Of a stretch of DNA of 64,000 nucleotides, positions 1 to 64,000 are shown piece after piece; within the stretch, counting starts at the first letter, position 1, and every line of letters begins with the position of its first letter. A program made the position numbers and the translations under genes. Below the pieces are notes generated by a model, which was not told the origin of the DNA, searched no databases, and saw only the letters and a list, made by a program, of their open reading frames with translations. The stretch lies in assembly GCF_022846615.1 (NCBI RefSeq), contig NZ_AP025637.1, forward strand, positions 4,427,001-4,491,000, given 5' to 3'. The stretch comes from Roseomonas fluvialis. Its GTDB lineage: Bacteria; Pseudomonadota; Alphaproteobacteria; Acetobacterales; Acetobacteraceae.

Positions 1-570
1 GAAGCGCCGCGCATAGGCCTGGAAGGCACCGTGCCGCCCGGCGGTGCGGGCGTAGTCCGCCTGCGCGTCGGCCACCGCGCGCAGTGTCTCGATGGTGTCG
101 AGCTCGTTGCGCCCGATGCGGCGGTCGGCCAGTTCCTGCCCGCCGGCGACGGCATCGAAGCGCCAGGCGCCGCCACGCTGCGCCATCGGGAACGCAAACG
201 GCCAGGCGTCATCACCGATCTGCAGGATGGCGCGGTCGGGGGACGGCCGGACGATCTCGTTCTTCCGATCATAGGCTTCGAGGAAGCGGGTGCGCGCCGT
301 GCGGTCCGCGACCGGGTCGCCGGAGCGGAGGTAGCGATATCCGGCGCTGCCGAGGATCCGCACGCCCTGCGCCTCGCTGCGCGCACGCAGCGCGGCGACG
401 AAGGCCGCGAAGCCCTCCTCCGGCGTGCGGAAGGCCTGCGGCGGGATCGGCCGCGGGGCCTGTGCCGGCTGCTGGGTCTCGGCCGGGGCCGCCGGCGCGG
501 GCGCCTGCGCCATGGCGCCGGTGGCAAGAAGCGCGGCAGCGATGCCGCCGAGGATGCTGGTCCGCAGCAT
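1..570 (-). CDS. DUF2950 family exported protein (3' end cut by window edge)
   Basis: The first 190 codons are visible and run off the left edge of the window. Residues 1-22 look like a signal peptide: a short basic start, an Ala/Leu/Gly core and an Ala-Met-Ala-Gln cleavage region, so the product is probably periplasmic. The region after a Pro-rich linker (FRTPEEGFAAFVAALRA, then GDDAWPFAFP and GQELADRRIGRNELDTI) matches the DUF2950 family as I remember it; its function is unknown. The start is supported by GAGGAG about 8 nt upstream. It lies 11 nt downstream of the DUF3300 gene in the same direction, a pairing that recurs in proteobacteria, so the two are probably co-transcribed and act together in the envelope. 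Confidence 0.85.
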   Translation of the reverse strand, partial: MLRTSILGGIAAALLATGAMAQAPAPAAPAETQQPAQAPRPIPPQAFRTPEEGFAAFVAALRARSEAQGVRILGSAGYRYLRSGDPVADRTARTRFLEAYDRKNEIVRPSPDRAILQIGDDAWPFAFPMAQRGGAWRFDAVAGGQELADRRIGRNELDTIETLRAVADAQADYARTAGRHGAFQAYARRF

Positions 571-581
571 GGCGTGTCTCC

Positions 582-2300
582 TCACCGACGCCCACCACCA
601 CGGCCGCCACCGCGGCCACCGCCGCCGCCGGCACGCGCACCGCCGCCACCGCCTGCCGAGCGGGCACCGCCGCCACCACCGCCGGCCGGTCGCGCGGCCG
701 CGCGCTGATGGGCCTGCGCGCGGGCTGCGGGCTGACCCTGCCGGCTGGCCGCACCGCGGTTGGCCGCGGCACGTTCACGCCCGCCATCGTCCATGCCCTG
801 GAAGCCCTGCGGGGCTTGCCGCGCTGGCTGCTGGGCCGGGCGCGCCTGCGGACGGCCGGCGGCATTGTGCTGGGCGGCCGGGCGCTGCGTGCCACCGCGC
901 TGGGCGGCGCCACCGCGTTCGGCCGCCTGGCCCCCGCCGGGGCGCTGCGCGCCGGCCCCACTGCGGTCACCCACGCCACCACGATCACCTGGGCCACCAC
1001 GTCCGCCGGGACCGCCTGCGCCGCCAAGCCCGCCAGCCCCGCCGGCGCCACCCGGACCACCAACGCCGCCGCGGCCACCAGCGCTGCCGATACCCCCGGG
1101 TCCGCCTGCGCCACCCGGTCCGCGGTCGCCGACGCCGCCGCGGTCGCCGGGGCCGCCGATCCCTTCGCCGCGCTGCGCCTGGTCGACGCGACCGCGGAAC
1201 TGCTCGCGCGACTGGGCGCGGTCGCCGCCGGCCCGGTCGGCGCCCACGCGGTTGCGCACCTCGTCATTGCGGTAGGCCACGCCCTGGCGATGCGTCGTGT
1301 CGTGCCGCCATGTATTGCCGCTGATCTGCCCGCGATTGGCATTGATGTTGTTGTAGCGGTTGGCGTTGACGTTGATGTCGCCACCACCCCAGTTGGCGCT
1401 GCCCCAGCCCCACAGCGACCCGACGATCGCCGCCCCGCCCGCGAAGGCCATGCCGGTCAGCAGCGCGCTGCCCAGGCCCCAGCCGACCGGTGGCGGGTAG
1501 GAGTACGGCGGACTCTGCGGATAGGGCCAGGTGCCATAGACTTGGTTCGGATCGTAGGCCGGCACATAGACCGTGTCGGGCTGCGTCGGCGCGATGGTGA
1601 TGACCTGCGGCGGCGGCGCAACCGCTGGCGCCGCCGCGCCGGGCGCCGGCGGCGGTGCGACGTTCTGGGTCACGTTCACCGTCTGCTGCGGTCCCGACTG
1701 CAGCGCGCCGTTCGCCTGGGCACGGCCACGCAGCACCTGGATCGCGTTCATCACGTCCTGCTGCTGCGCCAGCACAGCGTCGCCAACCTGCTGCGTCCAT
1801 TCCAGCTGGTCGTTCATCAGCGTCAGGACGTCGGGGAACGGCACCAGCGACTTGACCGACGGATCCCAGGACTGTGCGACGAGCGCCTGCGCGAGCGCCT
1901 CGCCACGCAGCGCGCCATTCTGCCCCTGGCCGAGCCAGCGCTTCGCTTGCACCACCTCCAGTGGGTAGGTTGACGCCATCAGCATCTGCATCAACAGGTC
2001 GTCGGGATAGAGCGCGATCGGCGCGAGCAGTTGCTCGAGCTGCGCCTGGGTCAGGCGGTCCCCCTGCGCTGTCGGCACAACGGGGCGCGGCGCCGCAGCC
2101 GGTGGCGTCTGGGCGGCCGCCGGAGGCACCGCCGGCCCCAGCGTGGTGACCGCCCCGAGGCCCATGCAGAAGACCATCGCCAGCAGTCGCACGCGGAGCG
2201 GGAGCGACGATGCGGCGGCGACGGCCCCCCGGTACGCCAACGCGCCCGGCTGCGGTCCTGGATCGCGCGCGGATGCCGGACGGGCCCGGAGGTCGTTCAT
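582..2300 (-). CDS. DUF3300 family exported protein with Gly-rich tail
   Basis: A 572-residue protein. A hydrophobic segment at about residues 38-58 ending in PPAAAQ suggests export. Residues about 80-270 carry the DUF3300 signature (LTQAQLEQLLAPIALYPDDLL, VVQAKRWL, WDPSVKSLVPFPDVL, and YVPAYDPNQVYGTWPYP). A short Gly/Ala-rich hydrophobic stretch follows, and the C-terminal 200 residues are low-complexity Gly/Arg/Pro repeats of GG-x-GG type. Function is unknown; the family is usually found with DUF2950. The ATG overlaps the upstream gene's stop (ATGA), which supports this start although a Met nearer the hydrophobic segment (about residue 42) would give a more ordinary signal peptide. The disordered tail is unusual in length and may be a surface or binding region; that is inference. 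Confidence 0.88.
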   Translation of the reverse strand: MNDLRARPASARDPGPQPGALAYRGAVAAASSLPLRVRLLAMVFCMGLGAVTTLGPAVPPAAAQTPPAAAPRPVVPTAQGDRLTQAQLEQLLAPIALYPDDLLMQMLMASTYPLEVVQAKRWLGQGQNGALRGEALAQALVAQSWDPSVKSLVPFPDVLTLMNDQLEWTQQVGDAVLAQQQDVMNAIQVLRGRAQANGALQSGPQQTVNVTQNVAPPPAPGAAAPAVAPPPQVITIAPTQPDTVYVPAYDPNQVYGTWPYPQSPPYSYPPPVGWGLGSALLTGMAFAGGAAIVGSLWGWGSANWGGGDINVNANRYNNINANRGQISGNTWRHDTTHRQGVAYRNDEVRNRVGADRAGGDRAQSREQFRGRVDQAQRGEGIGGPGDRGGVGDRGPGGAGGPGGIGSAGGRGGVGGPGGAGGAGGLGGAGGPGGRGGPGDRGGVGDRSGAGAQRPGGGQAAERGGAAQRGGTQRPAAQHNAAGRPQARPAQQPARQAPQGFQGMDDGGRERAAANRGAASRQGQPAARAQAHQRAAARPAGGGGGGARSAGGGGGARAGGGGGRGGGRGGGRR

Positions 2301-2572
2301 GCGCGGCCTCGCGCAGCGTGGATCATGCTGCGCATCTCGGCTTCCAGCTCCCGCACCAGGCGTTGGTAGTCCGCGACCTCAGGCCGTGGCGTTTCGCAGG
2401 CGAGGCGCCCGAAGGTCGCAAGACCCTCGCACGCCAGACGATAGTCCTCGCAGGCACTGCGAAAGGCGCGATCCGCGAGAAAGAGCCGCCGGATGAAGGC
2501 GACATGCTCGGGGAAGGCGGCGAGCGCACTCGCCAGGTCCGGGCAGGGAGCGGTCGCAGACCCCATCGCCAT
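2297..2572 (-). CDS. small hypothetical protein, first gene of the DUF3300/DUF2950 operon
   Basis: A 91-residue, probably all-helical soluble protein without signal peptide or membrane segment. I do not recognise the family. It contains a repeated Arg/Glu/Leu helical pattern (LVRELEAEMRSMIHAARGRA at the C-terminus) and three internal Cys. GAGGAACC just before the ATG is a good ribosome site, and its stop overlaps the DUF3300 start by 4 nt, so translation is probably coupled. The position at the head of an envelope-protein operon is the only clue to its role. Confidence 0.62.
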   Translation of the reverse strand: MAMGSATAPCPDLASALAAFPEHVAFIRRLFLADRAFRSACEDYRLACEGLATFGRLACETPRPEVADYQRLVRELEAEMRSMIHAARGRA

Positions 2573-2628
2573 GGTTCCTCCGCAGCGCAGCCCATGTATC
2601 GCGCTGCCCGCGCAGGCACCGGGAGTAC

Positions 2629-2643
2629 GTCACAGTGACATAC
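2629..2643 (+). promoter_or_regulatory. conserved 15-bp site, copy 1 of 3
   Basis: GTCACAGTGACATAC lies in the divergent gap between the small gene at 2572 (minus) and the TPR gene at 2791 (plus). It matches sites at 4392 and 7864 at 12 of 15 positions (consensus GTCACMGTRAYWTAC) in the same orientation. It reads like two 6-bp direct half-sites (GTCACA, GTGACA) plus TAC. A binding site for an unidentified activator is inferred. Confidence 0.5.
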
Positions 2644-2790
2644 GGCGCATGGGGCGGCCCGACGCACTCGCGCAACAATTCACGGCTTTGGCGCGCGCCC
2701 TGGGCGACGCCGCAAATGGCGACACGGCCCGCGATTCACGATATCGTGGCCTCAAGGAACGCGACGTTCCATCATCGGGGAAGCACTGAG

Positions 2791-4374
2791 ATGAGCGTCC
2801 TCGCGCCAGACACGGTTCGCGCGGAGTTGGAGCGGATCCTGGCCTCCGCTGCCTTCGATGCGTCCCCGCGAAACCGGCAGTTCCTGCGCTACGTCGTCGA
2901 GGAAACGCTGGCTGGCCGGGCCGAGCGCATCAAGGGCTACACCGTCGCGACCTCGGTGTTCAGTCGCCAGGCCGATTTCGACCCGCAGGTGGATTCCATC
3001 GTGCGCATCGAGGCCGGGCGGCTGCGCCGCGCACTCGAACGCTTCTACCTGATGGCGGGACCGGGAGAGGGACCGCGGATCAGCATTCCGCGTGGGTCCT
3101 ATGTTCCCGTCTTCGACGCCGACCCCTGGCCGGCAACGGGCGGCCCGGGCCTGGCGTTCTGCCGGCGCGCGCCCGCCATCCTCGTCCGCCCCTTCGACGA
3201 GGAAGGCGACCAGTCGGCATACCCCCATTTCACGCGCGGCTTCGCGCGCCAGATCCTGGTTGGCCTGACGCGCTACACCGAACTCTTTGTCTTCGGTGCC
3301 GAGACAGCCCTGTCCGGCGAGGCCGGCGCCGCGGGGCTCGACCCCGATTACCTGCTGACCGGCGGCACCAGCCTCGCGGCGGATCATTTCCGGGCGGATC
3401 TGCTGCTGACCGAGGTCCGGACAGGCCGCTGCGTGTGGGGTGAATCCTTCACGCGCCGGCTCGACCCCGCCGAGATCCTGCACGCACGCGACGACGTGGC
3501 CTCGGCCGTGGTGCGCCATCTCGCGCAGCCCTATGGCGCGCTCTTTGCCCACAAGGCACAGGAGGTAGAGGGGCGGCCTGGCAGCGATCTGACCGCGCAT
3601 CACTGCGTCATTCGCTTCTACCAGTACTGGCGAACCTTCGACCGCGCGATGTTCGACCTGCTGCGCGACGACCTCGAACGCGCGACGCAGCGCGAGCCCG
3701 GCTTCGCCGATGCCTTCGCCTGCCTGTCGCTGCTCTATGTCGACGGCTACCGCTATGGCTACGCGACGCCACACGAAGGCGGGGGGTCCCTCTCGCGCGC
3801 GCTCATCCTCGCCCGCCGTGCGGTCGACCTCGCGCCCTTGTCGAGCCGCAGTCACCACGCGCTGGGCATGGCGTACTGGTTTCAGCGCGACGTCTCGAGC
3901 GCGCTGGCGGCGCTCGAGACCGGGCTCGACCTCAATCCGAACGACACCGACGTCATGGCCGAACTCGGCATCCGCTGCGCGATCCTCGCCGACTGGAACA
4001 GGGCCGTTCCCCTGCTCGAGGGCTCCTATGCGCGCAATCCGGCGCAGCCCTCGGGCTATCGGATGGGGCTGGCGCTCTGGCATTTCTGGCATGGCCGCTT
4101 CGACGCGGCGCTGCAGGAGGCCCGCAAGGTCGATGCGCCGAGCGTCGCCTACGGCCATGTCGCGGTGGCCGTCGCGGCTGCCGAACTCGGCATGCGGGAG
4201 GAAGCGGCGCGCGCCATCGACGCGCTGCGCCGCATCCAGCCCGACTACCTTTCGCGCGCTGAGGCAGACCTGGTGGGACGCAACCTCCATCCGCGCCTGG
4301 TACGGATGATGACCGACGGCCTGGCGAAGGCAGCCGCGGCCGATGCAGCACAGCCCCTGACCGGCACCGGATGA
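2791..4374 (+). CDS. TPR protein with winged-helix-like N-terminal domain
   Basis: A 527-residue soluble protein. The N-terminal ~100 residues (VRAELERILASAAF, RNRQFLRYVVEETLAGR, VFSRQADFDPQVDSIVRIEAGRLRRALERFY) match a domain found at the start of many TPR proteins loosely annotated as adenylate-cyclase-like; I see no cyclase catalytic domain. A middle domain of about 150 residues resembles the TolB/FlgO-like region of that architecture, and residues about 290-510 form helical TPR-type repeats. The start was placed at the ATG after GGGGAAGCACTGAG; an open frame continues upstream to 2635 but would cross the conserved site at 2629-2643. It is probably a scaffold or regulator, unproven. Confidence 0.8.
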   Translation: MSVLAPDTVRAELERILASAAFDASPRNRQFLRYVVEETLAGRAERIKGYTVATSVFSRQADFDPQVDSIVRIEAGRLRRALERFYLMAGPGEGPRISIPRGSYVPVFDADPWPATGGPGLAFCRRAPAILVRPFDEEGDQSAYPHFTRGFARQILVGLTRYTELFVFGAETALSGEAGAAGLDPDYLLTGGTSLAADHFRADLLLTEVRTGRCVWGESFTRRLDPAEILHARDDVASAVVRHLAQPYGALFAHKAQEVEGRPGSDLTAHHCVIRFYQYWRTFDRAMFDLLRDDLERATQREPGFADAFACLSLLYVDGYRYGYATPHEGGGSLSRALILARRAVDLAPLSSRSHHALGMAYWFQRDVSSALAALETGLDLNPNDTDVMAELGIRCAILADWNRAVPLLEGSYARNPAQPSGYRMGLALWHFWHGRFDAALQEARKVDAPSVAYGHVAVAVAAAELGMREEAARAIDALRRIQPDYLSRAEADLVGRNLHPRLVRMMTDGLAKAAAADAAQPLTGTG

Positions 4375-4391
4375 CGGGAGCTGCCGCGCAC

Positions 4392-4406
4392 GTCACCGTA
4401 ATTTAC
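4392..4406 (+). promoter_or_regulatory. conserved 15-bp site, copy 2 of 3
   Basis: GTCACCGTAATTTAC lies 112 nt upstream of the gene at 4519 that leads into ppk2. A TAGGAT -10-like hexamer begins at 4452, 60 nt from the start of the site. The copy at 7864 has TATGGT 59 nt from its start. The matching spacing suggests an activator bound near -65, which is inference. Confidence 0.55.
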
Positions 4407-4518
4407 CGCAACCGGCCACACGCCTCGCAGCACGCCGGCTGCCACCGCCGCTAGGATGTTCGCAGGATGATCTCCACCGGTCACCGGCCGGCAGGGTGAC
4501 ACGGAAGGAACTGCCGAC

Positions 4519-4974
4519 ATGGCTCTCGACGCATCGAACCTGAGTGTCCAGGCGATCTGGGATACGATCGCTCAGAAGCGGAAGCACGCGACGGACGAAC
4601 GGCTGGCTGCCGAGGCCGCGGCAAAGGCCGAGCGCGAAGCGCTGCGCGAGGCCTTCAACGAGCGCCAGGTGCAGCCCGAGGCGCTGGAGCGCCTGGCGGC
4701 GGTGGTCCGCCGCGCCGTCGAGAACGGCGAGAAGCGCGTCCAGGTGCTGCAGTTCCCCTCGGAATGGCTTCCGGATTCCGGACGCGGCATCACCAGCCAC
4801 GACCCCCATTGGTACGAGCGGCTCGATGGGTTTCCGAAGCGCGCTTACGACTACTACCTGAAGGAGTTGCAGCCCCGCGGCTTCCAGCTGCAGGTCGAGA
4901 TTGTCGACTGGCCCGGCGGCATGCCGGGCGATTGCGGCTGGTTCCTGAGCTGGAAGCACCCCGAGGAAGACTGA
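4519..4974 (+). CDS. hypothetical protein upstream of ppk2
   Basis: A 151-residue cytoplasmic protein I cannot name. Residues 15-75 are strongly charged and helical (AEAAAKAEREALREAFNERQ), a likely coiled coil. Residues 80-151 form a compact domain with aromatic motifs (FPSEWLPDSGRGI, WYERLDGFPKRAYDYYLKEL, DCGWFLSWKHPEE). GGAAGGAACTGCCGAC before the ATG gives a ribosome site. It sits 42 nt upstream of ppk2 in the same direction and behind one of the three conserved 15-bp sites, so it is likely co-expressed with polyphosphate kinase 2. Confidence 0.75.
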   Translation: MALDASNLSVQAIWDTIAQKRKHATDERLAAEAAAKAEREALREAFNERQVQPEALERLAAVVRRAVENGEKRVQVLQFPSEWLPDSGRGITSHDPHWYERLDGFPKRAYDYYLKELQPRGFQLQVEIVDWPGGMPGDCGWFLSWKHPEED

Positions 4975-5016
4975 GCGCGCCCCTCGGCCACGCCACGGAA
5001 CCAGGAGGACGCCGCG

Positions 5017-5925
5017 ATGTCCAAGAAGGACAAGAAAGACAGGCGCGCCCAGGACGCCGCGCCGACGCACCCGCCGGCCCCCGCGAAGCAGGTGGCCCGG
5101 GGCAAGGACGCCCCGCCCTTCAAGCCGGACGGCAAGCTCAGGCGCAAGGCCTACGAGACCGCGCTGTCCGACCTGCATGTCGAACTGGTGAAACTGCAGA
5201 TTTGGGCGCAGGAGGCGGGCGCGCGCGTCTGCATCGTCTTCGAAGGCCGCGACGGCGCCGGCAAGGGCGGCAGCATCAAGGCCATCACCGAGCGCGTCAG
5301 CCCCCGCGTCTTCCGTGTCGTCGCCCTGCCCGCACCGACCGAGCGCGAGAAATCGCAGATGTACATCCAGCGCTATATGCAGCACCTGCCCGCCGCGGGG
5401 GAGATCGTGATCTTCGACCGATCCTGGTACAACCGTGCCGGCGTCGAGCGCGTCATGGGATACGCCGACGACCAGCATGTGCGGTACTTCCTGGACATGG
5501 CGCCCGGGGTCGAGAAGGCCATGGTCGATTCCGGAATCATCCTGCTCAAGTACTGGCTCGAGGTGAGCATGGAGGAGCAGACGCGCCGGCTCGCCGCGCG
5601 GATCGACGATGGGCGGAAGCTATGGAAGCTCTCGCCGATGGATCTCAAGTCCTACAGCCGCTGGTACGACTATTCGCGCGCGCGCGACGACATGTTCAAG
5701 GCGACGGATTCGTCCTGGGCCCCCTGGTACGTGGTGCATTCGGACGACAAGAAGCGCGCGCGGCTGAACATCATCCGCCACCTGTTGCGCCACATCCCCT
5801 ACCAGGCGCCCAGGCGCGACAAGGTGGCGCTGCCCAAGCGCCAGAAGCCGGGGGACTACGTCGAGCCGGACTACCCCTGGAAGGTGATCGCCGACACGCT
5901 GGGAGCGCCGCCGAGCAGCGGGTGA
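5017..5925 (+). CDS. ppk2: polyphosphate kinase 2 (PPK2)
   Basis: A 302-residue cytoplasmic enzyme of the usual one-domain PPK2 length. It transfers phosphate between polyphosphate and nucleotides (ATP/GTP pools); the direction and nucleotide preference cannot be read from sequence. The P-loop is GRDGAGKGG at 77-85, the Walker B/lid region is FDRSWYNRAGVE at 133-144, and the conserved LSPMDLKSYSRWYDYS block follows. The first ~40 residues are a basic, Pro/Ala-rich extension (MSKKDKKDRR) that may be disordered or bind polyphosphate. AGGAGG lies upstream of the ATG. It is followed by a strong bidirectional hairpin and the convergent DUF2252 gene. Confidence 0.95.
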   Translation: MSKKDKKDRRAQDAAPTHPPAPAKQVARGKDAPPFKPDGKLRRKAYETALSDLHVELVKLQIWAQEAGARVCIVFEGRDGAGKGGSIKAITERVSPRVFRVVALPAPTEREKSQMYIQRYMQHLPAAGEIVIFDRSWYNRAGVERVMGYADDQHVRYFLDMAPGVEKAMVDSGIILLKYWLEVSMEEQTRRLAARIDDGRKLWKLSPMDLKSYSRWYDYSRARDDMFKATDSSWAPWYVVHSDDKKRARLNIIRHLLRHIPYQAPRRDKVALPKRQKPGDYVEPDYPWKVIADTLGAPPSSG

Positions 5926-6026
5926 CCCGCGGCGGATGCGGGAAGCCCGCATGCCGGGTCATGAGGCGCAACCTGGCATGCGCTTCGCGGTGCGCGCGCG
6001 GGATCCACTGGCCGGCCCAGGCAGGC

Positions 6027-6056
6027 GGACCGCGGATCGATGACGATCCGCGGTCC
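6027..6056. terminator. bidirectional hairpin terminator between ppk2 and the DUF2252 gene
   Basis: A perfect 12-bp inverted repeat (GGACCGCGGATC / GATCCGCGGTCC) with a 6-nt loop lies in the 136-nt gap between two convergent stops (5925 and 6062). There is no long T tract, as is common at this GC content. Confidence 0.8.
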
Positions 6057-6061
6057 GAGCA

Positions 6062-7501
6062 TCACGCCTCGGTATGCACCTGCACGGTGCCCTTGCGCAC
6101 CGCCGCCTTCAGCGCCGCGTGGTCACGCTCGGCCTGGTCGGCATAGGACAGGGCGAACTGCCCCATCGCCTCGTCGAACTGGGCACCGGCCCCGAGATAG
6201 CCGGCGATGCCGCTCACCTCAGCGCTCTTGGCGTGGGCGCGCGCCAGCGTCCAGCCGCAGAGCTTCGCGTAGAGCGTCAACAGTTCCTCGTCGAACGTCT
6301 CCACCAGCGGCTTGATCTTCGCGTCGCGCAACTGGCGCACATAGAAGTGCCGGCCGTTCGGCGCCGTCACCCAGCCCAGGAACACGTCCGAGGCCGGTTG
6401 CGCCAGGCGCTGGCCGAACACCACGCGTTCGCCATGGTGTGCATGGTGGCTCGGGCCGGCATGGGGTTCCAGCACCGAGGCCACCGCCTCCTTGAACTGC
6501 AGGAAGAGCGGATCGTTCGAGGCCGACATCATCAGCATGATCCAGCAGCGCCGGCCGACGCTGCCCACGCCCACCACCTTGATCGCCGCATCGACCACCC
6601 GGTAGCGGTCGAGCAGGGCGCGGCGGTCCTCGCTCAACGTCGCGCGGTAGGCGGCGAAGACCGAGTCCAGCGCTTCGTTGAAATCCTTCGCGCGCGTCAC
6701 ATCCGGGTGGAAGATCAGCGGTGGCGTGTCGCGAATGGCAGCACGCCCGCCGACCACGCCGGCGAGCTTCGGGAAGTCGAGTTCCGAGCCACTGCCCGAA
6801 GCCGCCTTCTCCAGGCGAGATTTGATGCGCGCCTGGACCTCCGCCGGGACCATGTCCATGATATCTTCCGCCGTCAGGCGCGCGTACCAGACTTCGAGCG
6901 GATCCATCTTCGCGTAGTCGCGCAGGCGCTTGCGGTAGCTGCGCGCGCAGGTCTCGGCCGCCTCCTGCCCCACCTTGTCGGACAACCCATTCGAGCGCGC
7001 CGCCAGCACGAAGGAGGCGACGAGCCGCTTCACATCCCACTCCCAGGGCGCCGGTAAGGTCTCGTCGAAATCATTGATGTCGAACAGGATGTTGCGCTCC
7101 GGCGTGGCGAAGCCGCCAAAGTTCATCAGGTGGCAGTCGCCGCACGCCTGTACGCGATGGTCGGTCGTCGGCGTCCGCGCGAGGTCCGCCGCCATGATCG
7201 CGGCCGAGCCGCGAAAGAAGGCGAAGGGCGATTGCAGCATGCGGCCGTAGCGGATCGGCACCAGTTCCGGCAGGCGCTCGGAATCCGATTCCTGCAGCAG
7301 GGCGATCGGGTCCTGGCGGTCGGCCGGTCGCTTCCAGGCCGCGTGGGCCGTGCGCGGCATGGTGGCGCGGAGTGCCTTGCCGGCTTCCATGCGCTCGACG
7401 ATCGAGGCGCCATGCGCCCCGGTCGCCGCCGGTGCCGGTTGTGGCGTTCCTCCCGCCTGCGCCGCCTGCTGAGCCGGGCGGTGCTTGGTGCCCCTCTTCA
7501 T
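6062..7501 (-). CDS. DUF2252 family protein
   Basis: A 479-residue cytoplasmic protein of the DUF2252 family, whose fold is thought to be kinase/phosphotransferase-like; the substrate is unknown. Recognisable blocks are VPIRYGRMLQSPFAFFRGSA, CGDCHLMNFGGFATPERN and FDINDFDETLPAPWEWDVKR, which are the family's most conserved parts. The first ~40 residues are basic and Ala/Gln-rich. I placed the start at the ATG at 7501 because GAGGAG lies 7 nt before it; a GTG at 7522 in the same frame would have that Shine-Dalgarno inside the gene. It faces the DUF3141 gene across 522 nt and shares the hairpin terminator with ppk2. Confidence 0.9.
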   Translation of the reverse strand: MKRGTKHRPAQQAAQAGGTPQPAPAATGAHGASIVERMEAGKALRATMPRTAHAAWKRPADRQDPIALLQESDSERLPELVPIRYGRMLQSPFAFFRGSAAIMAADLARTPTTDHRVQACGDCHLMNFGGFATPERNILFDINDFDETLPAPWEWDVKRLVASFVLAARSNGLSDKVGQEAAETCARSYRKRLRDYAKMDPLEVWYARLTAEDIMDMVPAEVQARIKSRLEKAASGSGSELDFPKLAGVVGGRAAIRDTPPLIFHPDVTRAKDFNEALDSVFAAYRATLSEDRRALLDRYRVVDAAIKVVGVGSVGRRCWIMLMMSASNDPLFLQFKEAVASVLEPHAGPSHHAHHGERVVFGQRLAQPASDVFLGWVTAPNGRHFYVRQLRDAKIKPLVETFDEELLTLYAKLCGWTLARAHAKSAEVSGIAGYLGAGAQFDEAMGQFALSYADQAERDHAALKAAVRKGTVQVHTEA

Positions 7502-8023
7502 CGGAATGCTCCTCAGCCTCACACGAGACGCAATCTGGGATCATCGCAGATTTCAGGTGGAATGTGACACCGACATTACCGACCCGTGCGTTGATCAGGA
7601 TCAACGCCCGAAGCGCGCACGTCTGCTCCCCTGTCTCCTGCGCCGCCGGTTGCGAGGCGCGAGATCACCCTCCCCGCCCCCGACTTTGCAGGCCTTCGGC
7701 TGGAGATCATGGATGGGCTTGCCCGCTGCCTGTCACCGTCCTGCGTCGCCGGGCACGCTGCGGCCGCGCCCGTCGCGCGGGGCAGCACATGCCGCCTGCC
7801 GGCACAGGCGGGCCTGCCCGCACCTCCCTGGTGACCCTGCCATGGTGGTGGAGCCCGCAGAATGTCACCGTAACTTACGCCGGCCGGACATCGTCGCGCG
7901 GCGGCATCGGCCCGGACCCTGCTATGGTGGACGGCCAACGTGCCGGTCAGCGGGGCGGGCCGCCCTCCTCGCATCTTGGCCACCCCCCACGCCCCGCTGG
8001 TCGCGCGCGGCAGGAGAACGCCG
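7502..8023. other. 522-nt divergent intergenic region
   Basis: No convincing gene. It holds the third conserved site (7864-7878), a partial copy GTCACCGT at 7732-7739, and a looser relative near 7564-7579 (GTGACACCGACATTAC). It therefore probably contains the promoters of both the DUF2252 gene and the DUF3141 gene. Confidence 0.6.
7864..7878 (+). promoter_or_regulatory. conserved 15-bp site, copy 3 of 3
   Basis: GTCACCGTAACTTAC differs from the copy at 4392 at only one position. It is 145 nt upstream of the DUF3141 start, with a TATGGT hexamer at 7923-7928 as a possible -10 element at the same relative distance as in copy 2. Confidence 0.55.
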
Positions 8024-10222
8024 ATGACCCCCGACATGACGCTCCTTCCCTGGGCTGCCTATGGCATCGACGCCTGGCAGCGCTCGGTGATGTTCCTCGA
8101 TGTGCTGCGCCAGCGCGGCAACGCCTTCCTGGAACGCGAGGACGACCCGATGCGGAACGTCCTCACCTTCGGCTTCGATGTCGTGATGGACGGGCGCGAC
8201 CTGCCGCGCCCGGTCAACTACTGGATGGCGCGCGTGACGCCGCCGCCCGGCGCAACGCCGACCGACCCGCTCAGCCGCCCCTTCATCGTGATCGACCCGC
8301 GCGCCGGCCATGGCCCGGGCATCGGCGGCTTCAAGGCGGAGAGCGAGATCGGCGTCGCGATCGCCGCCGGCCATCCCTGCTACTTCGTCGGCTTCCGCCC
8401 GCAGCCCGAACCCGGGCAGACCATCGAGGACGTCGTCCGCGCCATCGTCGCCTTCGCCGGGGAAGTCGGCCGCCGCCACCACGACGCCGAGGGCAAGCCC
8501 GTCACGATCGGCAATTGCCAGGCCGGCTGGGCGCTGCTGATGGCCGCCGCGATCCGGCCGGAAGTGTTCGGCCCGTTGATGGTCGCAGGATCGCCCGTCT
8601 CCACCTGGGCCGGGCGGCAGGGCCACGCTCCGATGCGCTACCTGGGCGGGCTGCTCGGCGGATCCTGGCTCACACACATGACCGGTGATCTCGGCGCCGG
8701 GCGTTTCGACGGCGCCTGGCTGGTGAGCAATTTCGAGAGCGGCAACCCGGCGAATACCTACTGGACCAAACAGTACGAGGTCTGGGCCGATGTCGACCAC
8801 GCCGCGGATCGCTACCTTGGCTTCGAGAAATGGTGGGGCGGCCACGTCACGCTGAACGCCGAGGAGATGAACTTCATCGTCGACCAGCTCTTCGTCGGCA
8901 ACCGGCTCGCAACGGGCGAGCTGACCTTCTCGGACGGCACGCGCGTCGACCTGCGGGCGATCGCCTCGCCCATCATCGTGTTCTGCTCGGAGGGCGACGA
9001 CATCACGCCGCCGGCGCAGGCGCTGTCTTGGATCAGCGACCTGTACGGCGACGTCGACGACCTGCGCACGCACGGCCAGACCATCGTCTATTCCGTGCAT
9101 GGCAGCATCGGGCATCTGGGCATCTTCGTGTCGGGCGGCGTCGCGAAGAAGGAGCACAACGAGTTCGCCACCAACATGGACATGATCGACGTGCTGCCGC
9201 CCGGCCTCTATGAGGCGGTGCTGCGGCCGGCCAAGGACGAGGCACGGTCCGACCTCGTGCGCGGCGAATGGCTGGTGAACTTCCAGTCGCGCGGTTTCGC
9301 CGACCTCGCGCAGCATGGCGGCACCGACGCCGAGGACGAGAAGCGCTTCGCCGCGGTGCGCCGCCTGTCCGAGACCAACGTCGCGCTGTACCGGCAGTTC
9401 GCCCAGCCGGCGATCCGCGCGCTGGCGACGCCGCCGGTGGCCGAAGCGCTGGCGCAACTTCATCCGGCGCGGCTGACCTACACGCTGTTCTCCGACCGCA
9501 ACCCCGCCATGGCCTGGGTGCGCTGGGCGGCCGAGCAGGCCCGTGCCAATCGCCAGCCAAGCGCCGAGGACAATCCCGGCCGCGCGGCCGAACGCCAGGT
9601 CTCCGAGGCCATCACGCGCATGCTCGAGGGCTATGGCCGCCAGCGGGATGCGCTGACCGAGCGGATGTTCCGCGAGATCTACGCATCGCCCGCGATCCAG
9701 GCCCTGACCGGCCTGGCCGCCGAGACCGCACCGCCACGCGCGCGGCCCGGCCGCAGCCCGGACCATGACCGCTTCGTGGCGCTGGCCACGGAGCGCCTGC
9801 GCGGTGCCATGACCGAGGGCGGGCTGCACGAGGCGCTACTGCGCGCCCTGTTGTGGGTGCGGCTGCCGACGGCGAATGCGGATGAACGGTCCTTCGCGAT
9901 CATCCGCCGCATCCGTGCCGCGGTCGGGCGAGAGAAGCTGCCGCTCGCGGAGTTCAAGCGCGTGATCCGCCAGCAATTCTTCATGCTGCTGATCGACGAG
10001 GCGCGTGCGATCGAGACCCTGCCCGCGCTGCTCCCCGACGACGCCGCCATCCGCGCCGAAATGCTCTCGGTGCTGCGCAGCGTCGTGGAGGCGGCCGGCG
10101 ACATGCCGGAGGAAGTCGCGCGGCGGATGGCGGTGGTGGAGCGGATGTTTGTCGGCGATCCAGTGGCCGACTCGCCGAAGGTCGCGGCGCGCCGGATCCG
10201 GCCGGCGGCGCGGCGGGCCTGA
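8024..10222 (+). CDS. DUF3141 protein, PHA-synthase-like alpha/beta hydrolase
   Basis: A 732-residue protein of the DUF3141 family, which is distantly related to poly(3-hydroxyalkanoate) synthases. The N-terminal ~380 residues form an alpha/beta-hydrolase core: FIVIDPRAGHGPGIGGFK, then a nucleophile elbow GNCQAGW with Cys165 (PHA synthases also use Cys rather than Ser), then FCSEGDDITPP as the acid region and a His in GSIGHLGIF. The C-terminal ~350 residues are helical and unassigned. No signal peptide is visible. GCAGGAGAACGCCG precedes the ATG. Whether it polymerises, transfers or hydrolyses acyl groups is unknown. Neighbouring ppk2 suggests a link to storage polymers or stress; this is inference. 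Confidence 0.88.
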   Translation: MTPDMTLLPWAAYGIDAWQRSVMFLDVLRQRGNAFLEREDDPMRNVLTFGFDVVMDGRDLPRPVNYWMARVTPPPGATPTDPLSRPFIVIDPRAGHGPGIGGFKAESEIGVAIAAGHPCYFVGFRPQPEPGQTIEDVVRAIVAFAGEVGRRHHDAEGKPVTIGNCQAGWALLMAAAIRPEVFGPLMVAGSPVSTWAGRQGHAPMRYLGGLLGGSWLTHMTGDLGAGRFDGAWLVSNFESGNPANTYWTKQYEVWADVDHAADRYLGFEKWWGGHVTLNAEEMNFIVDQLFVGNRLATGELTFSDGTRVDLRAIASPIIVFCSEGDDITPPAQALSWISDLYGDVDDLRTHGQTIVYSVHGSIGHLGIFVSGGVAKKEHNEFATNMDMIDVLPPGLYEAVLRPAKDEARSDLVRGEWLVNFQSRGFADLAQHGGTDAEDEKRFAAVRRLSETNVALYRQFAQPAIRALATPPVAEALAQLHPARLTYTLFSDRNPAMAWVRWAAEQARANRQPSAEDNPGRAAERQVSEAITRMLEGYGRQRDALTERMFREIYASPAIQALTGLAAETAPPRARPGRSPDHDRFVALATERLRGAMTEGGLHEALLRALLWVRLPTANADERSFAIIRRIRAAVGREKLPLAEFKRVIRQQFFMLLIDEARAIETLPALLPDDAAIRAEMLSVLRSVVEAAGDMPEEVARRMAVVERMFVGDPVADSPKVAARRIRPAARRA

Positions 10223-10228
10223 CGCCAT

Positions 10229-10257
10229 GGCCCCGCCCGCCCCCAGGCGACGGGGCC
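10229..10257 (+). terminator. hairpin after the DUF3141 gene
   Basis: A 7-bp inverted repeat (GGCCCCG / CGGGGCC) with a C-rich loop starts 6 nt after the stop. It has no T run and lies only 7 nt before the DUF1622 start, so it may attenuate rather than end transcription. Confidence 0.4.
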
Positions 10258-10263
10258 GCCCGC

Positions 10264-10671
10264 ATGCATGACGCCGCCTTGCCCGAAGGCCTCGAGGCCG
10301 CCGTCAGCGCCGCGGCCTCCTGGCTGAAGCTCGGGATCGAGGCAGTCAGCGTCGGCATTATCCTGGTCGGCATGGCGCTCGCGCTGGCGCGGCTGTTCGC
10401 GCTGTCGATCGGCCGGCCGGCCTGCGATGTGCGGCGGGGGCTGGCGCGGGTGCTGTCGCTGGCGCTGGAATTCCAACTCGCCGCCGATATCGTCGGTACC
10501 GCGATCTCACCCGATTGGGACCAGATCGGCAAGCTGGCGGCGGTGGCCGCGATCCGCACGTTCCTCAATTACTTCCTGCAGCGCGAACTGGCGGTGGAGG
10601 ACAGCGGAGCGCCTGCCCCGACACGCCTCGGCGAGGACGCATCGACGGACCGGGGCGCGGAACGCCGATGA
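10264..10671 (+). CDS. DUF1622 family small membrane protein
   Basis: A 135-residue inner-membrane protein. Residues about 22-48 form one clear membrane helix (LGIEAVSVGIILVGMALALA). A family-typical basic stretch follows, then a second amphipathic/hydrophobic region (LALEFQLAADIVGTAISPDW, IRTFLNYFLQREL) that is the DUF1622 hallmark. The polar C-terminal tail is not conserved. Function is unknown. It sits between the DUF3141 gene and a SulP transporter in the same direction, so it may belong to the same operon. Confidence 0.85.
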   Translation: MHDAALPEGLEAAVSAAASWLKLGIEAVSVGIILVGMALALARLFALSIGRPACDVRRGLARVLSLALEFQLAADIVGTAISPDWDQIGKLAAVAAIRTFLNYFLQRELAVEDSGAPAPTRLGEDASTDRGAERR

Positions 10672-10819
10672 TGGTCCCGCGTGCCATGCCACGCCGTGCC
10701 GGCTCACCACCGCAAACCCGGCGCCGCGCCCGTGTGGCGCATCGGCCGGTGGTCAGCGGTCGGTCCCCGGAGGGCCGTGCGGTGCCCTGTGGCCGCCGGT
10801 CGCGCAGGCGCGACTGGCG

Positions 10820-12523
10820 ATGAGCGACGCACGGTCAGACGAGCACCGGCTCCAGGGGCTTTTCCCGCCGCTGTCCTGGCTGCGCGGCTATTCCCTTCCG
10901 TGGCTGCGCGGCGACCTGGTGGCCGGCGTGACGCTCGCGGCCTATGCCGTGCCGGTCGCACTGGCCTATGCGACACTCGCGGGGCTACCGCCGCAGGTGG
11001 GGGTCTACGGGTACATCCTCGGCGGGATCGGCTACGCGCTGCTTGGATCGTCGCGGCATCTCGCAATCGGGCCGACCTCGGCCATCTCGCTGATGCTCGC
11101 GGCGAATGTCGGCGCCATGGCGGGTGGCGACCCAGCGCGCTACGCAGCGATCGCGAGCCTGGCCGCCTTCGCCGTCGCCCTGTTGTGCCTGGTCGCCTGG
11201 GCGCTGCGGCTCAGCGTGCTCACGAAGCTGATCAGCGACAGCATCCTGGTCGGCTTCAAGGCCGGCGCGGGCATCACCATCGCGATGACGCAGCTCCCGG
11301 CGCTGAGCGGCGTGGCCGGGGGCGGGCAGAACGTCATCGAGCGCGCCATGGTGCTGGTCGGCCAGGTGCCGGGGCTCAGCCTGCCCACGCTCGCGGTCGG
11401 CCTCGTCGCGCTCGGGCTGCTCGTCGTGGGTGGCCGGGTGCTGCCCGGCCGCCCCGTCGCCCTCGCGGTGGTAGCGCTGTCGATCCTGGTGGCGGCCGTC
11501 TTCGATCTGGCAGACCACGGCGTGCGCGTGACCGGCCTGGTGCCCTCCGGACTGCCCGAGATCGCCCTGCCCGCCCTGCGACTTTCGGATGTGGAGGGCA
11601 TCTTCCCGCTGGCGGCCGGCATCCTGCTGCTGGCCTATATCGAAGGGATCTCGGCCGCGCGCAGCTTCGCGGAGAAGCACGGCTATGCTCTCAACCCGCG
11701 TCAGGAATTCCTCGGGATCGGCGCGGCGAACCTGTTGGCGGGGCTTGGGCAGGGCTATCCCGTGGCGGGCGGCCTGTCGCAATCCGCCGTGGCGGAGAAG
11801 GCGGGGTCGCGCACGCCGCTCGCACTGATACTGGCGTCGGTGACCCTCGGCCTCTGCCTGCTGTTCCTGACCGGGCTGCTCGCGAACCTGCCGAAGGCCG
11901 TGCTGGCGGCGGTCGTGCTGACAGCCGTCGCCGGACTGATCGACATTCCGGCGCTGATCCGCCTGTGGCGCGTCAGCCGCCCGGATTTCGCGGCCGCCGC
12001 GGTCGCGCTGACGGGCGTGCTGCTGTTCGGGATCCTGCAGGGCATCCTGCTCGCGGCCCTGGCGTCCGTGCTGATCATGCTGGTGCAGACGAGCCGGCCG
12101 CATGTGGCCTTCCTCGGCAGGGTGCCGGGAACGTCGCGCTACGGCGACATGGCGCGCCATCCGGAGAACGAGCCGATCCCGGGCGTCGTCGCCTTCCGCC
12201 CGGAAGGGTCACTGCTGTACGTCAATGCGGAGGCGGTGCTTGACGCTGTCGTCGCGCGGCTCGGCACCGCAGCGCCCGGGACGCTACGCCTCCTGGTCTG
12301 CGACCTGTCCGCGGCGCCGCACCTCGACCTCGCGGCCACGGCGATGCTGCGGAAGCTGCACGCCGAGGTGGGCCGCCACGGCGCACGCCTGGCCGTGGTG
12401 GGGGCGCATGGCACCGTGCGCGACCTGCTGCGGCGGGAGGGCCTGGCGGACCTGGTCGGCGACATCGGGCGGGCTTCGACGCTTGAGTCCGTTCTCGACG
12501 GCGCGGCCGCCATGGTGCCGTGA
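10820..12523 (+). CDS. SulP family anion transporter with STAS domain
   Basis: A 567-residue inner-membrane permease. The N-terminus carries the SulP signature (LRGDLVAGVTLAAYAVPVAL, then GLPPQVGVYGYILGGIGYAL). About 11-12 hydrophobic segments follow to residue ~430, and a C-terminal STAS domain covers residues ~450-565 (VVAFRPEGSLLYVNAE, LLVCDLSAAPHLDLAATAML). The family moves sulfate, bicarbonate or dicarboxylates; the substrate here cannot be told. The start at 10820 gives a normal SulP N-terminus, while an open frame extending to 10427 overlaps the DUF1622 gene and looks non-coding. The ribosome site is weak. It is the last gene of the block that starts at ppk2/DUF3141. Confidence 0.9.
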   Translation: MSDARSDEHRLQGLFPPLSWLRGYSLPWLRGDLVAGVTLAAYAVPVALAYATLAGLPPQVGVYGYILGGIGYALLGSSRHLAIGPTSAISLMLAANVGAMAGGDPARYAAIASLAAFAVALLCLVAWALRLSVLTKLISDSILVGFKAGAGITIAMTQLPALSGVAGGGQNVIERAMVLVGQVPGLSLPTLAVGLVALGLLVVGGRVLPGRPVALAVVALSILVAAVFDLADHGVRVTGLVPSGLPEIALPALRLSDVEGIFPLAAGILLLAYIEGISAARSFAEKHGYALNPRQEFLGIGAANLLAGLGQGYPVAGGLSQSAVAEKAGSRTPLALILASVTLGLCLLFLTGLLANLPKAVLAAVVLTAVAGLIDIPALIRLWRVSRPDFAAAAVALTGVLLFGILQGILLAALASVLIMLVQTSRPHVAFLGRVPGTSRYGDMARHPENEPIPGVVAFRPEGSLLYVNAEAVLDAVVARLGTAAPGTLRLLVCDLSAAPHLDLAATAMLRKLHAEVGRHGARLAVVGAHGTVRDLLRREGLADLVGDIGRASTLESVLDGAAAMVP

Positions 12524-13205
12524 CGCGCAGCACGCTCAGGTCGCGCTGCGGGGCTTCATCAGCGGCGTAGCCCACAGCGCCAATGCCGGCCCGGCTCCCG
12601 GAGTGTGCAGGCGAAATGCACTGAACGGCGACGGATGATCGGTCCGGGCCGCCGCGTGCAGTTGGAGGCCGCAGTCCAGGACGCGTCGCGCGTCTCGCAA
12701 GCGACGTCGGGCGGCATCGGCGGGTTGGGCTCGGTGTAGCCAAACGACCTTCTGCTGGGCGGGACTCATCCCTGCGTGTCCCCGTCCCGCGGATGGCTTC
12801 CCCAAGGTGTCACGGGTTCGATCCACCTTCCCGTTGCCAGCGTCAACAAGAGGGTGCGCCGCGGGCGCGATGCGCGCCTGATCCAATCGCGCACGGGTCG
12901 GGCACCGGCGCGACGCGATGTCGCGCGAGGCTTGACCATGCGGCTGGCAAGAGCGCGAAGCGCGCGAGCCGCACCGCCCTCGGGCGTGGGGGAAGCAGCG
13001 CCAGACCGTTGTCCGCGCCACGAGGTGGCCGGTAGGGTCAGTGTTGTCTCGCCGTCCTACGCGGCCAGGTCATCGAGGAGCACGGCAGTGGCACAGGCCG
13101 CGACGGCGTCGCCAATCGCCGCTGCGATGGTCAGGCCGCAAGGCTGGGTCCGTTCGGAGGATTCATCGGCCTGCACCTTAGGTCTGCGCTCTCGCAACGA
13201 TGTGG
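12524..13205. other. 682-nt region without a convincing gene
   Basis: Open frames on both strands exist (for example 12776-13219 plus and 12536-13021 minus) but have Arg/Ser/Pro-rich low-complexity translations, no ribosome site and no recognisable motif. It may be a decayed gene; I cannot identify it. Confidence 0.5.
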
Positions 13206-13229
13206 CGTTATACCTCTAAGTATATATCG
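13206..13229 (+). promoter_or_regulatory. ModE-like box 1
   Basis: A 24-bp imperfect palindrome of form 8+8+8: CGTTATAC, eight bases, ATATATCG. From memory, E. coli-type ModE boxes have the same form (CGTTATAT-N8-ACATAACG). It lies 20 nt before the start of the decayed DUF2325 gene and is AT-rich in an otherwise GC-rich region. Confidence 0.65.
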
Positions 13230-13248
13230 AGATGCAAGAAGGCGGGAC

Positions 13249-14500
13249 ATGATGGCACTGCGCGACGGCGTCCTGGCCAAGACAGCGGCAGCCGCGTTCA
13301 GAACGCCGCGCCTGCCGGTGCGGGACTGCGACGGTGCCTTTCCCTCCCTGAACCTGCCGCGCCCGGCATCCGTGCCACGTGCCGCGCAAATCCTGCAGGA
13401 CGCGCCGCCTCCGCCGCATCTGGGATCTTGGCGCGAGACTGCATTGTTCGATCGTCGACACCTGTCCGACCATGGACGAGTTGCGCCGCGTCGTGCGCAA
13501 GCTCGGCGCGGGAACCGCGGAGGCGAGCGACCACGCGCTGTACGGCATCGCTGTCGACCTGACGGCGCAGCAGGGTGTCTGCGCGAAGCTGGTCAACACG
13601 GCGCTCGATGACCGCAATCGCATGGCGATCCGGAGTCTCGGGGCGGCGACGGATGCCAAGGGCCTGCGCGCCGCGTGGCGCTATGCCCTGGCGGAAGGCG
13701 GGATCCCTGGCGCCTACTGGGCGGTGCTGACGCATCCCGGCGCGGACCAGGCGCTGATCAGCGAGGTATTCGGCGACATGCACATGCCCTCGCACCCGGT
13801 CGGCGCCGCGAAGCGCGCCGACGTCCGGCAGCTTGCCGCACAGGATCGCGAGATCACCGCGCTGCGCGAGACAGTAGCGCGCCAGCAGTAGCGCCTGCGC
13901 ACCGCCTGACCAAGCGCGACGGGCGCATCCAGGCCTTGCAGGACATGCTGGTCGCGCGCGTGCAGGCGAGTGCGCCGGCCATGGCCAGTGAGCGCGGCGA
14001 AGTCGATCGGCTGATCGTCGGGTTGCCGTCGCGCCTGAATCGCGAGGCCACGCGCCGCGAAGCGGCAGAGGCTCGCGCGGCCGTGGCCCGCGAGGCGCTC
14101 AGGGCCGAACACGCCGCACGACTGCGGCTCGAAGCGCAGGTCGCCGCGATGGAGGCCGCGCTCGACCTACCAGAGGCTGGCAGACCCGCGACGTCGCGCT
14201 ACGCCACGATTCTCCATGTCGGCGGTCGTTCCGGCCGAACCGCGCAGTTGCGACGTATAGCCGAGAGGCTCGGCGCCGCAGTGCTGCACTTCGATGCGGA
14301 GCAGGGCGCGGCGTTGCTGCCGGGCCGGGACGGACGCGCCAACCTCGTGGGTTTTCCTGTCGACTGCGCTGGTCACGACGCGGCCGTCGGCAGAAAGCGA
14401 TTTGTGCCAGCAGCTGGGCCGGCCCTTCCAACCACTGCGAGTCACCGGCGTGGCCAGTCTGCTCGCGGCACTGCGGGAGACCCCGGCCAGGGCGGAGTGA
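13249..14500 (+). pseudogene. DUF2325-domain protein, broken by frameshifts and a stop
   Basis: The parts of one protein are spread over different frames. An N-terminal piece starts at 13249; a frameshift near 13400 leads to a long helical piece (WDLGARLHCSIVDTC through GGIPGAYWAVLTHP) ending at an in-frame TAG at 13889. The frame then changes, and the piece from about 13910 to 14395 is a coiled coil followed by the DUF2325 domain (ILHVGGRSGRTAQLRRIAER). Another frameshift gives the C-terminus LCQQLGRPFQPLRVTGVASL ending at 14500. An intact relative would be about 400 residues. At least three frameshifts plus one stop argue against simple read errors. It sits between two ModE-like boxes directly upstream of modA. 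Confidence 0.8.
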
Positions 14501-14520
14501 TAGACGGCGTCACCGGCTTA

Positions 14521-14544
14521 CGCTATTTCCTGATACATACAACG
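14521..14544 (+). promoter_or_regulatory. ModE-like box 2, modABC operator
   Basis: A second 24-bp 8+8+8 element: CGCTATTT, eight bases, ATACAACG. It ends 17 nt before the modA start and would overlap the promoter or leader of modABC. Molybdate-bound ModE normally represses modA at such a site. Confidence 0.7.
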
Positions 14545-14561
14545 TCCTCGGGAGACATGCG

Positions 14562-15338
14562 ATGCGCCGCCGCTATCTGTCCCTCCTCGCCTCACTGGCG
14601 GTCGGCTTCGGCAGCATGGGCGCCCCGCGCGCGCAGGAGGCCGTCACCGTCTTCGCCGCAGCGAGCCTGACGGATGCGCTGCGCGACCTCGGCGCGCAAT
14701 GGGCGGCGCGCGGCAATCCGGCGCCGCGCTTCTCCTTCGCTGCGTCGTCTGCGCTGGCGCGACAGATCGAACAGGGCGCGCCGGCCGACCTGTTCATGTC
14801 GGCCGACGAGGCCTGGGCCAATTACCTGCAGGAGCGCAACCTGCTCGTGAACGCCACACGGAGTTCACCGCTCGGCAATGCCCTCGTGCTGATCGCGCCG
14901 GCCAATGCGGCACGGCCGGTCACGCTCGCGCGCGGCACCGACCTCGCTGCATTGCTCGGGCCGACCGGGCGCGTCGCCGCCGGCGATCCCGCCCACGTGC
15001 CGGTCGGGCGCTATGCCCAGGCGGCGCTGACCTGGATGGGGCAGTGGGAGGCGATCGCGCCGCGCCTGGCGCGCGCCGACAATGTCCGCACCGCGCTGCT
15101 GCTCGTCGAGCGCGGGGAAGCTCCCTTTGGCATCGTCTATTCCACCGACGCGGCCGCCAGCCCGGGTGTGCGCGTGGTAGGCACCTTCCCCGCCGAGAGC
15201 CACGAGCCCATCACCTATCCCTTCGCGCTGACGCGCCGCGCGGACGGCAATGGGCAGGCCCGCACGCTGCTCGCCTTCCTGACGGGCGCCGAGGCCACGC
15301 CGACCTGGCAGCGCTTCGGGTTCATGCTCGCGCGGTGA
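14562..15338 (+). CDS. modA: molybdate ABC transporter substrate-binding protein
   Basis: A 258-residue periplasmic binding protein. Residues 1-25 are a signal peptide ending in APRAQE. The mature protein starts with the ModA signature VTVFAAASLTDALRDL, has the SSALARQIEQGAPADLFMSADEAW block that contributes to oxyanion binding, and FGIVYSTDAAA near the C-terminal lobe. It captures molybdate (and probably tungstate) for ModBC. GGAGACATGCG precedes the ATG. It is the first gene of modABC, 22 nt before modB, and follows a ModE-like box. Confidence 0.95.
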   Translation: MRRRYLSLLASLAVGFGSMGAPRAQEAVTVFAAASLTDALRDLGAQWAARGNPAPRFSFAASSALARQIEQGAPADLFMSADEAWANYLQERNLLVNATRSSPLGNALVLIAPANAARPVTLARGTDLAALLGPTGRVAAGDPAHVPVGRYAQAALTWMGQWEAIAPRLARADNVRTALLLVERGEAPFGIVYSTDAAASPGVRVVGTFPAESHEPITYPFALTRRADGNGQARTLLAFLTGAEATPTWQRFGFMLAR

Positions 15339-15360
15339 GGCGCGGCAGGCACTGCGCGCG

Positions 15361-16059
15361 ATGACCACCTGGCTGAGCCCGGAGGAATGGCAGGCCGTCC
15401 GGCTGAGCCTGGATGTCGCGACACGGTCGGTGATCGGGTCGCTCCTGCCGGCGATCGCCGCGGCCTGGGTGCTTACGCGCTATCGTTTTCCGGGCCGCGC
15501 ACTGCTGGATGCGCTGGTGCACCTGCCGCTGGTCGTGCCGCCAGTCGTGGTAGGCTGGGGTTTGCTGATGCTGTTCGGCATCCGCGGGCCGATCGGCGCC
15601 CCGCTGCATGAGTGGTTCGGCGTGCGGCTGGTCTTCACCACCGATGGCGCGGCGCTCGCCACCGCGGTGATGTCCTTCCCCCTCATTGTGCGCTCCGTGC
15701 GCCTGGGACTGGAGAACGTGGACCAGGGGCTGGAAGCGGCTGCGCGCACGCTCGGCGCCGGGCCGATCGACCGCTTCCTCACCGTGACCCTGCCGCTGAT
15801 GTCACCGGGGATCCTCGCCGGGGCAATTACGGCCTTCGCGGCGGGCCTGGGCGAATTTGGAGCGGTCATCACCTTTGCCTCGAACATCCCCGGAGAGACG
15901 CAGACGCTGCCGTTGGCGATCTACAGCGCGACGCAGACGCCCGGCGGCGAGGCCACCGCGGCCCGCCTTGCCCTGGTGTCGTTCACGCTGGCGATCAGCG
16001 GGCTCCTGCTGGCAGAGTTGATCGCGCGACGCATGCACCTGCTGCTGGGGCGCGGCTGA
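15361..16059 (+). CDS. modB: molybdate ABC transporter permease
   Basis: A 232-residue inner-membrane permease of normal ModB length with about five to six membrane segments. Family marks are LLDALVHLPLVVPPVVVGWG, FTTDGAALATAVMSFPLIV and the EAA loop LEAAARTLGAGPIDRFLTVT, which contacts the ATPase ModC. Its stop overlaps the modC start (TGATG), so translation is coupled. Confidence 0.95.
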   Translation: MTTWLSPEEWQAVRLSLDVATRSVIGSLLPAIAAAWVLTRYRFPGRALLDALVHLPLVVPPVVVGWGLLMLFGIRGPIGAPLHEWFGVRLVFTTDGAALATAVMSFPLIVRSVRLGLENVDQGLEAAARTLGAGPIDRFLTVTLPLMSPGILAGAITAFAAGLGEFGAVITFASNIPGETQTLPLAIYSATQTPGGEATAARLALVSFTLAISGLLLAELIARRMHLLLGRG

Positions 16060-17228
16060 TGCTGGAGGTAGCACTCCGCCATCGCTTCGGACGTCAGGGC
16101 TTCGCCATCGAAGCCGCCTTCACCGCGCCGGGCGATGGCGTGACCGCGCTGTTCGGCCCTTCGGGCTGCGGCAAGTCCACCATCCTTGCGGCCGTCGCGG
16201 GGCTGTTGCGGCCGGATGAGGGGCGCGTCGCGCTCGACGGCACCATGCTGCTCGACACGACCCGGCGCGTCTTCGTGGCGCCGGAGCGCCGCCGTTGCGG
16301 CCTCGTGTTCCAGGAAGCGCGGCTGTTCCCGCATCTCAGCGTCGAGACCAACCTGCGCTACGGGCTGAAGCGCGCGCCGCGCGGCACGACGGGGCCGGGC
16401 TTCGACGAGGTTGTCGCGCTGCTCGGCATCGCGGCGCTGCTGCCGCGTCGTACGGGGCGGCTTTCGGGTGGCGAACGGCAGCGGGTCGCGCTGGGCCGCG
16501 CGCTGCTGTCACGCCCGCGCCTGCTGCTGATGGACGAGCCGCTCGCCGCGCTGGACGCAGCGCGGCGCGGCGAGGTGCTGCCCTTCCTTGCGCGGCTGCG
16601 CGATGTGGCGCGAACACCGATCCTGTATGTCACCCACGCGCTCGACGAGGTCGATGCATTGGCTGACCGGATGGTGTTGCTCGAATCCGGGCGCGTGCTG
16701 GCCGAGGGCAGCGTCGAGGCGCTCACCGCGCGCACCGACCTGCCGCTCGCGGCACGGCGCGACGCCGGCGTGCTGGTCGCCTGCACGGTACGCAGCGCGC
16801 ATGAGGGCCTCGCTACGCTGGACTTCGATGGCGGCGTGCTGGTCACGACCTCGCGCCCCGGTCCGCCGGGCACTCGGCTGCGGGTGCGGCTGCGCGCGCG
16901 CGACGTGGCGGTGGCGATCGAGCAGCCGCGCGGCATCTCGACGCAGAACATCATCCCCGTGACGCTCGTCGCGATCGACGAGGGCAGCGAGGTGGGCGAG
17001 GTGTTCTTGCGCCTCACGGCCGGACCGACCTCGCTCCTGGCGCGCGTGACGCGCGAAAGCGTGGTTCGGCTGCAGCTACGCCATGGCATGGCGGTCTGGG
17101 CGCTGATCAAGGCCGTGACCTTCGATCACCGCGTGGTCGGCGCGGCCATCACGACCGAGGCGGCGGAAGAACGCGCACTCGCGGTCAGGATGATGCCGAA
17201 CGTCGTGCTGAAAGGATCTGACCGATAG
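16059..17228 (+). CDS. modC: molybdate ABC transporter ATP-binding protein
   Basis: A 389-residue ATPase. Walker A is GPSGCGKST at 33-41, the Q-loop region is VFQEARLFPH, the signature is LSGGERQ at 135-141, and Walker B is LLLMDEPLAALD. The C-terminal part (about 290-360) is a TOBE/Mop-type domain that binds molybdate oxyanion (ISTQNIIPVTLVAI, SLLARVTRESV). The last ~30 residues extend past the usual end of the family. It starts on the A of the modB stop. Confidence 0.94.
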   Translation: MLEVALRHRFGRQGFAIEAAFTAPGDGVTALFGPSGCGKSTILAAVAGLLRPDEGRVALDGTMLLDTTRRVFVAPERRRCGLVFQEARLFPHLSVETNLRYGLKRAPRGTTGPGFDEVVALLGIAALLPRRTGRLSGGERQRVALGRALLSRPRLLLMDEPLAALDAARRGEVLPFLARLRDVARTPILYVTHALDEVDALADRMVLLESGRVLAEGSVEALTARTDLPLAARRDAGVLVACTVRSAHEGLATLDFDGGVLVTTSRPGPPGTRLRVRLRARDVAVAIEQPRGISTQNIIPVTLVAIDEGSEVGEVFLRLTAGPTSLLARVTRESVVRLQLRHGMAVWALIKAVTFDHRVVGAAITTEAAEERALAVRMMPNVVLKGSDR

Positions 17229-17333
17229 GTCGATGTCGATTGATCTGGGCACACGGCCCGGCCTGCCAGCCTTCACGTCGTTGGCAACCTCGTCGCGCCA
17301 TGGGATCGTATCGGCGGCTGCTGGGAGGAACGG

Positions 17334-17711
17334 ATGGGGGCGACACCAAAGCAGCGTGGCACGGACAGGGTGGCGACCGGTGCGCTCAGCCTCCGCATTG
17401 ACCTGCCAGAGGGACGCATCGGACCCGGGAAGATCGACCTTCTCGAGGCGATCGATCGCGAAGGGTCGATCTCGGCCGCAGGACGCGCGCTCGGCATGAG
17501 CTATAAGCGCGCGTGGGACCTGGTCGATGCGCTGAACAAGCTGATCGGCGAACCGGTCGTCGCGGCGAGCACGGGCGGCTATCGCGGCGGCGGTGCGACG
17601 CTGACCGATGCGGGGCGGAATCTGGTCGCGGACTATCGAGCCATCGAGCGGGCGGCCCATCGTGCGGCCGAACCTCGCCTCGCCGCCCTACTCAAGCGGA
17701 CCAGGGGCTGA
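17334..17711 (+). CDS. short ModE-type molybdate-responsive regulator (DNA-binding domain only)
   Basis: A 125-residue winged-helix protein matching the N-terminal half of ModE: LDLLEAIDREGSIS-like start, then GSISAAGRALGMSYKRAWDL as the helix-turn-helix, and a GGGATLTDAGRNLVADY wing. E. coli ModE has about 260 residues with two C-terminal molybdate-binding TOBE domains, and these are absent here. Short forms are known in alphaproteobacteria. How this one senses molybdate is unclear; it might act with another protein or respond through ModC activity. It lies 105 nt after modC in the same direction, and the two ModE-like boxes upstream are its likely targets. Confidence 0.85.
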   Translation: MGATPKQRGTDRVATGALSLRIDLPEGRIGPGKIDLLEAIDREGSISAAGRALGMSYKRAWDLVDALNKLIGEPVVAASTGGYRGGGATLTDAGRNLVADYRAIERAAHRAAEPRLAALLKRTRG

Positions 17712-17956
17712 ACCCGTCGGACGAGGACGCCACGCCGCGACCAATCGTGCGATGACCGAGGGGGCCGTGCGCCTCCGAGGAATCCACCCAGCCGGCCGTT
17801 GATCGAGCCGAAGGAGCCAGCGCTCACCTGATCAGCGCGAGAGGCCCGACTTGCGTACCCACGTCTGCTTGGAATGCGCGGCGGCGGTCTTTGCGACGGT
17901 TGAGAGGCTGAAGGTGGTGGGGTCGGCTTAGGCCGTGCCATCTGGCTCCGTCGTGC

Positions 17957-18456
17957 TTCCGTGAACGGGTCGGCCTTCAGCAACGTCTGCACCTGCGCCG
18001 CCAACTCGTCGAAACCCTTGCGCATGTCTGTCGCGCCGAGCGCGAGGTGCACGCGCATTCCGGCATGCAGCGAAAGCATCAGTCGTCCAGCGCCGCCGCC
18101 AGCCAACCCAGTACCTCCGGCACGATCGCCCCTCACGCCTGCAGCACGCGGCCGTTCCGCAGCACCTGTTCGATCGTCGCGCCGGACCGCGAAGGCCGTT
18201 CACGACGCGACGATGCACGAGCCTGCGGCCGCGGCGGCTGATCCTCGATGACGCGAACCGGCACCAGGGTGGGCGAGACCTCCGGCTCCATCCGCACCAG
18301 ACCCGGCAAAATCCCCACGCAGGCCTGACGCCGCCACTCGAAGAGCAGGCTCCGGCTCATGCCGTGGCGGTCGGCGACGCCCGCCGCCGACGAACCGGGA
18401 CGCATCGCCTTCTAGACCAGCGCGAGCTTCTGCTCCGTCGTCCAGCGCGTCCCCAC
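17957..18456 (-). mobile_element. IS66-family remnant (tnpA and truncated tnpB)
   Basis: On the minus strand, 18456-18133 encodes an IS66 TnpA-like HTH protein (RWTTEQKLALV, then an in-frame TAG at 18414, then KAMRPGSSAAGVADRHGMSR and LLFEWRRQA). Its stop overlaps a TnpB-like frame containing LHAGMRVHLALGATDMRKGF and LAAQVQTLLKADPF. TnpB breaks off near 17957 before its usual middle domain, and no TnpC transposase is present. It is a dead fragment next to the molybdate locus. Confidence 0.75.
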
Positions 18457-18905
18457 TGCACCAGGCTGATCACCTCTCTCGCCTCTAACCGTCCGGCAAC
18501 GCCCATACCCCAATGCGTAAGGGCGACAACCGACAGCGCGCCTCCCGGCCGCCGCGAAGGTCAGCCGACCAACCCCACGCTCCGCAAGGCAACCGAGGGA
18601 GGACGCTTACCGCGCATCCTTAGCTGCTGCGGCAATAGCACCCCGCCTTCCGAACAGGGCTTCAACTGGAGGCGCCCCGGCGTCGTTCGGAGACGCCGAG
18701 ATCATGGTCCTAACGACCCGATCGATCGAGCTGTTCCGCCCCAACCCATCGCCTAGATCGACCATACCTCCGGATGACTGCAGCAGCGGGCCAGACACGG
18801 CATGATTTGGCCACCGCGGGATGAGCCCGCGCAGCGCCGGCGGCGCGAGATCCAAAAGCGGGCAGAACACGCCGTGTTCCCACCCGCGCGGCAAGGAGAT
18901 GTCAG
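18457..18905. other. 449-nt region, nothing recognised
   Basis: No open frame with a plausible product or ribosome site was seen on either strand. An AAGGAG just before 18906 belongs to the next gene. The region probably holds its promoter and the outer part of the decayed insertion sequence. Confidence 0.5.
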
Positions 18906-19685
18906 ATGATGAAGCGACGCACCACCGGACTTCTGGCCGCGGCCACGATGATCGCCGGTTCGCGTGCTTTTGCGCAGCCAGCGAGACCGACCGTCGTGCT
19001 CGTACACGGCGCCTTCGCTGACGGATCGAGCTGGAACGGGGTGATCCGCCACCTCACGGACGAAGGCTATCCTGTCATGGCCGCTGCCAATCCCCTTCGC
19101 AGTTTGTCAGGCGATGCAGATGCGCTTGACGCAGCGCTGTCGAGCCTTCCGATGCCGGTGGTGCTGGTCGGCCATTCCTATGGGGGTTCGGTGATCAGCA
19201 TGGCGGCCCGGGGCCGCTCCAACGTCAAGGCGCTCGTCTTCGTCAGTGCCTTCGCGCCCACCAGGGGGGAATCGGCAACGGCGCTTTCCGGCAGATTTCC
19301 CGGCAGTACGCTCGGCTCGGCTCTCGCTCAGCCCGTTCCCCTGCCTGGCGGCGGCAACGATCTGTATGTCCGGCACGACCGCTTCCACGAACAGTTTGCC
19401 GCGGATGTGCCGGCAGCAATGGCCGGCTTGATGGCAGCGACGCAGCGGCCGGTCACCGATACCGCGCTGAGCGATCCGGCAGGCGAGCCAGCCTGGACCA
19501 GCATTCCGAGCTGGTTCATCTACGGCGACCGCGACCGGAATATCCCGCCACAGGCGCTTGCCTTCATGGCCGAGCGCGCGAGCAGCCGCCGGACTGTCGT
19601 GGTGCGGGGCGCGTCGCATGTGCCGATGATCTCCCACCCGCACGCCGTGGCAGAGATCATTCAGCGCGCTGCGATCGAGACCTGA
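18906..19685 (+). CDS. exported alpha/beta hydrolase
   Basis: A 259-residue hydrolase of the short salicylate-esterase/AB_hydrolase_6 type. Residues 1-24 are a signal peptide (basic MMKRRTTG, hydrophobic core, AFAQ), so it is periplasmic or secreted. The oxyanion motif is VVLVHGAFADGSSW, the nucleophile elbow is GHSYGG with Ser91, the acid is in FIYGDRDRNIPP and the His is in GASHVPMISHP. Substrate is unknown. AAGGAG lies upstream; the second Met (18909) would serve equally well. It is followed by a cluster of hairpins. Confidence 0.9.
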   Translation: MMKRRTTGLLAAATMIAGSRAFAQPARPTVVLVHGAFADGSSWNGVIRHLTDEGYPVMAAANPLRSLSGDADALDAALSSLPMPVVLVGHSYGGSVISMAARGRSNVKALVFVSAFAPTRGESATALSGRFPGSTLGSALAQPVPLPGGGNDLYVRHDRFHEQFAADVPAAMAGLMAATQRPVTDTALSDPAGEPAWTSIPSWFIYGDRDRNIPPQALAFMAERASSRRTVVVRGASHVPMISHPHAVAEIIQRAAIET

Positions 19686-19686
19686 T

Positions 19687-19867
19687 TGCAGGGGCGCCGG
19701 TCCCGGGCCGTCCCCCCGCCCGCCACTACCCACCGGCCCCTGCATGCGAGCGGCAGTCGCCTCCCCCGCGGCTGCCGCTCGCACCCCATGTCGTGTGGCG
19801 GCGAATCGCTGGCGCTGGCCGCCACAACGGACTGACCGGACGATGCCACGTGAAGGCGATTCGCCGC
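19687..19867. repeat. cluster of three inverted repeats
   Basis: Three stem-forming repeats lie in series after the hydrolase. First, TGCAGGGGC (19687) pairs with GCCCCTGCA (ending 19744). Second, a perfect 11-bp pair GCGAGCGGCAG / CTGCCGCTCGC is at 19746-19756 and 19772-19782. Third, a perfect 12-bp pair GCGGCGAATCGC / GCGATTCGCCGC is at 19798-19809 and 19856-19867, overlapping an inner 9-bp pair (TGTGGCGGC / GCCGCCACA). The first or second could end transcription. The whole could instead be a mobile-element end or a structured RNA. No gene was seen from here to about 20100. Confidence 0.6.
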
Positions 19868-20109
19868 GGAAACGAGACGCTCCCCTCGCAGCCGGGACAT
19901 CACTAAAGACACCGCATCCAAACGAGCACATCTACATCGCCATTCTGCCCACCGGCACCGCCGCGAAACACGGTGACCATGGTCGCCGCAACTGGCTCCG
20001 AACTTGCCGCTGCAGCCGTCATCGGTGACCATCTCAGCAAGGCCGACGCCACAGGGGTAAGGCCCGTTCGTGTAGCGCCATCCTTCGGGCCGCTCAGGGG
20101 AATGTGCAG

Positions 20110-20960
20110 CGAATGCCTGCCGAAGGGCAGCTGGTGATCCTCCTGCACGACTGGTCTTATGACAGCCATGCCTTCGATGATGTCACGCCGCTTCTCCCTG
20201 CCGCTGGCCTCCCGAGTCATTGCGCCATACCCGCGAGACCACGGCGCCACGCGCTGCCTGTCCGACTCCCCGCCACGCAACGGCCGGCAGGCGGTCATCG
20301 CGGCCGACAGTCTCGCCCTGATGGATGCCCTACACATCGAGCGGGCGACCGTCGCGGGCTTCGACCAGGGAGCACGCGCCGCCAATGTCCTCGCTACGCT
20401 TCAGCCTGGCCGCTGCACGGCGACGGTCTCGGTCAGCGGCTACAGGATCAGTAGCCAGGCTGCTGGCCGGACCCCGCTGCCGCCGACGGCCGAACACCAA
20501 TGGTGCTACTAGTTCTATTCCGCCGCCGAGCGCAGGCGTGCCGCCTATCATGCTCATCGTGAGACCTTCGCGCAGCCGATCTGCCAGGGTGCCTCGCCGC
20601 GTTGGAGGTTCGAAGAGGCCACCTCCCAGCTATCGGCCCGTGCCTTCACGAAGCCCGACCATGTCGCCGTTGTGATCCACCGCGATCGCTGGCGCCTCGG
20701 CTTGGCGGAGGGCGAGCATGCCTCTGGTGCCAAGGAGGCCCGCCTGGCCGTCGCGCCAAGCATCGTGGCGGCGACCATCACGCTGGAGGCCGACGGGGGC
20801 CGCTCCCAGGTTGGACTTCAGCAGCAGCCGGCGATGACGCGTACTGCGCTGCAGTCGCTACGCCAATCGCATCGCCACCCATCGCATTGCTGCAGCAGAG
20901 GTGGAGTATTGCCGGCCCGTTCGGTCATGGCGCATCATCGAGGACGTTCTCCCCGCCCCT
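20110..20960 (+). pseudogene. epoxide-hydrolase-like alpha/beta hydrolase, decayed
   Basis: Successive frames give LVILLHDWSYDSHAFDDV, then after a frameshift near 20210 RVIAPYPRDHGATR, IERATVAGFDQGARAANVLA (the Asp nucleophile elbow of epoxide-hydrolase-like enzymes) and VSVSGYRISSQAAGRTPLPP. A TAG at 20510 follows, then continued homology (FYSAAERRRAAY, KPDHVAVVIHRDRWRLGLAEG, APSIVAATITLEADG). The end, near 20960, is garbled. Several normally invariant positions have changed (HGWPYD became HDWSYD). It abuts the end of the patatin gene on the other strand. Confidence 0.75.
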
Positions 20961-20961
20961 T

Positions 20962-22509
20962 CTAGTCGTTGAGAAACGCTGCAACGGACCGGTTGCCCAG
21001 GATGGTTCCCTCGCCGGCTGCGACCAGCGTGTCGACATCCGCGCGCGGCAAGGACAGGCCGGTCGGGATACGCCCAAGCCTTATCCTCAGATCAATATCC
21101 TGCACGTCCGACAATGACACCCGCGCAAGCAATCCGCGCACATCATGGCATGGCTTGCCATCCACCATCGGGGCACTGCGGCACCGTCTTTCGCGCTGGC
21201 GCAGAACGGCGCGAGCCAGTTCCCCGGACGTCACCGCGATCGTCTCCGCGTTGTAGTTGTCAATCTGGGCCCCCGATGCCGCGTCGAATATCTGTGACAG
21301 ACTGTTGACGCGCGGCTGTCGCGAGATCGCGGGGTCCGTCGTGGACTGGCCGTCGACACTGATCAGCAGGATCCTCCTGACTGGCATCGCTTGCGCGGCG
21401 AAGCGTGGCTCATCCGTACCGCCGAGGAGTGTGAAGTTGTGCATGGCCCGCATCGCAAGATTATCGGCAATGCCGCCATCGAGAAGATGAATCCATGGCG
21501 TACGCTCGCGGTCGGCCATGGTTTGCGCGATCCGTCGGAGCCGAGCCCGATCGTCCATTGTGGTGGCTGTCATGGCAGGCTCTTCGCGCGGTAGCGGCAC
21601 GTCGCAATCCGCTCCTCGGTGGTTGGTGAGCGTGATCGGCGTGAAAAGCAGCGGAAAGCCGTTCGACGCCGCCACGGCGCGCGCCAGGGGAAACCGTCCA
21701 AGATCCGAACAGATCGCGTCGAAGACTCTCGGGAGGAACGGGAAGGCCACGCCGCTCGCAAGATCCGTCGCATTGATCGATAGGCGCGGTCGGCCACGCG
21801 CGAACAGGTCGCTGAATGTCGCGCCACGGAACATCAGCGCGTCGTACACCTCCGCCATGCGGTCGTTGGTCGCGGCAAACGGGCTGAACAGGCCGTGCCA
21901 GTGCCAGGGCAGGAGGTAGCTACCCCAGACATAACTGGCGATGTCGCGATACAGGAACTCCTCGGGAAACGTGGTGAAGGAGCGCTGGCCGTGCAGCGCG
22001 TAGTGCGCCGCGGCGAAGCTGCCACCCGAGACAGCGGCGAGCTGGTCGACTTCTGCCAGCAGATCGGATGGCGGGCCGCCTGCCCGGACGGGCACCGCGC
22101 GCATCCCCCGCAAAACGCCATGCGCGAAGGCGGCAGACCGCTTGCCGCCGCCGGACAACGACACGAGGATCAGGAGATCTGGCCGACCGCTCGCCGCATT
22201 CAGGTCTGCGAGGTCATAGTGGCGGTTGCGCACGCCGTGCGGCAGCGGGAGGTTGGTGACCGGCGCCGCAGTGCTGCAACCCACGAGCACGTGGAGCCAC
22301 AACAGGAGCGCAACGCGCCAGCCTGGTGACCTCAGGCGCAGCCATGACTGATCGCTTCTCGAAGCCGGCGCGACCCTCCGGATCCGCAGGCCATCGGCTC
22401 CGGTGCCGTGGCGCGAGTGTGGTCGCGGATCACTGACTCGCGATGCATCGCCGGCCAATGATCCCAACGAACCGCGGCCACTGCGGCCAGGACGCTCGGC
22501 CTGCTTCAT
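20962..22509 (-). CDS. patatin-like phospholipase lipoprotein
   Basis: A 515-residue protein of the patatin family (acyl hydrolase on lipids). The oxyanion motif SLSGGGKRSAAFAHG is at about 117-131, the nucleophile region AAVSGGSFAAAHY carries a likely Ser161, and the acid of the Ser-Asp dyad is in LLDGGIADNLAMRAM. A lipobox (LHVLVGC, Cys78) ends a hydrophobic stretch, so the mature form should be a lipoprotein. This leaves about 55 polar residues before the signal sequence, which is odd. No in-frame ATG or GTG lies closer, so either translation starts at a rare codon or the extension is real. Confidence 0.85.
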   Translation of the reverse strand: MKQAERPGRSGRGSLGSLAGDASRVSDPRPHSRHGTGADGLRIRRVAPASRSDQSWLRLRSPGWRVALLLWLHVLVGCSTAAPVTNLPLPHGVRNRHYDLADLNAASGRPDLLILVSLSGGGKRSAAFAHGVLRGMRAVPVRAGGPPSDLLAEVDQLAAVSGGSFAAAHYALHGQRSFTTFPEEFLYRDIASYVWGSYLLPWHWHGLFSPFAATNDRMAEVYDALMFRGATFSDLFARGRPRLSINATDLASGVAFPFLPRVFDAICSDLGRFPLARAVAASNGFPLLFTPITLTNHRGADCDVPLPREEPAMTATTMDDRARLRRIAQTMADRERTPWIHLLDGGIADNLAMRAMHNFTLLGGTDEPRFAAQAMPVRRILLISVDGQSTTDPAISRQPRVNSLSQIFDAASGAQIDNYNAETIAVTSGELARAVLRQRERRCRSAPMVDGKPCHDVRGLLARVSLSDVQDIDLRIRLGRIPTGLSLPRADVDTLVAAGEGTILGNRSVAAFLND

Positions 22510-22663
22510 GGTGCGCTCCAGAATGCGTTCGAATCGTGCTGACGTCGGAGGAAGGTGCGGTCCGCTATCCGGAGGCTGGTCGCATCCATTCGCCGATGGC
22601 TTGGCTCGCGCTGCCTACCAACGGTTTAGCGCCGCGTGGCGCTGATGGAGGCATCTCTCTCCG

Positions 22664-22691
22664 GCACGGAGCGTCCCCGCCCGCTCCGTGC
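22664..22691 (-). terminator. hairpin after the haloperoxidase-type hydrolase gene
   Basis: A perfect 10-bp inverted repeat (GCACGGAGCG / CGCTCCGTGC, 8-nt loop) starts 26 nt downstream of the stop of the minus-strand gene at 22717. There is no T tract. Confidence 0.55.
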
Positions 22692-22716
22692 TGATCGAGA
22701 TTCACTTCAGCGACGT

Positions 22717-23703
22717 TCAGCCTTGGATGAAGGCAAGAATGTCGGCGTTGATCACATCGGCATGGGTGGTCGCCATGCCATGCGGAAAACCCGGATACGT
22801 CTTCAGCACCGAGCGGCGCAGAAGCGGGGCCGACAGGCGTGCAGAATCGGCGATGGGCACGATCTGGTCGTCCTCGCCGTGCATCACGAGCACGGGCACC
22901 TGGATACGACGCAGATCCTCGGTGAAGTCGGTCTCGGAGAAGGCCTTGATGCAGTCATAATGCGCTTTGGCGCCGCCCATCATGCCCTGGCGCCACCAGT
23001 TGTCGACGACACCGGGGATGATCTCCACGCCCGGCCGGTTGAACCCGTAGAACGGGCCGCTTGGCACATCCCGGAAGAACTGCGCGCGGTTCGCGGCAAG
23101 CGCGCTGCGAAAGCCGTCGAAGACCTCCATCGGCAGCCCGCCCGGATTGGCCGCGGTCTTGAGCATCAGCGGCGGCACGGCGCCGATCAGAACGGCTTTG
23201 GCGACTCGGCCATGCCCGTGCTGCGCGACATAGCGCGCGACCTCACCGCCGCCGGTGGAATGGCCGACATGGGTCGCGTCGCGGAGATTCAGATGGGCCG
23301 CGAGCGCCGCGACATCGGCGGCATAGGTGTCCATGTCATTGCCCTTGTCGGTCTGGGTCGAGCGCCCGTGCCCGCGCCGGTCATGCGCGATGACGCGATA
23401 GCCCTTGGACACGAAGAACAGCATCTGGGCGTCCCAGTCGTCGCTGCTCAGCGGCCAGCCGTGATGGAAGACGATGGGCTGACCGGACCCCCAGTCCTTG
23501 TAGAGGATCTCGGTGCCATCGGCGGTGGTGAATCGGCTCATGTGGGTCTCTCCGTGGGTTGCGGTGGGCCGCGCGTTGGAACGCGGCTGCGCGACGGCCG
23601 GTCGTGCTCCGTGCACCGCCAGGGCGGATGCGATCGCACCGCTGGCGATCAGCAGCTCACGTCGAGCGTGCGCGCTGTCGTCCGTGGGATGTGAGGAAGT
23701 CAT
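22717..23703 (-). CDS. haloperoxidase/arylesterase-type alpha/beta hydrolase with Tat-like signal
   Basis: A 328-residue serine hydrolase of the non-heme haloperoxidase/arylesterase family. It has [15 protein letters not shown] (oxyanion), [10 protein letters not shown], the nucleophile elbow GHSTGGG with Ser149, [11 protein letters not shown] (acid) and PGFPHGM (His). Such enzymes hydrolyse esters and can form peracids with peroxide; the substrate is unknown. Residues 11-39 ([20 protein letters not shown]) look like a Tat-type signal. Two starts have good ribosome sites: CAGGAG before 23703 and GGAGAG before an internal ATG at 23541 (Met55), which would give a 274-residue cytosolic form of ordinary family length. 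It is a close paralogue of the gene at 45420. Confidence 0.9.
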
Positions 23704-23890
23704 GGCTGGCTCCTGTGAGGGCTGCCGTCAGACGGCGCACGATCTATCCCTGCGGGCCCGCCACGGGTCTTGGAGCATTATCCGCTGCCTTGGAGCGTCA
23801 TCGTCGCGCGGTACGCGGACAGATCTTCAATCGCGCGGCCCTCGGCCCAGCGAAGACTGCGGCATTGCCACCACCATGAAGGAGCGCGCA

Positions 23891-24622
23891 ATGACCGCCA
23901 TCAATCCGATCTATGCCGACCCGCCGAACCCGGCCCTGCCACCGACGGATGTCGCGCTGGCGCCCGGGCGCGCCGCGCTGCTCGTCATCGATCCGCAGAT
24001 CGACTTCCTCAGTCCGAAGGGCGTCGGCTGGGGCGCCTTCGGGCAAAGCATCGTCGAGCACGACACCGTGGCCAACCTTGGCCGCCTGTTCGAGGCGGCG
24101 AAGGCTGCGGACATGCCGGTGATGATCTCGCCTCACTACTACTATCCCTACGATCATCGCTGGGATTTCGCCGCCGGCGGCGAGACGCTGATGCACAAGC
24201 TGCGCATGTTCGACCGGCCGGATCCCCTGTCACTCAAGGGCTTCGACGGATCGGGCGCCGACTGGGTGCCCGAGTACAAGCCCTACATTCAGGATGGCCG
24301 CACCGTGGTCTGCTCCCCGCACAAGATCGCCGGCCCGCAGACCAACGACGTCGTCTTCCAGCTGCGGAAGAAGCGCGTCGACCAGGTGATTCTCGCAGGC
24401 ATGGCCGCGAACTTCTGCGTGGAATCCCACCTTCGCGACCTGGTCGAGAAGGGGTTCGAGGTCGCCGTCGTGCGCGACGCGACCGCCGGCAGCAAGGTGC
24501 CGGAGGGCGACGGCTACCTTGCCGCCCTCGTCAACTTCCGTTGGTTCGCGAACGGACTCTGGTACACGCGGGACGCCGTCGATCGCATCGCCACGCTGGC
24601 GCGTGGCAAGGTCGCGGCGTGA
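23891..24622 (+). CDS. isochorismatase-family cysteine hydrolase
   Basis: A 243-residue cytoplasmic hydrolase of the isochorismatase-like superfamily (amidases such as nicotinamidase and carbamoyl hydrolases). The expected catalytic triad is visible: Asp34 in LVIDPQIDF, Lys145 in SPHKIAG and Cys176 in GMAANFCVESH, followed by VRDATAGSKVPEGDGY. The substrate cannot be assigned. AAGGAG 7 nt before the ATG decides the start; an earlier in-frame ATG at 23876 would place that site inside the gene. Its stop lies 8 nt before the TehA-like gene, so the two form an operon. Confidence 0.9.
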   Translation: MTAINPIYADPPNPALPPTDVALAPGRAALLVIDPQIDFLSPKGVGWGAFGQSIVEHDTVANLGRLFEAAKAADMPVMISPHYYYPYDHRWDFAAGGETLMHKLRMFDRPDPLSLKGFDGSGADWVPEYKPYIQDGRTVVCSPHKIAGPQTNDVVFQLRKKRVDQVILAGMAANFCVESHLRDLVEKGFEVAVVRDATAGSKVPEGDGYLAALVNFRWFANGLWYTRDAVDRIATLARGKVAA

Positions 24623-24630
24623 GGCGTGTG

Positions 24631-25599
24631 ATGCCACTCGTCCCCGCCTCCTTCTTCGGCATGGTGTTGGGCCTGGTCGGCCTCGGCACCGGCTGGCGCA
24701 TCGCCACCCGATTGTGGGGCCTGCCTGCTATCGTCGGCGAGGCCATCCTGCTGCTCGCCGCGGCCGTCTGGGCCATCCTGCTGATCCTTTATGTTGGCAA
24801 ATGGCTCTTGGCCCGCGATGCGGCGTTGGCCGAGGCCGCGCACCCCGTTCAGTGCTGCTTCGTCGGCCTGGTCGGCGTCGCGACGATGCTGGTCGCGGGC
24901 GCCGCAATACCGCTGAGCCGCGAACTCGCCTTGATCCTCTATGCCCTCGGAGCGGTGTTCACCCTGGCCTTCGGCGTGTGGCGGTCGGGGCAGCTCTGGC
25001 ATGGCGGGCGGGACGGCACCACGAGCACGCCGGTGCTCTACCTGCCGCTGGTCGCAGGCAGCTTCGTCTCAGCCACGGTGGCAAGCACGCTCGGCTACGC
25101 CGACTGGGGCGCGCTCGCCTTTGGCATGGGCTTCTTCGCCTGGCTGGCGATCGAATCTGTGCTGCTGCACAGGCTCTACACCGGCCCTGCCTTGCCGCCC
25201 GCGCTGCGCCCGACGCTCGGCATCCAACTCGCTCCGCCGGTTGTCGGAGCGATCAGCTACCTGTCCGTCCATCCCGGTCCGCCCGATGTCATGGCGCAGG
25301 CCATGCTCGGCTACGGGCTGATGCAGGCGTTGCTGCTGCTGCGCCTGCTGCCGTGGATCCTGGAGCAGCCCTTCGCTCCGTCCTACTGGGCGTTCAGCTT
25401 CGGCGTGACGGCGCTCGCCAACGCCAGCCTCATCATGACGGAACGCGGTGCCGTTGGTGCCGTCCCCACCCTGGCGCCTTGGCTGTTTGGCGCTTCGGTG
25501 CTGGTCATCCTCATGCTCGTGGTCGGCACGCTCGCGCGGATCCTCGGCAGCGGCCTGGGCCTCGAGCGGCGGCCCTTGCGTCTGGCCATCCGCTCCTGA
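24631..25599 (+). CDS. TehA/SLAC1-family membrane channel
   Basis: A 322-residue inner-membrane protein with about ten hydrophobic helices and little loop sequence, as expected for the tellurite-resistance/dicarboxylate (TDT, SLAC1-like) family. Matching segments are PASFFGMVLGLVGLGTGWR at the start, LPLVAGSFVSATVASTLG, and PPVVGAISYLS in the middle. Homologues are anion channels; tellurite resistance is a historic label only. It is co-directional with, and 8 nt after, the cysteine hydrolase. A hairpin shared with the convergent MFS gene follows. Confidence 0.87.
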   Translation: MPLVPASFFGMVLGLVGLGTGWRIATRLWGLPAIVGEAILLLAAAVWAILLILYVGKWLLARDAALAEAAHPVQCCFVGLVGVATMLVAGAAIPLSRELALILYALGAVFTLAFGVWRSGQLWHGGRDGTTSTPVLYLPLVAGSFVSATVASTLGYADWGALAFGMGFFAWLAIESVLLHRLYTGPALPPALRPTLGIQLAPPVVGAISYLSVHPGPPDVMAQAMLGYGLMQALLLLRLLPWILEQPFAPSYWAFSFGVTALANASLIMTERGAVGAVPTLAPWLFGASVLVILMLVVGTLARILGSGLGLERRPLRLAIRS

Positions 25600-25605
25600 C
25601 GCCAT

Positions 25606-25630
25606 GGGTCGGGGCTCAGCGCCCCGACCC
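25606..25630. terminator. bidirectional hairpin between the TehA-like and MFS genes
   Basis: A perfect 10-bp inverted repeat (GGGTCGGGGC / GCCCCGACCC) with a 5-nt loop lies between convergent genes and covers the last codons of the MFS gene. There is no T tract. Confidence 0.7.
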
Positions 25631-26869
25631 CGCTGCCACATGGCGTCGCAATGCGAGCCAGGAAAGCAGCAGCGCCAGCAGTTCGCAGGCCGCGCCAAGT
25701 GCGCCGTTCGCGCGGACCGAGACATGCTCCACGGTCAGGCCGCCCAGCGCGGCGCCGATCGAGAAGCCGAGGAACATGAAGGTTGCGTTCAGCGACAACA
25801 TCAACGCGGCATTCTCGGCGCCGGCAATGCCGATGAGGCGCGACTGCTGTGCCGGGAAGAACGCCCAGACCGAGATCCCCCACACCGCGATCGCGACAAT
25901 GAAGGGCAGCAGCGCCGTTGCGGGTGGTAGCCACGCTGCCATCGCCGAAAGCGAGACGAAGACGAGTGAGAGGATGCCGAGGCTTGGCACAATGATCGCG
26001 GCCGTTCCCAAGCGATCCGTGCCGATCCCCCCGATAACCAGCCCGAGCCCGGCCGACGCGCCCCACAGCAGCACCAGGGCCGGCACCCAGCTTGGCGGCA
26101 CGTCGGCTGTGATCGCGGCGATCGGCGCGAGGTAGGTGTAGACGCTGTAGGCGCCCATGGCCCAGAACATCGTCGCCAGCAGCGTCGGCACCGCGGAGGC
26201 GCGGCCGAGCAGCGCCAGGCGGGCGCCGAGATCGGGGCTCCGCTGCGCCGGGCCGCCCACATCACGCGGCAACCCGAAGCGCACGGCGAACGCCGCGACG
26301 ATGGCCAGCGCGCCGACGGCCGCGAAGGTCGTGCGCCAGCCGAGCTGATGCCCCAGCAAGGCGCCGATCGGCACGCCCAGCGCGATCGCGATGGTGGAGC
26401 CGCCATTGACGATGGCAAGCGCCCGCCCGCGCCGCGCCGGCGGCACGATGGTCGCGGCGAGCGCATTGGCATTGGGAACAAACAGCCCGGCTGCCAGCGC
26501 AAGCAGCACGCGTGAAGCGAGCAGGGCCTCGAAGCTGCCGGCCAGGGTTGCGACGAAATTGCCGAGCGCGAAAACGAGCATCGCGCCGAAGAGCATGCGG
26601 CGGCGATCCATGGCCGCGGTGAGGACCGTCAGCACCGGCGATCCGATCGCGTAGGCGAAGGTGTAGATGGTCACGAGCTGTCCGACCGCGCCGAGCCCGA
26701 CGCCGAGATCACGCGACATGTCGGGCAGTAGCGGGGCGATCATGAAGGCCTCCGTCCCGACCGCGAAGGTGCCGAGCGCGAGCTGCAGGATCGGGCGCAT
26801 CGTGCGCTCAGGCATTGCCGCGCTGGATCGCTGCAGTGATGTGATGTTCGTGTCCATGGATCGGGTCAT
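25616..26869 (-). CDS. MFS transporter (drug-exporter type)
   Basis: A 417-residue inner-membrane protein with 12 predicted helices. It has the DHA1-type layout: LALGTFAVGTEAFMIAPLLP in helix 1, the motif A region AAMDRRRMLFGAMLVFALGN between helices 2 and 3, and the SRVLLALAAGLFVPNANALA segment. It probably exports small molecules or sugars by proton antiport; the substrate is unknown. The start may be 26869 (MTRSMD) or the Met at 26857; neither has a strong ribosome site. It is transcribed away from the molybdenum hydroxylase genes across a gap of about 200 nt. Confidence 0.88.
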   Translation of the reverse strand: MTRSMDTNITSLQRSSAAMPERTMRPILQLALGTFAVGTEAFMIAPLLPDMSRDLGVGLGAVGQLVTIYTFAYAIGSPVLTVLTAAMDRRRMLFGAMLVFALGNFVATLAGSFEALLASRVLLALAAGLFVPNANALAATIVPPARRGRALAIVNGGSTIAIALGVPIGALLGHQLGWRTTFAAVGALAIVAAFAVRFGLPRDVGGPAQRSPDLGARLALLGRASAVPTLLATMFWAMGAYSVYTYLAPIAAITADVPPSWVPALVLLWGASAGLGLVIGGIGTDRLGTAAIIVPSLGILSLVFVSLSAMAAWLPPATALLPFIVAIAVWGISVWAFFPAQQSRLIGIAGAENAALMLSLNATFMFLGFSIGAALGGLTVEHVSVRANGALGAACELLALLLSWLALRRHVAAGSGR

Positions 26870-27073
26870 CCGCTGCTTCGTGGAAAGCGGCGAGGATGCC
26901 GACGACACCGCAGCGAGGATTGGACGTTCGGTCCCCGCCCTCTGCGCGAAGCCACGATCGATCGCCTCACCGCGCGACGCACCGCGGCGCACCAAATCGA
27001 CAAGCCGCGATAACCGCGAACGATGATGCTGTCGCACAAGGTGGTGGCCCGTGCGCCGCCAGATGGAGGCCGC

Positions 27074-27526
27074 ATGATCGAGCTGACAATCAATGGAACC
27101 GTTCGTCGTGTCGACGTCGAGCCGGACACTCCGCTGTTGTGGGTGATCCGCGATACGCTCGGCATGACCGGGACGAAGTATGGCTGCGGCATCGCGCAAT
27201 GCGGTGCCTGCACCGTCCTGGTGGATGGGCAGGCGACGCGATCCTGCGTGACCCAGGCGGACAGCGTGGTCGGCGCCCGCATCACGACCATCGAGGCGAT
27301 CGAGCAGGATCCCGTCGGCCGCCGCGTCGTAGAGGCCTGGGTTGGGCAGCAGGTGCCGCAATGCGGCTACTGCCAGTCGGGCCAGGTGATGGCGGCGACG
27401 GCGCTGCTGCAACAGACCCCGAAGCCGACCGAGGAGGACATCGGGGCCGCGATGACCAACCTCTGCCGCTGCGGAACCTACAACAACATCGCGGACGCCA
27501 TTCGCAGCGCCGCCGCGCAAGGCTGA
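27074..27526 (+). CDS. 2Fe-2S subunit of a molybdenum hydroxylase (IorA-like)
   Basis: A 150-residue protein binding two 2Fe-2S clusters. Cys38, Cys43, Cys46 and Cys58 form the plant-ferredoxin-type cluster (YGCGIAQCGACTVLVDG), and Cys97, Cys100, Cys131 and Cys133 form the second (PQCGYCQSGQ, NLCRCGTYNNI). It matches small subunits of the isoquinoline 1-oxidoreductase/nicotinate dehydrogenase/aldehyde dehydrogenase group. It passes electrons from the Mo centre to a cytochrome c. GGAGG just before the ATG fixes this start over an earlier in-frame one at 27023. It has no signal peptide, so it is probably exported folded together with the Tat-bearing large subunit. Confidence 0.93.
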   Translation: MIELTINGTVRRVDVEPDTPLLWVIRDTLGMTGTKYGCGIAQCGACTVLVDGQATRSCVTQADSVVGARITTIEAIEQDPVGRRVVEAWVGQQVPQCGYCQSGQVMAATALLQQTPKPTEEDIGAAMTNLCRCGTYNNIADAIRSAAAQG

Positions 27527-27537
27527 GGAGCATCACC

Positions 27538-29718
27538 ATGGATGGCATGCCGCTCAATCCGTCGCTGCCACGGCGCGCGCTGCTCGGGGCGCTGGTGCTT
27601 GGCGTCGCGCTCCCCGGCGGTGGCCGGTTGGCCCGCGCCCAGGCGGCGGCCGTGCAACCTGGCACGCGCGTCACAGCCTTCCTCGAGATCCACCCGGATG
27701 GCGGCTTCAAGTTGCTCAGCCCCTATGTCGAAGGCGGCCAGGGCATCAACACCGCGATGGCACAGATCCTCGGCGAGGAGCTCGATCTCGACCCCGCGCG
27801 CTTCACGGTCGAATGCGCGCCGCCCGGCCCGGACTACGTGCTGGTCGATGGCCTCCGCGTGACCGGCGGATCTTCCTCCACGCGCTACTCCTATGATGCG
27901 ATGCGCCGGCTCGGCGCGACCGCGCGTGACATGCTCATCCGTGCGGCCGCGACGCGGCTGCGAGTTCCGGCGGCGCAGCTCCGCACTGAGAACGGCATGG
28001 TCATCCATGCCGCGACCAACAGTCTGCTGAGCTATGGCGAGCTCGCCGCCGCCGCCATGGCGCTGCCGCAGTCACCGGATGTGCCGCTGCGCGACCCGGC
28101 AAGCTTCCGCTACATCGGCAAGCCGTATCCGCGGCTCGACGTCCGCGACAAATCGACCGGGCGCGCGCAGTACAGCATCGATGCCGCGGTGCCGGGCATG
28201 AAGCTGGCAGCGGTGCAGCATGCCCCACGCATCGGCACAGTCGCCGGCGCATTGCGCAACGAGGCTGCGGTGAAGTCCATGCCCGGGGTGCATTCCGTGC
28301 ACCGGCTGGGCGACGCCGTCGCCGTCGTTGCCGACAGTTGGTGGCGGGCCCGCAAGGCGGTCGAGGCGCTGGAGGTCGATTGGGTTGCTGGCCAGGGCGG
28401 CATTCCGGCGGATTTCTCCTCGGCCGGCATGCTCGCCGCCCTGAAGGCGGATACCGGCGCCGGCTTGGCCGCCGAGACGATCGGCGATGCCGATGCCGCG
28501 CTGCGCGGCGCCGCGCGGGTCATCGAGGCCGAGTACGACGCCCCCTACCTGTCACACGCGCAGCTCGAACCCCCTTCGGCGCTGGCGCGGTTCGACGCCG
28601 ATGGGCGCCTGCACCTGTGGCTGCCCAACCAGATGCCGGACCTGTTCCAGGGTGTGGCCGCGCAGGTCGCCGGGATCGATCCGTCCAAGGTGGTCCTGCA
28701 TTCCCCGATGCTGGGTGGCTTCTTCGGCCGCCACTTCCTCTACAACAATGCAAGCCCCTTCCCGCAGGCGATCCTCCTCGCCAAGGCTACGGGCCTGCCG
28801 ATCAAACTGATCTGGAGCCGAGAGGAGGAATTCGCCCGCGACGCCGTGCGCCCCATCGGCTACGCGCGCTTCCGTGCCGGTCTTGACGCGCAGGGCAAGC
28901 CGGTCGCCTTTCACGCGCGGGTCATCGGCGAAGGGCCGCTCGGCCGCTACTTCGGCCCGGCCATGGGGAATCCGCCGGTTGATTCCTCGGCCGTGGAAGG
29001 CATCGTCGGGCGCCACTACGCCATCCCCAACCGCCGTACCGATTACGTGAAGCATCCGCAGCCGGCGGTGATCGCCTTCTGGCGGTCGGTCGGCCACTCG
29101 ATGAATGACTTCTTCCACGAATGCTTCTTCGACGAGATGGCGGCTGCCGGGGGACAGGACCCCTATGCGCTGCGGCTTGAGCTTTTGAAGGACAAGCCGC
29201 GCCAGCGCGCCCTTCTCGAAGCGGTGGCGGATCTGTCGGGCGGCTGGCGCCGTGGACCCTTCGCGGTCGATGGCGCGCAGCGTGCGCGCGGCGTCGCCAT
29301 GGCATCGCCCTTCAACAGCGAGGTCGCGACGATCGCCGAGGTCTCGGTCAAGGATGGCGAGGTCGTGGTGCATGACATCTGGGTCGCGATCGACCCGGGC
29401 TCCATCGTCAACCCCGCCATCATCGAGCGGCAGGTGCAGTCGGCCGTGACGCTCGGCCTCTCGTCCGCCCTGCTCGAACAGGTGGTCTACGAGAATGGCG
29501 CGCCCCAGGCCCGCAACTTCGATGCCTATCCCATCATGGCACGCGACCGCATGCCGCGCGTGCATGTGCGCATTGTTGCGAGCGGTGCGCCGATGGGCGG
29601 CATCGGGGAGCCCGGCCTGCCCGGCGTGCCGCCCGCCGTCGTCAATGCGGTCGCCGCCCTGACCGGCCAGCGCGTGCGCTCGCTTCCCCTCTCGAAGACC
29701 CGCCTCGGAGCCAGCTGA
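27538..29718 (+). CDS. molybdopterin-binding large subunit of a molybdenum hydroxylase (IorB-like)
   Basis: A 726-residue catalytic subunit of the xanthine-oxidase family, one-chain IorB type. A twin-arginine signal (LPRRALLGALVLGVALPGGG) at about 10-30 implies export to the periplasm. Cofactor motifs include GGQGINTAMAQI near the start, SPMLGGFFGRHFLYN for the molybdopterin loop, and GIGEPGLPGVPPAVVNA, whose Glu is the likely catalytic base. The substrate (N-heterocycle, aldehyde or other) cannot be told. It follows the 2Fe-2S gene by 11 nt, and its stop overlaps the cytochrome gene start (TGATG). Its Mo need links it to modABC about 10 kb away. Confidence 0.92.
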   Translation: MDGMPLNPSLPRRALLGALVLGVALPGGGRLARAQAAAVQPGTRVTAFLEIHPDGGFKLLSPYVEGGQGINTAMAQILGEELDLDPARFTVECAPPGPDYVLVDGLRVTGGSSSTRYSYDAMRRLGATARDMLIRAAATRLRVPAAQLRTENGMVIHAATNSLLSYGELAAAAMALPQSPDVPLRDPASFRYIGKPYPRLDVRDKSTGRAQYSIDAAVPGMKLAAVQHAPRIGTVAGALRNEAAVKSMPGVHSVHRLGDAVAVVADSWWRARKAVEALEVDWVAGQGGIPADFSSAGMLAALKADTGAGLAAETIGDADAALRGAARVIEAEYDAPYLSHAQLEPPSALARFDADGRLHLWLPNQMPDLFQGVAAQVAGIDPSKVVLHSPMLGGFFGRHFLYNNASPFPQAILLAKATGLPIKLIWSREEEFARDAVRPIGYARFRAGLDAQGKPVAFHARVIGEGPLGRYFGPAMGNPPVDSSAVEGIVGRHYAIPNRRTDYVKHPQPAVIAFWRSVGHSMNDFFHECFFDEMAAAGGQDPYALRLELLKDKPRQRALLEAVADLSGGWRRGPFAVDGAQRARGVAMASPFNSEVATIAEVSVKDGEVVVHDIWVAIDPGSIVNPAIIERQVQSAVTLGLSSALLEQVVYENGAPQARNFDAYPIMARDRMPRVHVRIVASGAPMGGIGEPGLPGVPPAVVNAVAALTGQRVRSLPLSKTRLGAS

Positions 29719-30089
29719 TGCGACCCTTTCCCATCCTTGCCACGCTTACGACACTGCTCGCCGCGACACCCGCCTCGGCAGCGGACGCCGATCACGGCAG
29801 GACGCTGTTCCAGCGCCAATGCGCGTCCTGCCACCAGGTCGCGCAGCCACGCAACGGCGTCGGCCCTTATCTGCAAGGCGTGGTCGGGCGTCCCGCAGCA
29901 AGCGTCGGCGGTGCGAACTACTCGCCCGCGATGCGGCAATCCGGCATCACCTGGACGGCCGAGGATCTGAATGAGTTCCTCGCCAACCCCGCGGTGAAGG
30001 TGCGCGGGTCGCGGATGACGAACCGCGTGCCGAACGCGACCGACCGCGACGACCTGATCGCGTTCCTCGCGACGACGCAGGCGCCCTGA
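29718..30089 (+). CDS. class I cytochrome c, electron acceptor of the Mo hydroxylase
   Basis: A 123-residue periplasmic cytochrome. The signal peptide is residues 1-21 (ending TPASAAD), the haem site is CASCH at 35-39, and the axial Met is probably in the SRMTNRVPN loop. GPYLQGVVGRPA is typical of class I c-type cytochromes of cytochrome c2/c550 type. It starts on the last base of the large-subunit gene and so is translationally coupled. It should pass electrons from the hydroxylase to the respiratory chain. Confidence 0.92.
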   Translation: MRPFPILATLTTLLAATPASAADADHGRTLFQRQCASCHQVAQPRNGVGPYLQGVVGRPAASVGGANYSPAMRQSGITWTAEDLNEFLANPAVKVRGSRMTNRVPNATDRDDLIAFLATTQAP

Positions 30090-30132
30090 CAGGTCGGCCG
30101 CACGCCCCACGGATCCAGCAGAGGTAGAACCC

Positions 30133-30954
30133 ATGTCACATGTTTCGAATGCACCGCGTACGGCCCTGATCACCGGGGCGTCCGGTGGCATCGGATCCGT
30201 CTATGCGGATCGCCTGGCCCGCCGCGGATACGACCTTGTCCTGGTGGCGCGGCAGGAAGCGCCGCTGCGTGCAGTGGCCGATCGCGTCGCGGCCGCCTCG
30301 GGCCGGAACGTGACCATCGTCGTCGCGGATCTCGGCGATGCCTCTGACCTTCACCGCGTCGAGGCGCTGCTGCGGGACGCGCCGCGCATCGGCATGCTGG
30401 TGAACAATGCGGGCTTTGGCGGCGTCACCTCGCTGGCCAAGAGCGACGTCGACCGGATGGAAGCGATGATCGCGGTGAACGTCACGGCACTGACGCGCCT
30501 GACCTACGCCGCGGCGCCGGCATTCCTGGCCCGCGGTGGCGGCACCATCGTCAACATCGCCTCCATCGCGGCCCTCGCGCCGGAACTCCTGAACGGGGTC
30601 TATGGGGCCACCAAGGCCTATGTCCTTGCCTTCACACAATCCCTGCAGCACGAGCTCGGCAACCAGGGGCTGCGCATCCAGGCCGTGCTGCCGGGCGCCA
30701 CCGCCACCGCGTTCTGGGGCACCGCGGGGCTGGGCGATTCCAGTGATCTTCCGTCGGCCATCGTGATGACCGCCGAGAACCTCGTCGATGCCGCACTGGC
30801 GGGCCTCGACTCAGGCGAAGTCGTCACCATCCCGCCCCTGCAGGATGGGACGGAATGGACGCGCTACGAAGCGCAGCGGGTCGCGATGGCGCCGCATCTG
30901 GGTCACGCGCAGCCGGCCCCGCGATACAGCCTGCCCCGCCCGGAAGCGGCGTGA
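30133..30954 (+). CDS. short-chain dehydrogenase/reductase
   Basis: A 273-residue cytoplasmic oxidoreductase with a Rossmann fold. The cofactor motif is TGASGGIG at 14-21, followed by NNAGFGG, the catalytic Ser in NIASIAALAP and YGATK as the YxxxK motif. The C-terminal part (LPGATATAFWGTAGLG) resembles the DltE/YqjQ-like subgroup. An Arg after the first beta strand (LVARQ) favours NADP(H), an inference. It lies 43 nt after the cytochrome gene and may act on the product of the Mo hydroxylase. Confidence 0.88.
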   Translation: MSHVSNAPRTALITGASGGIGSVYADRLARRGYDLVLVARQEAPLRAVADRVAAASGRNVTIVVADLGDASDLHRVEALLRDAPRIGMLVNNAGFGGVTSLAKSDVDRMEAMIAVNVTALTRLTYAAAPAFLARGGGTIVNIASIAALAPELLNGVYGATKAYVLAFTQSLQHELGNQGLRIQAVLPGATATAFWGTAGLGDSSDLPSAIVMTAENLVDAALAGLDSGEVVTIPPLQDGTEWTRYEAQRVAMAPHLGHAQPAPRYSLPRPEAA

Positions 30955-31041
30955 CTGCGCCGTGCCAGGCCTTGCTGCGGCGTTGGCTTGGCCGCCGACC
31001 CTCGACTGTGCTGATCTCCCGCCGTGCCGCGCCATATTGCC

Positions 31042-33834
31042 ATGCCTGACGGGGCTGGTCGCTCCGGGAGCCGAGCCGCGTTGCTGTTTGGCGACTTCGC
31101 CTTCTATCCCCAGTCCGGAACGCTGACCCGCCACGGTGTCCCGGTGACGCTGGGTGGTCCGGCACGCGCCCTGCTGGCGGCCCTGATGGAAGACCCCGGC
31201 GCGGTGGTCAGCGCGCAATACCTTGCGGAGCGCGCCTGGCCCGGCCAGGTCCGCGGGGAAGCCAATCTGCGCGTCCAGATCTCCGCCCTGAGGCGAGTCC
31301 TGGGTACTGCGCCGGACATGCGCGGGGCTATCCTCAACATTCCCGGCCGCGGCTACCAGTTCGTGCTGCCGGTCCGGCCGGCGGGAACGGTGCAGGCGAT
31401 GTCCGGTGCACCGGATGAGTCGTCCGGGCGGCTGCCGCCGATGCTGGGCGGGCTGATCGGACGGGACGAGGAACTCGCCGGCCTGCATGCGCGGCTCGCA
31501 CGTCATCGCCTGGTCACCCTGGTCGGCGTGGGTGGCATCGGCAAGACAAGCCTCGCCGTCGCCGCGGCCCATGGCTGGGCGGCGGACACCGGCGAGCGTC
31601 CGCGCTTCCTCGACGTCACCACCATTGCGGACGGATCCCTGCTGCCTGCCGCGGTGGCTGGCGCGGTGGGGCTCGGCACCCCAGGCTTCGACCCGGTGGA
31701 GGAGATGGCCGCCGCCCTGGGTCAGGCCGGGACGCTCCTGGTGCTCGACAATGTCGAACACCTGCTGCCCGCGACGGCGCAGCTGACGCGCGCCTTGCTG
31801 CAGCGCCTGCCGCGCCTGCGCATCCTCGTCACCAGTCGCGAGCCGCTGCAGTCGGAGGGCGAGTGCGTGCAGCTCCTGCGCCCCCTGCGGCTGCCGCCGG
31901 TCGACGCGCCGGGTGGCCTGGCGCAGGTCCTTCGCTACCCGGCCGCGCAACTGCTGGTCGAGCGGGCGGCGGCGCGCCTTGGCGACTTCCAGCCGCGCGA
32001 ATCCGATGCGGCGGACCTTGCGCGGCTCTGCCATCGGCTCGACGGTCTGCCGCTGGCGATCACGCTCGCGGCCTCGCGGATCGACATGTTCGGCATTGCG
32101 GGACTTGCGGCCGATTCGAGCAGCCTGCTCTCTGTCCAGAACCTCGCGAGGCGTGGCCGCAGCGACCGCCACCGCACGATGCGCAGTACACTGGACTGGA
32201 GCTACCGGGCGCTGCTGCCGACGGATCAGCGACGGTTGCGGCGGCTGTCCGTGCTGCACGGCCCCTTTACCGCCGCCACCGCGGCGATCATGGCGGCAGA
32301 GCAGGACCAGGAGCCGCTCCTGCGCGGCCTCGAACGACTGGAGCGCAAGTCGCTCATCAGCCGGGCCGAGGATGCGGGCGGTGTCCCGCGCTGGCGTCTG
32401 CTGCACATCACGCGTGCCTTCGCGGCCGAGCTGCTGGCGGAAGCCGGGGAAGCGCCAAAGCTGCGCGAGCGCCATGCGCGCCACATGCTGCGGGAGGTGC
32501 GCGCGGCGCTGGCGGAGCGGCAGCGCACCGATCCTGCAGCGTGGCGCGCGGCGCACCAGGCGCTGCCGGAGGACCTGCGCGTGGCCGTCGACTGGGCGCT
32601 GGGGCCGGATGGCGATCGCCGGCTTGCGCTGGGCCTGATCGCCGAGTCCGCGCCGGCCTGGCTTGCGCTCGGGCATGCAGCCGAGTTCCGTCGGCGCGTG
32701 GAGCGGGCCATCGATGCGGAAGGGGTCGGCGGCACGCCCGAGGTCGCGCGGCTGCATCTGAGCGCGGCCATTGCCATCCTGCACAATACGGGCGAGGTCC
32801 TGGTTATCGGCGAGCATCTGCGCCGTGCGGTGGAAGTATCCGATGCGCATGGCGACGACGCGACCGCCTTGAGTGCGACGGTGCTGCTCTGGATGGCAAC
32901 GGTCATGGAAGCCGATGGCGCCGCCGCCGCACGCCTGGCCGAAGACGTCGAACGCCGCATTGCCCCTGGCACGCCCGACGACGATCCGGTCGTGGTGGTG
33001 CATGGCCGGATGGTTGGCCTGACCCGCTTCATGGCCGGCGACATCCAGGAATCACGCCGCCGCCTTGGGGTGACCCTGCGTCATGCGCCCGACGTGATGC
33101 TGCCGGGCACGCTGATCGATCACACGGTCGTCACGCGCGCCCTTGAGGCACGCCTGCTGTGGGTCGAGGGCTTTCCCGAGAAGGCGTGGGAGGCCGCGCA
33201 GGTTGCCCATCATTCCGCCAGGGCCGTGGACCATGCGCTGTCGTTGGCCTTCGCGCTCTGCTTCGCCCTGTGCCCGATCGCACTATGGAATGGCGAGGCG
33301 ACGGCGATGACGCATGTCCGGGACCTCATCGCGATCGGGCAGTCGCATCGCATGCCATACTGGCGCGACTGGGGTCGCTGCTTCGAAGGCGCTGTACCCC
33401 TGTCTGGAGGCCTGCCGCCGGGACTCCCGAAGGACATCGACCCGACGCCGTTCCACCTGGAGATGCTGGGCACGCTCCATCCCACCCTCGCCGAGCCCGC
33501 CACCATTGCGCGCGTGGATGCGGGCCAGGCGGGTTGGTGCGCGCCGGAATTGCTGCGCGCCAAGGCAGAGCGCCTGCTGATTCGCGCTGCAAGCGAACCC
33601 GGCGTGCTGCGCCCTGCCGAACGGATCCTGCGCCAGGCGCTCGACCTGGCGGAGCACCGTGGCATGCGGGGCTGGGCGTTGCGCAGCGCCACCAGCCTTG
33701 CCCGCGTCCTTTGTCTCAAGGGCGAGCACGCCGCGGCGCGGCGGCTGCTCGAGCCGGTGATGGCGCGCGTCACCGAAGGTTTCGCGATGCCCGACTTCCG
33801 CATCGCGCAAGCCCTGCTCGATGGATGCGCGTAG
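31042..33834 (+). CDS. winged-helix / NB-ARC ATPase / TPR regulator, copy 1
   Basis: A 930-residue STAND-type regulator. Residues about 13-108 are an OmpR/CadC-type winged helix (LLFGDFAFYPQSGTLTRHGV, NLRVQISALRRVLG, NIPGRGYQFVLPV). The NB-ARC P-loop is GVGGIGKTS at 162-170 with Walker B LLVLDNVEH at 232-240 and the sensor SREPLQSEGE. Residues about 480-930 are helical TPR-like repeats that would sense a ligand. The ATG at 31042 was chosen; a GTG at 31024 is also possible. The signal and targets are unknown. It shares architecture and many motifs with the gene at 34853, and the two face each other around a Bug-family gene. Confidence 0.9.
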   Translation: MPDGAGRSGSRAALLFGDFAFYPQSGTLTRHGVPVTLGGPARALLAALMEDPGAVVSAQYLAERAWPGQVRGEANLRVQISALRRVLGTAPDMRGAILNIPGRGYQFVLPVRPAGTVQAMSGAPDESSGRLPPMLGGLIGRDEELAGLHARLARHRLVTLVGVGGIGKTSLAVAAAHGWAADTGERPRFLDVTTIADGSLLPAAVAGAVGLGTPGFDPVEEMAAALGQAGTLLVLDNVEHLLPATAQLTRALLQRLPRLRILVTSREPLQSEGECVQLLRPLRLPPVDAPGGLAQVLRYPAAQLLVERAAARLGDFQPRESDAADLARLCHRLDGLPLAITLAASRIDMFGIAGLAADSSSLLSVQNLARRGRSDRHRTMRSTLDWSYRALLPTDQRRLRRLSVLHGPFTAATAAIMAAEQDQEPLLRGLERLERKSLISRAEDAGGVPRWRLLHITRAFAAELLAEAGEAPKLRERHARHMLREVRAALAERQRTDPAAWRAAHQALPEDLRVAVDWALGPDGDRRLALGLIAESAPAWLALGHAAEFRRRVERAIDAEGVGGTPEVARLHLSAAIAILHNTGEVLVIGEHLRRAVEVSDAHGDDATALSATVLLWMATVMEADGAAAARLAEDVERRIAPGTPDDDPVVVVHGRMVGLTRFMAGDIQESRRRLGVTLRHAPDVMLPGTLIDHTVVTRALEARLLWVEGFPEKAWEAAQVAHHSARAVDHALSLAFALCFALCPIALWNGEATAMTHVRDLIAIGQSHRMPYWRDWGRCFEGAVPLSGGLPPGLPKDIDPTPFHLEMLGTLHPTLAEPATIARVDAGQAGWCAPELLRAKAERLLIRAASEPGVLRPAERILRQALDLAEHRGMRGWALRSATSLARVLCLKGEHAAARRLLEPVMARVTEGFAMPDFRIAQALLDGCA

Positions 33835-33850
33835 AGGTGCACTGGCGCGC

Positions 33851-34819
33851 CTATCCGTTGCCGAGGCCAAGCCTGTGGATCACCGGAATCCAGGCCTCGG
33901 CATCGGCGTGGCGTGTCCGGTCGACCGCCGTGGGCGGCCCGCCCAGCGGTGTCAGCCGCACCTGTGCCAACCAGTCGCGCAACGCGGGCCTAGCCAGGGC
34001 CTGGCGCAGCGCATCATTGAGAAGCGTTACCTTCTCAGTCGGCGTGCCCGATGACGCGAACAGGGCGTACCACCCCGGAAAAGCCGGCGCATCGTAGCCG
34101 GCGTCGCGAAACGAGGGCACCCCGGGAAGATCCGGATCGTGTTCGGCGCCGAGCAAGCCGAGCGGCACCAGTTGCCGGTCGCGCAGGTACGGCAGCACGG
34201 CGCCGACCGGCGCCGCGAGCAGGTCGATCGTTCCTGCCACAAGGTCCGGGAAGGGCAGCCGGGTCGCGTAGGGCACATGGGTCAGCGAGATGCCCATCAC
34301 ATCGGCCAGCATGGCGGTCGCCACATGGCTGGCATGGCCATGGCCGCCGCTGGCGTAGGTCAGGCGCCCGGGCTCGGCGCGCGCGGCATCGACAAGACGG
34401 GCAAGCGAATCGATGGGACTGCGTCCACTGGACACCAGGACGAGCGGCGTGGTGGCGATCAGCCCGATGCTCGCGAAGTCACGCGTCGGATCGTAGGTCA
34501 GCGACCGATTCAGCGCGGGTCCGTAGGTCATCAGCGAGCCTCCGGCGATCAGCATCGCGCTGCCGTCTCGGGGAAGGCGCTTCAGCGCCTCGATGGCGAC
34601 GACGCCATTGGCGCCGGGGCGCGCATCGGTGATGGCCGTGCGGCCGAGGATCTCCCCGAGTTGCAGCGCGAGCGCCCGGCCAAGGACATCGATCTGGGTG
34701 CCGGGCGCCGCCGGGACGATGATGCGGATAGGCGGATGGGCGGCCCGGGCGATACCTGGCGCGGCGCAGCACAGGACGGTGGCGAGCAGGTCGCGCCGGC
34801 GATGTGCGATCGAGGGCAT
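33851..34819 (-). CDS. Bug-family tripartite tricarboxylate-type binding protein (orphan)
   Basis: A 322-residue periplasmic solute-binding protein. Residues 1-27 are a signal peptide (HRRRDLLATVLCCAAPGIARA; the Arg run could allow Tat export). IRIIVPAAPGTQIDVLGRAL and GANGVVAIEALKRLPRDG are the hallmark Bug regions that grip a carboxylate ligand. No TctA or TctB membrane partner is in the window, which is common for this family. It lies 33 nt downstream of the second NB-ARC regulator on the same strand, so it may feed a ligand signal to that system rather than to a transporter; this is inference. Confidence 0.9.
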   Translation of the reverse strand: MPSIAHRRRDLLATVLCCAAPGIARAAHPPIRIIVPAAPGTQIDVLGRALALQLGEILGRTAITDARPGANGVVAIEALKRLPRDGSAMLIAGGSLMTYGPALNRSLTYDPTRDFASIGLIATTPLVLVSSGRSPIDSLARLVDAARAEPGRLTYASGGHGHASHVATAMLADVMGISLTHVPYATRLPFPDLVAGTIDLLAAPVGAVLPYLRDRQLVPLGLLGAEHDPDLPGVPSFRDAGYDAPAFPGWYALFASSGTPTEKVTLLNDALRQALARPALRDWLAQVRLTPLGGPPTAVDRTRHADAEAWIPVIHRLGLGNG

Positions 34820-34852
34820 GACGGGGCTCCAGGATGCCTTGGTGACGCGGGG

Positions 34853-37564
34853 CTATGGGCGGTGCAGGGCGTCGATGAGATCTGGGGTGTCGAAGCCTTC
34901 CGTGAAGCACGGCAGGACGGCGTCCAGCGCGCGGGCCGCATCGGCACGTTCCCCGGCATCCCGCGCCAGGCGCCGGCGCGTGAGCGCGATCCGAAGCCGC
35001 CACGCCAAGGCGCCCTGGTCGCGTGCGAGGGCATCCGCGCGATCAAGCAGGCCCGGCGCGCGATCGGACGGCCCGCGCAGGGCCGCGAGGCGGAGCATCT
35101 CGGGCGTCGCCCAGATCGGCGCCGGGAGCAGGATCTCGTCATCTGGCGGGAGCCTTAGCCCGAGCCAGGCGAGCGCCTCGCGGTGCGCCGCGCCGCCCTT
35201 CATCGCATCGTCAAGATCGATGTGCCCGCGCCGCCCCTCGAATGCGCTCGCCTCCGCCAGGATCAGCCCATGCCCCTCCCAGCGCGGCAGCGCGTACAGA
35301 CGTGCCGTGGCGAGCAACCGCGCGATGCCGTCCTTCAGCGTTGCGGCATCGCCCGTCATCTGCGCCACGAAGCAGCGCCCGATGACGAGCGAGAAGCAGA
35401 TGGAAAGCGCATGGCCGCCGGCCAGGGCCTCCTCCAGGCTTTGCTCGGCAGCGGCGCGCGCCTGATCCGCCAGGCCTTGGAGCCATAGGGTCCGTGCCAG
35501 CAATGCGCGCGTCGCGACGCGGGGCTCGAACTGAAACTGGCCGACCACTCTCTCCTGGGGTTGCGCCGGTCGTGCGAGCACGCGATCCATGTAGACGCGT
35601 GCCTCGGCCAGTCGTCCCAGATAGGTGAGCGACATCGCGGTGCATCGATCGGCCACATGCAGCGGGTCGTCCTCGGCCGGCGTGCAGGCGCGGTAGGCCG
35701 CGGCGAAGGATAGCCCTTCCGCGTACTGGCCTTGGCCGAAGTGATACAGCCAGATGCCCCAGAGGCTGCGTCGCCGCGCCGCGAGATCGCCCAACTGCCC
35801 GGCGAGTTCGAGCGCGCGTTCATGGGTTGCAAGGATCGCCGTCCCCGGCCCCTCCGCGTGAAAGAGGGCCATGCCGAGCGTGCCGAGCAGCTGCATCTCG
35901 GCAGCCGCATCGGGCGTGGCGGCGAGCGCGACAAGCGCGCGTTCGGCATGGCGCCGGAATTCGGCGACCATCGATGTCTGCATGAAGAACTGCCCGGCGG
36001 CGGCCGTCAGGCGCACGCCCAGAGCCGGATCGCCGCCCGGCGAGAAGGCCCAGTCGAGCGCGGCGCGCAGGTCATCGAGGAGGCTGTCGCGCCATGCCTG
36101 CGCGTACTCCGCAGGCCCCGCCGTCCTGAGGCGATCGAGGCGCTGGTGGACACGCTGGAGGTGGCAGCGCCTGACGTCATCCTCCCACACCGTCTCGCGC
36201 AGCCGTCGCGACGCATAATCGCGCATGGTGTCGAGCAGCCGGTAGGTGGGTGCCGCGCCATCCAGCGTCACCGCGACCAACGACCTGTCGACAAGCTCGG
36301 CGAGCGACTCGCGCGCCAGAGGGGGAGGGAGCGGCGCGCCGTCCTGCGCCGACGCATCGACATCCACCCCGTCGCCGGCGCCGGCGACGGCGACGATGCT
36401 TTCGAGCGACATGTGGGCGCGGAACACCCCAAGGCGAAGCAAGAGCGAGCGCTCTGCCGGGCGCAGGAGCTCGAAGCTCCAATCGATCGCGGCTTGGAGC
36501 GAGCGGTGCCGTGGCTGTCGCTGGTCCGGCAAGGGTCGCGGCCGGGCCAAGTGTTCGCCGAGATTCACGAGAACCTCGGCCGCGGAATGCGGGCCGAGAT
36601 GCGCCGCGACGAGCTCGATGGCAAGCGGCAACCCGTCCAACGCGCTGCACAGGCGGGCCAGGTCCCCGATTTCCTCCGGCGCCGGCTCGAAGGGCGGATC
36701 GTTGGCGGCGGCCCGGTCCAGCAGGAGACGCAGGGCCGGCGTGTCACGGGCCGTGGCGTCGGGCAGGCCGGCGACCGGCAGTTCGAGCGGTCGGAGCCGG
36801 TGGAGGGCTTCCCCGGCGATCCGCAGAGGCTCGCGGCTGGTGGCCAGGATGCGCACCTCGCGAGCCTCGGTGAGGAGTTGCTCGGCGAGATCCGCGACGC
36901 TTCCCGAAAGATGCTCGCAATTGTCCAGTACGAGGAGACGGGGGCGTTCGCGCAGCGCATCGACCAGCGCTTGAACGGGCGCTGCCTGCGTCATGGAGAC
37001 GCCGAGCGCCCGCGCGACCGCATCGGCCACGAGGGCGGGATCGATCAGCGGGGCAAGATCGACGAAGGCTGGACCTGCAGATGCCGCTCCGATCCACCTG
37101 GCAGCTGCCGCGACGGCAAGGCTCGTCTTGCCGATGCCGCCGGCGCCGACCAGTGTCACCAGGCGGTGCTCCGCGAGCATCCTGTCGAGCCGCACGAGAT
37201 CGCTCTCACGACCGATGAGCGGCACCGCCGGCGCGGGCAGCGCGTCATCGTCCTGCGACGCCGGCACGACCGGGGTGGCAAGCGAATAGCCCTCGCCGGG
37301 ACGATTGACGATGGCATGGCCCTGCCCGAGCGCGCGGCGCAGGGCAGAGACATGCACCCTGATGTTCGCCTCCTCGACATGGAGGTTCGGCCAGACCGTG
37401 GCGAGGATGTCGGCGTTGCTCACCGTCCGGGGCGCGCTGCGGGCCAGCAGATGGAGGATGGACATGGCGCGTGCGCCGAGCGGGACGGCAACACCCTGGC
37501 GCGTGAGGCTGCCGCGGCCGGGGCGCAGCACGAAGGGGCCGAACTGGAGGGGGGTATCAGGCAC
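34853..37564 (-). CDS. winged-helix / NB-ARC ATPase / TPR regulator, copy 2
   Basis: A 903-residue paralogue of the gene at 31042. Residues about 7-98 are the winged helix (FGPFVLRPGRGSLTRQGV, NIRVHVSALRRALGQG, NRPGEGYSLATPV). The P-loop GAGGIGKTS is at 140-148, Walker B LLVLDNCEH is at 210-218, followed by SREPLRIAGE and LDGLPLAIELVAAHLG. The C-terminal ~420 residues are TPR-like. It has no receiver domain, so input probably comes through the TPR part. It leads the Bug-protein gene in one operon. Long open frames on the opposite strand here are GC artefacts. Confidence 0.9.
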   Translation of the reverse strand: MPDTPLQFGPFVLRPGRGSLTRQGVAVPLGARAMSILHLLARSAPRTVSNADILATVWPNLHVEEANIRVHVSALRRALGQGHAIVNRPGEGYSLATPVVPASQDDDALPAPAVPLIGRESDLVRLDRMLAEHRLVTLVGAGGIGKTSLAVAAAARWIGAASAGPAFVDLAPLIDPALVADAVARALGVSMTQAAPVQALVDALRERPRLLVLDNCEHLSGSVADLAEQLLTEAREVRILATSREPLRIAGEALHRLRPLELPVAGLPDATARDTPALRLLLDRAAANDPPFEPAPEEIGDLARLCSALDGLPLAIELVAAHLGPHSAAEVLVNLGEHLARPRPLPDQRQPRHRSLQAAIDWSFELLRPAERSLLLRLGVFRAHMSLESIVAVAGAGDGVDVDASAQDGAPLPPPLARESLAELVDRSLVAVTLDGAAPTYRLLDTMRDYASRRLRETVWEDDVRRCHLQRVHQRLDRLRTAGPAEYAQAWRDSLLDDLRAALDWAFSPGGDPALGVRLTAAAGQFFMQTSMVAEFRRHAERALVALAATPDAAAEMQLLGTLGMALFHAEGPGTAILATHERALELAGQLGDLAARRRSLWGIWLYHFGQGQYAEGLSFAAAYRACTPAEDDPLHVADRCTAMSLTYLGRLAEARVYMDRVLARPAQPQERVVGQFQFEPRVATRALLARTLWLQGLADQARAAAEQSLEEALAGGHALSICFSLVIGRCFVAQMTGDAATLKDGIARLLATARLYALPRWEGHGLILAEASAFEGRRGHIDLDDAMKGGAAHREALAWLGLRLPPDDEILLPAPIWATPEMLRLAALRGPSDRAPGLLDRADALARDQGALAWRLRIALTRRRLARDAGERADAARALDAVLPCFTEGFDTPDLIDALHRP

Positions 37565-37753
37565 GTCAGCGCCGCGTCATCGAGGCGCGGCGCGGCCGCG
37601 CACGCAGCGCGACACCCTCCCGGCGACGGAAGCCGGGATGTCCCGCCTGATGCGTCATGCGCCCCGTCGGATCACGCACGGTCATGGGCACCAGCGGTCC
37701 ACCGGGTCGGCGCGCGGCGCGCGAGTGGGCACCTGGGCACACCGCGCCGCGCA

Positions 37754-38374
37754 TCACGCAGCCATGTCGGCCGCGCTTGCCGTCCGGCGCCACGAGCGCG
37801 GCGTCGTACCGATGCGCTGCCGGAAAACACGCGAAAGGTGCGCCTGGTCGGCGAGGCCGCAGGCGAGCGCGATCTGCGCCAGGGGCTCGTTGGTGGTGAC
37901 CATCAGGTCCTGCGCGCGGGCGATGCGACGGCCCACGACGTAGGAATGCGGGGGCTGGCCGAAGGAGGCGGTGAAGGCCCGCGTGAAGGCGCTGCGGCTG
38001 AGCCGCGCCGTCGCCGCCATGTCCGAAACGGCAAGCGGACCATGCAGGTGCTCCTCGACCATCTGCGCCACCTTGCGCCTCTGCCAGGGCGCTAGGCCGG
38101 CGAGCTGCTCCTGCCGGGCTGGCAGGGCGGCGCTCAGAATTCCCTCGAGCGCCACGATCGCCGGGAGGACCGCGTCCATCAAGGCCGGCGCGTGCACGAG
38201 CCGGCGTGCCTGGACCTGCTCCAGGACCTTCTGCAGCCGACCGAGCTCCACTGCCGCGTTGAACCCTCGCGGGACGTACGCCGCCGCAGCGACGGGGGGT
38301 ATGGCGGCGTGCATCTCGATCTCCTGGTCCGGGCTCGCGAGCCGGGGCTTGTGGCTTCGGAGACCATTCATCAT
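37754..38374 (-). CDS. AraC-family regulator, short form
   Basis: A 206-residue protein. The C-terminal ~100 residues hold two helix-turn-helix units of AraC type (LAVSDMAATARLSRSAFTRA, FGQPPHSYVVGRRIARAQDL, then LAQIALACGLADQAHLSRVF). The N-terminal ~95 residues lack a recognisable cupin or ligand domain. The start is at the first of two adjacent ATGs (38374, 38371). It is divergent from the alpha/beta hydrolase at 38573 across a gap of about 200 nt and is a candidate for its control. Confidence 0.85.
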   Translation of the reverse strand: MMNGLRSHKPRLASPDQEIEMHAAIPPVAAAAYVPRGFNAAVELGRLQKVLEQVQARRLVHAPALMDAVLPAIVALEGILSAALPARQEQLAGLAPWQRRKVAQMVEEHLHGPLAVSDMAATARLSRSAFTRAFTASFGQPPHSYVVGRRIARAQDLMVTTNEPLAQIALACGLADQAHLSRVFRQRIGTTPRSWRRTASAADMAA

Positions 38375-38572
38375 CGATGCAGGGGCGGTCCGTGAGTAAA
38401 GCGATGCAAAATCTCGGGCGGCCTTGAGGGCGCGCGTCATCGCCAAATCGCGCTCCGTGGGTCCAAGGCGCGATGTGTGATCTCGCCTAGATCTTGGGCA
38501 GGCGACATGGCAGCGGAACCGGATGGCGTTCCAATGCACCGGGCAGGCGCCAGGCATCCTTTGAAGGTGGAC

Positions 38573-39445
38573 ATGGCAGGATTGCCGGAGGCGGTTGCGT
38601 ATCGCGCGTTGCGAACGACAGTGCGGTTTATCGAGACGGGTGGCGCGAGACTGGCGTGGCGCAGCTTCGGAGAGGGCCAGCCGATCGTCCTGTGCACGCG
38701 TTTCCGAGGGACGATGGCGAGCTGGGATCCCGCATTCCTCGACGTGCTGGCGCGGCAGGGCTGCCGCGTCATCCTCTTTGATCCCGCCGGTCTCGGATAT
38801 TCCGAGGGCCGGCGCCGCTACAATCCGATCGAGATGGTCGATGATGTGCGCAATCTGCTGGATGGCCTTGGATTGGATCGCGTGGCGCTGCTCGGCTGGT
38901 CGCTCGGCGGCATGGTCGCGCAGGCCGCGCTGACGACGCTCAGCCCGCGATTGTCGCACCTCGCGCTGATCGGGACGGCACCGCCCGGACCGTGCAGGTC
39001 CGCCGCGCAGCAGCTCTTTTTCGACCTCGCGGCCGCACCTGAAGGGGATGAGCGGGCGCAGCTGGCGATCGCCTTCGACCCGTCCTCCGAGCGGAGCCGG
39101 CGCGCGGCACGACGTTCGATGCAACGCCTGGCGCGCTGGGACACGACCGGCATGGTGCCGGTCCCGCCAGCATGGGCCGCCGCGCAGCTCGGCGATGAGC
39201 CGCGCAATCCCATCTTCCCGGCACCTGAGGTGCGCGACGCCATGCTGCGATGCCGGCAGCCGGTTCTTTGCCTGTGCGGCGCAAGGGATATCGGCTTTCC
39301 GGCCGAGAACTGGCAGGCGATAAGTGCCTGCAATGCCGGTATCGACGTTCGCTGCCTTCCGGATGCCGGGAATGCACCGCATCACCAGTATCCCCGATGG
39401 TCAGCGCACATGATCGGACGTCTCCTGCTGCGTGATCCGGCCTGA
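38573..39445 (+). CDS. alpha/beta hydrolase, RFRGT subtype (copy 1)
   Basis: A 290-residue cytoplasmic hydrolase. The nucleophile elbow GWSLGG gives Ser110, with FDPAGLGYSEG before it. The usual HG oxyanion motif after the first strand is replaced by RFRGTMASWDP, as in the gene at 39465. The C-terminal acid and His are probably in CGARDIGFPAENW and NAPHHQYP. The start is uncertain: 38573 gives a family-like N-terminus, but an in-frame ATG at 38507 is possible and neither ribosome site is strong. The substrate is unknown. It is convergent with its paralogue, with only 19 nt between the stops. Confidence 0.82.
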   Translation: MAGLPEAVAYRALRTTVRFIETGGARLAWRSFGEGQPIVLCTRFRGTMASWDPAFLDVLARQGCRVILFDPAGLGYSEGRRRYNPIEMVDDVRNLLDGLGLDRVALLGWSLGGMVAQAALTTLSPRLSHLALIGTAPPGPCRSAAQQLFFDLAAAPEGDERAQLAIAFDPSSERSRRAARRSMQRLARWDTTGMVPVPPAWAAAQLGDEPRNPIFPAPEVRDAMLRCRQPVLCLCGARDIGFPAENWQAISACNAGIDVRCLPDAGNAPHHQYPRWSAHMIGRLLLRDPA

Positions 39446-39471
39446 GGCGGTTGCGCGATCCGGATCAGGCC
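39439..39471. terminator. hairpin between convergent hydrolase genes
   Basis: GGCCTGA (39439-39445) pairs with TCAGGCC (39465-39471). Each arm includes one of the two convergent stop codons. The loop is 19 nt and the stem is short. Confidence 0.45.
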
Positions 39472-40280
39472 AGGAACAGATCGAGCTGCGCCGCAAAGTC
39501 GTCGATCTCCTGAAATAGGAATGCGTGGCCGGCGCCCGGATAAAGCACGAGCTTCGCGTCAGGTGCCTGTTGCGACAGGACGAAGGAACGATAGGCGGGC
39601 AGCATCACGTCATGCGCCCCATTGGCGACGAGCAGCGGCATCCGCAGCTCTGTCGCGCGATGGAGCACGCCCGGCCACGCGGCGATCGCCCTGACCTGCG
39701 CCATGAGGGCCTCGGCGGTGACGGGCGGTCCGCGGTCGGGCTGTCCCGCGATCCGACCGAGGGAGGCCCTGCCGGCGGCGATCGCCGAGTCCGTCTCCGG
39801 GTAGAAAAGAAAGAGGAAGTCCTCCGGGCCGTTGGCCGGCTTCGTCATGACCTGCGCAACGCGCGGGTGGGGCTGCGGTCCCTCGGTGATGGTGCCCGGG
39901 CTCGATCCCGCCACCACCAGGCGACGCACCAGCGCTGGCCAGTCGAGCGCGAGCTGCTGACCAACCGCGCCGCCCAGCGACCATCCCAGGATGTCGACCT
40001 GTTCTATGCCCAGCGCCCGGATCAGATGGGCCGCCACGCCCGCCATACCGGAGATCGTCTCCGGCACCTGGCCGCCCGAGCGCCCGATGCCAAGGCTGTC
40101 GAAGCGGATGACGCGGCGGTTGGCGGCGATAGCCGCGATGAAGTCCGGATCCCAATCGTCGAGGGTGCCCCGGAAGCGCTGCAGGAGCAGCAGCGGCACG
40201 CCGCCCTGCGGGCCATCGGACGCGATGGCGATGCGGCCCAGCTCCGTGTCCAGCCATTGCAATGCCGCCGCACCCGCCAT
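39465..40280 (-). CDS. alpha/beta hydrolase, RFRGT subtype (copy 2)
   Basis: A 271-residue cytoplasmic hydrolase with nucleophile elbow GWSLGG (Ser101), FDSLGIGRSGG, and a likely acid and His in VANGAHDVMLPAYRS and YPGAGHAFLFQ. It shares with the convergent gene at 38573 the unusual RFRGTLDDWDPDF block in place of an HG oxyanion loop. GGAG 8 nt before the ATG supports the start. It lies 82 nt downstream of the GlxA-type regulator on the same strand, so the two are probably one operon. Confidence 0.88.
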   Translation of the reverse strand: MAGAAALQWLDTELGRIAIASDGPQGGVPLLLLQRFRGTLDDWDPDFIAAIAANRRVIRFDSLGIGRSGGQVPETISGMAGVAAHLIRALGIEQVDILGWSLGGAVGQQLALDWPALVRRLVVAGSSPGTITEGPQPHPRVAQVMTKPANGPEDFLFLFYPETDSAIAAGRASLGRIAGQPDRGPPVTAEALMAQVRAIAAWPGVLHRATELRMPLLVANGAHDVMLPAYRSFVLSQQAPDAKLVLYPGAGHAFLFQEIDDFAAQLDLFLA

Positions 40281-40362
40281 CGCTCATCTCCGATCGTCGA
40301 GGGTGGGCGGAGGCTAGCGGGGAAGACGCGCGTCCAGAATGACACAAAAGCGGCAATTTCGG

Positions 40363-41316
40363 TCATGCCGCATTCGAGGCTTCCTCGCCTTGCGGGCTGC
40401 GCTTCAGGCTCGCGGGCGACCGGCCGAAGGTGCGCAGGAAGGCGCGACGCATCCGATCCCGGTCCGCGAAGCCGGCCTCTCGCGCCACAATGTCGAGCGG
40501 GTGGCGGCCATCCTCCATCATCGCCCGCGCCGCCTCGAGGCGCAGCAACTCCACGGCCTTGGCCGGGGAGCGTCCGGTCTCGTCGCGAAAGACGCGGCTG
40601 AACTGCCGGGGCGACAGGCTGGCGGCGTCCGCAAGCTCCTCGACCGTGAGCGGATTCCGCAGGTTCTCACGCGCATAGGTCAGTGCCCGCATCACCCGGT
40701 CCGATCGCGGTTCGAGATCGAGCAGGGCCGAATACTGCGACTGGCCGCCGGGACGGCGATGATAGACGACGAGCCGACGCGCCACGGTGCGCGCCAGGGC
40801 TGCGCCGTGATCCTCCTCGATCAAGGCGAGGGAGAGGTCGATGGCGGCCGACATACCCGCCGAGGTCCAGATGTTCCCTTCCTTGATGAAGATGCGGTCG
40901 TCATCGACATGAATGCCGGGATGGAGCTGCTGCAGATGGCGTGCATGGGCCCAATGCGTGGTTGCCGCGCGCCCCTCGAGCACGCCGGATTGCGCCAACA
41001 CGAAGGCGCCCGTGCAGAGTGCCGCGACGCGTCGCGCCTGTGCGGCAGCGCTCTGGATATAGGCGATGACCGCGGGCGCGGCCGGCTGCGGCGGCGCGAT
41101 CAGCCCGGCCACCAGAAGCGTGTCGGGCATCGCCCCCAGTGGCGCCGTTTCCAAGGTCATGCCGAGCGATGTTCGAACCGGGCCGCCGCGTTCCGAGTGA
41201 ACGGATACGGCATATCCCTTCGGGCCGAGCTCGCGATTCGCGAACTCGAACGCCGTCAGCGCGGCGAGCACCATCGGCTGGAAGCCGTCATCGATGATCA
41301 GCGCGACCCGTCGCAT
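40363..41316 (-). CDS. GlxA-type regulator (DJ-1/PfpI domain plus AraC HTH)
   Basis: A 317-residue transcription factor. Residues 1-190 form a DJ-1/PfpI-like domain (RRVALIIDDGFQPMVLAALT, VAALCTGAFVLAQSG with the elbow Cys, IWTSAGMSAAIDLSLALIE), used in this family for ligand sensing, not catalysis. The C-terminal ~110 residues are AraC-type DNA binding (LTVEELADAASLSPRQFSRV, DIVAREAGFADRDRMRRAF). AAAGGA 9 nt before the ATG selects this start over an upstream in-frame one at 41385. It is likely to control the downstream hydrolase. Confidence 0.9.
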   Translation of the reverse strand: MRRVALIIDDGFQPMVLAALTAFEFANRELGPKGYAVSVHSERGGPVRTSLGMTLETAPLGAMPDTLLVAGLIAPPQPAAPAVIAYIQSAAAQARRVAALCTGAFVLAQSGVLEGRAATTHWAHARHLQQLHPGIHVDDDRIFIKEGNIWTSAGMSAAIDLSLALIEEDHGAALARTVARRLVVYHRRPGGQSQYSALLDLEPRSDRVMRALTYARENLRNPLTVEELADAASLSPRQFSRVFRDETGRSPAKAVELLRLEAARAMMEDGRHPLDIVAREAGFADRDRMRRAFLRTFGRSPASLKRSPQGEEASNAA

Positions 41317-41496
41317 CGCGTTTGTCCTTTCGTCAGCATCGTACGCGCGTTTCGGCGGGCGGCCCTTCGCCGGCCTGCTGGCCACTCCACTTTAGCATCG
41401 ATGTCGCCGGTCGGTGCCCACACGCTTGGTTTGCCGCGTGCCCGCCAGCGCACGAGACCATGCGCATCGACGACAGAGTCGCGCGGCACTCATGAA

Positions 41497-41856
41497 TCAT
41501 CCGACGCAGGATTCCGTGTCTGCAGCGGGGGCATCGAATGGGCGATGCCGCCCCTTAACCAGTGACGACCCATCTCCTCGCTCGTCCCCTGTCAGTTGCC
41601 GCGCTATCGCTTCGCCGACCGTGCCGGCGGCCGTGCGCACGAGCGACAATGCCTGCAGGGCCTCGCAGACATTCGCGGGCGACCGGCTGAGCCAATGACG
41701 GGCCGCGTCGATGCCGAGCGCGATCACGGTCATCGCATCCGCCACCTGGGCAGTCGCGCGGGGGCAATCCGGCGCGGCCGCCGGGCGGCATGTGGCGTCC
41801 CCGTCGCCCCTCCCGTTCAAGACAGGGGCCGTATCGTCAGGACGTACCAGAACCAT
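41497..41856 (-). CDS. small hypothetical protein
   Basis: A 119-residue protein I do not recognise. The middle (DAMTVIALGIDAARHWLSRS, NVCEALQALSLVRTAAGTVG) could form two or three amphipathic helices; both ends are polar and Asp/Arg-rich. GGAGAGG a few bases before the ATG is the main support. It lies among other small minus-strand genes between the GlxA regulator and the two-component genes. Confidence 0.42.
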   Translation of the reverse strand: MVLVRPDDTAPVLNGRGDGDATCRPAAAPDCPRATAQVADAMTVIALGIDAARHWLSRSPANVCEALQALSLVRTAAGTVGEAIARQLTGDERGDGSSLVKGRHRPFDAPAADTESCVG

Positions 41857-42026
41857 GGAGCCTCTCCGCCGGCTGTCATGAGACGATCGGCAGGTGCCGC
41901 CCCATTCCGTGGCCCAGTTTCCCCGGCGTCCGCCGGTCCTGGATTGGATGGAAGGCGTCGATCTTGGATGCGATGCCGGCGGCAGCCGACATATGACGCG
42001 CCCGCATCACTTCAGGGCGCGATGGC

Positions 42027-42347
42027 TCATGCACGGGTCGACGTGATTTGCGGCGCGTCATTCACGACGGATCGGCCACGCGCGCCCTGCCACCGCGGCG
42101 GGCGGCTCCCGTCCGTCGTTCCTTCAGGCGGGCAGGACAGGGTCGCGCGGACACAAGCCTTCGATGCGCCGGAAACGCTGTCGGTGCCATGGGCCTCGCC
42201 CCTGTCCGGCGCAAGCTGCACGAACGAGACGGCATCGCTGGCCGGGAAGGTTTCGTCGAGCGCCTCGTCAAGGCGACGATCGTCGGCAGACACGCGTGCC
42301 TGCCCTGCCTGCGCCGACGCGGATCCGTCGTTGGATCGTACGGTCAT
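42027..42347 (-). CDS. small hypothetical protein with LDEALDETFPASD motif
   Basis: A 106-residue protein. Residues about 26-38 (RLDEALDETFPASDAV) match a short motif (ES/TFPASDPP) that I know from many small uncharacterised proteobacterial proteins, often near stress genes; the usual PP after ASD is replaced by AV here. The rest is polar and likely disordered. GGAG 6 nt before the ATG at 42347 favours it over the ATG at 42359. A weaker open frame follows (about 41876-42007) that I did not call. Confidence 0.6.
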   Translation of the reverse strand: MTVRSNDGSASAQAGQARVSADDRRLDEALDETFPASDAVSFVQLAPDRGEAHGTDSVSGASKACVRATLSCPPEGTTDGSRPPRWQGARGRSVVNDAPQITSTRA

Positions 42348-42513
42348 GATCAACTCCATTCCAATGTGATTCCGCGATGGCCGCGGACATCCCGCGCATT
42401 GGCACCGCACGGCCGGTTCCGCAGGACGGCCACGGTACCCGGACGTCGATCCTGCGGACGACGCTTAGGCGCGTGTCGCCTCGACAGCGGTGCTGGGGGG
42501 AGGGTCGCGCTCC

Positions 42514-42930
42514 TCATGCCGAGGATTCCGGCGACGATCGGATAGACCCTTTTCGGCCAGGGGTCGTCGACAGCGCCAGGTCGACACAGCGCGCCATCGT
42601 ATCCCCGTCCACGGGCTTGCTGAGGTAGGCGTGTGCGCCCGCCTCCATCACCTGGCGCCGGATCGCGTCGGTGGGAAAGGCGGTCATGAAGATCATCGGG
42701 AAGCGCCTGCCATGCGCCAGCAGCTGCGCCTGAAGGTCGGACCCGCTCACGCCCGGCATCTGCACGTCCACGATCATGCAGGCGGGATCGGGATGATCTC
42801 GATCGTCCAGGAATGCCTCGGCCGACTGGTACCCCCGGATGGCGTAGCCGAAGGACCGCAGCAGGCTGGAGAGCGCATTTCGTACGGCGTCGTCATCGTC
42901 GACGATGGCGATCTGAGCGGCATGGCTCAT
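42514..42930 (-). CDS. single-domain response regulator
   Basis: A 138-residue receiver domain without an output domain (CheY-like). The acidic pocket is VDDDD at 10-14, the phosphoacceptor is Asp55 in CMIVDVQMPG, the Thr is in IFMTAF and the Lys in AYLSKPVD. It lies 110 nt downstream of the FixJ-type regulator and histidine kinase genes, so it is probably part of the same phosphorelay, perhaps as a phosphate sink or a FixJ relative that lost its DNA-binding part. Confidence 0.88.
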   Translation of the reverse strand: MSHAAQIAIVDDDDAVRNALSSLLRSFGYAIRGYQSAEAFLDDRDHPDPACMIVDVQMPGVSGSDLQAQLLAHGRRFPMIFMTAFPTDAIRRQVMEAGAHAYLSKPVDGDTMARCVDLALSTTPGRKGSIRSSPESSA

Positions 42931-43040
42931 CAGAACAGGAAACCTTCGTACGCTGTGCAGGGCGAGTGGTCGTCCGTGCGTCGCTTGTACTATCGCGGCC
43001 GCGAAGCCTGCCGTGAATCATACACAGGTTTGGCGTGTGG

Positions 43041-43691
43041 CTACGGCAACCCGAGCGCCTCGGCCTGCCGGACGAGCTCGGCGAGCGACCGGGCCTTCAT
43101 CTTTCGCATCGCGTTGCCGCGATGGATCTTCACCGTGATCTCGCTGAGGCCGATGCGGCCGGCGACCTGCTTGTTCATCAGCCCGGCGACGACATGCCCC
43201 ATCACTTCCCGCTCCCGCTGGGACAGCGTCTCGTAGCGTTTGCGCAGCTCATCGGTCGCCGCAGCCGCCTTGCGGCGTTCCCGGTCGCTGGCCACCGCCG
43301 CCGCCACGGCGTCCAGCATCTCCTGGTCCCGAAAGGGCTTCGGCAGGAAATCCAGCGCTCCCGCCTTCATCGCCCGCACGGTCATCGGGACGTCGGCGTA
43401 GCCGGTCATGAACACGATCGGCATCGCGACGCCGCTCGCCACCAGCTGCCGCTGCAGGTCGAGGCCGCTGATACCCGGCAGGCGCACGTCGAGGATGATG
43501 CAGCCGGGCATGTCCGGCACGGGCATGGCCAGAAGCTCGGCGGGGGAAGCATGCTGCCGCGTGACAAAGCCCACGGAGCGCAGCAGGCTGTCGAGAGAGG
43601 CGCGTACGGACGGATCGTCATCGACGATGATCACCATGCCGTGCGCGGCCGTCGCATCTTCGCCGCTGCGGGCCCGACCTTGCGTCATCAT
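43041..43691 (-). CDS. FixJ-family response regulator
   Basis: A 216-residue DNA-binding response regulator. The receiver domain occupies residues 18-135 with phosphoacceptor Asp68 (CIILDVRLPG) and KPF as the conserved Lys region. A LuxR/FixJ-type helix-turn-helix is at about 150-210 (LSQREREVMGHVVAGLMNKQ, IGLSEITVKIHRGNAMRKMK). Its ATG overlaps the histidine kinase stop (ATGA), so the two are made together and are almost certainly a cognate pair. Confidence 0.93.
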   Translation of the reverse strand: MMTQGRARSGEDATAAHGMVIIVDDDPSVRASLDSLLRSVGFVTRQHASPAELLAMPVPDMPGCIILDVRLPGISGLDLQRQLVASGVAMPIVFMTGYADVPMTVRAMKAGALDFLPKPFRDQEMLDAVAAAVASDRERRKAAAATDELRKRYETLSQREREVMGHVVAGLMNKQVAGRIGLSEITVKIHRGNAMRKMKARSLAELVRQAEALGLP

Positions 43692-45253
43692 GTCTCGGCA
43701 TCCTCGAGGGCTGCGACGGGCAGGATCAGGTGGAAGGCGGCTCCGGCGCCCGGCACGCTGTCGACCGAGAGCCGCCCGCCATGCGCCTCGGCGGTGGTAC
43801 GGCAGATGGCGAGGCCCATCCCCATGCCGGCCTGCCGCGTGGTGAAGAACGGCTCGAAAATCCGTGACTGCTCGCCAGGGCCGATGCCCGGCCCGTTATC
43901 CTCGACGCAGACCGCGATCCGGCCACTGTCCTCGAGCCCCGCGGCCACGCGCAGCCGGCGTGGCGTGTCTGATGCGGCGAGAGCCTGGGCCGCATTGACC
44001 ATCAGGTTCACCAGGATCTGCTGGAGCTGGATCCGGTCGCCGCGCAGCATGGGAAGGTCCGGTGCGATCTCTACCTTCAGCTCGACCTGCGTTGCGAGCA
44101 GCTCTCGTTCGACCAGCAGGACGGCATCCTCGATGATTGTAGCGATGCTCAGCACCTCGTGCTGCGCCGGCATCTTCTTCACGAAGGACCGGATTCGCGT
44201 GACGATCTGGCCGGCGCGGTTGCCCTCGGCCACGATGCGCGTCAGCGCCTGCTCGACTTCCGCCAGATCCGGCGTCGCGCGCCGGAGCCAGCGCAGGCCG
44301 GCCTGCCCATCGGTGACGACGGCCATCAGCGGCTGGTTCACTTCATGCGCGATGGATGCGGAGAGCTCGCCGAGCGTCGCCGTGCGGGCGGCATGGGCCA
44401 GGTCGGCCTGCGCCGCCAGCAGTGCGTCCTGTGCCTGCCGCCGCTCTGTGATGTCGACGATGAAGACAAGCACGCTGCCATCGGGATCGTCCGGCGGCGG
44501 GAAGATGACCGTGTAGAGGAAAGGCGTGCGGCTGCCGTCGCTGCGCAGCAGCTCGGACTCGCCTTCGACGAACATTTCGCCCCGCACGAAAGCGTCCCGG
44601 GTATCCGCGAAGAACCTGTCGCTGACTGCGCGCAGGCCCTCCGCGTCCGCGCCGCGGCGCAGCATGGCAAGCATTGCAGGATTGGTGTCGATCGTCCGGA
44701 CCAAGCTGCGCAACTGCGCGACATCGCGCGCCCCACGATGTATCGATGACGGCAGCCCTTGGGCCGAGACGGCGCTGCGCAGGGCGCGCCAATCTTGCTC
44801 GATGATGCCGATCCGGCTCGCATCGAAGATTCGGCGGTAGCGGCTTTCACTCCGCACCAGGGCCGCAGTCGCCGCGCAACCCTGCAACGCCAGCACGCCC
44901 GTCATGACGATCGCCGCGATGCTGACAATGGCCCGCAGCGTCCATGCCCCGGCCTCCCGCGCGCCATGGGTGTCGAAATAGGCATACAGGGTAAGTGCGA
45001 GCGTGCCGGCGGCGGCCACGACGATGTCGCGGCGCCGCCCGGTGCGCGCCGCCAGAACGACCACCACGACATAAAGGACGGCCACCGCGCCCTCGAGCGG
45101 CGAGAAGGTGTCGAAGATGAAGATGGCGATCGCCAGCAGCAGCGCCGTCGCCAACAGCGCGTTGCGGCTGTGCGCATCCTCCGCCTGCCGCGCGATCGGC
45201 GGATCGGCCGGCGATCGGACGGGTTGCGGCTCAGGTGTTCGCGGTTCGCTCAA
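43688..45253 (-). CDS. membrane PAS sensor histidine kinase
   Basis: About 521 residues. The N-terminal ~110 residues contain three to four hydrophobic helices (LLATALLLAIAIFIFDTFSP, AVLYVVVVVLAA and two more). A PAS domain follows with a PAC-like end (FLYTVIFPPPDDPDGSVLVF). The HisKA phosphoacceptor is His303 in SIAHEVNQPL, and the HATPase motifs are NLMVNAAQAL, DNGPGIG and MGMGLAICRT. It resembles FixL-type kinases, but no haem-binding His can be confirmed. The start is uncertain: I use a TTG at 45253 because the frame upstream to an ATG at 45466 crosses the neighbouring gene's terminator and looks non-coding. Confidence 0.85.
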   Translation of the reverse strand: MSEPRTPEPQPVRSPADPPIARQAEDAHSRNALLATALLLAIAIFIFDTFSPLEGAVAVLYVVVVVLAARTGRRRDIVVAAAGTLALTLYAYFDTHGAREAGAWTLRAIVSIAAIVMTGVLALQGCAATAALVRSESRYRRIFDASRIGIIEQDWRALRSAVSAQGLPSSIHRGARDVAQLRSLVRTIDTNPAMLAMLRRGADAEGLRAVSDRFFADTRDAFVRGEMFVEGESELLRSDGSRTPFLYTVIFPPPDDPDGSVLVFIVDITERRQAQDALLAAQADLAHAARTATLGELSASIAHEVNQPLMAVVTDGQAGLRWLRRATPDLAEVEQALTRIVAEGNRAGQIVTRIRSFVKKMPAQHEVLSIATIIEDAVLLVERELLATQVELKVEIAPDLPMLRGDRIQLQQILVNLMVNAAQALAASDTPRRLRVAAGLEDSGRIAVCVEDNGPGIGPGEQSRIFEPFFTTRQAGMGMGLAICRTTAEAHGGRLSVDSVPGAGAAFHLILPVAALEDAET

Positions 45254-45358
45254 GGGGTCGATGCCGGGTCCCAGTTGCAGGACCCGGTCTGGCAGGCCCC
45301 TTCCGGAATGATGCCGCAGGCACCGGCCTGGTGGAACTATACGGAAGTCTGATGCCGC

Positions 45359-45386
45359 GGCCGCGACGGGCGCTGCCGTCGCGGCC
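45359..45386 (-). terminator. hairpin ending the Dps-to-hydrolase operon
   Basis: A perfect 11-bp inverted repeat (GGCCGCGACGG / CCGTCGCGGCC, 6-nt loop) lies 33 nt after the stop of the hydrolase at 45420. It separates that operon from the histidine kinase gene. Confidence 0.7.
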
Positions 45387-45419
45387 TTCGTGTCATGCCA
45401 GGCCAGGTCCCGCGGCGGG

Positions 45420-46262
45420 TCAGCCGCGGATGAAGGCGAGCAGGTCCGCGTTGAGCACCTCGGCATGCGTGGTCAGCATGCCGTGGGGATAGCCGGGATA
45501 GGTCTTGAGCTGCCCCGCCTTGAGCAGCTTCACCGAGAGCAGGGCGCTGGCGGCGATCGGAACGATCTGGTCGTCCTCGCCGTGCATCACCAGAACCGGA
45601 ACGCCGATGGCCTTGAGATCCTCCGTCTGGTCGGTCTCGGAGAATGCCTTGATGCCGTCGTAGTGGGCCTTCGCGGATCCCATCATCCCCTGCCGCCACC
45701 AGTTGTTCACGACGCCCGTGAGCGTCGCCACGCCGTCGCGGTTGAAGCCGTAGAAGGGTCCTGCCGGGACATCGACGAAGAACTGCGCGCGGTTCGCCGC
45801 GAGCGCACTGCGGAAGCCGTCGAAGACCTCGATCGGGAGGCCACCCGGATTGCTGGTCGTCCTGACCATCAGCGGCGGGATGGCGCTGACCAGCACGGCC
45901 TTGGCCACGCGCCCGTGCGGCTCGCCGAAGCGCGCCACATAGCGCGCGACCTCGCCGCCGCCGGTCGAGTGACCGATGTGGACGGCATTGCGCAGGTCGA
46001 GGTGCTGCGCCACGGCCGCCGCATCCGCCGCGTAGTGGTCGATGTCGTGACCGGAATCCACCTGCTGGGACCTTCCATGCCCGCGGCGGTCATGCGCGAC
46101 GACGCGGTAGCCCGCCTGAAGGAAGAACAGGACCTGCGCGTCCCAGTCGTCCGACGACAGGGGCCAGCCGTGATGGAACACGATGGGCTGGGCGTCCCTC
46201 GGGCCCCAGTCCTTGTAGAAGATCGAGACGCCGTCTGAGGTGGTGACGAAGGAGGTGGTCAT
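45420..46262 (-). CDS. haloperoxidase/arylesterase-type alpha/beta hydrolase (cytosolic paralogue)
   Basis: A 280-residue serine hydrolase closely similar to the gene at 22717: [39 protein letters not shown] with Ser99, [31 protein letters not shown] and YPGYPHGM. It lacks the signal peptide of that copy. The family can hydrolyse esters and form peracids from acids plus hydrogen peroxide. Here it is last in an operon with Dps, a peroxiredoxin and a DsbA-like protein, which fits a peroxide or oxidative-stress role by inference. I see no clear ribosome site before its ATG. Confidence 0.9.
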
Positions 46263-46312
46263 GGCTGCATGGACTTTCGGTTGAGGGTGAAAGGGTGGCT
46301 TGGATTGCTCGG

Positions 46313-46867
46313 TCAGGTCCCGCCGTCGGCCGGGGCGGCCTGTCGGATGCGTGCTGCCTGGCGCAGGGCGATGAGAAGTGCCTCGGGATCGCGCGGCCCG
46401 TCGTAGCGCAGGCCGTTGATGAAAAGGGTCGGCGTGCCATTGACCCCGCTGCGGATGCCGCCGCGGAAGTCGTCGCGGATCTTGCGATCGAAGCGACCAT
46501 CGAAGGCCTGCACCACCATCGGCTCCGGCAGGCCCAGCCGATGGCCAAGGCTCACCAGGTCGCGCTGGCTTAGCGCGTCCTGGTTCTCGTAGAGCAGGTC
46601 GTGGGCCTGCCAGAACATCCCTGCGGTGGCCGCCATCTCGGCGAACTCGGCTGCCTGCAGGGCATGGGCGTGCATTTCCGTCAGCGGGAAATTGCGAAAG
46701 ACGAAGCGCAGTTCGTCCCCCATCGCGCGCTGCACGTCCTTCAGGGTCGGATAGGCCTCGCCGCAATAGGGGCATTCGTAGTCGCCGTACTCGACGAGCG
46801 TCACGGCTGCCGTGGCCGGCCCCTGCGCATGGTCGCCGGGACCGACCGGAAGACTGAGCCGGCTCAC
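46313..46867 (-). CDS. DsbA-family thioredoxin-fold protein
   Basis: A 184-residue thiol-disulfide oxidoreductase/FrnE-like protein. The active site is Cys32-Pro-Tyr-Cys35 ([14 protein letters not shown]), a helical insertion follows, and the cis-Pro is in [10 protein letters not shown]. There is no signal peptide, so it should be cytoplasmic, as some DsbA-like proteins near peroxiredoxins are. Its ATG overlaps the peroxiredoxin stop by 4 nt. It may reduce the peroxiredoxin or repair thiols; this is inferred from the coupling. Confidence 0.9.
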
Positions 46868-47373
46868 GACGGAACGCCCTGCAGGGCCGCAGGCGACGCG
46901 AGACCCTGCAATGCCTCGAAGATCCCATCGGCGCCCGGGTTGATTCCGAGCGGCGAGACATGGGACCAGCGGATCGTGCCCTGCGCGTCGATCACGAACA
47001 GGGCGCGTTCGGTGACGCCCTCCTTGCGACGATAGACGCCGTAGCGCCGCGCGACCTCTCCCTTCGGCTCGAAATCCGAGAGGAGCGGGAAATGCAGCTT
47101 CCGGTCAGCGCCGAAGGCGGCGTGGCACCAAACCCCATCGACCGAGATGCCGACGAGTTGCGCGCCAAGCTGGCGGAACTCGCCGAGGATCTCGTTGTAG
47201 AGCGCCATCTGGTCGCCGCAGACCGGGCTCCAATCCGCGGGGTAGAAAGCGAGGATGGCTGGTGCGCCGCGCAGGTCGTGGAGCGAGACGGTCTGATCCG
47301 GCGTGGCCGGCAGGCTGAAGCCCGGTGCGGTCGTACCCGCGCTGAGCGCCGCGGTGGGATAGATGGTGGTCAT
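46864..47373 (-). CDS. peroxiredoxin (AhpC/TSA family)
   Basis: A 169-residue cytoplasmic peroxidase. The peroxidatic Cys52 is in [18 protein letters not shown], which is not the standard FTFVCPTE form of AhpC and suggests the AhpE/Prx5-like or BCP-like side of the family. A second Cys83 (DGVWCHAAF) might resolve it. The start at 47373 is supported by GAGAGGG upstream; an in-frame start at 47409 also exists. It is second in the operon after dps and overlaps the DsbA-like gene. Confidence 0.9.
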
Positions 47374-47405
47374 CGACGTGCCCTCTCGTTCCAGGCCGGG
47401 TTCGC

Positions 47406-47924
47406 TCACCGCGGCGCACGCGTCGATTCAAAGAGAAACCACGCGCGGCGCTCGGCCTCGTCGATCCAGACTTCGATCAGGCTGGTCGACGCGACGTCGC
47501 CATGCGCCTCGCAGACCCCGTGCGCCGCGCGCAGGAAGCCGGTCAGCCGCCGGTTGTCGTCGGCGAGCTCCGCCAGCATGTCCGACGGCGTGACGTAGTC
47601 GGCATCGTTGTCGGAAAGGCGCTGCAGGCGCGCGATGTGGCCGATGGAGCGCAGCGTGGTGCCGCCGACCTTGCGGGCGCGCTCGGCGATCGCGTCGGTG
47701 GTCGCGAAGATCTGGTCACCCTGTTCGTCGAGCATCAGGTGGTAGTCGCGGAAGTGCGGCCCCGACAGGTGCCAATGGAAGTTCTTGGTCTTCAGGTAGA
47801 GCGCGAACATGTCGGCCAGCACACCGGTCAGCGCCCCGGCGATGTCCTGCGTGGCGTCCTGGCCGAGGTCGGTGGGCGTGCGAAGCGGCGCCGTGAGGCG
47901 GGTCTTCAAGCTGAGATCGGTCAT
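47406..47924 (-). CDS. dps: Dps family DNA-protection/ferritin-like protein
   Basis: A 172-residue four-helix protein of normal Dps length. The ferroxidase site region is visible as KNFHWHLSGPHFRDYHLMLD (His50, His52, His62, Asp66), followed by DEQGDQIFATTDAIAERARK. Dps dodecamers store iron with hydrogen peroxide as oxidant and coat DNA. It is the first gene of the four-gene operon, 32 nt before the peroxiredoxin. The start at 47924 gives a standard N-terminus; the frame remains open upstream to 48251 but that part looks non-coding. Confidence 0.93.
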   Translation of the reverse strand: MTDLSLKTRLTAPLRTPTDLGQDATQDIAGALTGVLADMFALYLKTKNFHWHLSGPHFRDYHLMLDEQGDQIFATTDAIAERARKVGGTTLRSIGHIARLQRLSDNDADYVTPSDMLAELADDNRRLTGFLRAAHGVCEAHGDVASTSLIEVWIDEAERRAWFLFESTRAPR

Positions 47925-48241
47925 GGTGGCTCTCCGTGGTTTGACATCACCCGAAAGGGGACGGCTTCCGGGATACCGACGGCGCTTGAAGCATGGTCGG
48001 CAGTCGATGCTCCCGTGCCTTGAGTCGTAGGCCGCCGCGTTCACCCACAGAATCAACAGCAAGCATCGCCACGCCATACTTTGGGGTGACCGGCTACATC
48101 CGATGGTGCGTCGCGTTCCGTTGGGTTGCGCAAGGGCGCGATGATGCTGGGCAGGCTCGCTGGCGGTGTCACGCAGGCGGAAGTGCATACAACGACCCCC
48201 GCGCTGCGCGCCGATGCGCGCGCCGTTCGGCAGATTCGAGG

Positions 48242-48423
48242 AAGGCGACACGTGACTTCGGGCGGCTTCGCGTGGAACTGCCGGCGGATCTCCACCGCGA
48301 CTTGGGCGCCCACGCGGAAACGCTATTGCGCAAGATGGGGTAGCAGATCGAGCCTACGGAACTGGTAACGCCGATGCTGGCGCGTCGCCTCGCCAGCGAT
48401 CGGGGTTTCGCTCTGCACGCCGG
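48242..48423 (+). pseudogene. fragment of a DUF2274 (conjugation-associated) gene
   Basis: The frame reads GRLRVELPADLHRDLGAHAE, then LLRKMG, an in-frame TAG at 48341, and IEPTELVTPMLARRLASDRG. This matches DUF2274 proteins as I know them (GxLPDxxPVKLTVELPADLHRDL...). They usually follow trb conjugation genes. No start codon, upstream homology or partner gene is left; 47925-48241 holds the dps promoter side and nothing else recognisable. It is a relic of an old integrative or conjugative element. Confidence 0.6.
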
Positions 48424-48588
48424 CCTGCGAGTCAGCCGCGCGGGCCGGCGTCTCAGGCGACTCCACCATCGCTTGATCCCGCTACATGGCGCGCGCATAG
48501 CAGCGACAAGAACCGTCGTAGAACTGGGGTGTCGCGCCTTGGGTCCCAATATGCAGCAACTTCGACCATAGTCGACGCGGCCTCGTCA

Positions 48589-49469
<881 letters not shown>

Positions 49470-49805
49470 CTTTTGGACGCGGCCCACGCGTTGAGCGAGA
49501 GCTAGGGTACGGCCGGGCCAAACGCCCTCAGGTGCCGAGTTCCGGTCAACTGAAAATGAAGGCGCCCAAAATTGGTCAATGCTTGATCGTCATCGGCGTT
49601 GCTAACGTCATCCCGTCACACGGACCATCGCTCAAACAAGAACCCAACCTGCACGATCGTGCGCGACGATGCAGCCAGAGATCCGGCGCATCGACCGAAT
49701 TCAGGGCCTGATCGCCGCCGATCGCTGCTGACGATCGCATCGAGTTTTCCAGTGTCGTATTCGGGTTCGACCCTTCAATAGGGGCTTTGCGATTGGAGTG
49801 CTGGC
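49470..49805. other. 336-nt region upstream of the ABC transporter operon
   Basis: No gene is visible. It runs from the IS3 remnant to the first permease gene and must hold the operon promoter unless a promoter lies in the relic. Its base composition is a little lower in GC than its surroundings. I saw no clear operator repeat. Confidence 0.5.
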
Positions 49806-50666
49806 GTGCTGAACATCAGCGGTTCGAAAATTTTCGTATCCAGCAATTTTGGATACTATCTGATGTTGCTTCCTGCGGTGGTCATGCTGCTCGGGTTCTT
49901 TGCTGCGCCGCTAGCCGGTGTCGTTATCATCAGCCTGACAGAGCCAAGGGTTGGACTCGACAACTATGCGCTGCTGTTCACGAGCAGCTCGGTGCAGCGC
50001 GCGCTGGTGACCACGCTGCGCATCTCCGCGATCACCGTCAGCATTACCTTAGTGCTGGGCTTCGTCATTGCCTATGCCATGCGCACGGCCGGCAGCCGCC
50101 AGGCGCGCTGGATGCTGTTCTGCGTCCTGTTCCCCTTCTGGATCTCGGTGCTGGTCCGCAGCTTCGCGTGGATCACGCTGCTGCGGCCGAACGGAGTGAT
50201 CAATACTGCGCTGATCGGCGCCGGCATAATCGACACGCCGCTCGCCCTCGTGCGCAATGAGGTCGGCGTCGTCATCGGCATGGTGCACGTCATGCTGCCC
50301 TACGCAGTCCTCACGCTATACGCCAGCATGCGCGGCATCAGCGCGGCGCTGCCGAATGCGGCGCGTGGCCTGGGCGCCAGCCCTTTCCAGGCCTTCATCC
50401 GGGTATTCCTGCCGTTGACGCGGCCAGGGATCTACGCGGCGACTGTCCTGGTCTTCGTCCTATCGCTGGGGTTCTACATCACGCCCGCCATACTCGGTGG
50501 CGGCCGCACGCTGATGATCGCAGAGTACGTCGCCGTTCAGATCAACGAAACCGTACGCTGGGGCCTCGGCACCATGCTCGCGACAACACTAACCGCGGCC
50601 GTGCTGGGCGCTATGTGGACCCTGTCGCGCATCGTCGATGTGCGCGGCGTGCTGGGGCCGCGCTGA
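49806..50666 (+). CDS. ABC transporter permease, PotB-type
   Basis: A 286-residue inner-membrane permease with six hydrophobic helices of the spermidine/putrescine (PotB/HisM) class. Markers are MLLPAVVMLLGFFAAPLAGV, FWISVLVRSFAWITLL and the EAA loop NAARGLGASPFQAFIRVFLP. Translation appears to start at GTG (GTG CTG AAC), with GGAG 6 nt before it. It is the first gene of a seven-gene plus-strand operon and pairs with the permease that begins 4 nt after its stop. Confidence 0.92.
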   Translation: MLNISGSKIFVSSNFGYYLMLLPAVVMLLGFFAAPLAGVVIISLTEPRVGLDNYALLFTSSSVQRALVTTLRISAITVSITLVLGFVIAYAMRTAGSRQARWMLFCVLFPFWISVLVRSFAWITLLRPNGVINTALIGAGIIDTPLALVRNEVGVVIGMVHVMLPYAVLTLYASMRGISAALPNAARGLGASPFQAFIRVFLPLTRPGIYAATVLVFVLSLGFYITPAILGGGRTLMIAEYVAVQINETVRWGLGTMLATTLTAAVLGAMWTLSRIVDVRGVLGPR

Positions 50667-50669
50667 CCC

Positions 50670-51461
50670 ATGGAAACCATGCGACGCTCACCGCTCATGC
50701 AGGCCCTGGCGTGGTGCGTGCTGGCGCTGCTCGTGCTGCCGGCGTTCATCGTCATCCCGATCTCGCTGACGCCGAACCGCTACCTCTCCCTGCCGACCGA
50801 CGGCATATCGCTGCAGCATTGGGAAAGCCTGCTGACGAATCCCATCTGGCGGGAGGGCATCTGGCTCAGCCTGTTCATCGCGCTCACCTCCACGGGGCTC
50901 GCGGTGGCGGCCGGCACGCTCTGTTCGATCGGCTGCTGGCGCCTGGGATCCGGCGCGACGAAGGTGGTGCGCGCCGCGATGATCGTGCCGCTGATGGTGC
51001 CGACCATCGCTTATGCGCTCGGTCTCTATCGCCTCTATGTCGAATTCCGCCTGGTCGGTTCGACGATCGGCGTGGTGATGGCGCATACGGTGACGGCGCT
51101 GCCCTACGTCGCGCTGACCGTAACGGCGGCATTGGCGAATCTGGACCCGCGGCTCGAGCAGGCCGCGCGGGGCCTAGGCGCCTCGACCTCGCAGACTCTC
51201 TGGCGAGTGATCCTGCCCAATCTTAAGCTCGGTATCGCATCTGGCGCGGTCTTCGCCTTCATCCATTCCTGGGATGAGCTGCTGATCGTCATCTTCGTCG
51301 GCGGTCGCAACCTTTTCACGCTGCCGCGGCTGATGTGGGACGGCATCAACGAGAACCTCGACCCCACCATCGCCGCTGTCGCCAGCGCGATGATCCTCAT
51401 CACCCTCGTCGCCCTCCTGCTGGACATGGCTATCCGGGCCCGGCGCGACGCCAACAGCTGA
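50670..51461 (+). CDS. ABC transporter permease, PotC-type
   Basis: A 263-residue second permease of the same importer, six hydrophobic helices. It has the PotC-like ISLTPNRYLSLPTDGISLQH loop after helix 1, MIVPLMVPTIAYALGLYRLY and the EAA loop QAARGLGASTSQTLWRVILP. It forms the heterodimeric channel with the product of the upstream gene. Polyamine-type importers also carry amino-acid derivatives, opines and phosphonates, so the substrate cannot be named from this protein. Confidence 0.92.
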   Translation: METMRRSPLMQALAWCVLALLVLPAFIVIPISLTPNRYLSLPTDGISLQHWESLLTNPIWREGIWLSLFIALTSTGLAVAAGTLCSIGCWRLGSGATKVVRAAMIVPLMVPTIAYALGLYRLYVEFRLVGSTIGVVMAHTVTALPYVALTVTAALANLDPRLEQAARGLGASTSQTLWRVILPNLKLGIASGAVFAFIHSWDELLIVIFVGGRNLFTLPRLMWDGINENLDPTIAAVASAMILITLVALLLDMAIRARRDANS

Positions 51462-51479
51462 CACGAAGGAGCTGCATCA

Positions 51480-52595
51480 ATGGACGAACGTCGCTACCAG
51501 GAAGCCATCGAGCACTTCCAGGAACGCACCGAGGGCCGCACACATGATCGGCGTGGATTTCTCGCCATCTGCGCCGTCCTGGGCATACCCGCCGGCGCAG
51601 CGCGACTGACACCCGCCGCAGCGCAGGGCACCGCGCGGGAACTGGTGCTGGTCAACTGGGGCGGGGATGCTGTTCCCAACATGCGGCGCGCCTTCGTGGA
51701 GCCATACCAGCGGCGGTATCCGGGCCGGCGCGTCGCGATCGACGGCACCGGGCCGGCCACTGGTCGCATCCGACTCATGGTGCAAAGCAGGAACGTCACC
51801 TGGGACGTGATGGACCGCAACCTGCACACGGCGCTGGAAATCGGCCCGGACGGCATGCTGGAGGAGATCGACTACAGCATCGTCGACCGCAGCAAGGTGC
51901 GGCCCGAGCACGCCAATCGATGGGGCGTGGGCAACTACACCTACGCGCATGTGCTGACCTACAACACCAGGCGCTGGGGCGGTCGCGTACCGCAGACCTG
52001 GAAGGATGTTTGGGACGTCGCCGCGTTTCCCGGGAAGCGCGCCTTCCGACGTACCATCGATGGCAACCTCGAGGCCGCGCTGATGGCCGACGGGGTGCCA
52101 AGGGACAGGATCTATCCGATCGACATGCGGCGCGCGCTCGAGGCGTTCCGGAAGATTTCCTCGCACAGCCTCTATTTCAATACGCTGGCCGAGGGACAGG
52201 CGATGTTCCGCGACAATGAGGCGCATCTCGGCGCTATGCTCAACACACGAGCACTGCCGCTGATGCGCGATACCAACGGCGTCTGCACCTACACCTTCAA
52301 CGACGGCATCCTCTGGGTTGGCGCGTGGATGGTTCCGAAGGGTGCGCCGGGGGGGCGGGCGATCTGGGAATTCATCGCATCGACCCAGGACCCTGCAGGC
52401 CAGGTCTCCCTGCTGCAGACCAACGGCAATGGCCCGGTCAATCCCGCGGCGAGCGCACTGGTGCCTGATGAGCTGAAGCCGCACGACCCCGGCCAGCCCG
52501 ACAACTACGCCCGCATGATCCCCGGTGGCGTGGAGTGGTACGCGGAGCACGCGACCACCGCGACGCAGCAGTTTCTCGACGCCATCTCGAGCTGA
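51480..52595 (+). CDS. ABC transporter periplasmic binding protein, PotD-type
   Basis: A 371-residue extracellular binding protein. A Tat-like signal (DRRGFLAICAVLGIPAGAAR) lies at about residues 23-42 after an unusually long polar N-terminus of about 22 residues; Tat signals with such n-regions are known. The mature part has LVLVNWGGDAVPNMRRAFVE, VGNYTYAHVLTYNTRRWGG, PQTWKDVWDVAAFPGKRAF and FNDGILWVGAWMVPKGAPGG, typical of the PotD/PotF class. GAAGGAGCTGCATCA precedes the ATG. It supplies the ligand to the two permeases. Confidence 0.92.
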   Translation: MDERRYQEAIEHFQERTEGRTHDRRGFLAICAVLGIPAGAARLTPAAAQGTARELVLVNWGGDAVPNMRRAFVEPYQRRYPGRRVAIDGTGPATGRIRLMVQSRNVTWDVMDRNLHTALEIGPDGMLEEIDYSIVDRSKVRPEHANRWGVGNYTYAHVLTYNTRRWGGRVPQTWKDVWDVAAFPGKRAFRRTIDGNLEAALMADGVPRDRIYPIDMRRALEAFRKISSHSLYFNTLAEGQAMFRDNEAHLGAMLNTRALPLMRDTNGVCTYTFNDGILWVGAWMVPKGAPGGRAIWEFIASTQDPAGQVSLLQTNGNGPVNPAASALVPDELKPHDPGQPDNYARMIPGGVEWYAEHATTATQQFLDAISS

Positions 52596-52609
52596 AGGAA
52601 GGACAGGAC

Positions 52610-53695
52610 ATGTCAGACATGACGAGCATCACTGCCCCCGCGGCACCGGCGCTCAGTCGCTGGGCGAACGCCAACGAAATCCCGGTCATCGACTTCGCGC
52701 CGCTCTCGTCCGGTAATGCCGAGGCGGCCGAGCGGGTGGCGCGCGAGGTACGCGACGCCTGCGAACAGATCGGCTTCTTTACCATCGTCAACCATCCGGT
52801 GCCGGCGCCGCTAATCCGCAACATCTTCCGGCAGGCAGAACGCTTTTTCGCACTGCCGGAGGAGGCGAAGATGCAGGTATGGATGGGCCGATCGAATACG
52901 TTTCGCGGCTTCCTACCGATGGACCAGGGTGCCAGCGGCACCGGCACAAAAGGCAAGGCGGTCGCGGGCTTTCAGAACCACCTGGCCGAGGAGACGCTCA
53001 AGGCGCGCAAGCCGAACCGTAACGAGGTCTTCCAGATCGCGGCCGAACTGCCGGCGGACGATCCCGACCTGCTGGCCGGAAAGCCCCTGCACGGGCGCAA
53101 CCTGTGGCCGGACGGGCTGCCGGGCTTTCGCGAGGATGTGCTTGGCTACTACGACGCAATGCGCGACTTCGCCGCCCTACTGGCCAGTGTCTTCGCGCGC
53201 GGGCTGGACCTGTCCCCAGACTACTTCGCACAGTTCTATCGCAAGCCGCTGATCCAGCTGCGCCTGCTGCATTACCTGCCGCATGCCGACGACCAGGCGG
53301 CAATGGAAGGCGGCGCATCTCGCGCGCATTGCGACGCCGGCGGCTTCACCATGCTGCAGCAGGACCAGACCGGCGGGCTCGAGGTGCAGAGCCGCAGCGG
53401 CGAATGGATCGTGGTGCCGCCGGTGGAGAATGCCTTCGTCGTCAATATCGGCGACAGCATGAAGATGTGGACCAACCATCGCTTCGCGTCGACGCTGCAC
53501 CGTGTCGTGAACCGCTACGGCAAGGAACGCTTCTCGATCGGTGTCTTCGCCAATCCGGACTACGACACGGTGATCAGCCCCTTGCCGACCTGCGTCGATG
53601 CGGCCAATCCACCGCGCTTCGATTCGATGGTCGCCGGCGATGCGCTGCTCTACCTTTACAGCCGTGTCTGGCCGTCCAGCGCCGCAGCGGCGTGA
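52610..53695 (+). CDS. isopenicillin N synthase-like non-heme iron oxygenase
   Basis: A 361-residue enzyme of the 2-oxoglutarate/Fe(II) oxygenase superfamily. The DIOX_N domain is visible at the start (IPVIDFAPLSSGNAEAAERV, DACEQIGFFTIVNHPVPAPL). The iron facial triad is His240-x-Asp242 (RAHCDAGGFTML) and His297 (TLHRVVN). Arg307-x-Ser309 (RFSIG) is the expected 2-oxoglutarate carboxylate anchor. It probably hydroxylates or oxidatively cleaves the imported compound. AAGGAAGGA upstream supports the start. It lies 14 nt after the binding-protein gene. Confidence 0.92.
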   Translation: MSDMTSITAPAAPALSRWANANEIPVIDFAPLSSGNAEAAERVAREVRDACEQIGFFTIVNHPVPAPLIRNIFRQAERFFALPEEAKMQVWMGRSNTFRGFLPMDQGASGTGTKGKAVAGFQNHLAEETLKARKPNRNEVFQIAAELPADDPDLLAGKPLHGRNLWPDGLPGFREDVLGYYDAMRDFAALLASVFARGLDLSPDYFAQFYRKPLIQLRLLHYLPHADDQAAMEGGASRAHCDAGGFTMLQQDQTGGLEVQSRSGEWIVVPPVENAFVVNIGDSMKMWTNHRFASTLHRVVNRYGKERFSIGVFANPDYDTVISPLPTCVDAANPPRFDSMVAGDALLYLYSRVWPSSAAAA

Positions 53696-53708
53696 GGGTC
53701 CGAGCCGC

Positions 53709-55256
53709 ATGCCCTCCTCGTTGATTCGTGGCGGCGCGGTCATCTGCCGCGCCGTCGATCGCAGCGCCGTCGAGGTCGTCGAGGACGGCGCCGTCCTGCA
53801 GCGCGATGGCAACATCGTCGAAGTCGGGCCGTGGGCCGAGCTAGAGATGAGGCACGCCGGCACCGTGGATCAGGTGCTCGGCTCACCTGCCGACGTCGTG
53901 CTGCCAGGCTTCATCAACGGCCATCATCATGTCGGACTCACGCCGTTGCAGCTCGGTTCGCCGGACCTGCCGTTGGAACTGTGGTTTGCCAGCCGGCTGA
54001 AGTCGCGCGCCGTCGACCTGCGCCTCGACACGCTATATTCCGCCTTCGAGATGGTCGAGAGCGGGATCACCACGGTCCAGCACCTGGCAGGGCGGATTCC
54101 AGCGCCACTGGACAACGTGATCCGCGGGGCGACGGACACGCTGCGAGCCTATCAGTCGATCGGCATGCGGGCGTCGTATGGCTACATGCTGCGCGACCAG
54201 AATCACCTCGTCTACGAGGCCGATGCCGCCTTCCTGGCCAGGCTGCCGTCGGCGCTGGCTGCGGAGTTGGCCCCGATGATCGAACGCGGCGTGCTGCCGT
54301 TGGAAGATCATTTCTCGCTGTTTCATCACCTGCGCGAGGCCTTCGGCGACGATCCGCGTATCGCGATCCAGCTGGCCCCGGGCAACCTGCACTGGTGTTC
54401 CGACACGGCGCTGGAACGTGTTCGCGCGACCTGCGAGAGCACCGCCACACCCTTCCACATGCACCTGCTGGAGACGCAGTACCAAAAGGCCTACGCAAGC
54501 AAGCGCGCCGGTATGAGCGCGCTCCAGGTGCTGAATCGGGCCGGGCTGCTGGGGCCACATGCCACGCTCGGTCATGGCATCTGGCTGACAGAAGCCGACA
54601 TCGAGCTGGTCGCCGAAACCGGCACGTGCATCTGCCACAACTGCTCGTCCAATCTCCGGCTGCGCAGCGGCGTGGCCCCGCTTAATGCTTGGGAGAAGCG
54701 CGGTGTGCGCGTGGCAATCGGCCTCGATGAGGCGGGCATCAACGACGACCGCGACATGCTGCAGGAGATGCGCATGGTGCTGCGCCAGCACCGCGTCCCC
54801 GGCATGGAGCCGATGGACGTGCCGACCCCGGCGCAGGTGTTCCGCATGGCGACGGAGGACGGTGCAGCGACGACGCTGTTCGGCCGGACGATCGGCCGAT
54901 TGGTGCCGGGCTGTGCCGCGGACCTGATCCTGATGGATCGGCGCCACTTCACCTATCCCTACATGGATCGCGACACCCCGCTGATCGACGCGCTGGTGCA
55001 GCGCGGGAAGACCGGCGCCGTGCATACGGTGATGGTCGCGGGCGAGGTCATTTATGCCGACCGGCGCTTCACCCGCGTCGACAAGGAGGCCGCGCTGGCC
55101 GACCTGGCCGAACATCTCGGCCGCCCGCTGACGCCCGACGACGAGCGGCGGCGCGCCGTGTCGCGGCAGGTCGAGCCGTTCGTCCGCGACTTCTATCGCG
55201 ACTACCTCCCGCCCGAGGGGCCATCGCCCTTTTACGCCGGGAGTGCGCGACGCTGA
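53709..55256 (+). CDS. amidohydrolase / TRZ-ATZ-type deaminase
   Basis: A 515-residue cytoplasmic metal hydrolase of the amidohydrolase superfamily, subtype III (triazine/cytosine/guanine-deaminase-like). Metal ligands appear as HxH at His72/His74 (FINGHHHVGLTPL), a His in FHMHLLETQYQK, a His in ATLGHGIWLTEADI, and an Asp in GLDEAGINDDRDML. Typical small beta-sandwich parts are at both ends (VVEDGAVLQRDGNIVEVG and GCAADLILMDRRHFTYP). It probably removes an amino or amide group. It follows the oxygenase by 13 nt. Confidence 0.92.
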   Translation: MPSSLIRGGAVICRAVDRSAVEVVEDGAVLQRDGNIVEVGPWAELEMRHAGTVDQVLGSPADVVLPGFINGHHHVGLTPLQLGSPDLPLELWFASRLKSRAVDLRLDTLYSAFEMVESGITTVQHLAGRIPAPLDNVIRGATDTLRAYQSIGMRASYGYMLRDQNHLVYEADAAFLARLPSALAAELAPMIERGVLPLEDHFSLFHHLREAFGDDPRIAIQLAPGNLHWCSDTALERVRATCESTATPFHMHLLETQYQKAYASKRAGMSALQVLNRAGLLGPHATLGHGIWLTEADIELVAETGTCICHNCSSNLRLRSGVAPLNAWEKRGVRVAIGLDEAGINDDRDMLQEMRMVLRQHRVPGMEPMDVPTPAQVFRMATEDGAATTLFGRTIGRLVPGCAADLILMDRRHFTYPYMDRDTPLIDALVQRGKTGAVHTVMVAGEVIYADRRFTRVDKEAALADLAEHLGRPLTPDDERRRAVSRQVEPFVRDFYRDYLPPEGPSPFYAGSARR

Positions 55257-55304
55257 CTGGGCACGAGCGCACGACGTGACCATCCAACAGAACGGGAGAC
55301 GATA

Positions 55305-56075
55305 ATGAGGCCCCATGCCTCCATGACCATGGACCACGGCATCAGCGAAGCGGAGTGGCAAGCGCGCTGCGACCTGGCCGCGCTCTATCGGCTGATCGCC
55401 TTCCATCGGTGGACCGACCTGATCTACACACACATCAGCCTGCGCGTTCCCGGTCCCGAGCATCACTTCCTGATCAACGAGTACGGCGTGCTGTTCCACG
55501 AGATGCGCGCGAGCGATCTGGTGAAGATCGACCTCGACGGCAATATCGTCGGACCGCATGCGGTTCCGCGGCCCGTGAACTCCGCGGGCTTCATCATCCA
55601 TTCGGCGATCCACGCAGCCCGCGAGGACCTGACCTGCGTGATCCACACCCATACCAGCGCCGGCATCGCCGTCAGCGCGCAGGAGGATGGGCTGCTGCCG
55701 ATCAGCCAGCATGCCCTGCGCTTCTACGGCAGGTTATCCTACCACGGCTACGAGGGCGTGGCGCTGGACCTGGACGAGCGCGACCGGCTGGTCGCAGACC
55801 TCGGCCAGAACCGAGTGATGATCCTGCGCAACCATGGGCTGCTGGCGGCAGGTTCCAGCGTCGCGCAGGCCTTCCTCGAGATCTACTACCTCGAGCGTGC
55901 CTGCGCTGCCCAGGTTGATGCGCAGGCTGGCGGCGGCCGGTTGGTCCTGCCACCTGAAAGCGTGCGGCAACGCACCGCCGCGCAATCCAACCGTCCCGGC
56001 GCCGAGGCGCGCGACGCCTTCGCCTGGCGCAGCGCCTTGCGCCTGCTGGAGGGGCAGCCGGAATGGCGCTGCTGA
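55305..56075 (+). CDS. class II aldolase/adducin family protein
   Basis: A 256-residue enzyme of the class II (fuculose-phosphate-type) aldolase/adducin fold. Metal ligands are the HTH at His114-Thr-His116 (CVIHTHTSAGIAVSAQ) and a third His in ILRNHGLLAAG. The catalytic acid may be the Glu in HHFLINEYGVLFHEM. The lack of a phosphate-binding loop that I can recognise suggests a non-phosphorylated substrate, but this is weak. GGGAGACGATA precedes the ATG. It would split or decarboxylate the product of the oxygenase/amidohydrolase steps. Confidence 0.9.
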   Translation: MRPHASMTMDHGISEAEWQARCDLAALYRLIAFHRWTDLIYTHISLRVPGPEHHFLINEYGVLFHEMRASDLVKIDLDGNIVGPHAVPRPVNSAGFIIHSAIHAAREDLTCVIHTHTSAGIAVSAQEDGLLPISQHALRFYGRLSYHGYEGVALDLDERDRLVADLGQNRVMILRNHGLLAAGSSVAQAFLEIYYLERACAAQVDAQAGGGRLVLPPESVRQRTAAQSNRPGAEARDAFAWRSALRLLEGQPEWRC

Positions 56076-56112
56076 TGTGCCCCATGCAGCGCTGTCGGGT
56101 TGAACCCGCCTG

Positions 56113-57204
<1,092 letters not shown>

Positions 57205-57207
57205 CCG

Positions 57208-58119
57208 TCATTCGTTTGGCTGCGCGCCGCTCAGAAGTGGCCGCTCGGCAGCCAGGCTCTGAACGAGAAAATCAACGACGGCCCGCACGCGCGCCACTCC
57301 CCGCTGTGCGCGGTTGGTGACGATGTAGAGTTGCTCTCGCGGGCCAGGAGGGGTCGTCGCGATGCGTTCCAGACCGGCCGACTGATCGCCGAGGAACGCT
57401 GGCAGCGCCACTACAGCAAGGCCGGATTGGGCAGTGGTGCGCAGCAACAGGCTCGTGCTCGCACGCAGGACGGGCTCCGCCCCCGCAAAAAGCTGTCGCA
57501 TCCAAATGCTCTCAGGCAAGTGAGGCCGCTCGTCGGTCAGCAGGGCAAAGGGAACATCGCGCGTTGCGCCGGCCTTGATCGCATTGCGTGCCAACGCCGC
57601 CATGGCGGGTGCGCCATACAGCGCGAAGGTGCAGTCGCTCAGTCGACGAATGTCAAGCCGATCGGCGACAGGCTTGCTGATCCGCAGTCCGATATCGATG
57701 TCGCCGTTGAGCATCGAGTCGAGCGACAGATCCGCCAGCAAAGTTAGGACGATTTCAGGAAAGGCTGCGCGGAACGCTGCCAGGCGGTCGATCAGCAAAT
57801 CACTGAGCAACGCCATCGGCGCCGCCAGTCTGACTTCGCCCGACAGCCTTGCGTCACTTCCGCCGGCTATCCGCGTGAACGCAGCGATCTCCGCTTCAAT
57901 CCTCTGTGCGTGGGCGAGCACGTGCTCTGCCGTATCGCTGCGCACCAGTTTCTTGCCGCGGCGCACGAAAACGGTCGCTTGCAGCGAAGCTTCGGCTGCG
58001 GCAAGGCGGCGCGCAACCGTGCTGTGACTGAGGCCGAGCGTACGCGCTGCAGCAAGCAGGGAGCCTGCCCGGTCGATTGCCAAAAGAACCTGCAGATCGT
58101 CCCAATTAAACGCAGGCAT
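57208..58119 (-). CDS. LysR-family transcriptional regulator
   Basis: A 303-residue regulator. The N-terminal HTH is FNWDDLQVLLAIDRAGSLLA, ARTLGLSHSTVARRLAAAEA. The C-terminal ~200 residues are a substrate-binding domain (GEVRLAAPMALLSDLLIDRL, DIDIGLRISKPVADRLDIRR) of the GcvA/CrgA-like branch. It is convergent with the ATPase gene with only 3 nt between the stops. It may control the operon, but LysR genes usually diverge from their targets, so that is uncertain. Confidence 0.9.
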   Translation of the reverse strand: MPAFNWDDLQVLLAIDRAGSLLAAARTLGLSHSTVARRLAAAEASLQATVFVRRGKKLVRSDTAEHVLAHAQRIEAEIAAFTRIAGGSDARLSGEVRLAAPMALLSDLLIDRLAAFRAAFPEIVLTLLADLSLDSMLNGDIDIGLRISKPVADRLDIRRLSDCTFALYGAPAMAALARNAIKAGATRDVPFALLTDERPHLPESIWMRQLFAGAEPVLRASTSLLLRTTAQSGLAVVALPAFLGDQSAGLERIATTPPGPREQLYIVTNRAQRGVARVRAVVDFLVQSLAAERPLLSGAQPNE

Positions 58120-58613
58120 TCGTCTCTATTCCTAGTCGCAATACGGGCGGGACTTGGATCTGTTGGAACTGTCGGGCGGAACCAGCGTCGTAGGGCTGGG
58201 TCCCGCCGGAGGATCGCCGCTCGCGCCGCCGATGCTTTCCAGCGCCATGCAAAGCCCGCGCCGTTCTTTGCCTCTGCGGGACTACTTCAGTCTAACGATT
58301 CCGATCAGACAATGCCGGTCGACTTCACCGCTGCCTCACCCTAGCAGGGCTCCCGTTCTGCTGCTCGCGGTGGGATGGCGGAAGCCGCCTTTTCGAGCAG
58401 GGGGCGGGACAGGGCGGAGAAATGGCTTGAGCACTGGGCGCTGAACGTGATGCTCGCCGGGGTGCCCCAGCGTCACTCCGGCCGGACGATGCGGCTAACG
58501 GATCCGTGCCGACGGACGACCCTTTTGCGGGTCACGCACCGCCACGTCGCTACTCATGCGCTACCTAGCTCGCAGCAGATTTGGTGTTCCTAATGAGCTA
58601 AGTCTCTGAAAAC
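58120..58613. other. 494-nt region before the element end
   Basis: It should hold the LysR promoter near 58120. No coding frame is convincing: translations on both strands are short, Arg/Pro-rich and lack ribosome sites. Confidence 0.5.
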
Positions 58614-58658
58614 TGGCGGACCCGAAAGGATTCGAACCTTCGACCTCTGCCTTCGGAG
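58614..58658 (-). other. 3' portion of a tRNA-Arg(CCG) gene, integration attachment site
   Basis: Read on the minus strand, 45 nt run from the anticodon loop (CTCCGAA, anticodon CCG) through GGCAG, the variable loop AGGTC, the T arm (GAAGG TTCGAAT CCTTT), the acceptor 3' strand CGGGTCC, G and an encoded CCA. The 5' half of the tRNA (D arm, 5' acceptor strand) is absent: the sequence changes abruptly at 58659. This is the usual footprint of an integrase that uses the anticodon loop to the 3' end as its crossover region. The intact tRNA would be at the other end of the element, beyond the right edge. Confidence 0.8.
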
Positions 58659-58852
58659 CGTATCCGGAACGATTTCGCCAGGCTTTCTCGTTCTACGCTA
58701 TGACCCTCTAACCCACTACGTAGATTGAGTTTTTCTGGCATTGTCCGCCGCATCGCGTATCCGTCTGCACGTCGAAGTTTCGGCCCGGGTGCTGCCGTGG
58801 TGCTTCCGAGAATGGAGCCCACGGGTCCCAACTCGGACCAGGAGCACAGGAC

Positions 58853-60235
58853 GTGGGAAAGCTCAGCAAGCGCACCGTCGATCAGGCAACGCCCCGGGAC
58901 GCGGACTACTTCATCTGGGATGACGAACTGCCCGGGTTCGGCCTCCGGGTGTTCACCTCGGGACGGCGAAGCTACGTCGTGCAGTATCGCGCCAAGGGGC
59001 GCACCCGGCGATTCACGATCGGTGTGCATGGCGTGTGGGCGCCGGAGACGGCGAGGCGGGAAGCCCGCGTAATCCTCGGCCGCATCGCGCAAGGCGACAA
59101 CCCCGCAGAGCAGCGGGAACTCGACCACCGCGCGATCACGGTCAAGGAACTCTGCGAGCGCTATATGGCCGACGCGAAGGCAGGCCTGATCCTCGGCAAG
59201 AAGCAACGGCCGAAGAAGGCCTCGACGATCTACACCGACGAGGGGCGCATCAAGCGCCATATCGTCCCGCTTCTCGGCACGCGGCGTGTGAAGGACCTCA
59301 CGAGCACCGACGTGACGCAGTTCATGCGTGACATCGCGTCCGGCAAGACGAAAGCCGACGTGAAAACACGGAGGCGCGGGCGCGCCATCGTCCGCGGCGG
59401 CCTGGGAACGGGTCGCCGCACGGTTGGCTTCCTCGGCGCGCTGCTGACCTATGCGCGTGAGGCCGGCATCATCGACACCAACCCGGCACATGGCATCCGG
59501 AAAGCCGCCGACCAGAAGAGGACTCGGCGTCTCTCGGAGGACGAGTATCGGCTGCTCGGTAGGCTGCTGGCGAAGGCGCTCGCGGACGATCAGCTCCGCA
59601 CTTCGGCGAAGATCACACGGCTGCTCGCCCTGACGGGCTGCCGGCGCGGGGAGATCCTGAATCTGACCTGGTCCGAGGTGGACACCGGCAACAGCTGTCT
59701 TCGGCTTCACGATACAAAGGAGGGCGCGTCCGTGCGCCCGATCGGACTTCCCGCCGTCGACATGCTGGAGGCGGATCGGCCGCGTGAAGCGGTCGGCCCG
59801 GTGTTCCGCGGCTTCCTCGATGGCAAGCCGTTGATCGGCTATCCGAAGCACTGGGACAAGATCTTCGCGAAGACACCGCTCGCCGACGTCACCCCCCATG
59901 TCCTGCGCCACAGCTTCGCCAGCATCGCGAACGATCTCGGCTTCACTGAGTCGACAGTCGCCGCGTTGCTGGGACATGCGCAGGGATCGGTGACCAGTCG
60001 GTACATCCACGCGGTCGACACATCGCTGATCATGGCGGCCGATACGGTCGCCGGATACATCCAGGCGCTGATGGAGGGCGCGCAGTTCCAGCGTCGAGGC
60101 TACGCGCTGGATCGCGCGTCGAGGGAGATGGCGCTCTCGCGGCACCTCGGGAAACCCTTGCCGCCCGGCGTGAGCCACCTGGCCGAAGCCAGCGCTGCCG
60201 ATCAGACCCCGGGGCCTCACGGCCTGACACCTTGA
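58853..60235 (+). CDS. tyrosine-type site-specific integrase
   Basis: A 460-residue phage/ICE integrase. The N-terminal ~95 residues are an Arm-binding domain (DDELPGFGLRVFTSGRRSYV, RFTIGVHGVWAPETARREAR), then a core-binding SAM-like domain (100-215). The catalytic residues are Arg264 (TGCRRGEI), Lys in DTKEGASV, His349-x-x-Arg352 (HVLRHSF), His in LGHAQ and nucleophile Tyr384 (SRYIH). A ~75-residue C-terminal tail follows. The start is GTG with GGAG nearby. It lies 194 nt from the tRNA fragment. A 9-bp direct repeat GCGTATCCG (58658 and 58755) in between could be an arm or core site; this is a guess. Confidence 0.93.
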   Translation: MGKLSKRTVDQATPRDADYFIWDDELPGFGLRVFTSGRRSYVVQYRAKGRTRRFTIGVHGVWAPETARREARVILGRIAQGDNPAEQRELDHRAITVKELCERYMADAKAGLILGKKQRPKKASTIYTDEGRIKRHIVPLLGTRRVKDLTSTDVTQFMRDIASGKTKADVKTRRRGRAIVRGGLGTGRRTVGFLGALLTYAREAGIIDTNPAHGIRKAADQKRTRRLSEDEYRLLGRLLAKALADDQLRTSAKITRLLALTGCRRGEILNLTWSEVDTGNSCLRLHDTKEGASVRPIGLPAVDMLEADRPREAVGPVFRGFLDGKPLIGYPKHWDKIFAKTPLADVTPHVLRHSFASIANDLGFTESTVAALLGHAQGSVTSRYIHAVDTSLIMAADTVAGYIQALMEGAQFQRRGYALDRASREMALSRHLGKPLPPGVSHLAEASAADQTPGPHGLTP

Positions 60236-60237
60236 CG

Positions 60238-60257
60238 ATATAGCCCAGGAGCTATAT
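60238..60257. promoter_or_regulatory. palindromic operator overlapping the toxin ribosome site
   Basis: ATATAGC (60238-60244) and GCTATAT (60251-60257) form a perfect 7-bp inverted repeat around CCAGGA. The repeat ends on the base before the toxin ATG and includes its Shine-Dalgarno (AGGAG). It is a likely binding site for the antitoxin, or a hairpin that hides the ribosome site. Confidence 0.65.
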
Positions 60258-60629
60258 ATGGACTGGCAGGTGGTTTTTGACGATGAGTTCGATGCGGAGT
60301 TCGGAGAGCTACGGGAAGCCGTGCAGGATGAGCTGCTCGCTTCCGCCAAGATCCTTGCGGTGTTCGGCCCGAAGCTGAGTCGCCCACATGCGGACACGCT
60401 CAAGGATTCGGCGTTCTCCAACATGAAGGAACTGCGGTTCGAGGCTGATGGTGGCGTCTGGCGTGTCGCGTTCGCGTTCGATCCCGAGCGCAAGGCCATC
60501 CTGCTCGTCGCCGGCGACAAATCGGGTGGCAGCGAAAAGCGTTTCTACAAGTCGCTCATCGCGAAAGCCGACAGGCGCTTCAGGGCGCATCTCGATGGGC
60601 TCAAGGCCACGAAGAAGGGAAACACGTGA
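60258..60629 (+). CDS. HigB/Gp49-like toxin (RelE superfamily)
   Basis: A 123-residue protein of the phage-derived Gp49-like/HigB family, putative mRNA interferase. Matching regions are WQVVFDDEFDAEFGELREAV, MKELRFEADGGVWRVAFAFD and ILLVAGDKSGGSEKRFYKSL, with the basic C-terminal helix ending in Lys-rich sequence. Toxin comes before antitoxin, the usual order for HigBA. Its stop overlaps the antitoxin ATG (TGATG). Confidence 0.88.
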   Translation: MDWQVVFDDEFDAEFGELREAVQDELLASAKILAVFGPKLSRPHADTLKDSAFSNMKELRFEADGGVWRVAFAFDPERKAILLVAGDKSGGSEKRFYKSLIAKADRRFRAHLDGLKATKKGNT

Positions 60630-61021
60630 TGGGACGAACACTGAGTGATGTCGTTGCCGCGCTTCCCGAAGCGCGGCGAGCACGTGTCGAGGCGCGCGCC
60701 CGGGAGCTCATCGAGGAGGTTGAGAGCCTGAGCGAGTTGCGACGCATGGCAGGCAAGGCGCAGGTGGACATCGCATCTGCCTTGCGGGTCAAGCAGCCCT
60801 CGATATCGAAGATCGAGAAGCAGGCGGACATGTATCTCTCGACGCTCCGCAGCTATGTCGAGGCCATCGGCGGAAAGCTGGAGCTCGTCGTCCGCCTGCC
60901 TTCACGCGCGCCAGTGCGGATCGAGCACTTGGGCGACGTCGCCCCGAGTGTTTCCGCTGGCCCCAGCAAGGTCACCGCAAAGCGGCAGACCAAACCGCGC
61001 GCGAGCGCCCGCGCCGGCTGA
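60629..61021 (+). CDS. HigA-like XRE antitoxin
   Basis: A 130-residue DNA-binding protein. The XRE-type helix-turn-helix is at about 48-75 (AQVDIASALRVKQPSISKIE), followed by LSTLRSYVEAIGGKLELVVR, typical of HigA antitoxins in this subgroup. The last ~35 residues are a basic Ala/Lys/Arg tail. AAGGGA before the ATG and the 1-nt overlap with the toxin stop support this start over a GTG at 60626. It should neutralise the toxin and repress the pair at the palindrome at 60238. Confidence 0.88.
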   Translation: MGRTLSDVVAALPEARRARVEARARELIEEVESLSELRRMAGKAQVDIASALRVKQPSISKIEKQADMYLSTLRSYVEAIGGKLELVVRLPSRAPVRIEHLGDVAPSVSAGPSKVTAKRQTKPRASARAG

Positions 61022-61126
61022 ACGGACGATCGGGCGCGAACAGTAGTCAGGATCTCGGTGCCGGGATGGTTGACATCCCGCGGTAGCGATTCGAACGCAG
61101 AGTGAGAGTTCGGCGGCTGTCGCCGT

Positions 61127-61169
61127 GACGGGTTTCGGGGCCGAGAGAGAGGCTCGCGGCCGGCCCGTC
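61127..61169. promoter_or_regulatory. stem-loop in the leader of the ArdC-like gene
   Basis: GACGGG (61127-61132) pairs with CCCGTC (61164-61169), with an inner GGCCG / CGGCC pair and a GAGAGAGAGG loop. It ends 13 nt before the ArdC start and just upstream of its ribosome site (GGAGAACCGCC). I recall closely similar leaders before ArdC genes on other alphaproteobacterial mobile elements, but cannot check this here. Confidence 0.45.
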
Positions 61170-61182
61170 ATGGAGAACCGCC

Positions 61183-62151
61183 ATGACCCGCTCCGCGACG
61201 CGGCCGGCCCCGAGCGGCCGAGCCTCGGGTGACCGCGCAAACCTCTACGACGAGATCACCGGGAAAATCATCGCCGAACTTGAGGCCGGGCGCCTGCCCT
61301 GGGTGCAGCCCTGGGGAACCTCGGGCGTGGCCGCGCCGCTCGCCCTGCCGAAGAATGCTGCGACCAGCCGGCGCTACTCCGGGATCAACGTGCTGATCCT
61401 GTGGGGTGCTGTCGTCGAGCGCGGCTACGCCGGCCAGAGCTGGCTCACCTTCCGCCAGGCGCTCGCGCTGGGCGGCAGCGTGCGCAAGGGCGAGCGTGGC
61501 ACCACCGTCGTCTACGCCGACCGCTTCATTCCTGGCGAGGAGCGTCAGCGCGCGCAGGAGACAGGCAAGGACGCCCGCGCGATTCACTTCCTCAAGCGCT
61601 TCACCGTCTTCAATGTCGAGCAGTGCGATGGCCTGCCGCCCGAACTGGTGGCGGCGGCGCCGCCTGCGGATACCTCGCTCATCGAGCCGCGGGTCCAGGC
61701 GCTGATCGCCACCTCCGGCGCCGACCTTCGCATCGGTGGGGAGCGCGCCTACTACGACGTGCTCGGCGACTTCATCCGCGTGCCGCCGCCGCAGGCCTAT
61801 TTCCAGCCGATCGACTGGCACCGGACCGCTCTGCATGAGCTCGGCCACTGGACCGGGCACGCGTCGCGCCTCGGCCGCGAGATCGCCAACAGCTTCGGCT
61901 CGACGAAGTACGCGCAGGAGGAGCTGGTCGCCGAGATGACGGCGGCCTTCACCTGCGCCGCGCTTGGGATCGTGCCGACGGTGCGCCACGCCGACTACAT
62001 CGGCTCCTGGCTGGGGGTGCTGCGCGAGGACAATCGCGCGATCGTCCGCGCGGCGAGCGCCGCATCGAAGGCAGCTGACTTCCTGCTCGCCTTCGCGCCC
62101 GATGGCGAACCCGCAGGCGGTGACGCCGAGGCGGTGGAGGCGGTGTCGTGA
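61183..62151 (+). CDS. ArdC-like antirestriction protein (ssDNA-binding + zinc metallopeptidase)
   Basis: A 322-residue protein. Residues about 18-140 are the ArdC N-terminal ssDNA-binding domain (LYDEITGKIIAELEAGRLPW, SRRYSGINVLILW, GGSVRKGERGTTVVYADRF). Residues about 170-310 are a zincin-like peptidase with HELGH at 218-222 and a downstream Glu in AQEELVAEMTAAF. Such proteins protect incoming DNA from restriction during transfer and are typical of conjugative plasmids and ICEs. GGAGAACCGCC precedes the ATG. Confidence 0.92.
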   Translation: MTRSATRPAPSGRASGDRANLYDEITGKIIAELEAGRLPWVQPWGTSGVAAPLALPKNAATSRRYSGINVLILWGAVVERGYAGQSWLTFRQALALGGSVRKGERGTTVVYADRFIPGEERQRAQETGKDARAIHFLKRFTVFNVEQCDGLPPELVAAAPPADTSLIEPRVQALIATSGADLRIGGERAYYDVLGDFIRVPPPQAYFQPIDWHRTALHELGHWTGHASRLGREIANSFGSTKYAQEELVAEMTAAFTCAALGIVPTVRHADYIGSWLGVLREDNRAIVRAASAASKAADFLLAFAPDGEPAGGDAEAVEAVS

Positions 62152-62528
62152 CCGGAGACGAGCGAAGTAGCACGGTGCGCGATGGAAGCGGCGCAATCTG
62201 GGAGATCGAGACGATCGTCGCACCGGCATCGTGGGCCACGGCTCTGGTGAACAATGACTGGTCAGGGCTTGAGCTGGAAGCCGTCGACGCCAAAGCCTGC
62301 CGCGCTTGGCTCAAGGCACAATCCGGCGATGGGTGGCGGGTCATCGACGTGGCTCGCGATACGGAGGGGAACCCCGAGGACCCGTGGTTCTCCTGGTCCG
62401 CCGACCTGCACGGCTCGCCCTGGCGTGGTGCTGACCTGCTGACCTACGTGCGTGAGCGTGCAGCCTCGTCGGCTGGCAAGGCGTTCACTTCGCCCGCCGA
62501 GCAACACGGCGATGATCGGGACTGTTAG
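62148..62528 (+). CDS. hypothetical protein coupled to the ArdC-like gene
   Basis: A 126-residue soluble protein I cannot name. It starts at a GTG that overlaps the ArdC stop (GTGA). Residues about 30-95 are a compact mixed region (SGLELEAVDAKACRAWLKAQ, GWRVIDVARDTEGNPEDPWF, SWSADLHGSPWRGADLLTYV). The acidic, Trp-rich sequence suggests a small accessory or DNA-mimic-like role only by composition. It overlaps the end of the convergent Lrp gene by 44 nt. Confidence 0.68.
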   Translation: MTGDERSSTVRDGSGAIWEIETIVAPASWATALVNNDWSGLELEAVDAKACRAWLKAQSGDGWRVIDVARDTEGNPEDPWFSWSADLHGSPWRGADLLTYVRERAASSAGKAFTSPAEQHGDDRDC

Positions 62529-62994
62529 GGGCCAGAGGCAATCCTCGCGGCGGCACGGGCGTGCTCTGAATGATGCTTGTCGTCGTTTGGCCGTGCGCGA
62601 GGAACCGATCGAGTACCGCATCGAGCCCCTCGATGGAGGGCAGATGCACCTTCAGCACGAGGCAATCCTCACCCGTGACGCGGTGGCACTCCACGACTTG
62701 CGGGATCGCTCGCGCCAGTTCCGTCACCTTCGGCAACTGCCCCGGCGCCGGCCGAACACGGACGATGGCGCAGACCGGGTAGCCGAGGGCGACCGGATCG
62801 AGATCGAGCCGCCAGCCGCGGATGACCCCGGCTTCCTCCAGCCGCAGGACGCGCTCACGCACCGCCGGCGCCGACATGCCAACGCGGCGCGCGAGGTCCG
62901 CGATCCCCATCCGCGGGTCATGGCATAGCAACTGCAGAAGCTCGACGTTGCGTGCATCGCGTAGTGCTTCTGAACCAGTGCCGCTTGCGGGCAT
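62485..62994 (-). CDS. Lrp/AsnC-family regulator
   Basis: A 169-residue regulator. The N-terminal HTH (RNVELLQLLCHDPRMGIADL, VGMSAPAVRERVLRLEEAGV) is followed by the RAM ligand/oligomer domain (VIRGWRLDLDPVALGYPVCA, GEDCLVLKVHLPSIEGLDAV). The C-terminus after STPVPPRGLPL is extended by ~15 residues. It diverges from the EamA exporter gene across only 84 nt, the standard arrangement for an Lrp-type regulator controlling an amino-acid exporter. Confidence 0.9.
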   Translation of the reverse strand: MPASGTGSEALRDARNVELLQLLCHDPRMGIADLARRVGMSAPAVRERVLRLEEAGVIRGWRLDLDPVALGYPVCAIVRVRPAPGQLPKVTELARAIPQVVECHRVTGEDCLVLKVHLPSIEGLDAVLDRFLAHGQTTTSIIQSTPVPPRGLPLAPNSPDHRRVARRAK

Positions 62995-63078
62995 GTATCC
63001 TCCTTCTCAAAGGCTCAGAGACTAATCGACCTTCGTATCTGTATGTAGCACGCGCGGATTGGGTGCGACGATGATTCG

Positions 63079-63951
63079 ATGTTCACTCGCGCCACACCCA
63101 CCCCGTCCCTCGCTGATCGCGTGCCGCCGCACGCCTTCTTCATCGTCAGCGCCGTATTCCACTACCTCGGCCCGAGCTTCGCCGTGCTGCTCTTCGCCAG
63201 CCTCGCGCCACCGGGCGTCGCTTGGCTGCGGATCGCCAGCGCCGGGCTCGTCTTTGCCCTCTGGCGACGGCCCTGGCGGGCCTGGGCGGGGTTGAACGCC
63301 CGCGACCGGTGGGTGGTGATCGCCATGGGTGCGGTACTCGCGCTGATGAACACCGCCTTCTACGAGGCGATCGCCCGGCTGCCACTCGCAACGGTCGGCG
63401 CCATCGAGTTCCTCGGCCCCATTGCGCTTGCCGCGCTCGGCTTCCGCTCGCGCCGCAACTTCGCCGCGCTGTCCTTCGCTGTCGCGGGCGTCTGGCTGCT
63501 GACGGATGCACGGCTCGCGGGCGAGCCGCTCGGCTATGTGCTCTCCTTCGCCAACTGCGCACTGTTCGTGCTCTACATCTTTCTCGGCCACCGGATGTCG
63601 GCGGGCGGTGGCGGCGTTTCGGGCGTGGACCGCCTCGCGCTCTCCATGCTCGTCGCCGCCGTGGCCGCGTTGCCGTTCGGTTTTCGTGACGCTGCGCCGG
63701 CCTTCGCTGACTTCTGGCTCCTTGCCGCGGCGGTCGGCGTCGGGGTGTCGTCCTCCGTGATCCCCTATGTTTGCGACCAGCTCGCTATGCGCCGGCTGCC
63801 GCGTGCCTCTTTCGCTCTCTTGTTGTCGTTGCTGCCGGCAAGCGCGGCGGCGATCGGCGTGCTCGTGCTCGGGCAAGTACCCACATCGGTCGAGGTGGTT
63901 GGTATCGGGCTGGTCATCGCGGGCGTCGCCCTTCACCGGTCGGAGGGATAA
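63079..63951 (+). CDS. EamA-family exporter (RhtA-like)
   Basis: A 290-residue inner-membrane protein with ten hydrophobic helices in two EamA repeats. AVFHYLGPSFAVLLFASLAP at the start, AVLALMNTAFYEAIARLPLA and VEFLG-like GAIEFLGPIALAALGF, and SSVIPYVCDQLAMRRLPRAS in the second half match the RhtA threonine/homoserine exporter group. It probably exports amino acids or related metabolites. It is divergent from the Lrp gene; together they look like cargo of the integrated element. Confidence 0.9.
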   Translation: MFTRATPTPSLADRVPPHAFFIVSAVFHYLGPSFAVLLFASLAPPGVAWLRIASAGLVFALWRRPWRAWAGLNARDRWVVIAMGAVLALMNTAFYEAIARLPLATVGAIEFLGPIALAALGFRSRRNFAALSFAVAGVWLLTDARLAGEPLGYVLSFANCALFVLYIFLGHRMSAGGGGVSGVDRLALSMLVAAVAALPFGFRDAAPAFADFWLLAAAVGVGVSSSVIPYVCDQLAMRRLPRASFALLLSLLPASAAAIGVLVLGQVPTSVEVVGIGLVIAGVALHRSEG

Positions 63952-64000
63952 CCGCGCGGATGCGCCGCACAGAGGGAAGCTGCGACCTCGGACGTGCCGT

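Follow-up and report, generated by a model that had tools for sequence, protein, structure and literature searches.

The molybdate-uptake locus of Roseomonas fluvialis is, very probably, what remains of a molybdenum-starvation unit under ModE control, in which the gene for a long DUF2325 protein is now a relic. In the window, by which we mean the whole stretch of 64,000 nucleotides analysed, the dead gene lies directly upstream of modABC, and it and modA are each preceded by a predicted ModE operator (Mo-box; Table 1). Intact relatives of the dead gene carry the same type of operator, and their gene neighbourhoods give an indication of what the unit may have done.

Two Mo-boxes and the mod operon

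The original prediction placed two 24-bp ModE-like boxes in this locus, one of them at modA, with a ModE-type gene 3-4 kb away, and the positions and scores obtained bear this out; the ModE gene lies 2.8 and 4.1 kb from the boxes. The scoring matrix was built from 56 distinct modA-upstream sites out of the best 80 modA loci of public genomes, the training site in each case being the best match to a published-type ModE consensus upstream of modA, with a score of at least 12 and with the window excluded. The background was set at 70% G+C, and scores inflate in AT-rich DNA. With the same matrix, the best distinct site in the 64-kb window after boxes 1 and 2 reached 9.2 bits, a value of 10.2 bits being a shifted reading of box 1. 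A ModE consensus, ATCGCTATATANNNNNNTATATAACGAT, as ATCGCTATATA-N6-TATATAACGAT, is printed in the work on the predicted Geobacter sulfurreducens regulon (PMC2700814).

Table 1. Features of the mod locus, with positions in the window
Feature	Position	Strand	Basis
Scrap of second molybdate-type substrate-binding protein gene, C-terminal 39 residues	12903..13019	-	tblastn
Mo-box 1 (predicted ModE operator), CGTTATACCTCTAAGTATATATCG	13206-13229	.	26.9 bits, window-free matrix
Dead long-DUF2325 gene (N-terminal Cys/His domain, coiled coil, DUF2325 domain)	13249..14500	+	Profile pieces, Pfam
Mo-box 2 (predicted ModE operator), CGCTATTTCCTGATACATACAACG	14521-14544	.	27.9 bits, window-free matrix
modA, molybdate-binding protein	14562..15338	+	PRK10677.1 263.3 bits (cut-off 253), TIGR01256 183.5 bits
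modB, molybdate permease	15361..16059	+	PRK09421.1 304.1 bits, TIGR02141 208.9 bits, both above cut-off
modC, ATPase with C-terminal TOBE domain	16059..17228	+	TIGR02142 401.7 bits; TOBE 48 bits
Short ModE, 125 aa, DNA-binding domain only	17334..17711	+	TIGR00637 100.4 bits (cut-off 98.5)

Both boxes have the form of a Mo-box, an imperfect inverted repeat near CGnTATAT-N8-ATATAnCG. The pattern CGNTAT-N10-ATANANCG has exactly two perfect matches in the 5,481,269-bp genome, namely boxes 1 and 2, and with up to two mismatches it finds 417 sites against 219 for a backward control; since this pattern was written after the boxes had been seen, the matrix is the cleaner test. Box 1 stops 19 nt short of the first ATG of the dead DUF2325 gene and box 2 17 nt short of the modA ATG, the latter in the promoter position at a molybdate-related gene that is looked for in a Mo-box. 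Most of the 80 relatives have a box upstream of modA, in close relatives at the position of box 2, and the distance from box end to start codon is mostly 9-36 nt.

The short ModE is the single TIGR00637 match in the whole genome. Pfam recognised no C-terminal molybdate-binding Mop/TOBE domains in this 125-aa protein, which is accordingly described here as a short ModE-type protein only. Elsewhere in the genome there is a stand-alone TOBE frame of 77 aa (G000:C1:3574954-3575142), the sole one found there. The two proteins are a possible split sensor, their joint action being a guess.

The DUF2325 gene of the window is dead

As originally predicted, the gene between the boxes is broken by frameshifts and a stop, and it is dead. 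A full-length family profile matches it piecewise, with the frame changing between three segments (218, 93 and 19 bits), reading opens at ATG 13249 in a further frame, and an in-frame TAG stands at 13889-13891, which together amount to three frame changes and one stop; TGA and TAG codons interrupt the gene. PF10087 (DUF2325) is matched with an E value of 2.4e-4 and 21.7 bits, under the cut-off of 33.6 that intact relatives exceed, and has no second match in the genome.

Damage is also visible where the frame is open. In a clean stretch of 162 codons, six residues are changed that all 19 intact relatives in the family keep (G63D, H91Y, L173P, L176P, N181K and R187Q in the numbering of the Neoroseomonas alba protein), so a few sequencing errors do not suffice to explain the state of the gene. 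At sites invariant in five intact relatives, the window sequence has changed almost equally at the three codon positions (13/106, 12/111 and 5/36; 12, 11 and 14%), and in four of the five leave-one-out controls drawn from the same relatives the rates at the first two positions were distinctly lower. The death of the gene is probably not very recent. The opposite reading, that the gene is intact and its frame changes are assembly errors, has next to no probability: the genome is a single contig and indel errors happen in such assemblies, but errors of this kind do not account for the in-frame TAG, the six altered invariant residues, the near-equal changes over codon positions or the loss of neighbouring genes described below.

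A syntenic locus and the lost neighbours

The corresponding locus of Neoroseomonas alba (L039) retains the ancestral layout: a second molybdate-binding protein gene and a gene for an NAD-type aldehyde dehydrogenase (ALDH) on the minus strand, a box, the DUF2325 gene, a box, and modABC. Its counterpart of box 1, in the equivalent position, scores 32.3 bits. Between the SulP gene of the window and box 1 we found a 117-bp scrap of the second binding-protein gene, with 61.5% identity to the L039 protein over 39 residues (tblastn, E 3.9e-9, 778-bp subject), and box 1 follows 187 bp further on. From the equivalent point to the box, L039 holds the complete binding-protein gene and the ALDH gene; since the scrap alone remains before box 1, the window has lost the ALDH gene together with the remainder of the second binding-protein gene. 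The closest ALDH elsewhere in the genome has 44% identity, whereas many mod-linked copies reach 85-97%. In an order-level search, an intact DUF2325 copy turned up in one genome of the window's own genus, with a protein 100% identical to that of L039.

Erosion of the gene is seen in further species. In Falsiroseomonas algicola (L056) a 26.8-bit box is followed by DUF2325 scraps of 22.6 and 14.8 bits and then by the modA box, with some 520 bp from the upper box to the modA box, and in L040 scraps of 17.2 and 8.4 bits lie between a self-boxed ALDH gene and the modA box. Two loci of one genus in another family (L153, L154) have a box, a 75-bit C-terminal scrap or shrunken gene, and then ALDH genes; L120 has a truncated copy with no box directly before it. 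As controls for the relic search, 27 other modA upstream regions gave at best 4.3 bits and 240 shuffles at best 5.0 bits, by which measure L028, at 6.7 bits, is a suggestive relic. L047 was dropped as a relic, its -0.3 bits being no signal.

The survival of box 1 beside a dead gene, and of the upper box of F. algicola with only scraps between the boxes, is what would be expected if both boxes served modABC, with box 1 as a distant second operator or leftover promoter and the DUF2325 gene incidental; because F. algicola also keeps its upper box, selection for modABC control is possible. As a full account this is improbable, given boxed DUF2325 genes with no mod gene nearby (L108, L113, L115, L116, L119 and L126) and the boxed copies of other families. 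In the window, box 1 has most likely survived as an operator of the lost unit, whether by chance or for a remaining part in the control of modABC.

Intact copies in Acetobacteraceae are boxed throughout

Of 299 genomes sampled from the family, 22 had a PF10087 match, the window's genome not counted. The set of 19 intact copies consists of 18 full-length copies among the 23 PF10087 matches plus L039, which was found through modA; the other five matches were left out as truncated (L014/L120), partial (L022/L105) or at contig ends (L015/L121, L017/L123, L024/L107). Each of the 19 has a box of more than 15 bits within 250 bp of the start of its transcription unit, a score reached by 1 of 760 dinucleotide shuffles. 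The unit starts with the DUF2325 gene itself in 15 copies, and in the other four (L110, L114, L124, L125) a same-strand ALDH gene lies directly upstream of DUF2325 and the box precedes the ALDH gene. Intact DUF2325 genes without a box, sought as a refutation of the original prediction, did not turn up in the family, where all 19 copies are boxed at the gene or operon.

A gene for modA, B, C or E lies within 5 kb of 11 of these copies, and an NAD-type ALDH gene within 5 kb of 15, the neighbouring ALDHs falling in several groups with about 35-42% and 85-97% identity to two queries. With an ALDH gene beside or divergent from 15 of the 19 copies and sometimes self-boxed (L106, L111, L112, L119), and with box and ALDH genes persisting in L153 and L154 where DUF2325 is down to a C-terminal scrap, one may ask whether the box controls a divergent ALDH or other neighbour and DUF2325 shares it by position only. 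We regard this as very improbable: in L106, L111, L112 and L119 the ALDH and DUF2325 genes each have a separate box, and the boxed copies of Rhizobium, Shinella, Ensifer, Methylorubrum and Caballeronia have no recognised ALDH gene nearby, that of Aureimonas having one. Nor can the DUF2325 protein simply be a partner of ALDH, since four of the 19 Acetobacteraceae copies and many rhizobial and Caballeronia copies lack an ALDH gene in the vicinity.

Several further genes recur around these and other mod loci. Mo-boxes were found before genes for SMP-30/strictosidine-synthase-like proteins near DUF2325 loci (L106 3521, L109 12345, L110 5974) and at or near the starts of genes for BtuF-like periplasmic binding proteins (L105 8449, L110 10975, L114 7445, L120 10986); the BtuF-like genes of L105, L110 and L120 are directly upstream of modABC, and the boxed genes of this type may be a sign of a further kind of molybdenum uptake. 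In two loci (L118 9754-11016, L122 11288-12544) a molybdate-type substrate-binding protein has a C-terminal Oxidored_molyb match. The same group of ALDH occurs beside or inside the mod cluster of L037 (4306-5778) and L041 (8518-9993), where DUF2325 was not recognised, and a TrmO-like gene (tRNA methyltransferase O N-terminal domain) recurs beside mod genes, for example in L031, L033, L040, L042 and L118.

The box marks one subfamily of long DUF2325 proteins

Outside the family, a match was found in 10 of 385 genomes of the class sample, 19 of 398 of the phylum sample and 11 of 250 of the order sample, and in 28 and 33 plasmid records; no relatives were confirmed in viral contigs. The long form was present in 17 of 18 plasmid records examined, and 15 of these 17 copies have an upstream box of 27.6-38.4 bits (Rhizobium, Shinella, Aureimonas, Methylorubrum, Ensifer, Caballeronia and Burkholderia). 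Upstream of the two long-form copies of Azospirillum the matrix scan found no box.

The tree comprised 52 long DUF2325 proteins, of which 42 rows, including the window, form a boxed clade of alpha- and betaproteobacteria. All 41 other rows of this clade have a box at the gene or a short operon, a count that does not stand for 41 independent events since it includes near-duplicate rows (L161/L170, L165/L171, L124/L125, L111/L112). In 35 of them the box lies no more than 450 nt from the conserved HC core, and in six it precedes the first gene of the operon: five of these operons (L110, L114, L124, L125, L201) begin with an ALDH gene and one (L156) with a NUDIX gene. The 10 rows outside the clade are all without a box (best score 7.4). 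One genome (G944) has two DUF2325 copies, one in the boxed clade and one of the boxless outside kind, and loci from the phylum and order searches, which are out-of-sample, agree with the clade rule. Within the clade, the N-terminal piece of the window clusters with L039 and L119, and the smallest starred set to contain it has an SH-aLRT of 97; the exact place of the window is loose because 41% of columns are filled.

As far as the sequences sampled here tell, the box rule is limited to this one subfamily (41/41 in the clade, 0/10 outside it) and does not extend to every DUF2325 protein. Sites of 15-21 bits in AT-rich DNA near short DUF2325 genes (L182, L183, L186) were not counted as boxes, and in L178 and L179 sites of 17.4 and 24.6 bits lie downstream of the gene. 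Short stand-alone DUF2325 genes, open frames of about 135-210 aa, occur in L172 (5899-6312) and L181-L185; that of Sinorhizobium meliloti lies in a hemin-uptake/TonB cluster, and the matrix scan found no convincing Mo-box there.

The DUF2325 protein

In the long form an N-terminal part is followed by a predicted helical stretch and by the DUF2325 domain at the C terminus, for which AlphaFold gave, with moderate confidence, alternating strands and helices. The model, made for the L039 protein alone, was poor overall (mean pLDDT 55.3), and only its helices and its C-terminal alpha/beta domain reached partial confidence; a Foldseek search with this model was uninformative (best E 5.9e-3). For the N-terminal part Pfam gave nothing credible even with E values up to 10 allowed, and a profile search of solved structures returned coiled-coil matches only. 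Residues C59, C65, H91, H155, H171 and H175 of this part are conserved within and beyond the boxed clade, which suggests metal or redox chemistry of a kind unspecific to molybdenum.

The neighbours offer a second line of indication. Besides ALDH, some loci have genes for MsrA, MsrB or NAD-formate dehydrogenase, and all of these enzymes have molybdenum-containing counterparts. Nitrogen fixation was rejected as the link: nifH exceeded its cut-off in 1 of 22 genomes with DUF2325 and 10 of 277 others, that is in 11 of the 299 family genomes, and not in the genome of the window.

A model of the unit

The boxes at 19 of 19 family copies and 41 of 41 clade relatives support the view, already part of the original prediction, that the intact protein would have been molybdenum-regulated, and we infer that ModE would have been the regulator. 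With molybdate plentiful, ModE, perhaps together with a separate Mop/TOBE protein, would occupy the boxes and block transcription; with molybdenum short, ModE would be released, and the uptake genes, in intact species also DUF2325 and ALDH, would be made. The argument for repression over activation comes from where the boxes lie and from precedent: their ends are 17 and 19 nt from the start codons (mostly 9-36 nt in relatives), so that a dimer bound there would lie over the transcription start.

ModE does activate some operons, and some records have Glp molybdotransferase and NifQ among the neighbours, as would fit a DUF2325 protein activated by ModE-molybdate and made at high molybdenum, for example for storage or cofactor insertion. 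We consider such activation unlikely, because most box ends lie near the start codon, as at modA of the window, where bound protein should cover the transcription start, and because neighbouring uptake genes and molybdenum-free enzymes better match starvation. In the repression model, two steps are held with less confidence, namely that a molybdenum-free ALDH would replace molybdenum aldehyde oxidoreductases in a metal-sparing response, and that the DUF2325 protein, with its invariant Cys and His residues, would be a metal-binding or redox helper. Extended to the whole clade, the model would give many alpha- and betaproteobacteria a way of sparing molybdenum that is separate from nitrogen fixation, combining a dedicated, metal-binding long DUF2325 protein with molybdenum-free stand-ins, perhaps MsrA/MsrB and NAD-formate dehydrogenase among them. 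We offer this extension tentatively, as a possibility short of even odds; it is favoured because the ALDH, Msr and formate dehydrogenase neighbours have molybdenum counterparts.

Comparison with known systems

In Rhodobacter capsulatus, the ModE-like MopA and MopB bind Mo-boxes and, with molybdate, repress modABC, morAB and anfA, so that the Fe-nitrogenase is made only at molybdenum scarcity (PMC6925177, PMC7294313). The operator before modABC is of the same kind as ours, and there too uptake genes appear together with a target for molybdenum-free metabolism, a regulator of a molybdenum-free enzyme being repressed with molybdate. The two cases differ in that the alternative enzyme there is the Fe-nitrogenase, whereas the recurrent targets here are a DUF2325 protein and ALDHs. 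Geobacter metallireducens, like the window, holds decaying vestiges of a ModE regulon; unlike here, where ModE and box stay and the target gene decays, ModE was lost there and the boxes are fading, and the available portion of that study names no DUF2325 or ALDH gene among Geobacter ModE targets (PMC2700814).

Another DUF2325 protein is Cj1384 of Campylobacter jejuni, a Cys-rich protein of 104 aa that is 352-fold up in violet-blue light, with PerR and RacRS as its controlling regulators (PMC9426514). It shares with the long form the DUF2325 domain, is likewise Cys-rich and is under stress or metal regulators, but it has no long N-terminal part and adjoins a catalase and a heme-trafficking gene rather than mod genes (PMC9426514). 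In the literature searched, outside which most subscription journals lie, we found no link between DUF2325 and molybdenum, four papers in which DUF2325 is mentioned, and nothing relevant on a link between ModE and ALDH. Mo-boxes and ModE regulons are already known.

The strict link between one subfamily and the Mo-box across two classes makes possible a direct molybdenum-starvation experiment for the poorly known DUF2325 family. If the ALDH link is one of enzyme replacement, metal-for-metal backup of the nitrogenase type would extend to ordinary carbon metabolism.

Follow-up and report, generated by a model that had tools for sequence, protein, structure and literature searches.

Two paralogous transcription regulators converge, in the genome of Roseomonas fluvialis, on a gene for a periplasmic binding protein (Bug) that has no transporter partners, and the question this arrangement raises is whether the three genes form a unit or lie together by chance. 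The window (the whole stretch of 64,000 nts analysed, positions 4,427,001 to 4,491,000 of NZ_AP025637.1) contains the trio and its surroundings (Table 1). The trio is probably a sense-and-use module for some organic compound, so far undescribed, and not an accident of position; it is kept in at least four species of two genera, beside a periplasmic oxidising enzyme. A description of this gene combination was not found in the open-licence literature, to which searches were limited.

Table 1. Genes of the island, with window coordinates, strand and principal evidence
Feature	Coordinates	Strand	Evidence
R1, wHTH-STAND-TPR regulator	31024..33834	+	Pfam Trans_reg_C, AAA_16; ortholog clade of 5 species, support 1.0
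R2, wHTH-STAND-TPR regulator	34853..37564	-	Pfam; ortholog clade 1.0, sister to R1 clade 0.98
Bug/TctC periplasmic solute-binding protein, twin-arginine signal, no TctAB partner	33851..34819	-	Pfam TctC 1.2e-42
AraC-family regulator, ~186 aa	37754..38314	-	HTH_18 6.3e-19 on 37757-38365; near the pair in G475 and three g280 species
IorA-like [2Fe-2S] subunit	27023..27526	+	Pfam Fer2_2 1.9e-24; 79-84% identity in four orthologous islands
IorB-like molybdopterin subunit	27538..29718	+	Pfam MoCoBD_1/2; Tat-type signal PRRALLG; 74-76% identity in orthologous islands
Exported cytochrome c (CxxCH), putative electron acceptor	29718..30089	+	Cytochrom_C 4.4e-9; beside IorB in orthologous islands
Short-chain dehydrogenase (SDR)	30133..30954	+	adh_short 1.2e-44; 53% homolog in G475 island
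Alpha/beta hydrolase, divergent from AraC	38477..39445	+	Abhydrolase_1 1.1e-18; 52% homolog, likewise divergent from AraC, in G475

The paired regulators

R1 is 936 aa long if read from the GTG at 31024, or 930 aa from the ATG at 31042, and R2 has 903 aa. Each has an OmpR-type winged helix (Pfam Trans_reg_C, 1.8e-11 in R1 and 1.2e-11 in R2), and the two proteins are 34% identical across their full length (1e-97). Pfam matches to AAA_16, AAA_22 and nSTAND1 are weak in both and lie under the gathering threshold; the P-loop GxGGIGKTS, the Walker B sequence LLVLDN.EHL, TSRE and GLPLAI are intact in both, and the STAND motifs are near-invariant among 34 homologs. Pfam gives no TPR match in either. 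The predicted structure of R2, folded from a two-sequence alignment, consists of the winged helix, a NOD that is modelled poorly and a C-terminus of helical repeats, with helical hairpins at 461–880 (pLDDT mainly 65–90, weaker at 770–820), and the solved STAND-TPR protein 6mfv ranks second among its Foldseek matches. R1 and R2 thus have both the motifs of STAND NTPases and a C-terminal superhelical sensor, their ADP/ATP-gated oligomerisation being a prediction only. The initial annotation had described two such paralogues flanking Bug, and the Pfam matches, the alignment, the motifs, the R2 model and Foldseek bear this out.

A bacterial transcriptional activation domain (BTAD) is absent from R1 and R2 in Pfam searches, the BTAD matches of the genome falling elsewhere. 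Neither protein has a convincing transmembrane segment (the hydropathy maxima, 1.9 and 1.6, are within the helical repeats), and they do not have the CadC/ToxR layout of winged helix, transmembrane helix and periplasmic domain. Comparison of the regions upstream of R1 and R2 for a common operator gave just one 9-mer match, not taken as meaningful, and alignments of upstream regions revealed no clear conserved block. The architecture is widespread, with at least a partial match in 329 plasmid records, mainly of rhizobia, Rhodococcus and Streptomyces, where such annotation as exists is mostly ‘winged helix-turn-helix protein’. On its own it is unremarkable, as is Bug on its own.

The orphan binding protein

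In the 322-aa Bug, the TctC domain PF03401 covers the mature protein (1.2e-42, profile positions 3–273 of 274), and the terephthalate-binding protein, BugD and Bug27 are matched in the PDB over the mature chain. Its ATG is 33 nts from the stop codon of R2, which is upstream on the same strand (the initial annotation had put the two in one operon); the 3′ ends of R1 and Bug are 16 nts apart. The first ligand loop, PAAPGTQID, when set against the P-F-X-A-G-G-X-X-D motif, keeps the P, the first G and the D, and has T in place of the second G; the carboxylate-binding role of this motif has been described and hydroxyl replacements in it are on record (PMC5812351).

The host genome (5.48 Mb, one contig) has at least 150 scored Bug genes in addition to that of the window (186 candidates at first look) and only four TctA genes, so orphan Bugs are the rule in it. 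The nearest TctA gene is ~757 kb from the window Bug, which is not encoded with TctA or TctB as in a TTT operon, and the absence of transporter partners noticed from the window alone thus holds genome-wide. (At first look, each same-genus genome has ~90–240 Bug candidates, so that the expansion is large and lineage-wide.) Rhodoplanes has 434 Bug copies, and orphan Bugs occur also in Bordetella (PMC5994714, PMC5812351). A scan of genome contigs with the window Bug as query gave distant Bugs only.

The trio in related genomes

The survey for conserved linkage between regulator and Bug, which the initial annotation had set as the test of its proposal, was at first answered in the negative. In 34 same-genus genomes no orthologs of R1, R2 or Bug were found (best match ~38–42%), and in other families of the class no STAND gene was found with a Bug beside it. 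The conclusion that the linkage is not conserved was reversed by a family-wide search with R1, which revealed three trios. These are in genomes G752, G787 and G798, all of one other genus (g280), and have R1-Bug-R2 in the order and orientation of the window; the R2 and Bug frames overlap by ~4 nts in all three, and in two of them the 3′ ends of Bug and R1 also overlap. The gene calls in relatives come from a home-made caller based on codon usage. The island searches used R1 or R2, never Bug, as query, so linkage to Bug was not selected for. Clear R1 orthologs are present in 5 of 397 family genomes, and the module is rare. In G752 and G798 a third wHTH-STAND regulator, outside the R1 and R2 clades, is beside R1 (L209:4283-7147 and L210:11733-14600).

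The Bugs of the g280 trios are 44% identical to the window Bug and group with it (support 0.973) in a clade that excludes the 65 other Bugs compared. Between G752 and G787, Bug differs by 0.15/0.10/0.36 at the three codon positions, a third-position excess like that in R1 and R2, and by this pattern the trio Bug appears to be under purifying selection within g280. Had an unselected segment been transferred once and recently, neither the 44% identity nor the third-position excess would be expected. The trio Bugs also have in common the unusual residues T41 and Q42 in the first ligand loop and T186 and R187 in the second (the latter assigned by position in the sequence, not by structure), which argues for a common, unusual ligand.

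A fifth island, in genome G475, was found by a family-wide search with R2. Both regulators are present (R2 51% and R1 55% identical) and convergent, and there is no Bug: the stops of the two regulators are ~40 nts apart. The AraC gene and IorAB-cytochrome c are kept, and Bug has therefore been dispensable at least once, which counts against its place in the module.

In trees, the orthologs of R1 (support 1.0) and of R2 (1.0) are sister clades (0.98; these FastTree supports, like the E-values of small windows, are approximate), so the pair stems from one duplication that is older than the divergence of the three genera, and the two copies have stayed together ever since. The first branch of the R1 tree is the window, which in the R2 tree groups with G475 (0.93), and in both G475 is nested between the window and g280; loss of Bug in G475 is thus simpler than two gains at one site. 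Insertion of Bug in the window lineage was considered and rejected on the grounds of that nesting and of the same-site Bug in g280.

Adjacency across the regulator family

For comparison with the background, 31 STAND loci of the family were set against 47 random regions (601 kb), largely from the same genomes, along which a pseudo-gene was slid. A Bug gene is within 400 nts of 6 of the 31 loci but of only 1.9% of control positions (binomial 2e-5); when orthologous islands are collapsed it is adjacent at 3 of 27 (p=0.014). An AraC gene like that of the window is within 1 kb of 14 of the 31 loci, compared to none in the 601 kb of control, and after collapsing the counts are 10/27 loci and 0/47 control regions (p=1e-5). 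The regulator family thus has its strongest partner in AraC and not in Bug. Linkage to Bug is firm mainly inside the R1-R2 lineage, with two further associations, one in G620 and one shared by G795 and G784.

The loci of G795 (L212) and G784 (L213) belong to a second STAND lineage in which they are mutual sisters. AraC is nearby, and so is a Bug, the Bugs of the two loci also being sisters; the Bug is 84 nts away and divergent in G795, and three genes downstream in G784, and both loci carry homologs of other window genes. Adjacent wHTH-STAND pairs are also found without Bug, in tandem in G074 (L144; sisters, 0.999) and convergent in G395 (L149; not sisters).

The accompanying enzymes

IorA, IorB, cytochrome c and AraC are near the pair in all five islands, and the latter, with the periplasmic IorA-IorB-cytochrome c, is a conserved part of the island that the initial annotation had overlooked. 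The position of IorAB relative to the pair varies between the window, G475 and g280. The start of the window AraC was placed by alignment with relatives. With a Tat-type signal on IorB and a Sec-type signal on the cytochrome c, oxidation should be periplasmic, as proposed for the related P. simiae deoxyribose dehydrogenase with its Tat signal (PMC6365646). The SDR gene, which ends 69 nts upstream of R1, and the alpha/beta-hydrolase gene have homologs in the G475 island. Alpha/beta-hydrolase genes are near STAND genes in 12/162 cases compared to at most 2/176 (p=0.004), a lead only.

Other genes of the surroundings include those for a FixJ-like response regulator and a histidine kinase (window 43041-45253, minus strand, ~5.5 kb from R2) and for a DJ-1/PfpI-AraC (GlxA-type) regulator beside two alpha/beta hydrolases (40363-41385, minus strand); GlxA-type regulators recur near other STAND genes. 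A gene for a SLAC1/TehA-type anion channel is near the window pair (24541-25599, plus strand) and also at a STAND-Bug locus of G032 (L133:11749-12738).

Alternative readings

That the island as a whole serves catabolism or detoxification, as a conserved module that carries its own switches, has, in our judgement, an even chance of being right. The most serious competitor, tenable though clearly less probable, is that the functional unit comprises the regulator pair, AraC and IorAB-cytochrome c, with Bug co-inherited for generic solute binding and of no signal-related role. G475, which retains all but Bug, is as this reading predicts, the majority of STAND loci have no Bug, and the association with AraC is far stronger than that with Bug. 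However, Bug occupies the same site in two genera and overlaps R2 in three species, and both the purifying selection it appears to be under and its trio-specific ligand-loop residues speak for more than passive carriage.

It is doubtful that the two STAND proteins form a switch, perhaps as a heteromer, whose input is set by a Bug translationally coupled to one of them. Of the undescribed sensory module that had been proposed, the module itself stands, as a conserved trio, but Bug as input to the pair is called into question by the Bug-less pair of G475. Slightly less likely again is that Bug is the true sensor, its ligand-loaded form acting on R1 and R2 through a membrane protein much as BctC acts with the kinase BctE in Bordetella. 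BctC with BctDE provides a precedent (PMC5812351) and Bug is coupled to R2, not to a transporter; against this, a conserved membrane protein that could be the partner was not recognised in any island, the regulators have no convincing membrane segment of their own, and G475 manages without Bug.

Chance adjacency might be expected in a 5.48-Mb genome with over 150 Bug genes and with the trio in none of 34 same-genus genomes, but it was rejected by the sliding controls, with their rate of 1.9% within 400 nts, and is rendered most improbable by the three g280 species, in which the trio comes with an orthologous Bug. STAND ATPases are found in both defence and antibiotic-regulator settings, and a likeness to such systems had been suggested for R1 and R2; yet a role in anti-phage defence or antibiotic-cluster regulation is just as improbable, since BTAD, the defining domain of SARP regulators, is lacking, the effector is a DNA-binding domain and not a nuclease, the neighbours are catabolic or detoxifying enzymes, and the sole PADLOC match is a weak TRIP13 P-loop (E 0.009-0.03), with no other match to a known defence model of the Avs or any other kind.

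Proposed mode of action

For the sense-and-use module we infer a ligand, targets and a role for Bug along the following lines. IorAB-cytochrome c would oxidise an aldehyde, sugar or N-heteroaromatic compound to an acid in the periplasm, where Bug may capture the acid or a related carboxylate and hand it over to a shared TctAB permease, of which there are few, or to some other carrier. Once in the cytoplasm, the compound or its product would be bound by the TPR sensors of the two regulators; R1 and R2 would then exchange ADP for ATP and self-assemble, their winged helices binding the promoters of AraC, IorAB, SDR and hydrolase genes and so switching on the local operons. Bug would aid the switches by helping to bring in or concentrate the inducer, and not by touching them. 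As Bug is exported and neither regulator has a convincing membrane segment, direct contact would need a membrane partner, as the initial annotation had rightly cautioned, and none was found. That two regulators are kept could reflect two ligands, a heteromer, or an activator and a brake.

Gating by a change from ADP to ATP, and restraint by partner proteins, have precedents in MalT of E. coli (PMC10427625, PMC6468293), a STAND transcription activator which, like R1 and R2, has a helical-repeat sensor, in its case for a transported compound. MalT is gated by its inducer and restrained by its transporter (PMC10427625); its DNA-binding domain is C-terminal, unlike the N-terminal winged helix of R1 and R2. 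The large SARP AfsR of Streptomyces shares with them the order of N-terminal OmpR-type winged helix, NOD/STAND ATPase and TPR sensor, and is an ATP-gated activator, activated by ATP binding (PMC10936776). AfsR, however, has a BTAD after the winged helix, and is found in other hosts with other neighbours, whereas R1 and R2 are paired and occur with Bug.

The orphan Bug/TctC proteins of Bordetella and Rhodoplanes resemble the window Bug in having the TctC fold, in being exported and in belonging to an expanded family with few TctAB, and orphan Bugs have been reported near transcription factors (PMC5994714). The window Bug differs from them in its altered loop and in its conserved operon-like link to a STAND regulator. 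The Pseudomonas IorAB-cytochrome c clusters for deoxyribose or vanillin dehydrogenase have, like the island, iorA- and iorB-like genes, a cytochrome c gene and a Tat signal on IorB, and the part of that report available mentions neither a STAND pair nor Bug (PMC6365646).

Significance

In proteobacteria, no function is assigned to hundreds of orphan Bugs or to many wHTH-STAND-TPR regulators. A conserved module that ties Bug and STAND proteins to a periplasmic oxidoreductase and AraC offers a testable substrate and regulon for both families, and a setting in which the task of an orphan binding protein can be studied. If Bug does set the input of the STAND pair, the orphan Bug expansion would gain a regulatory role outside two-component systems.
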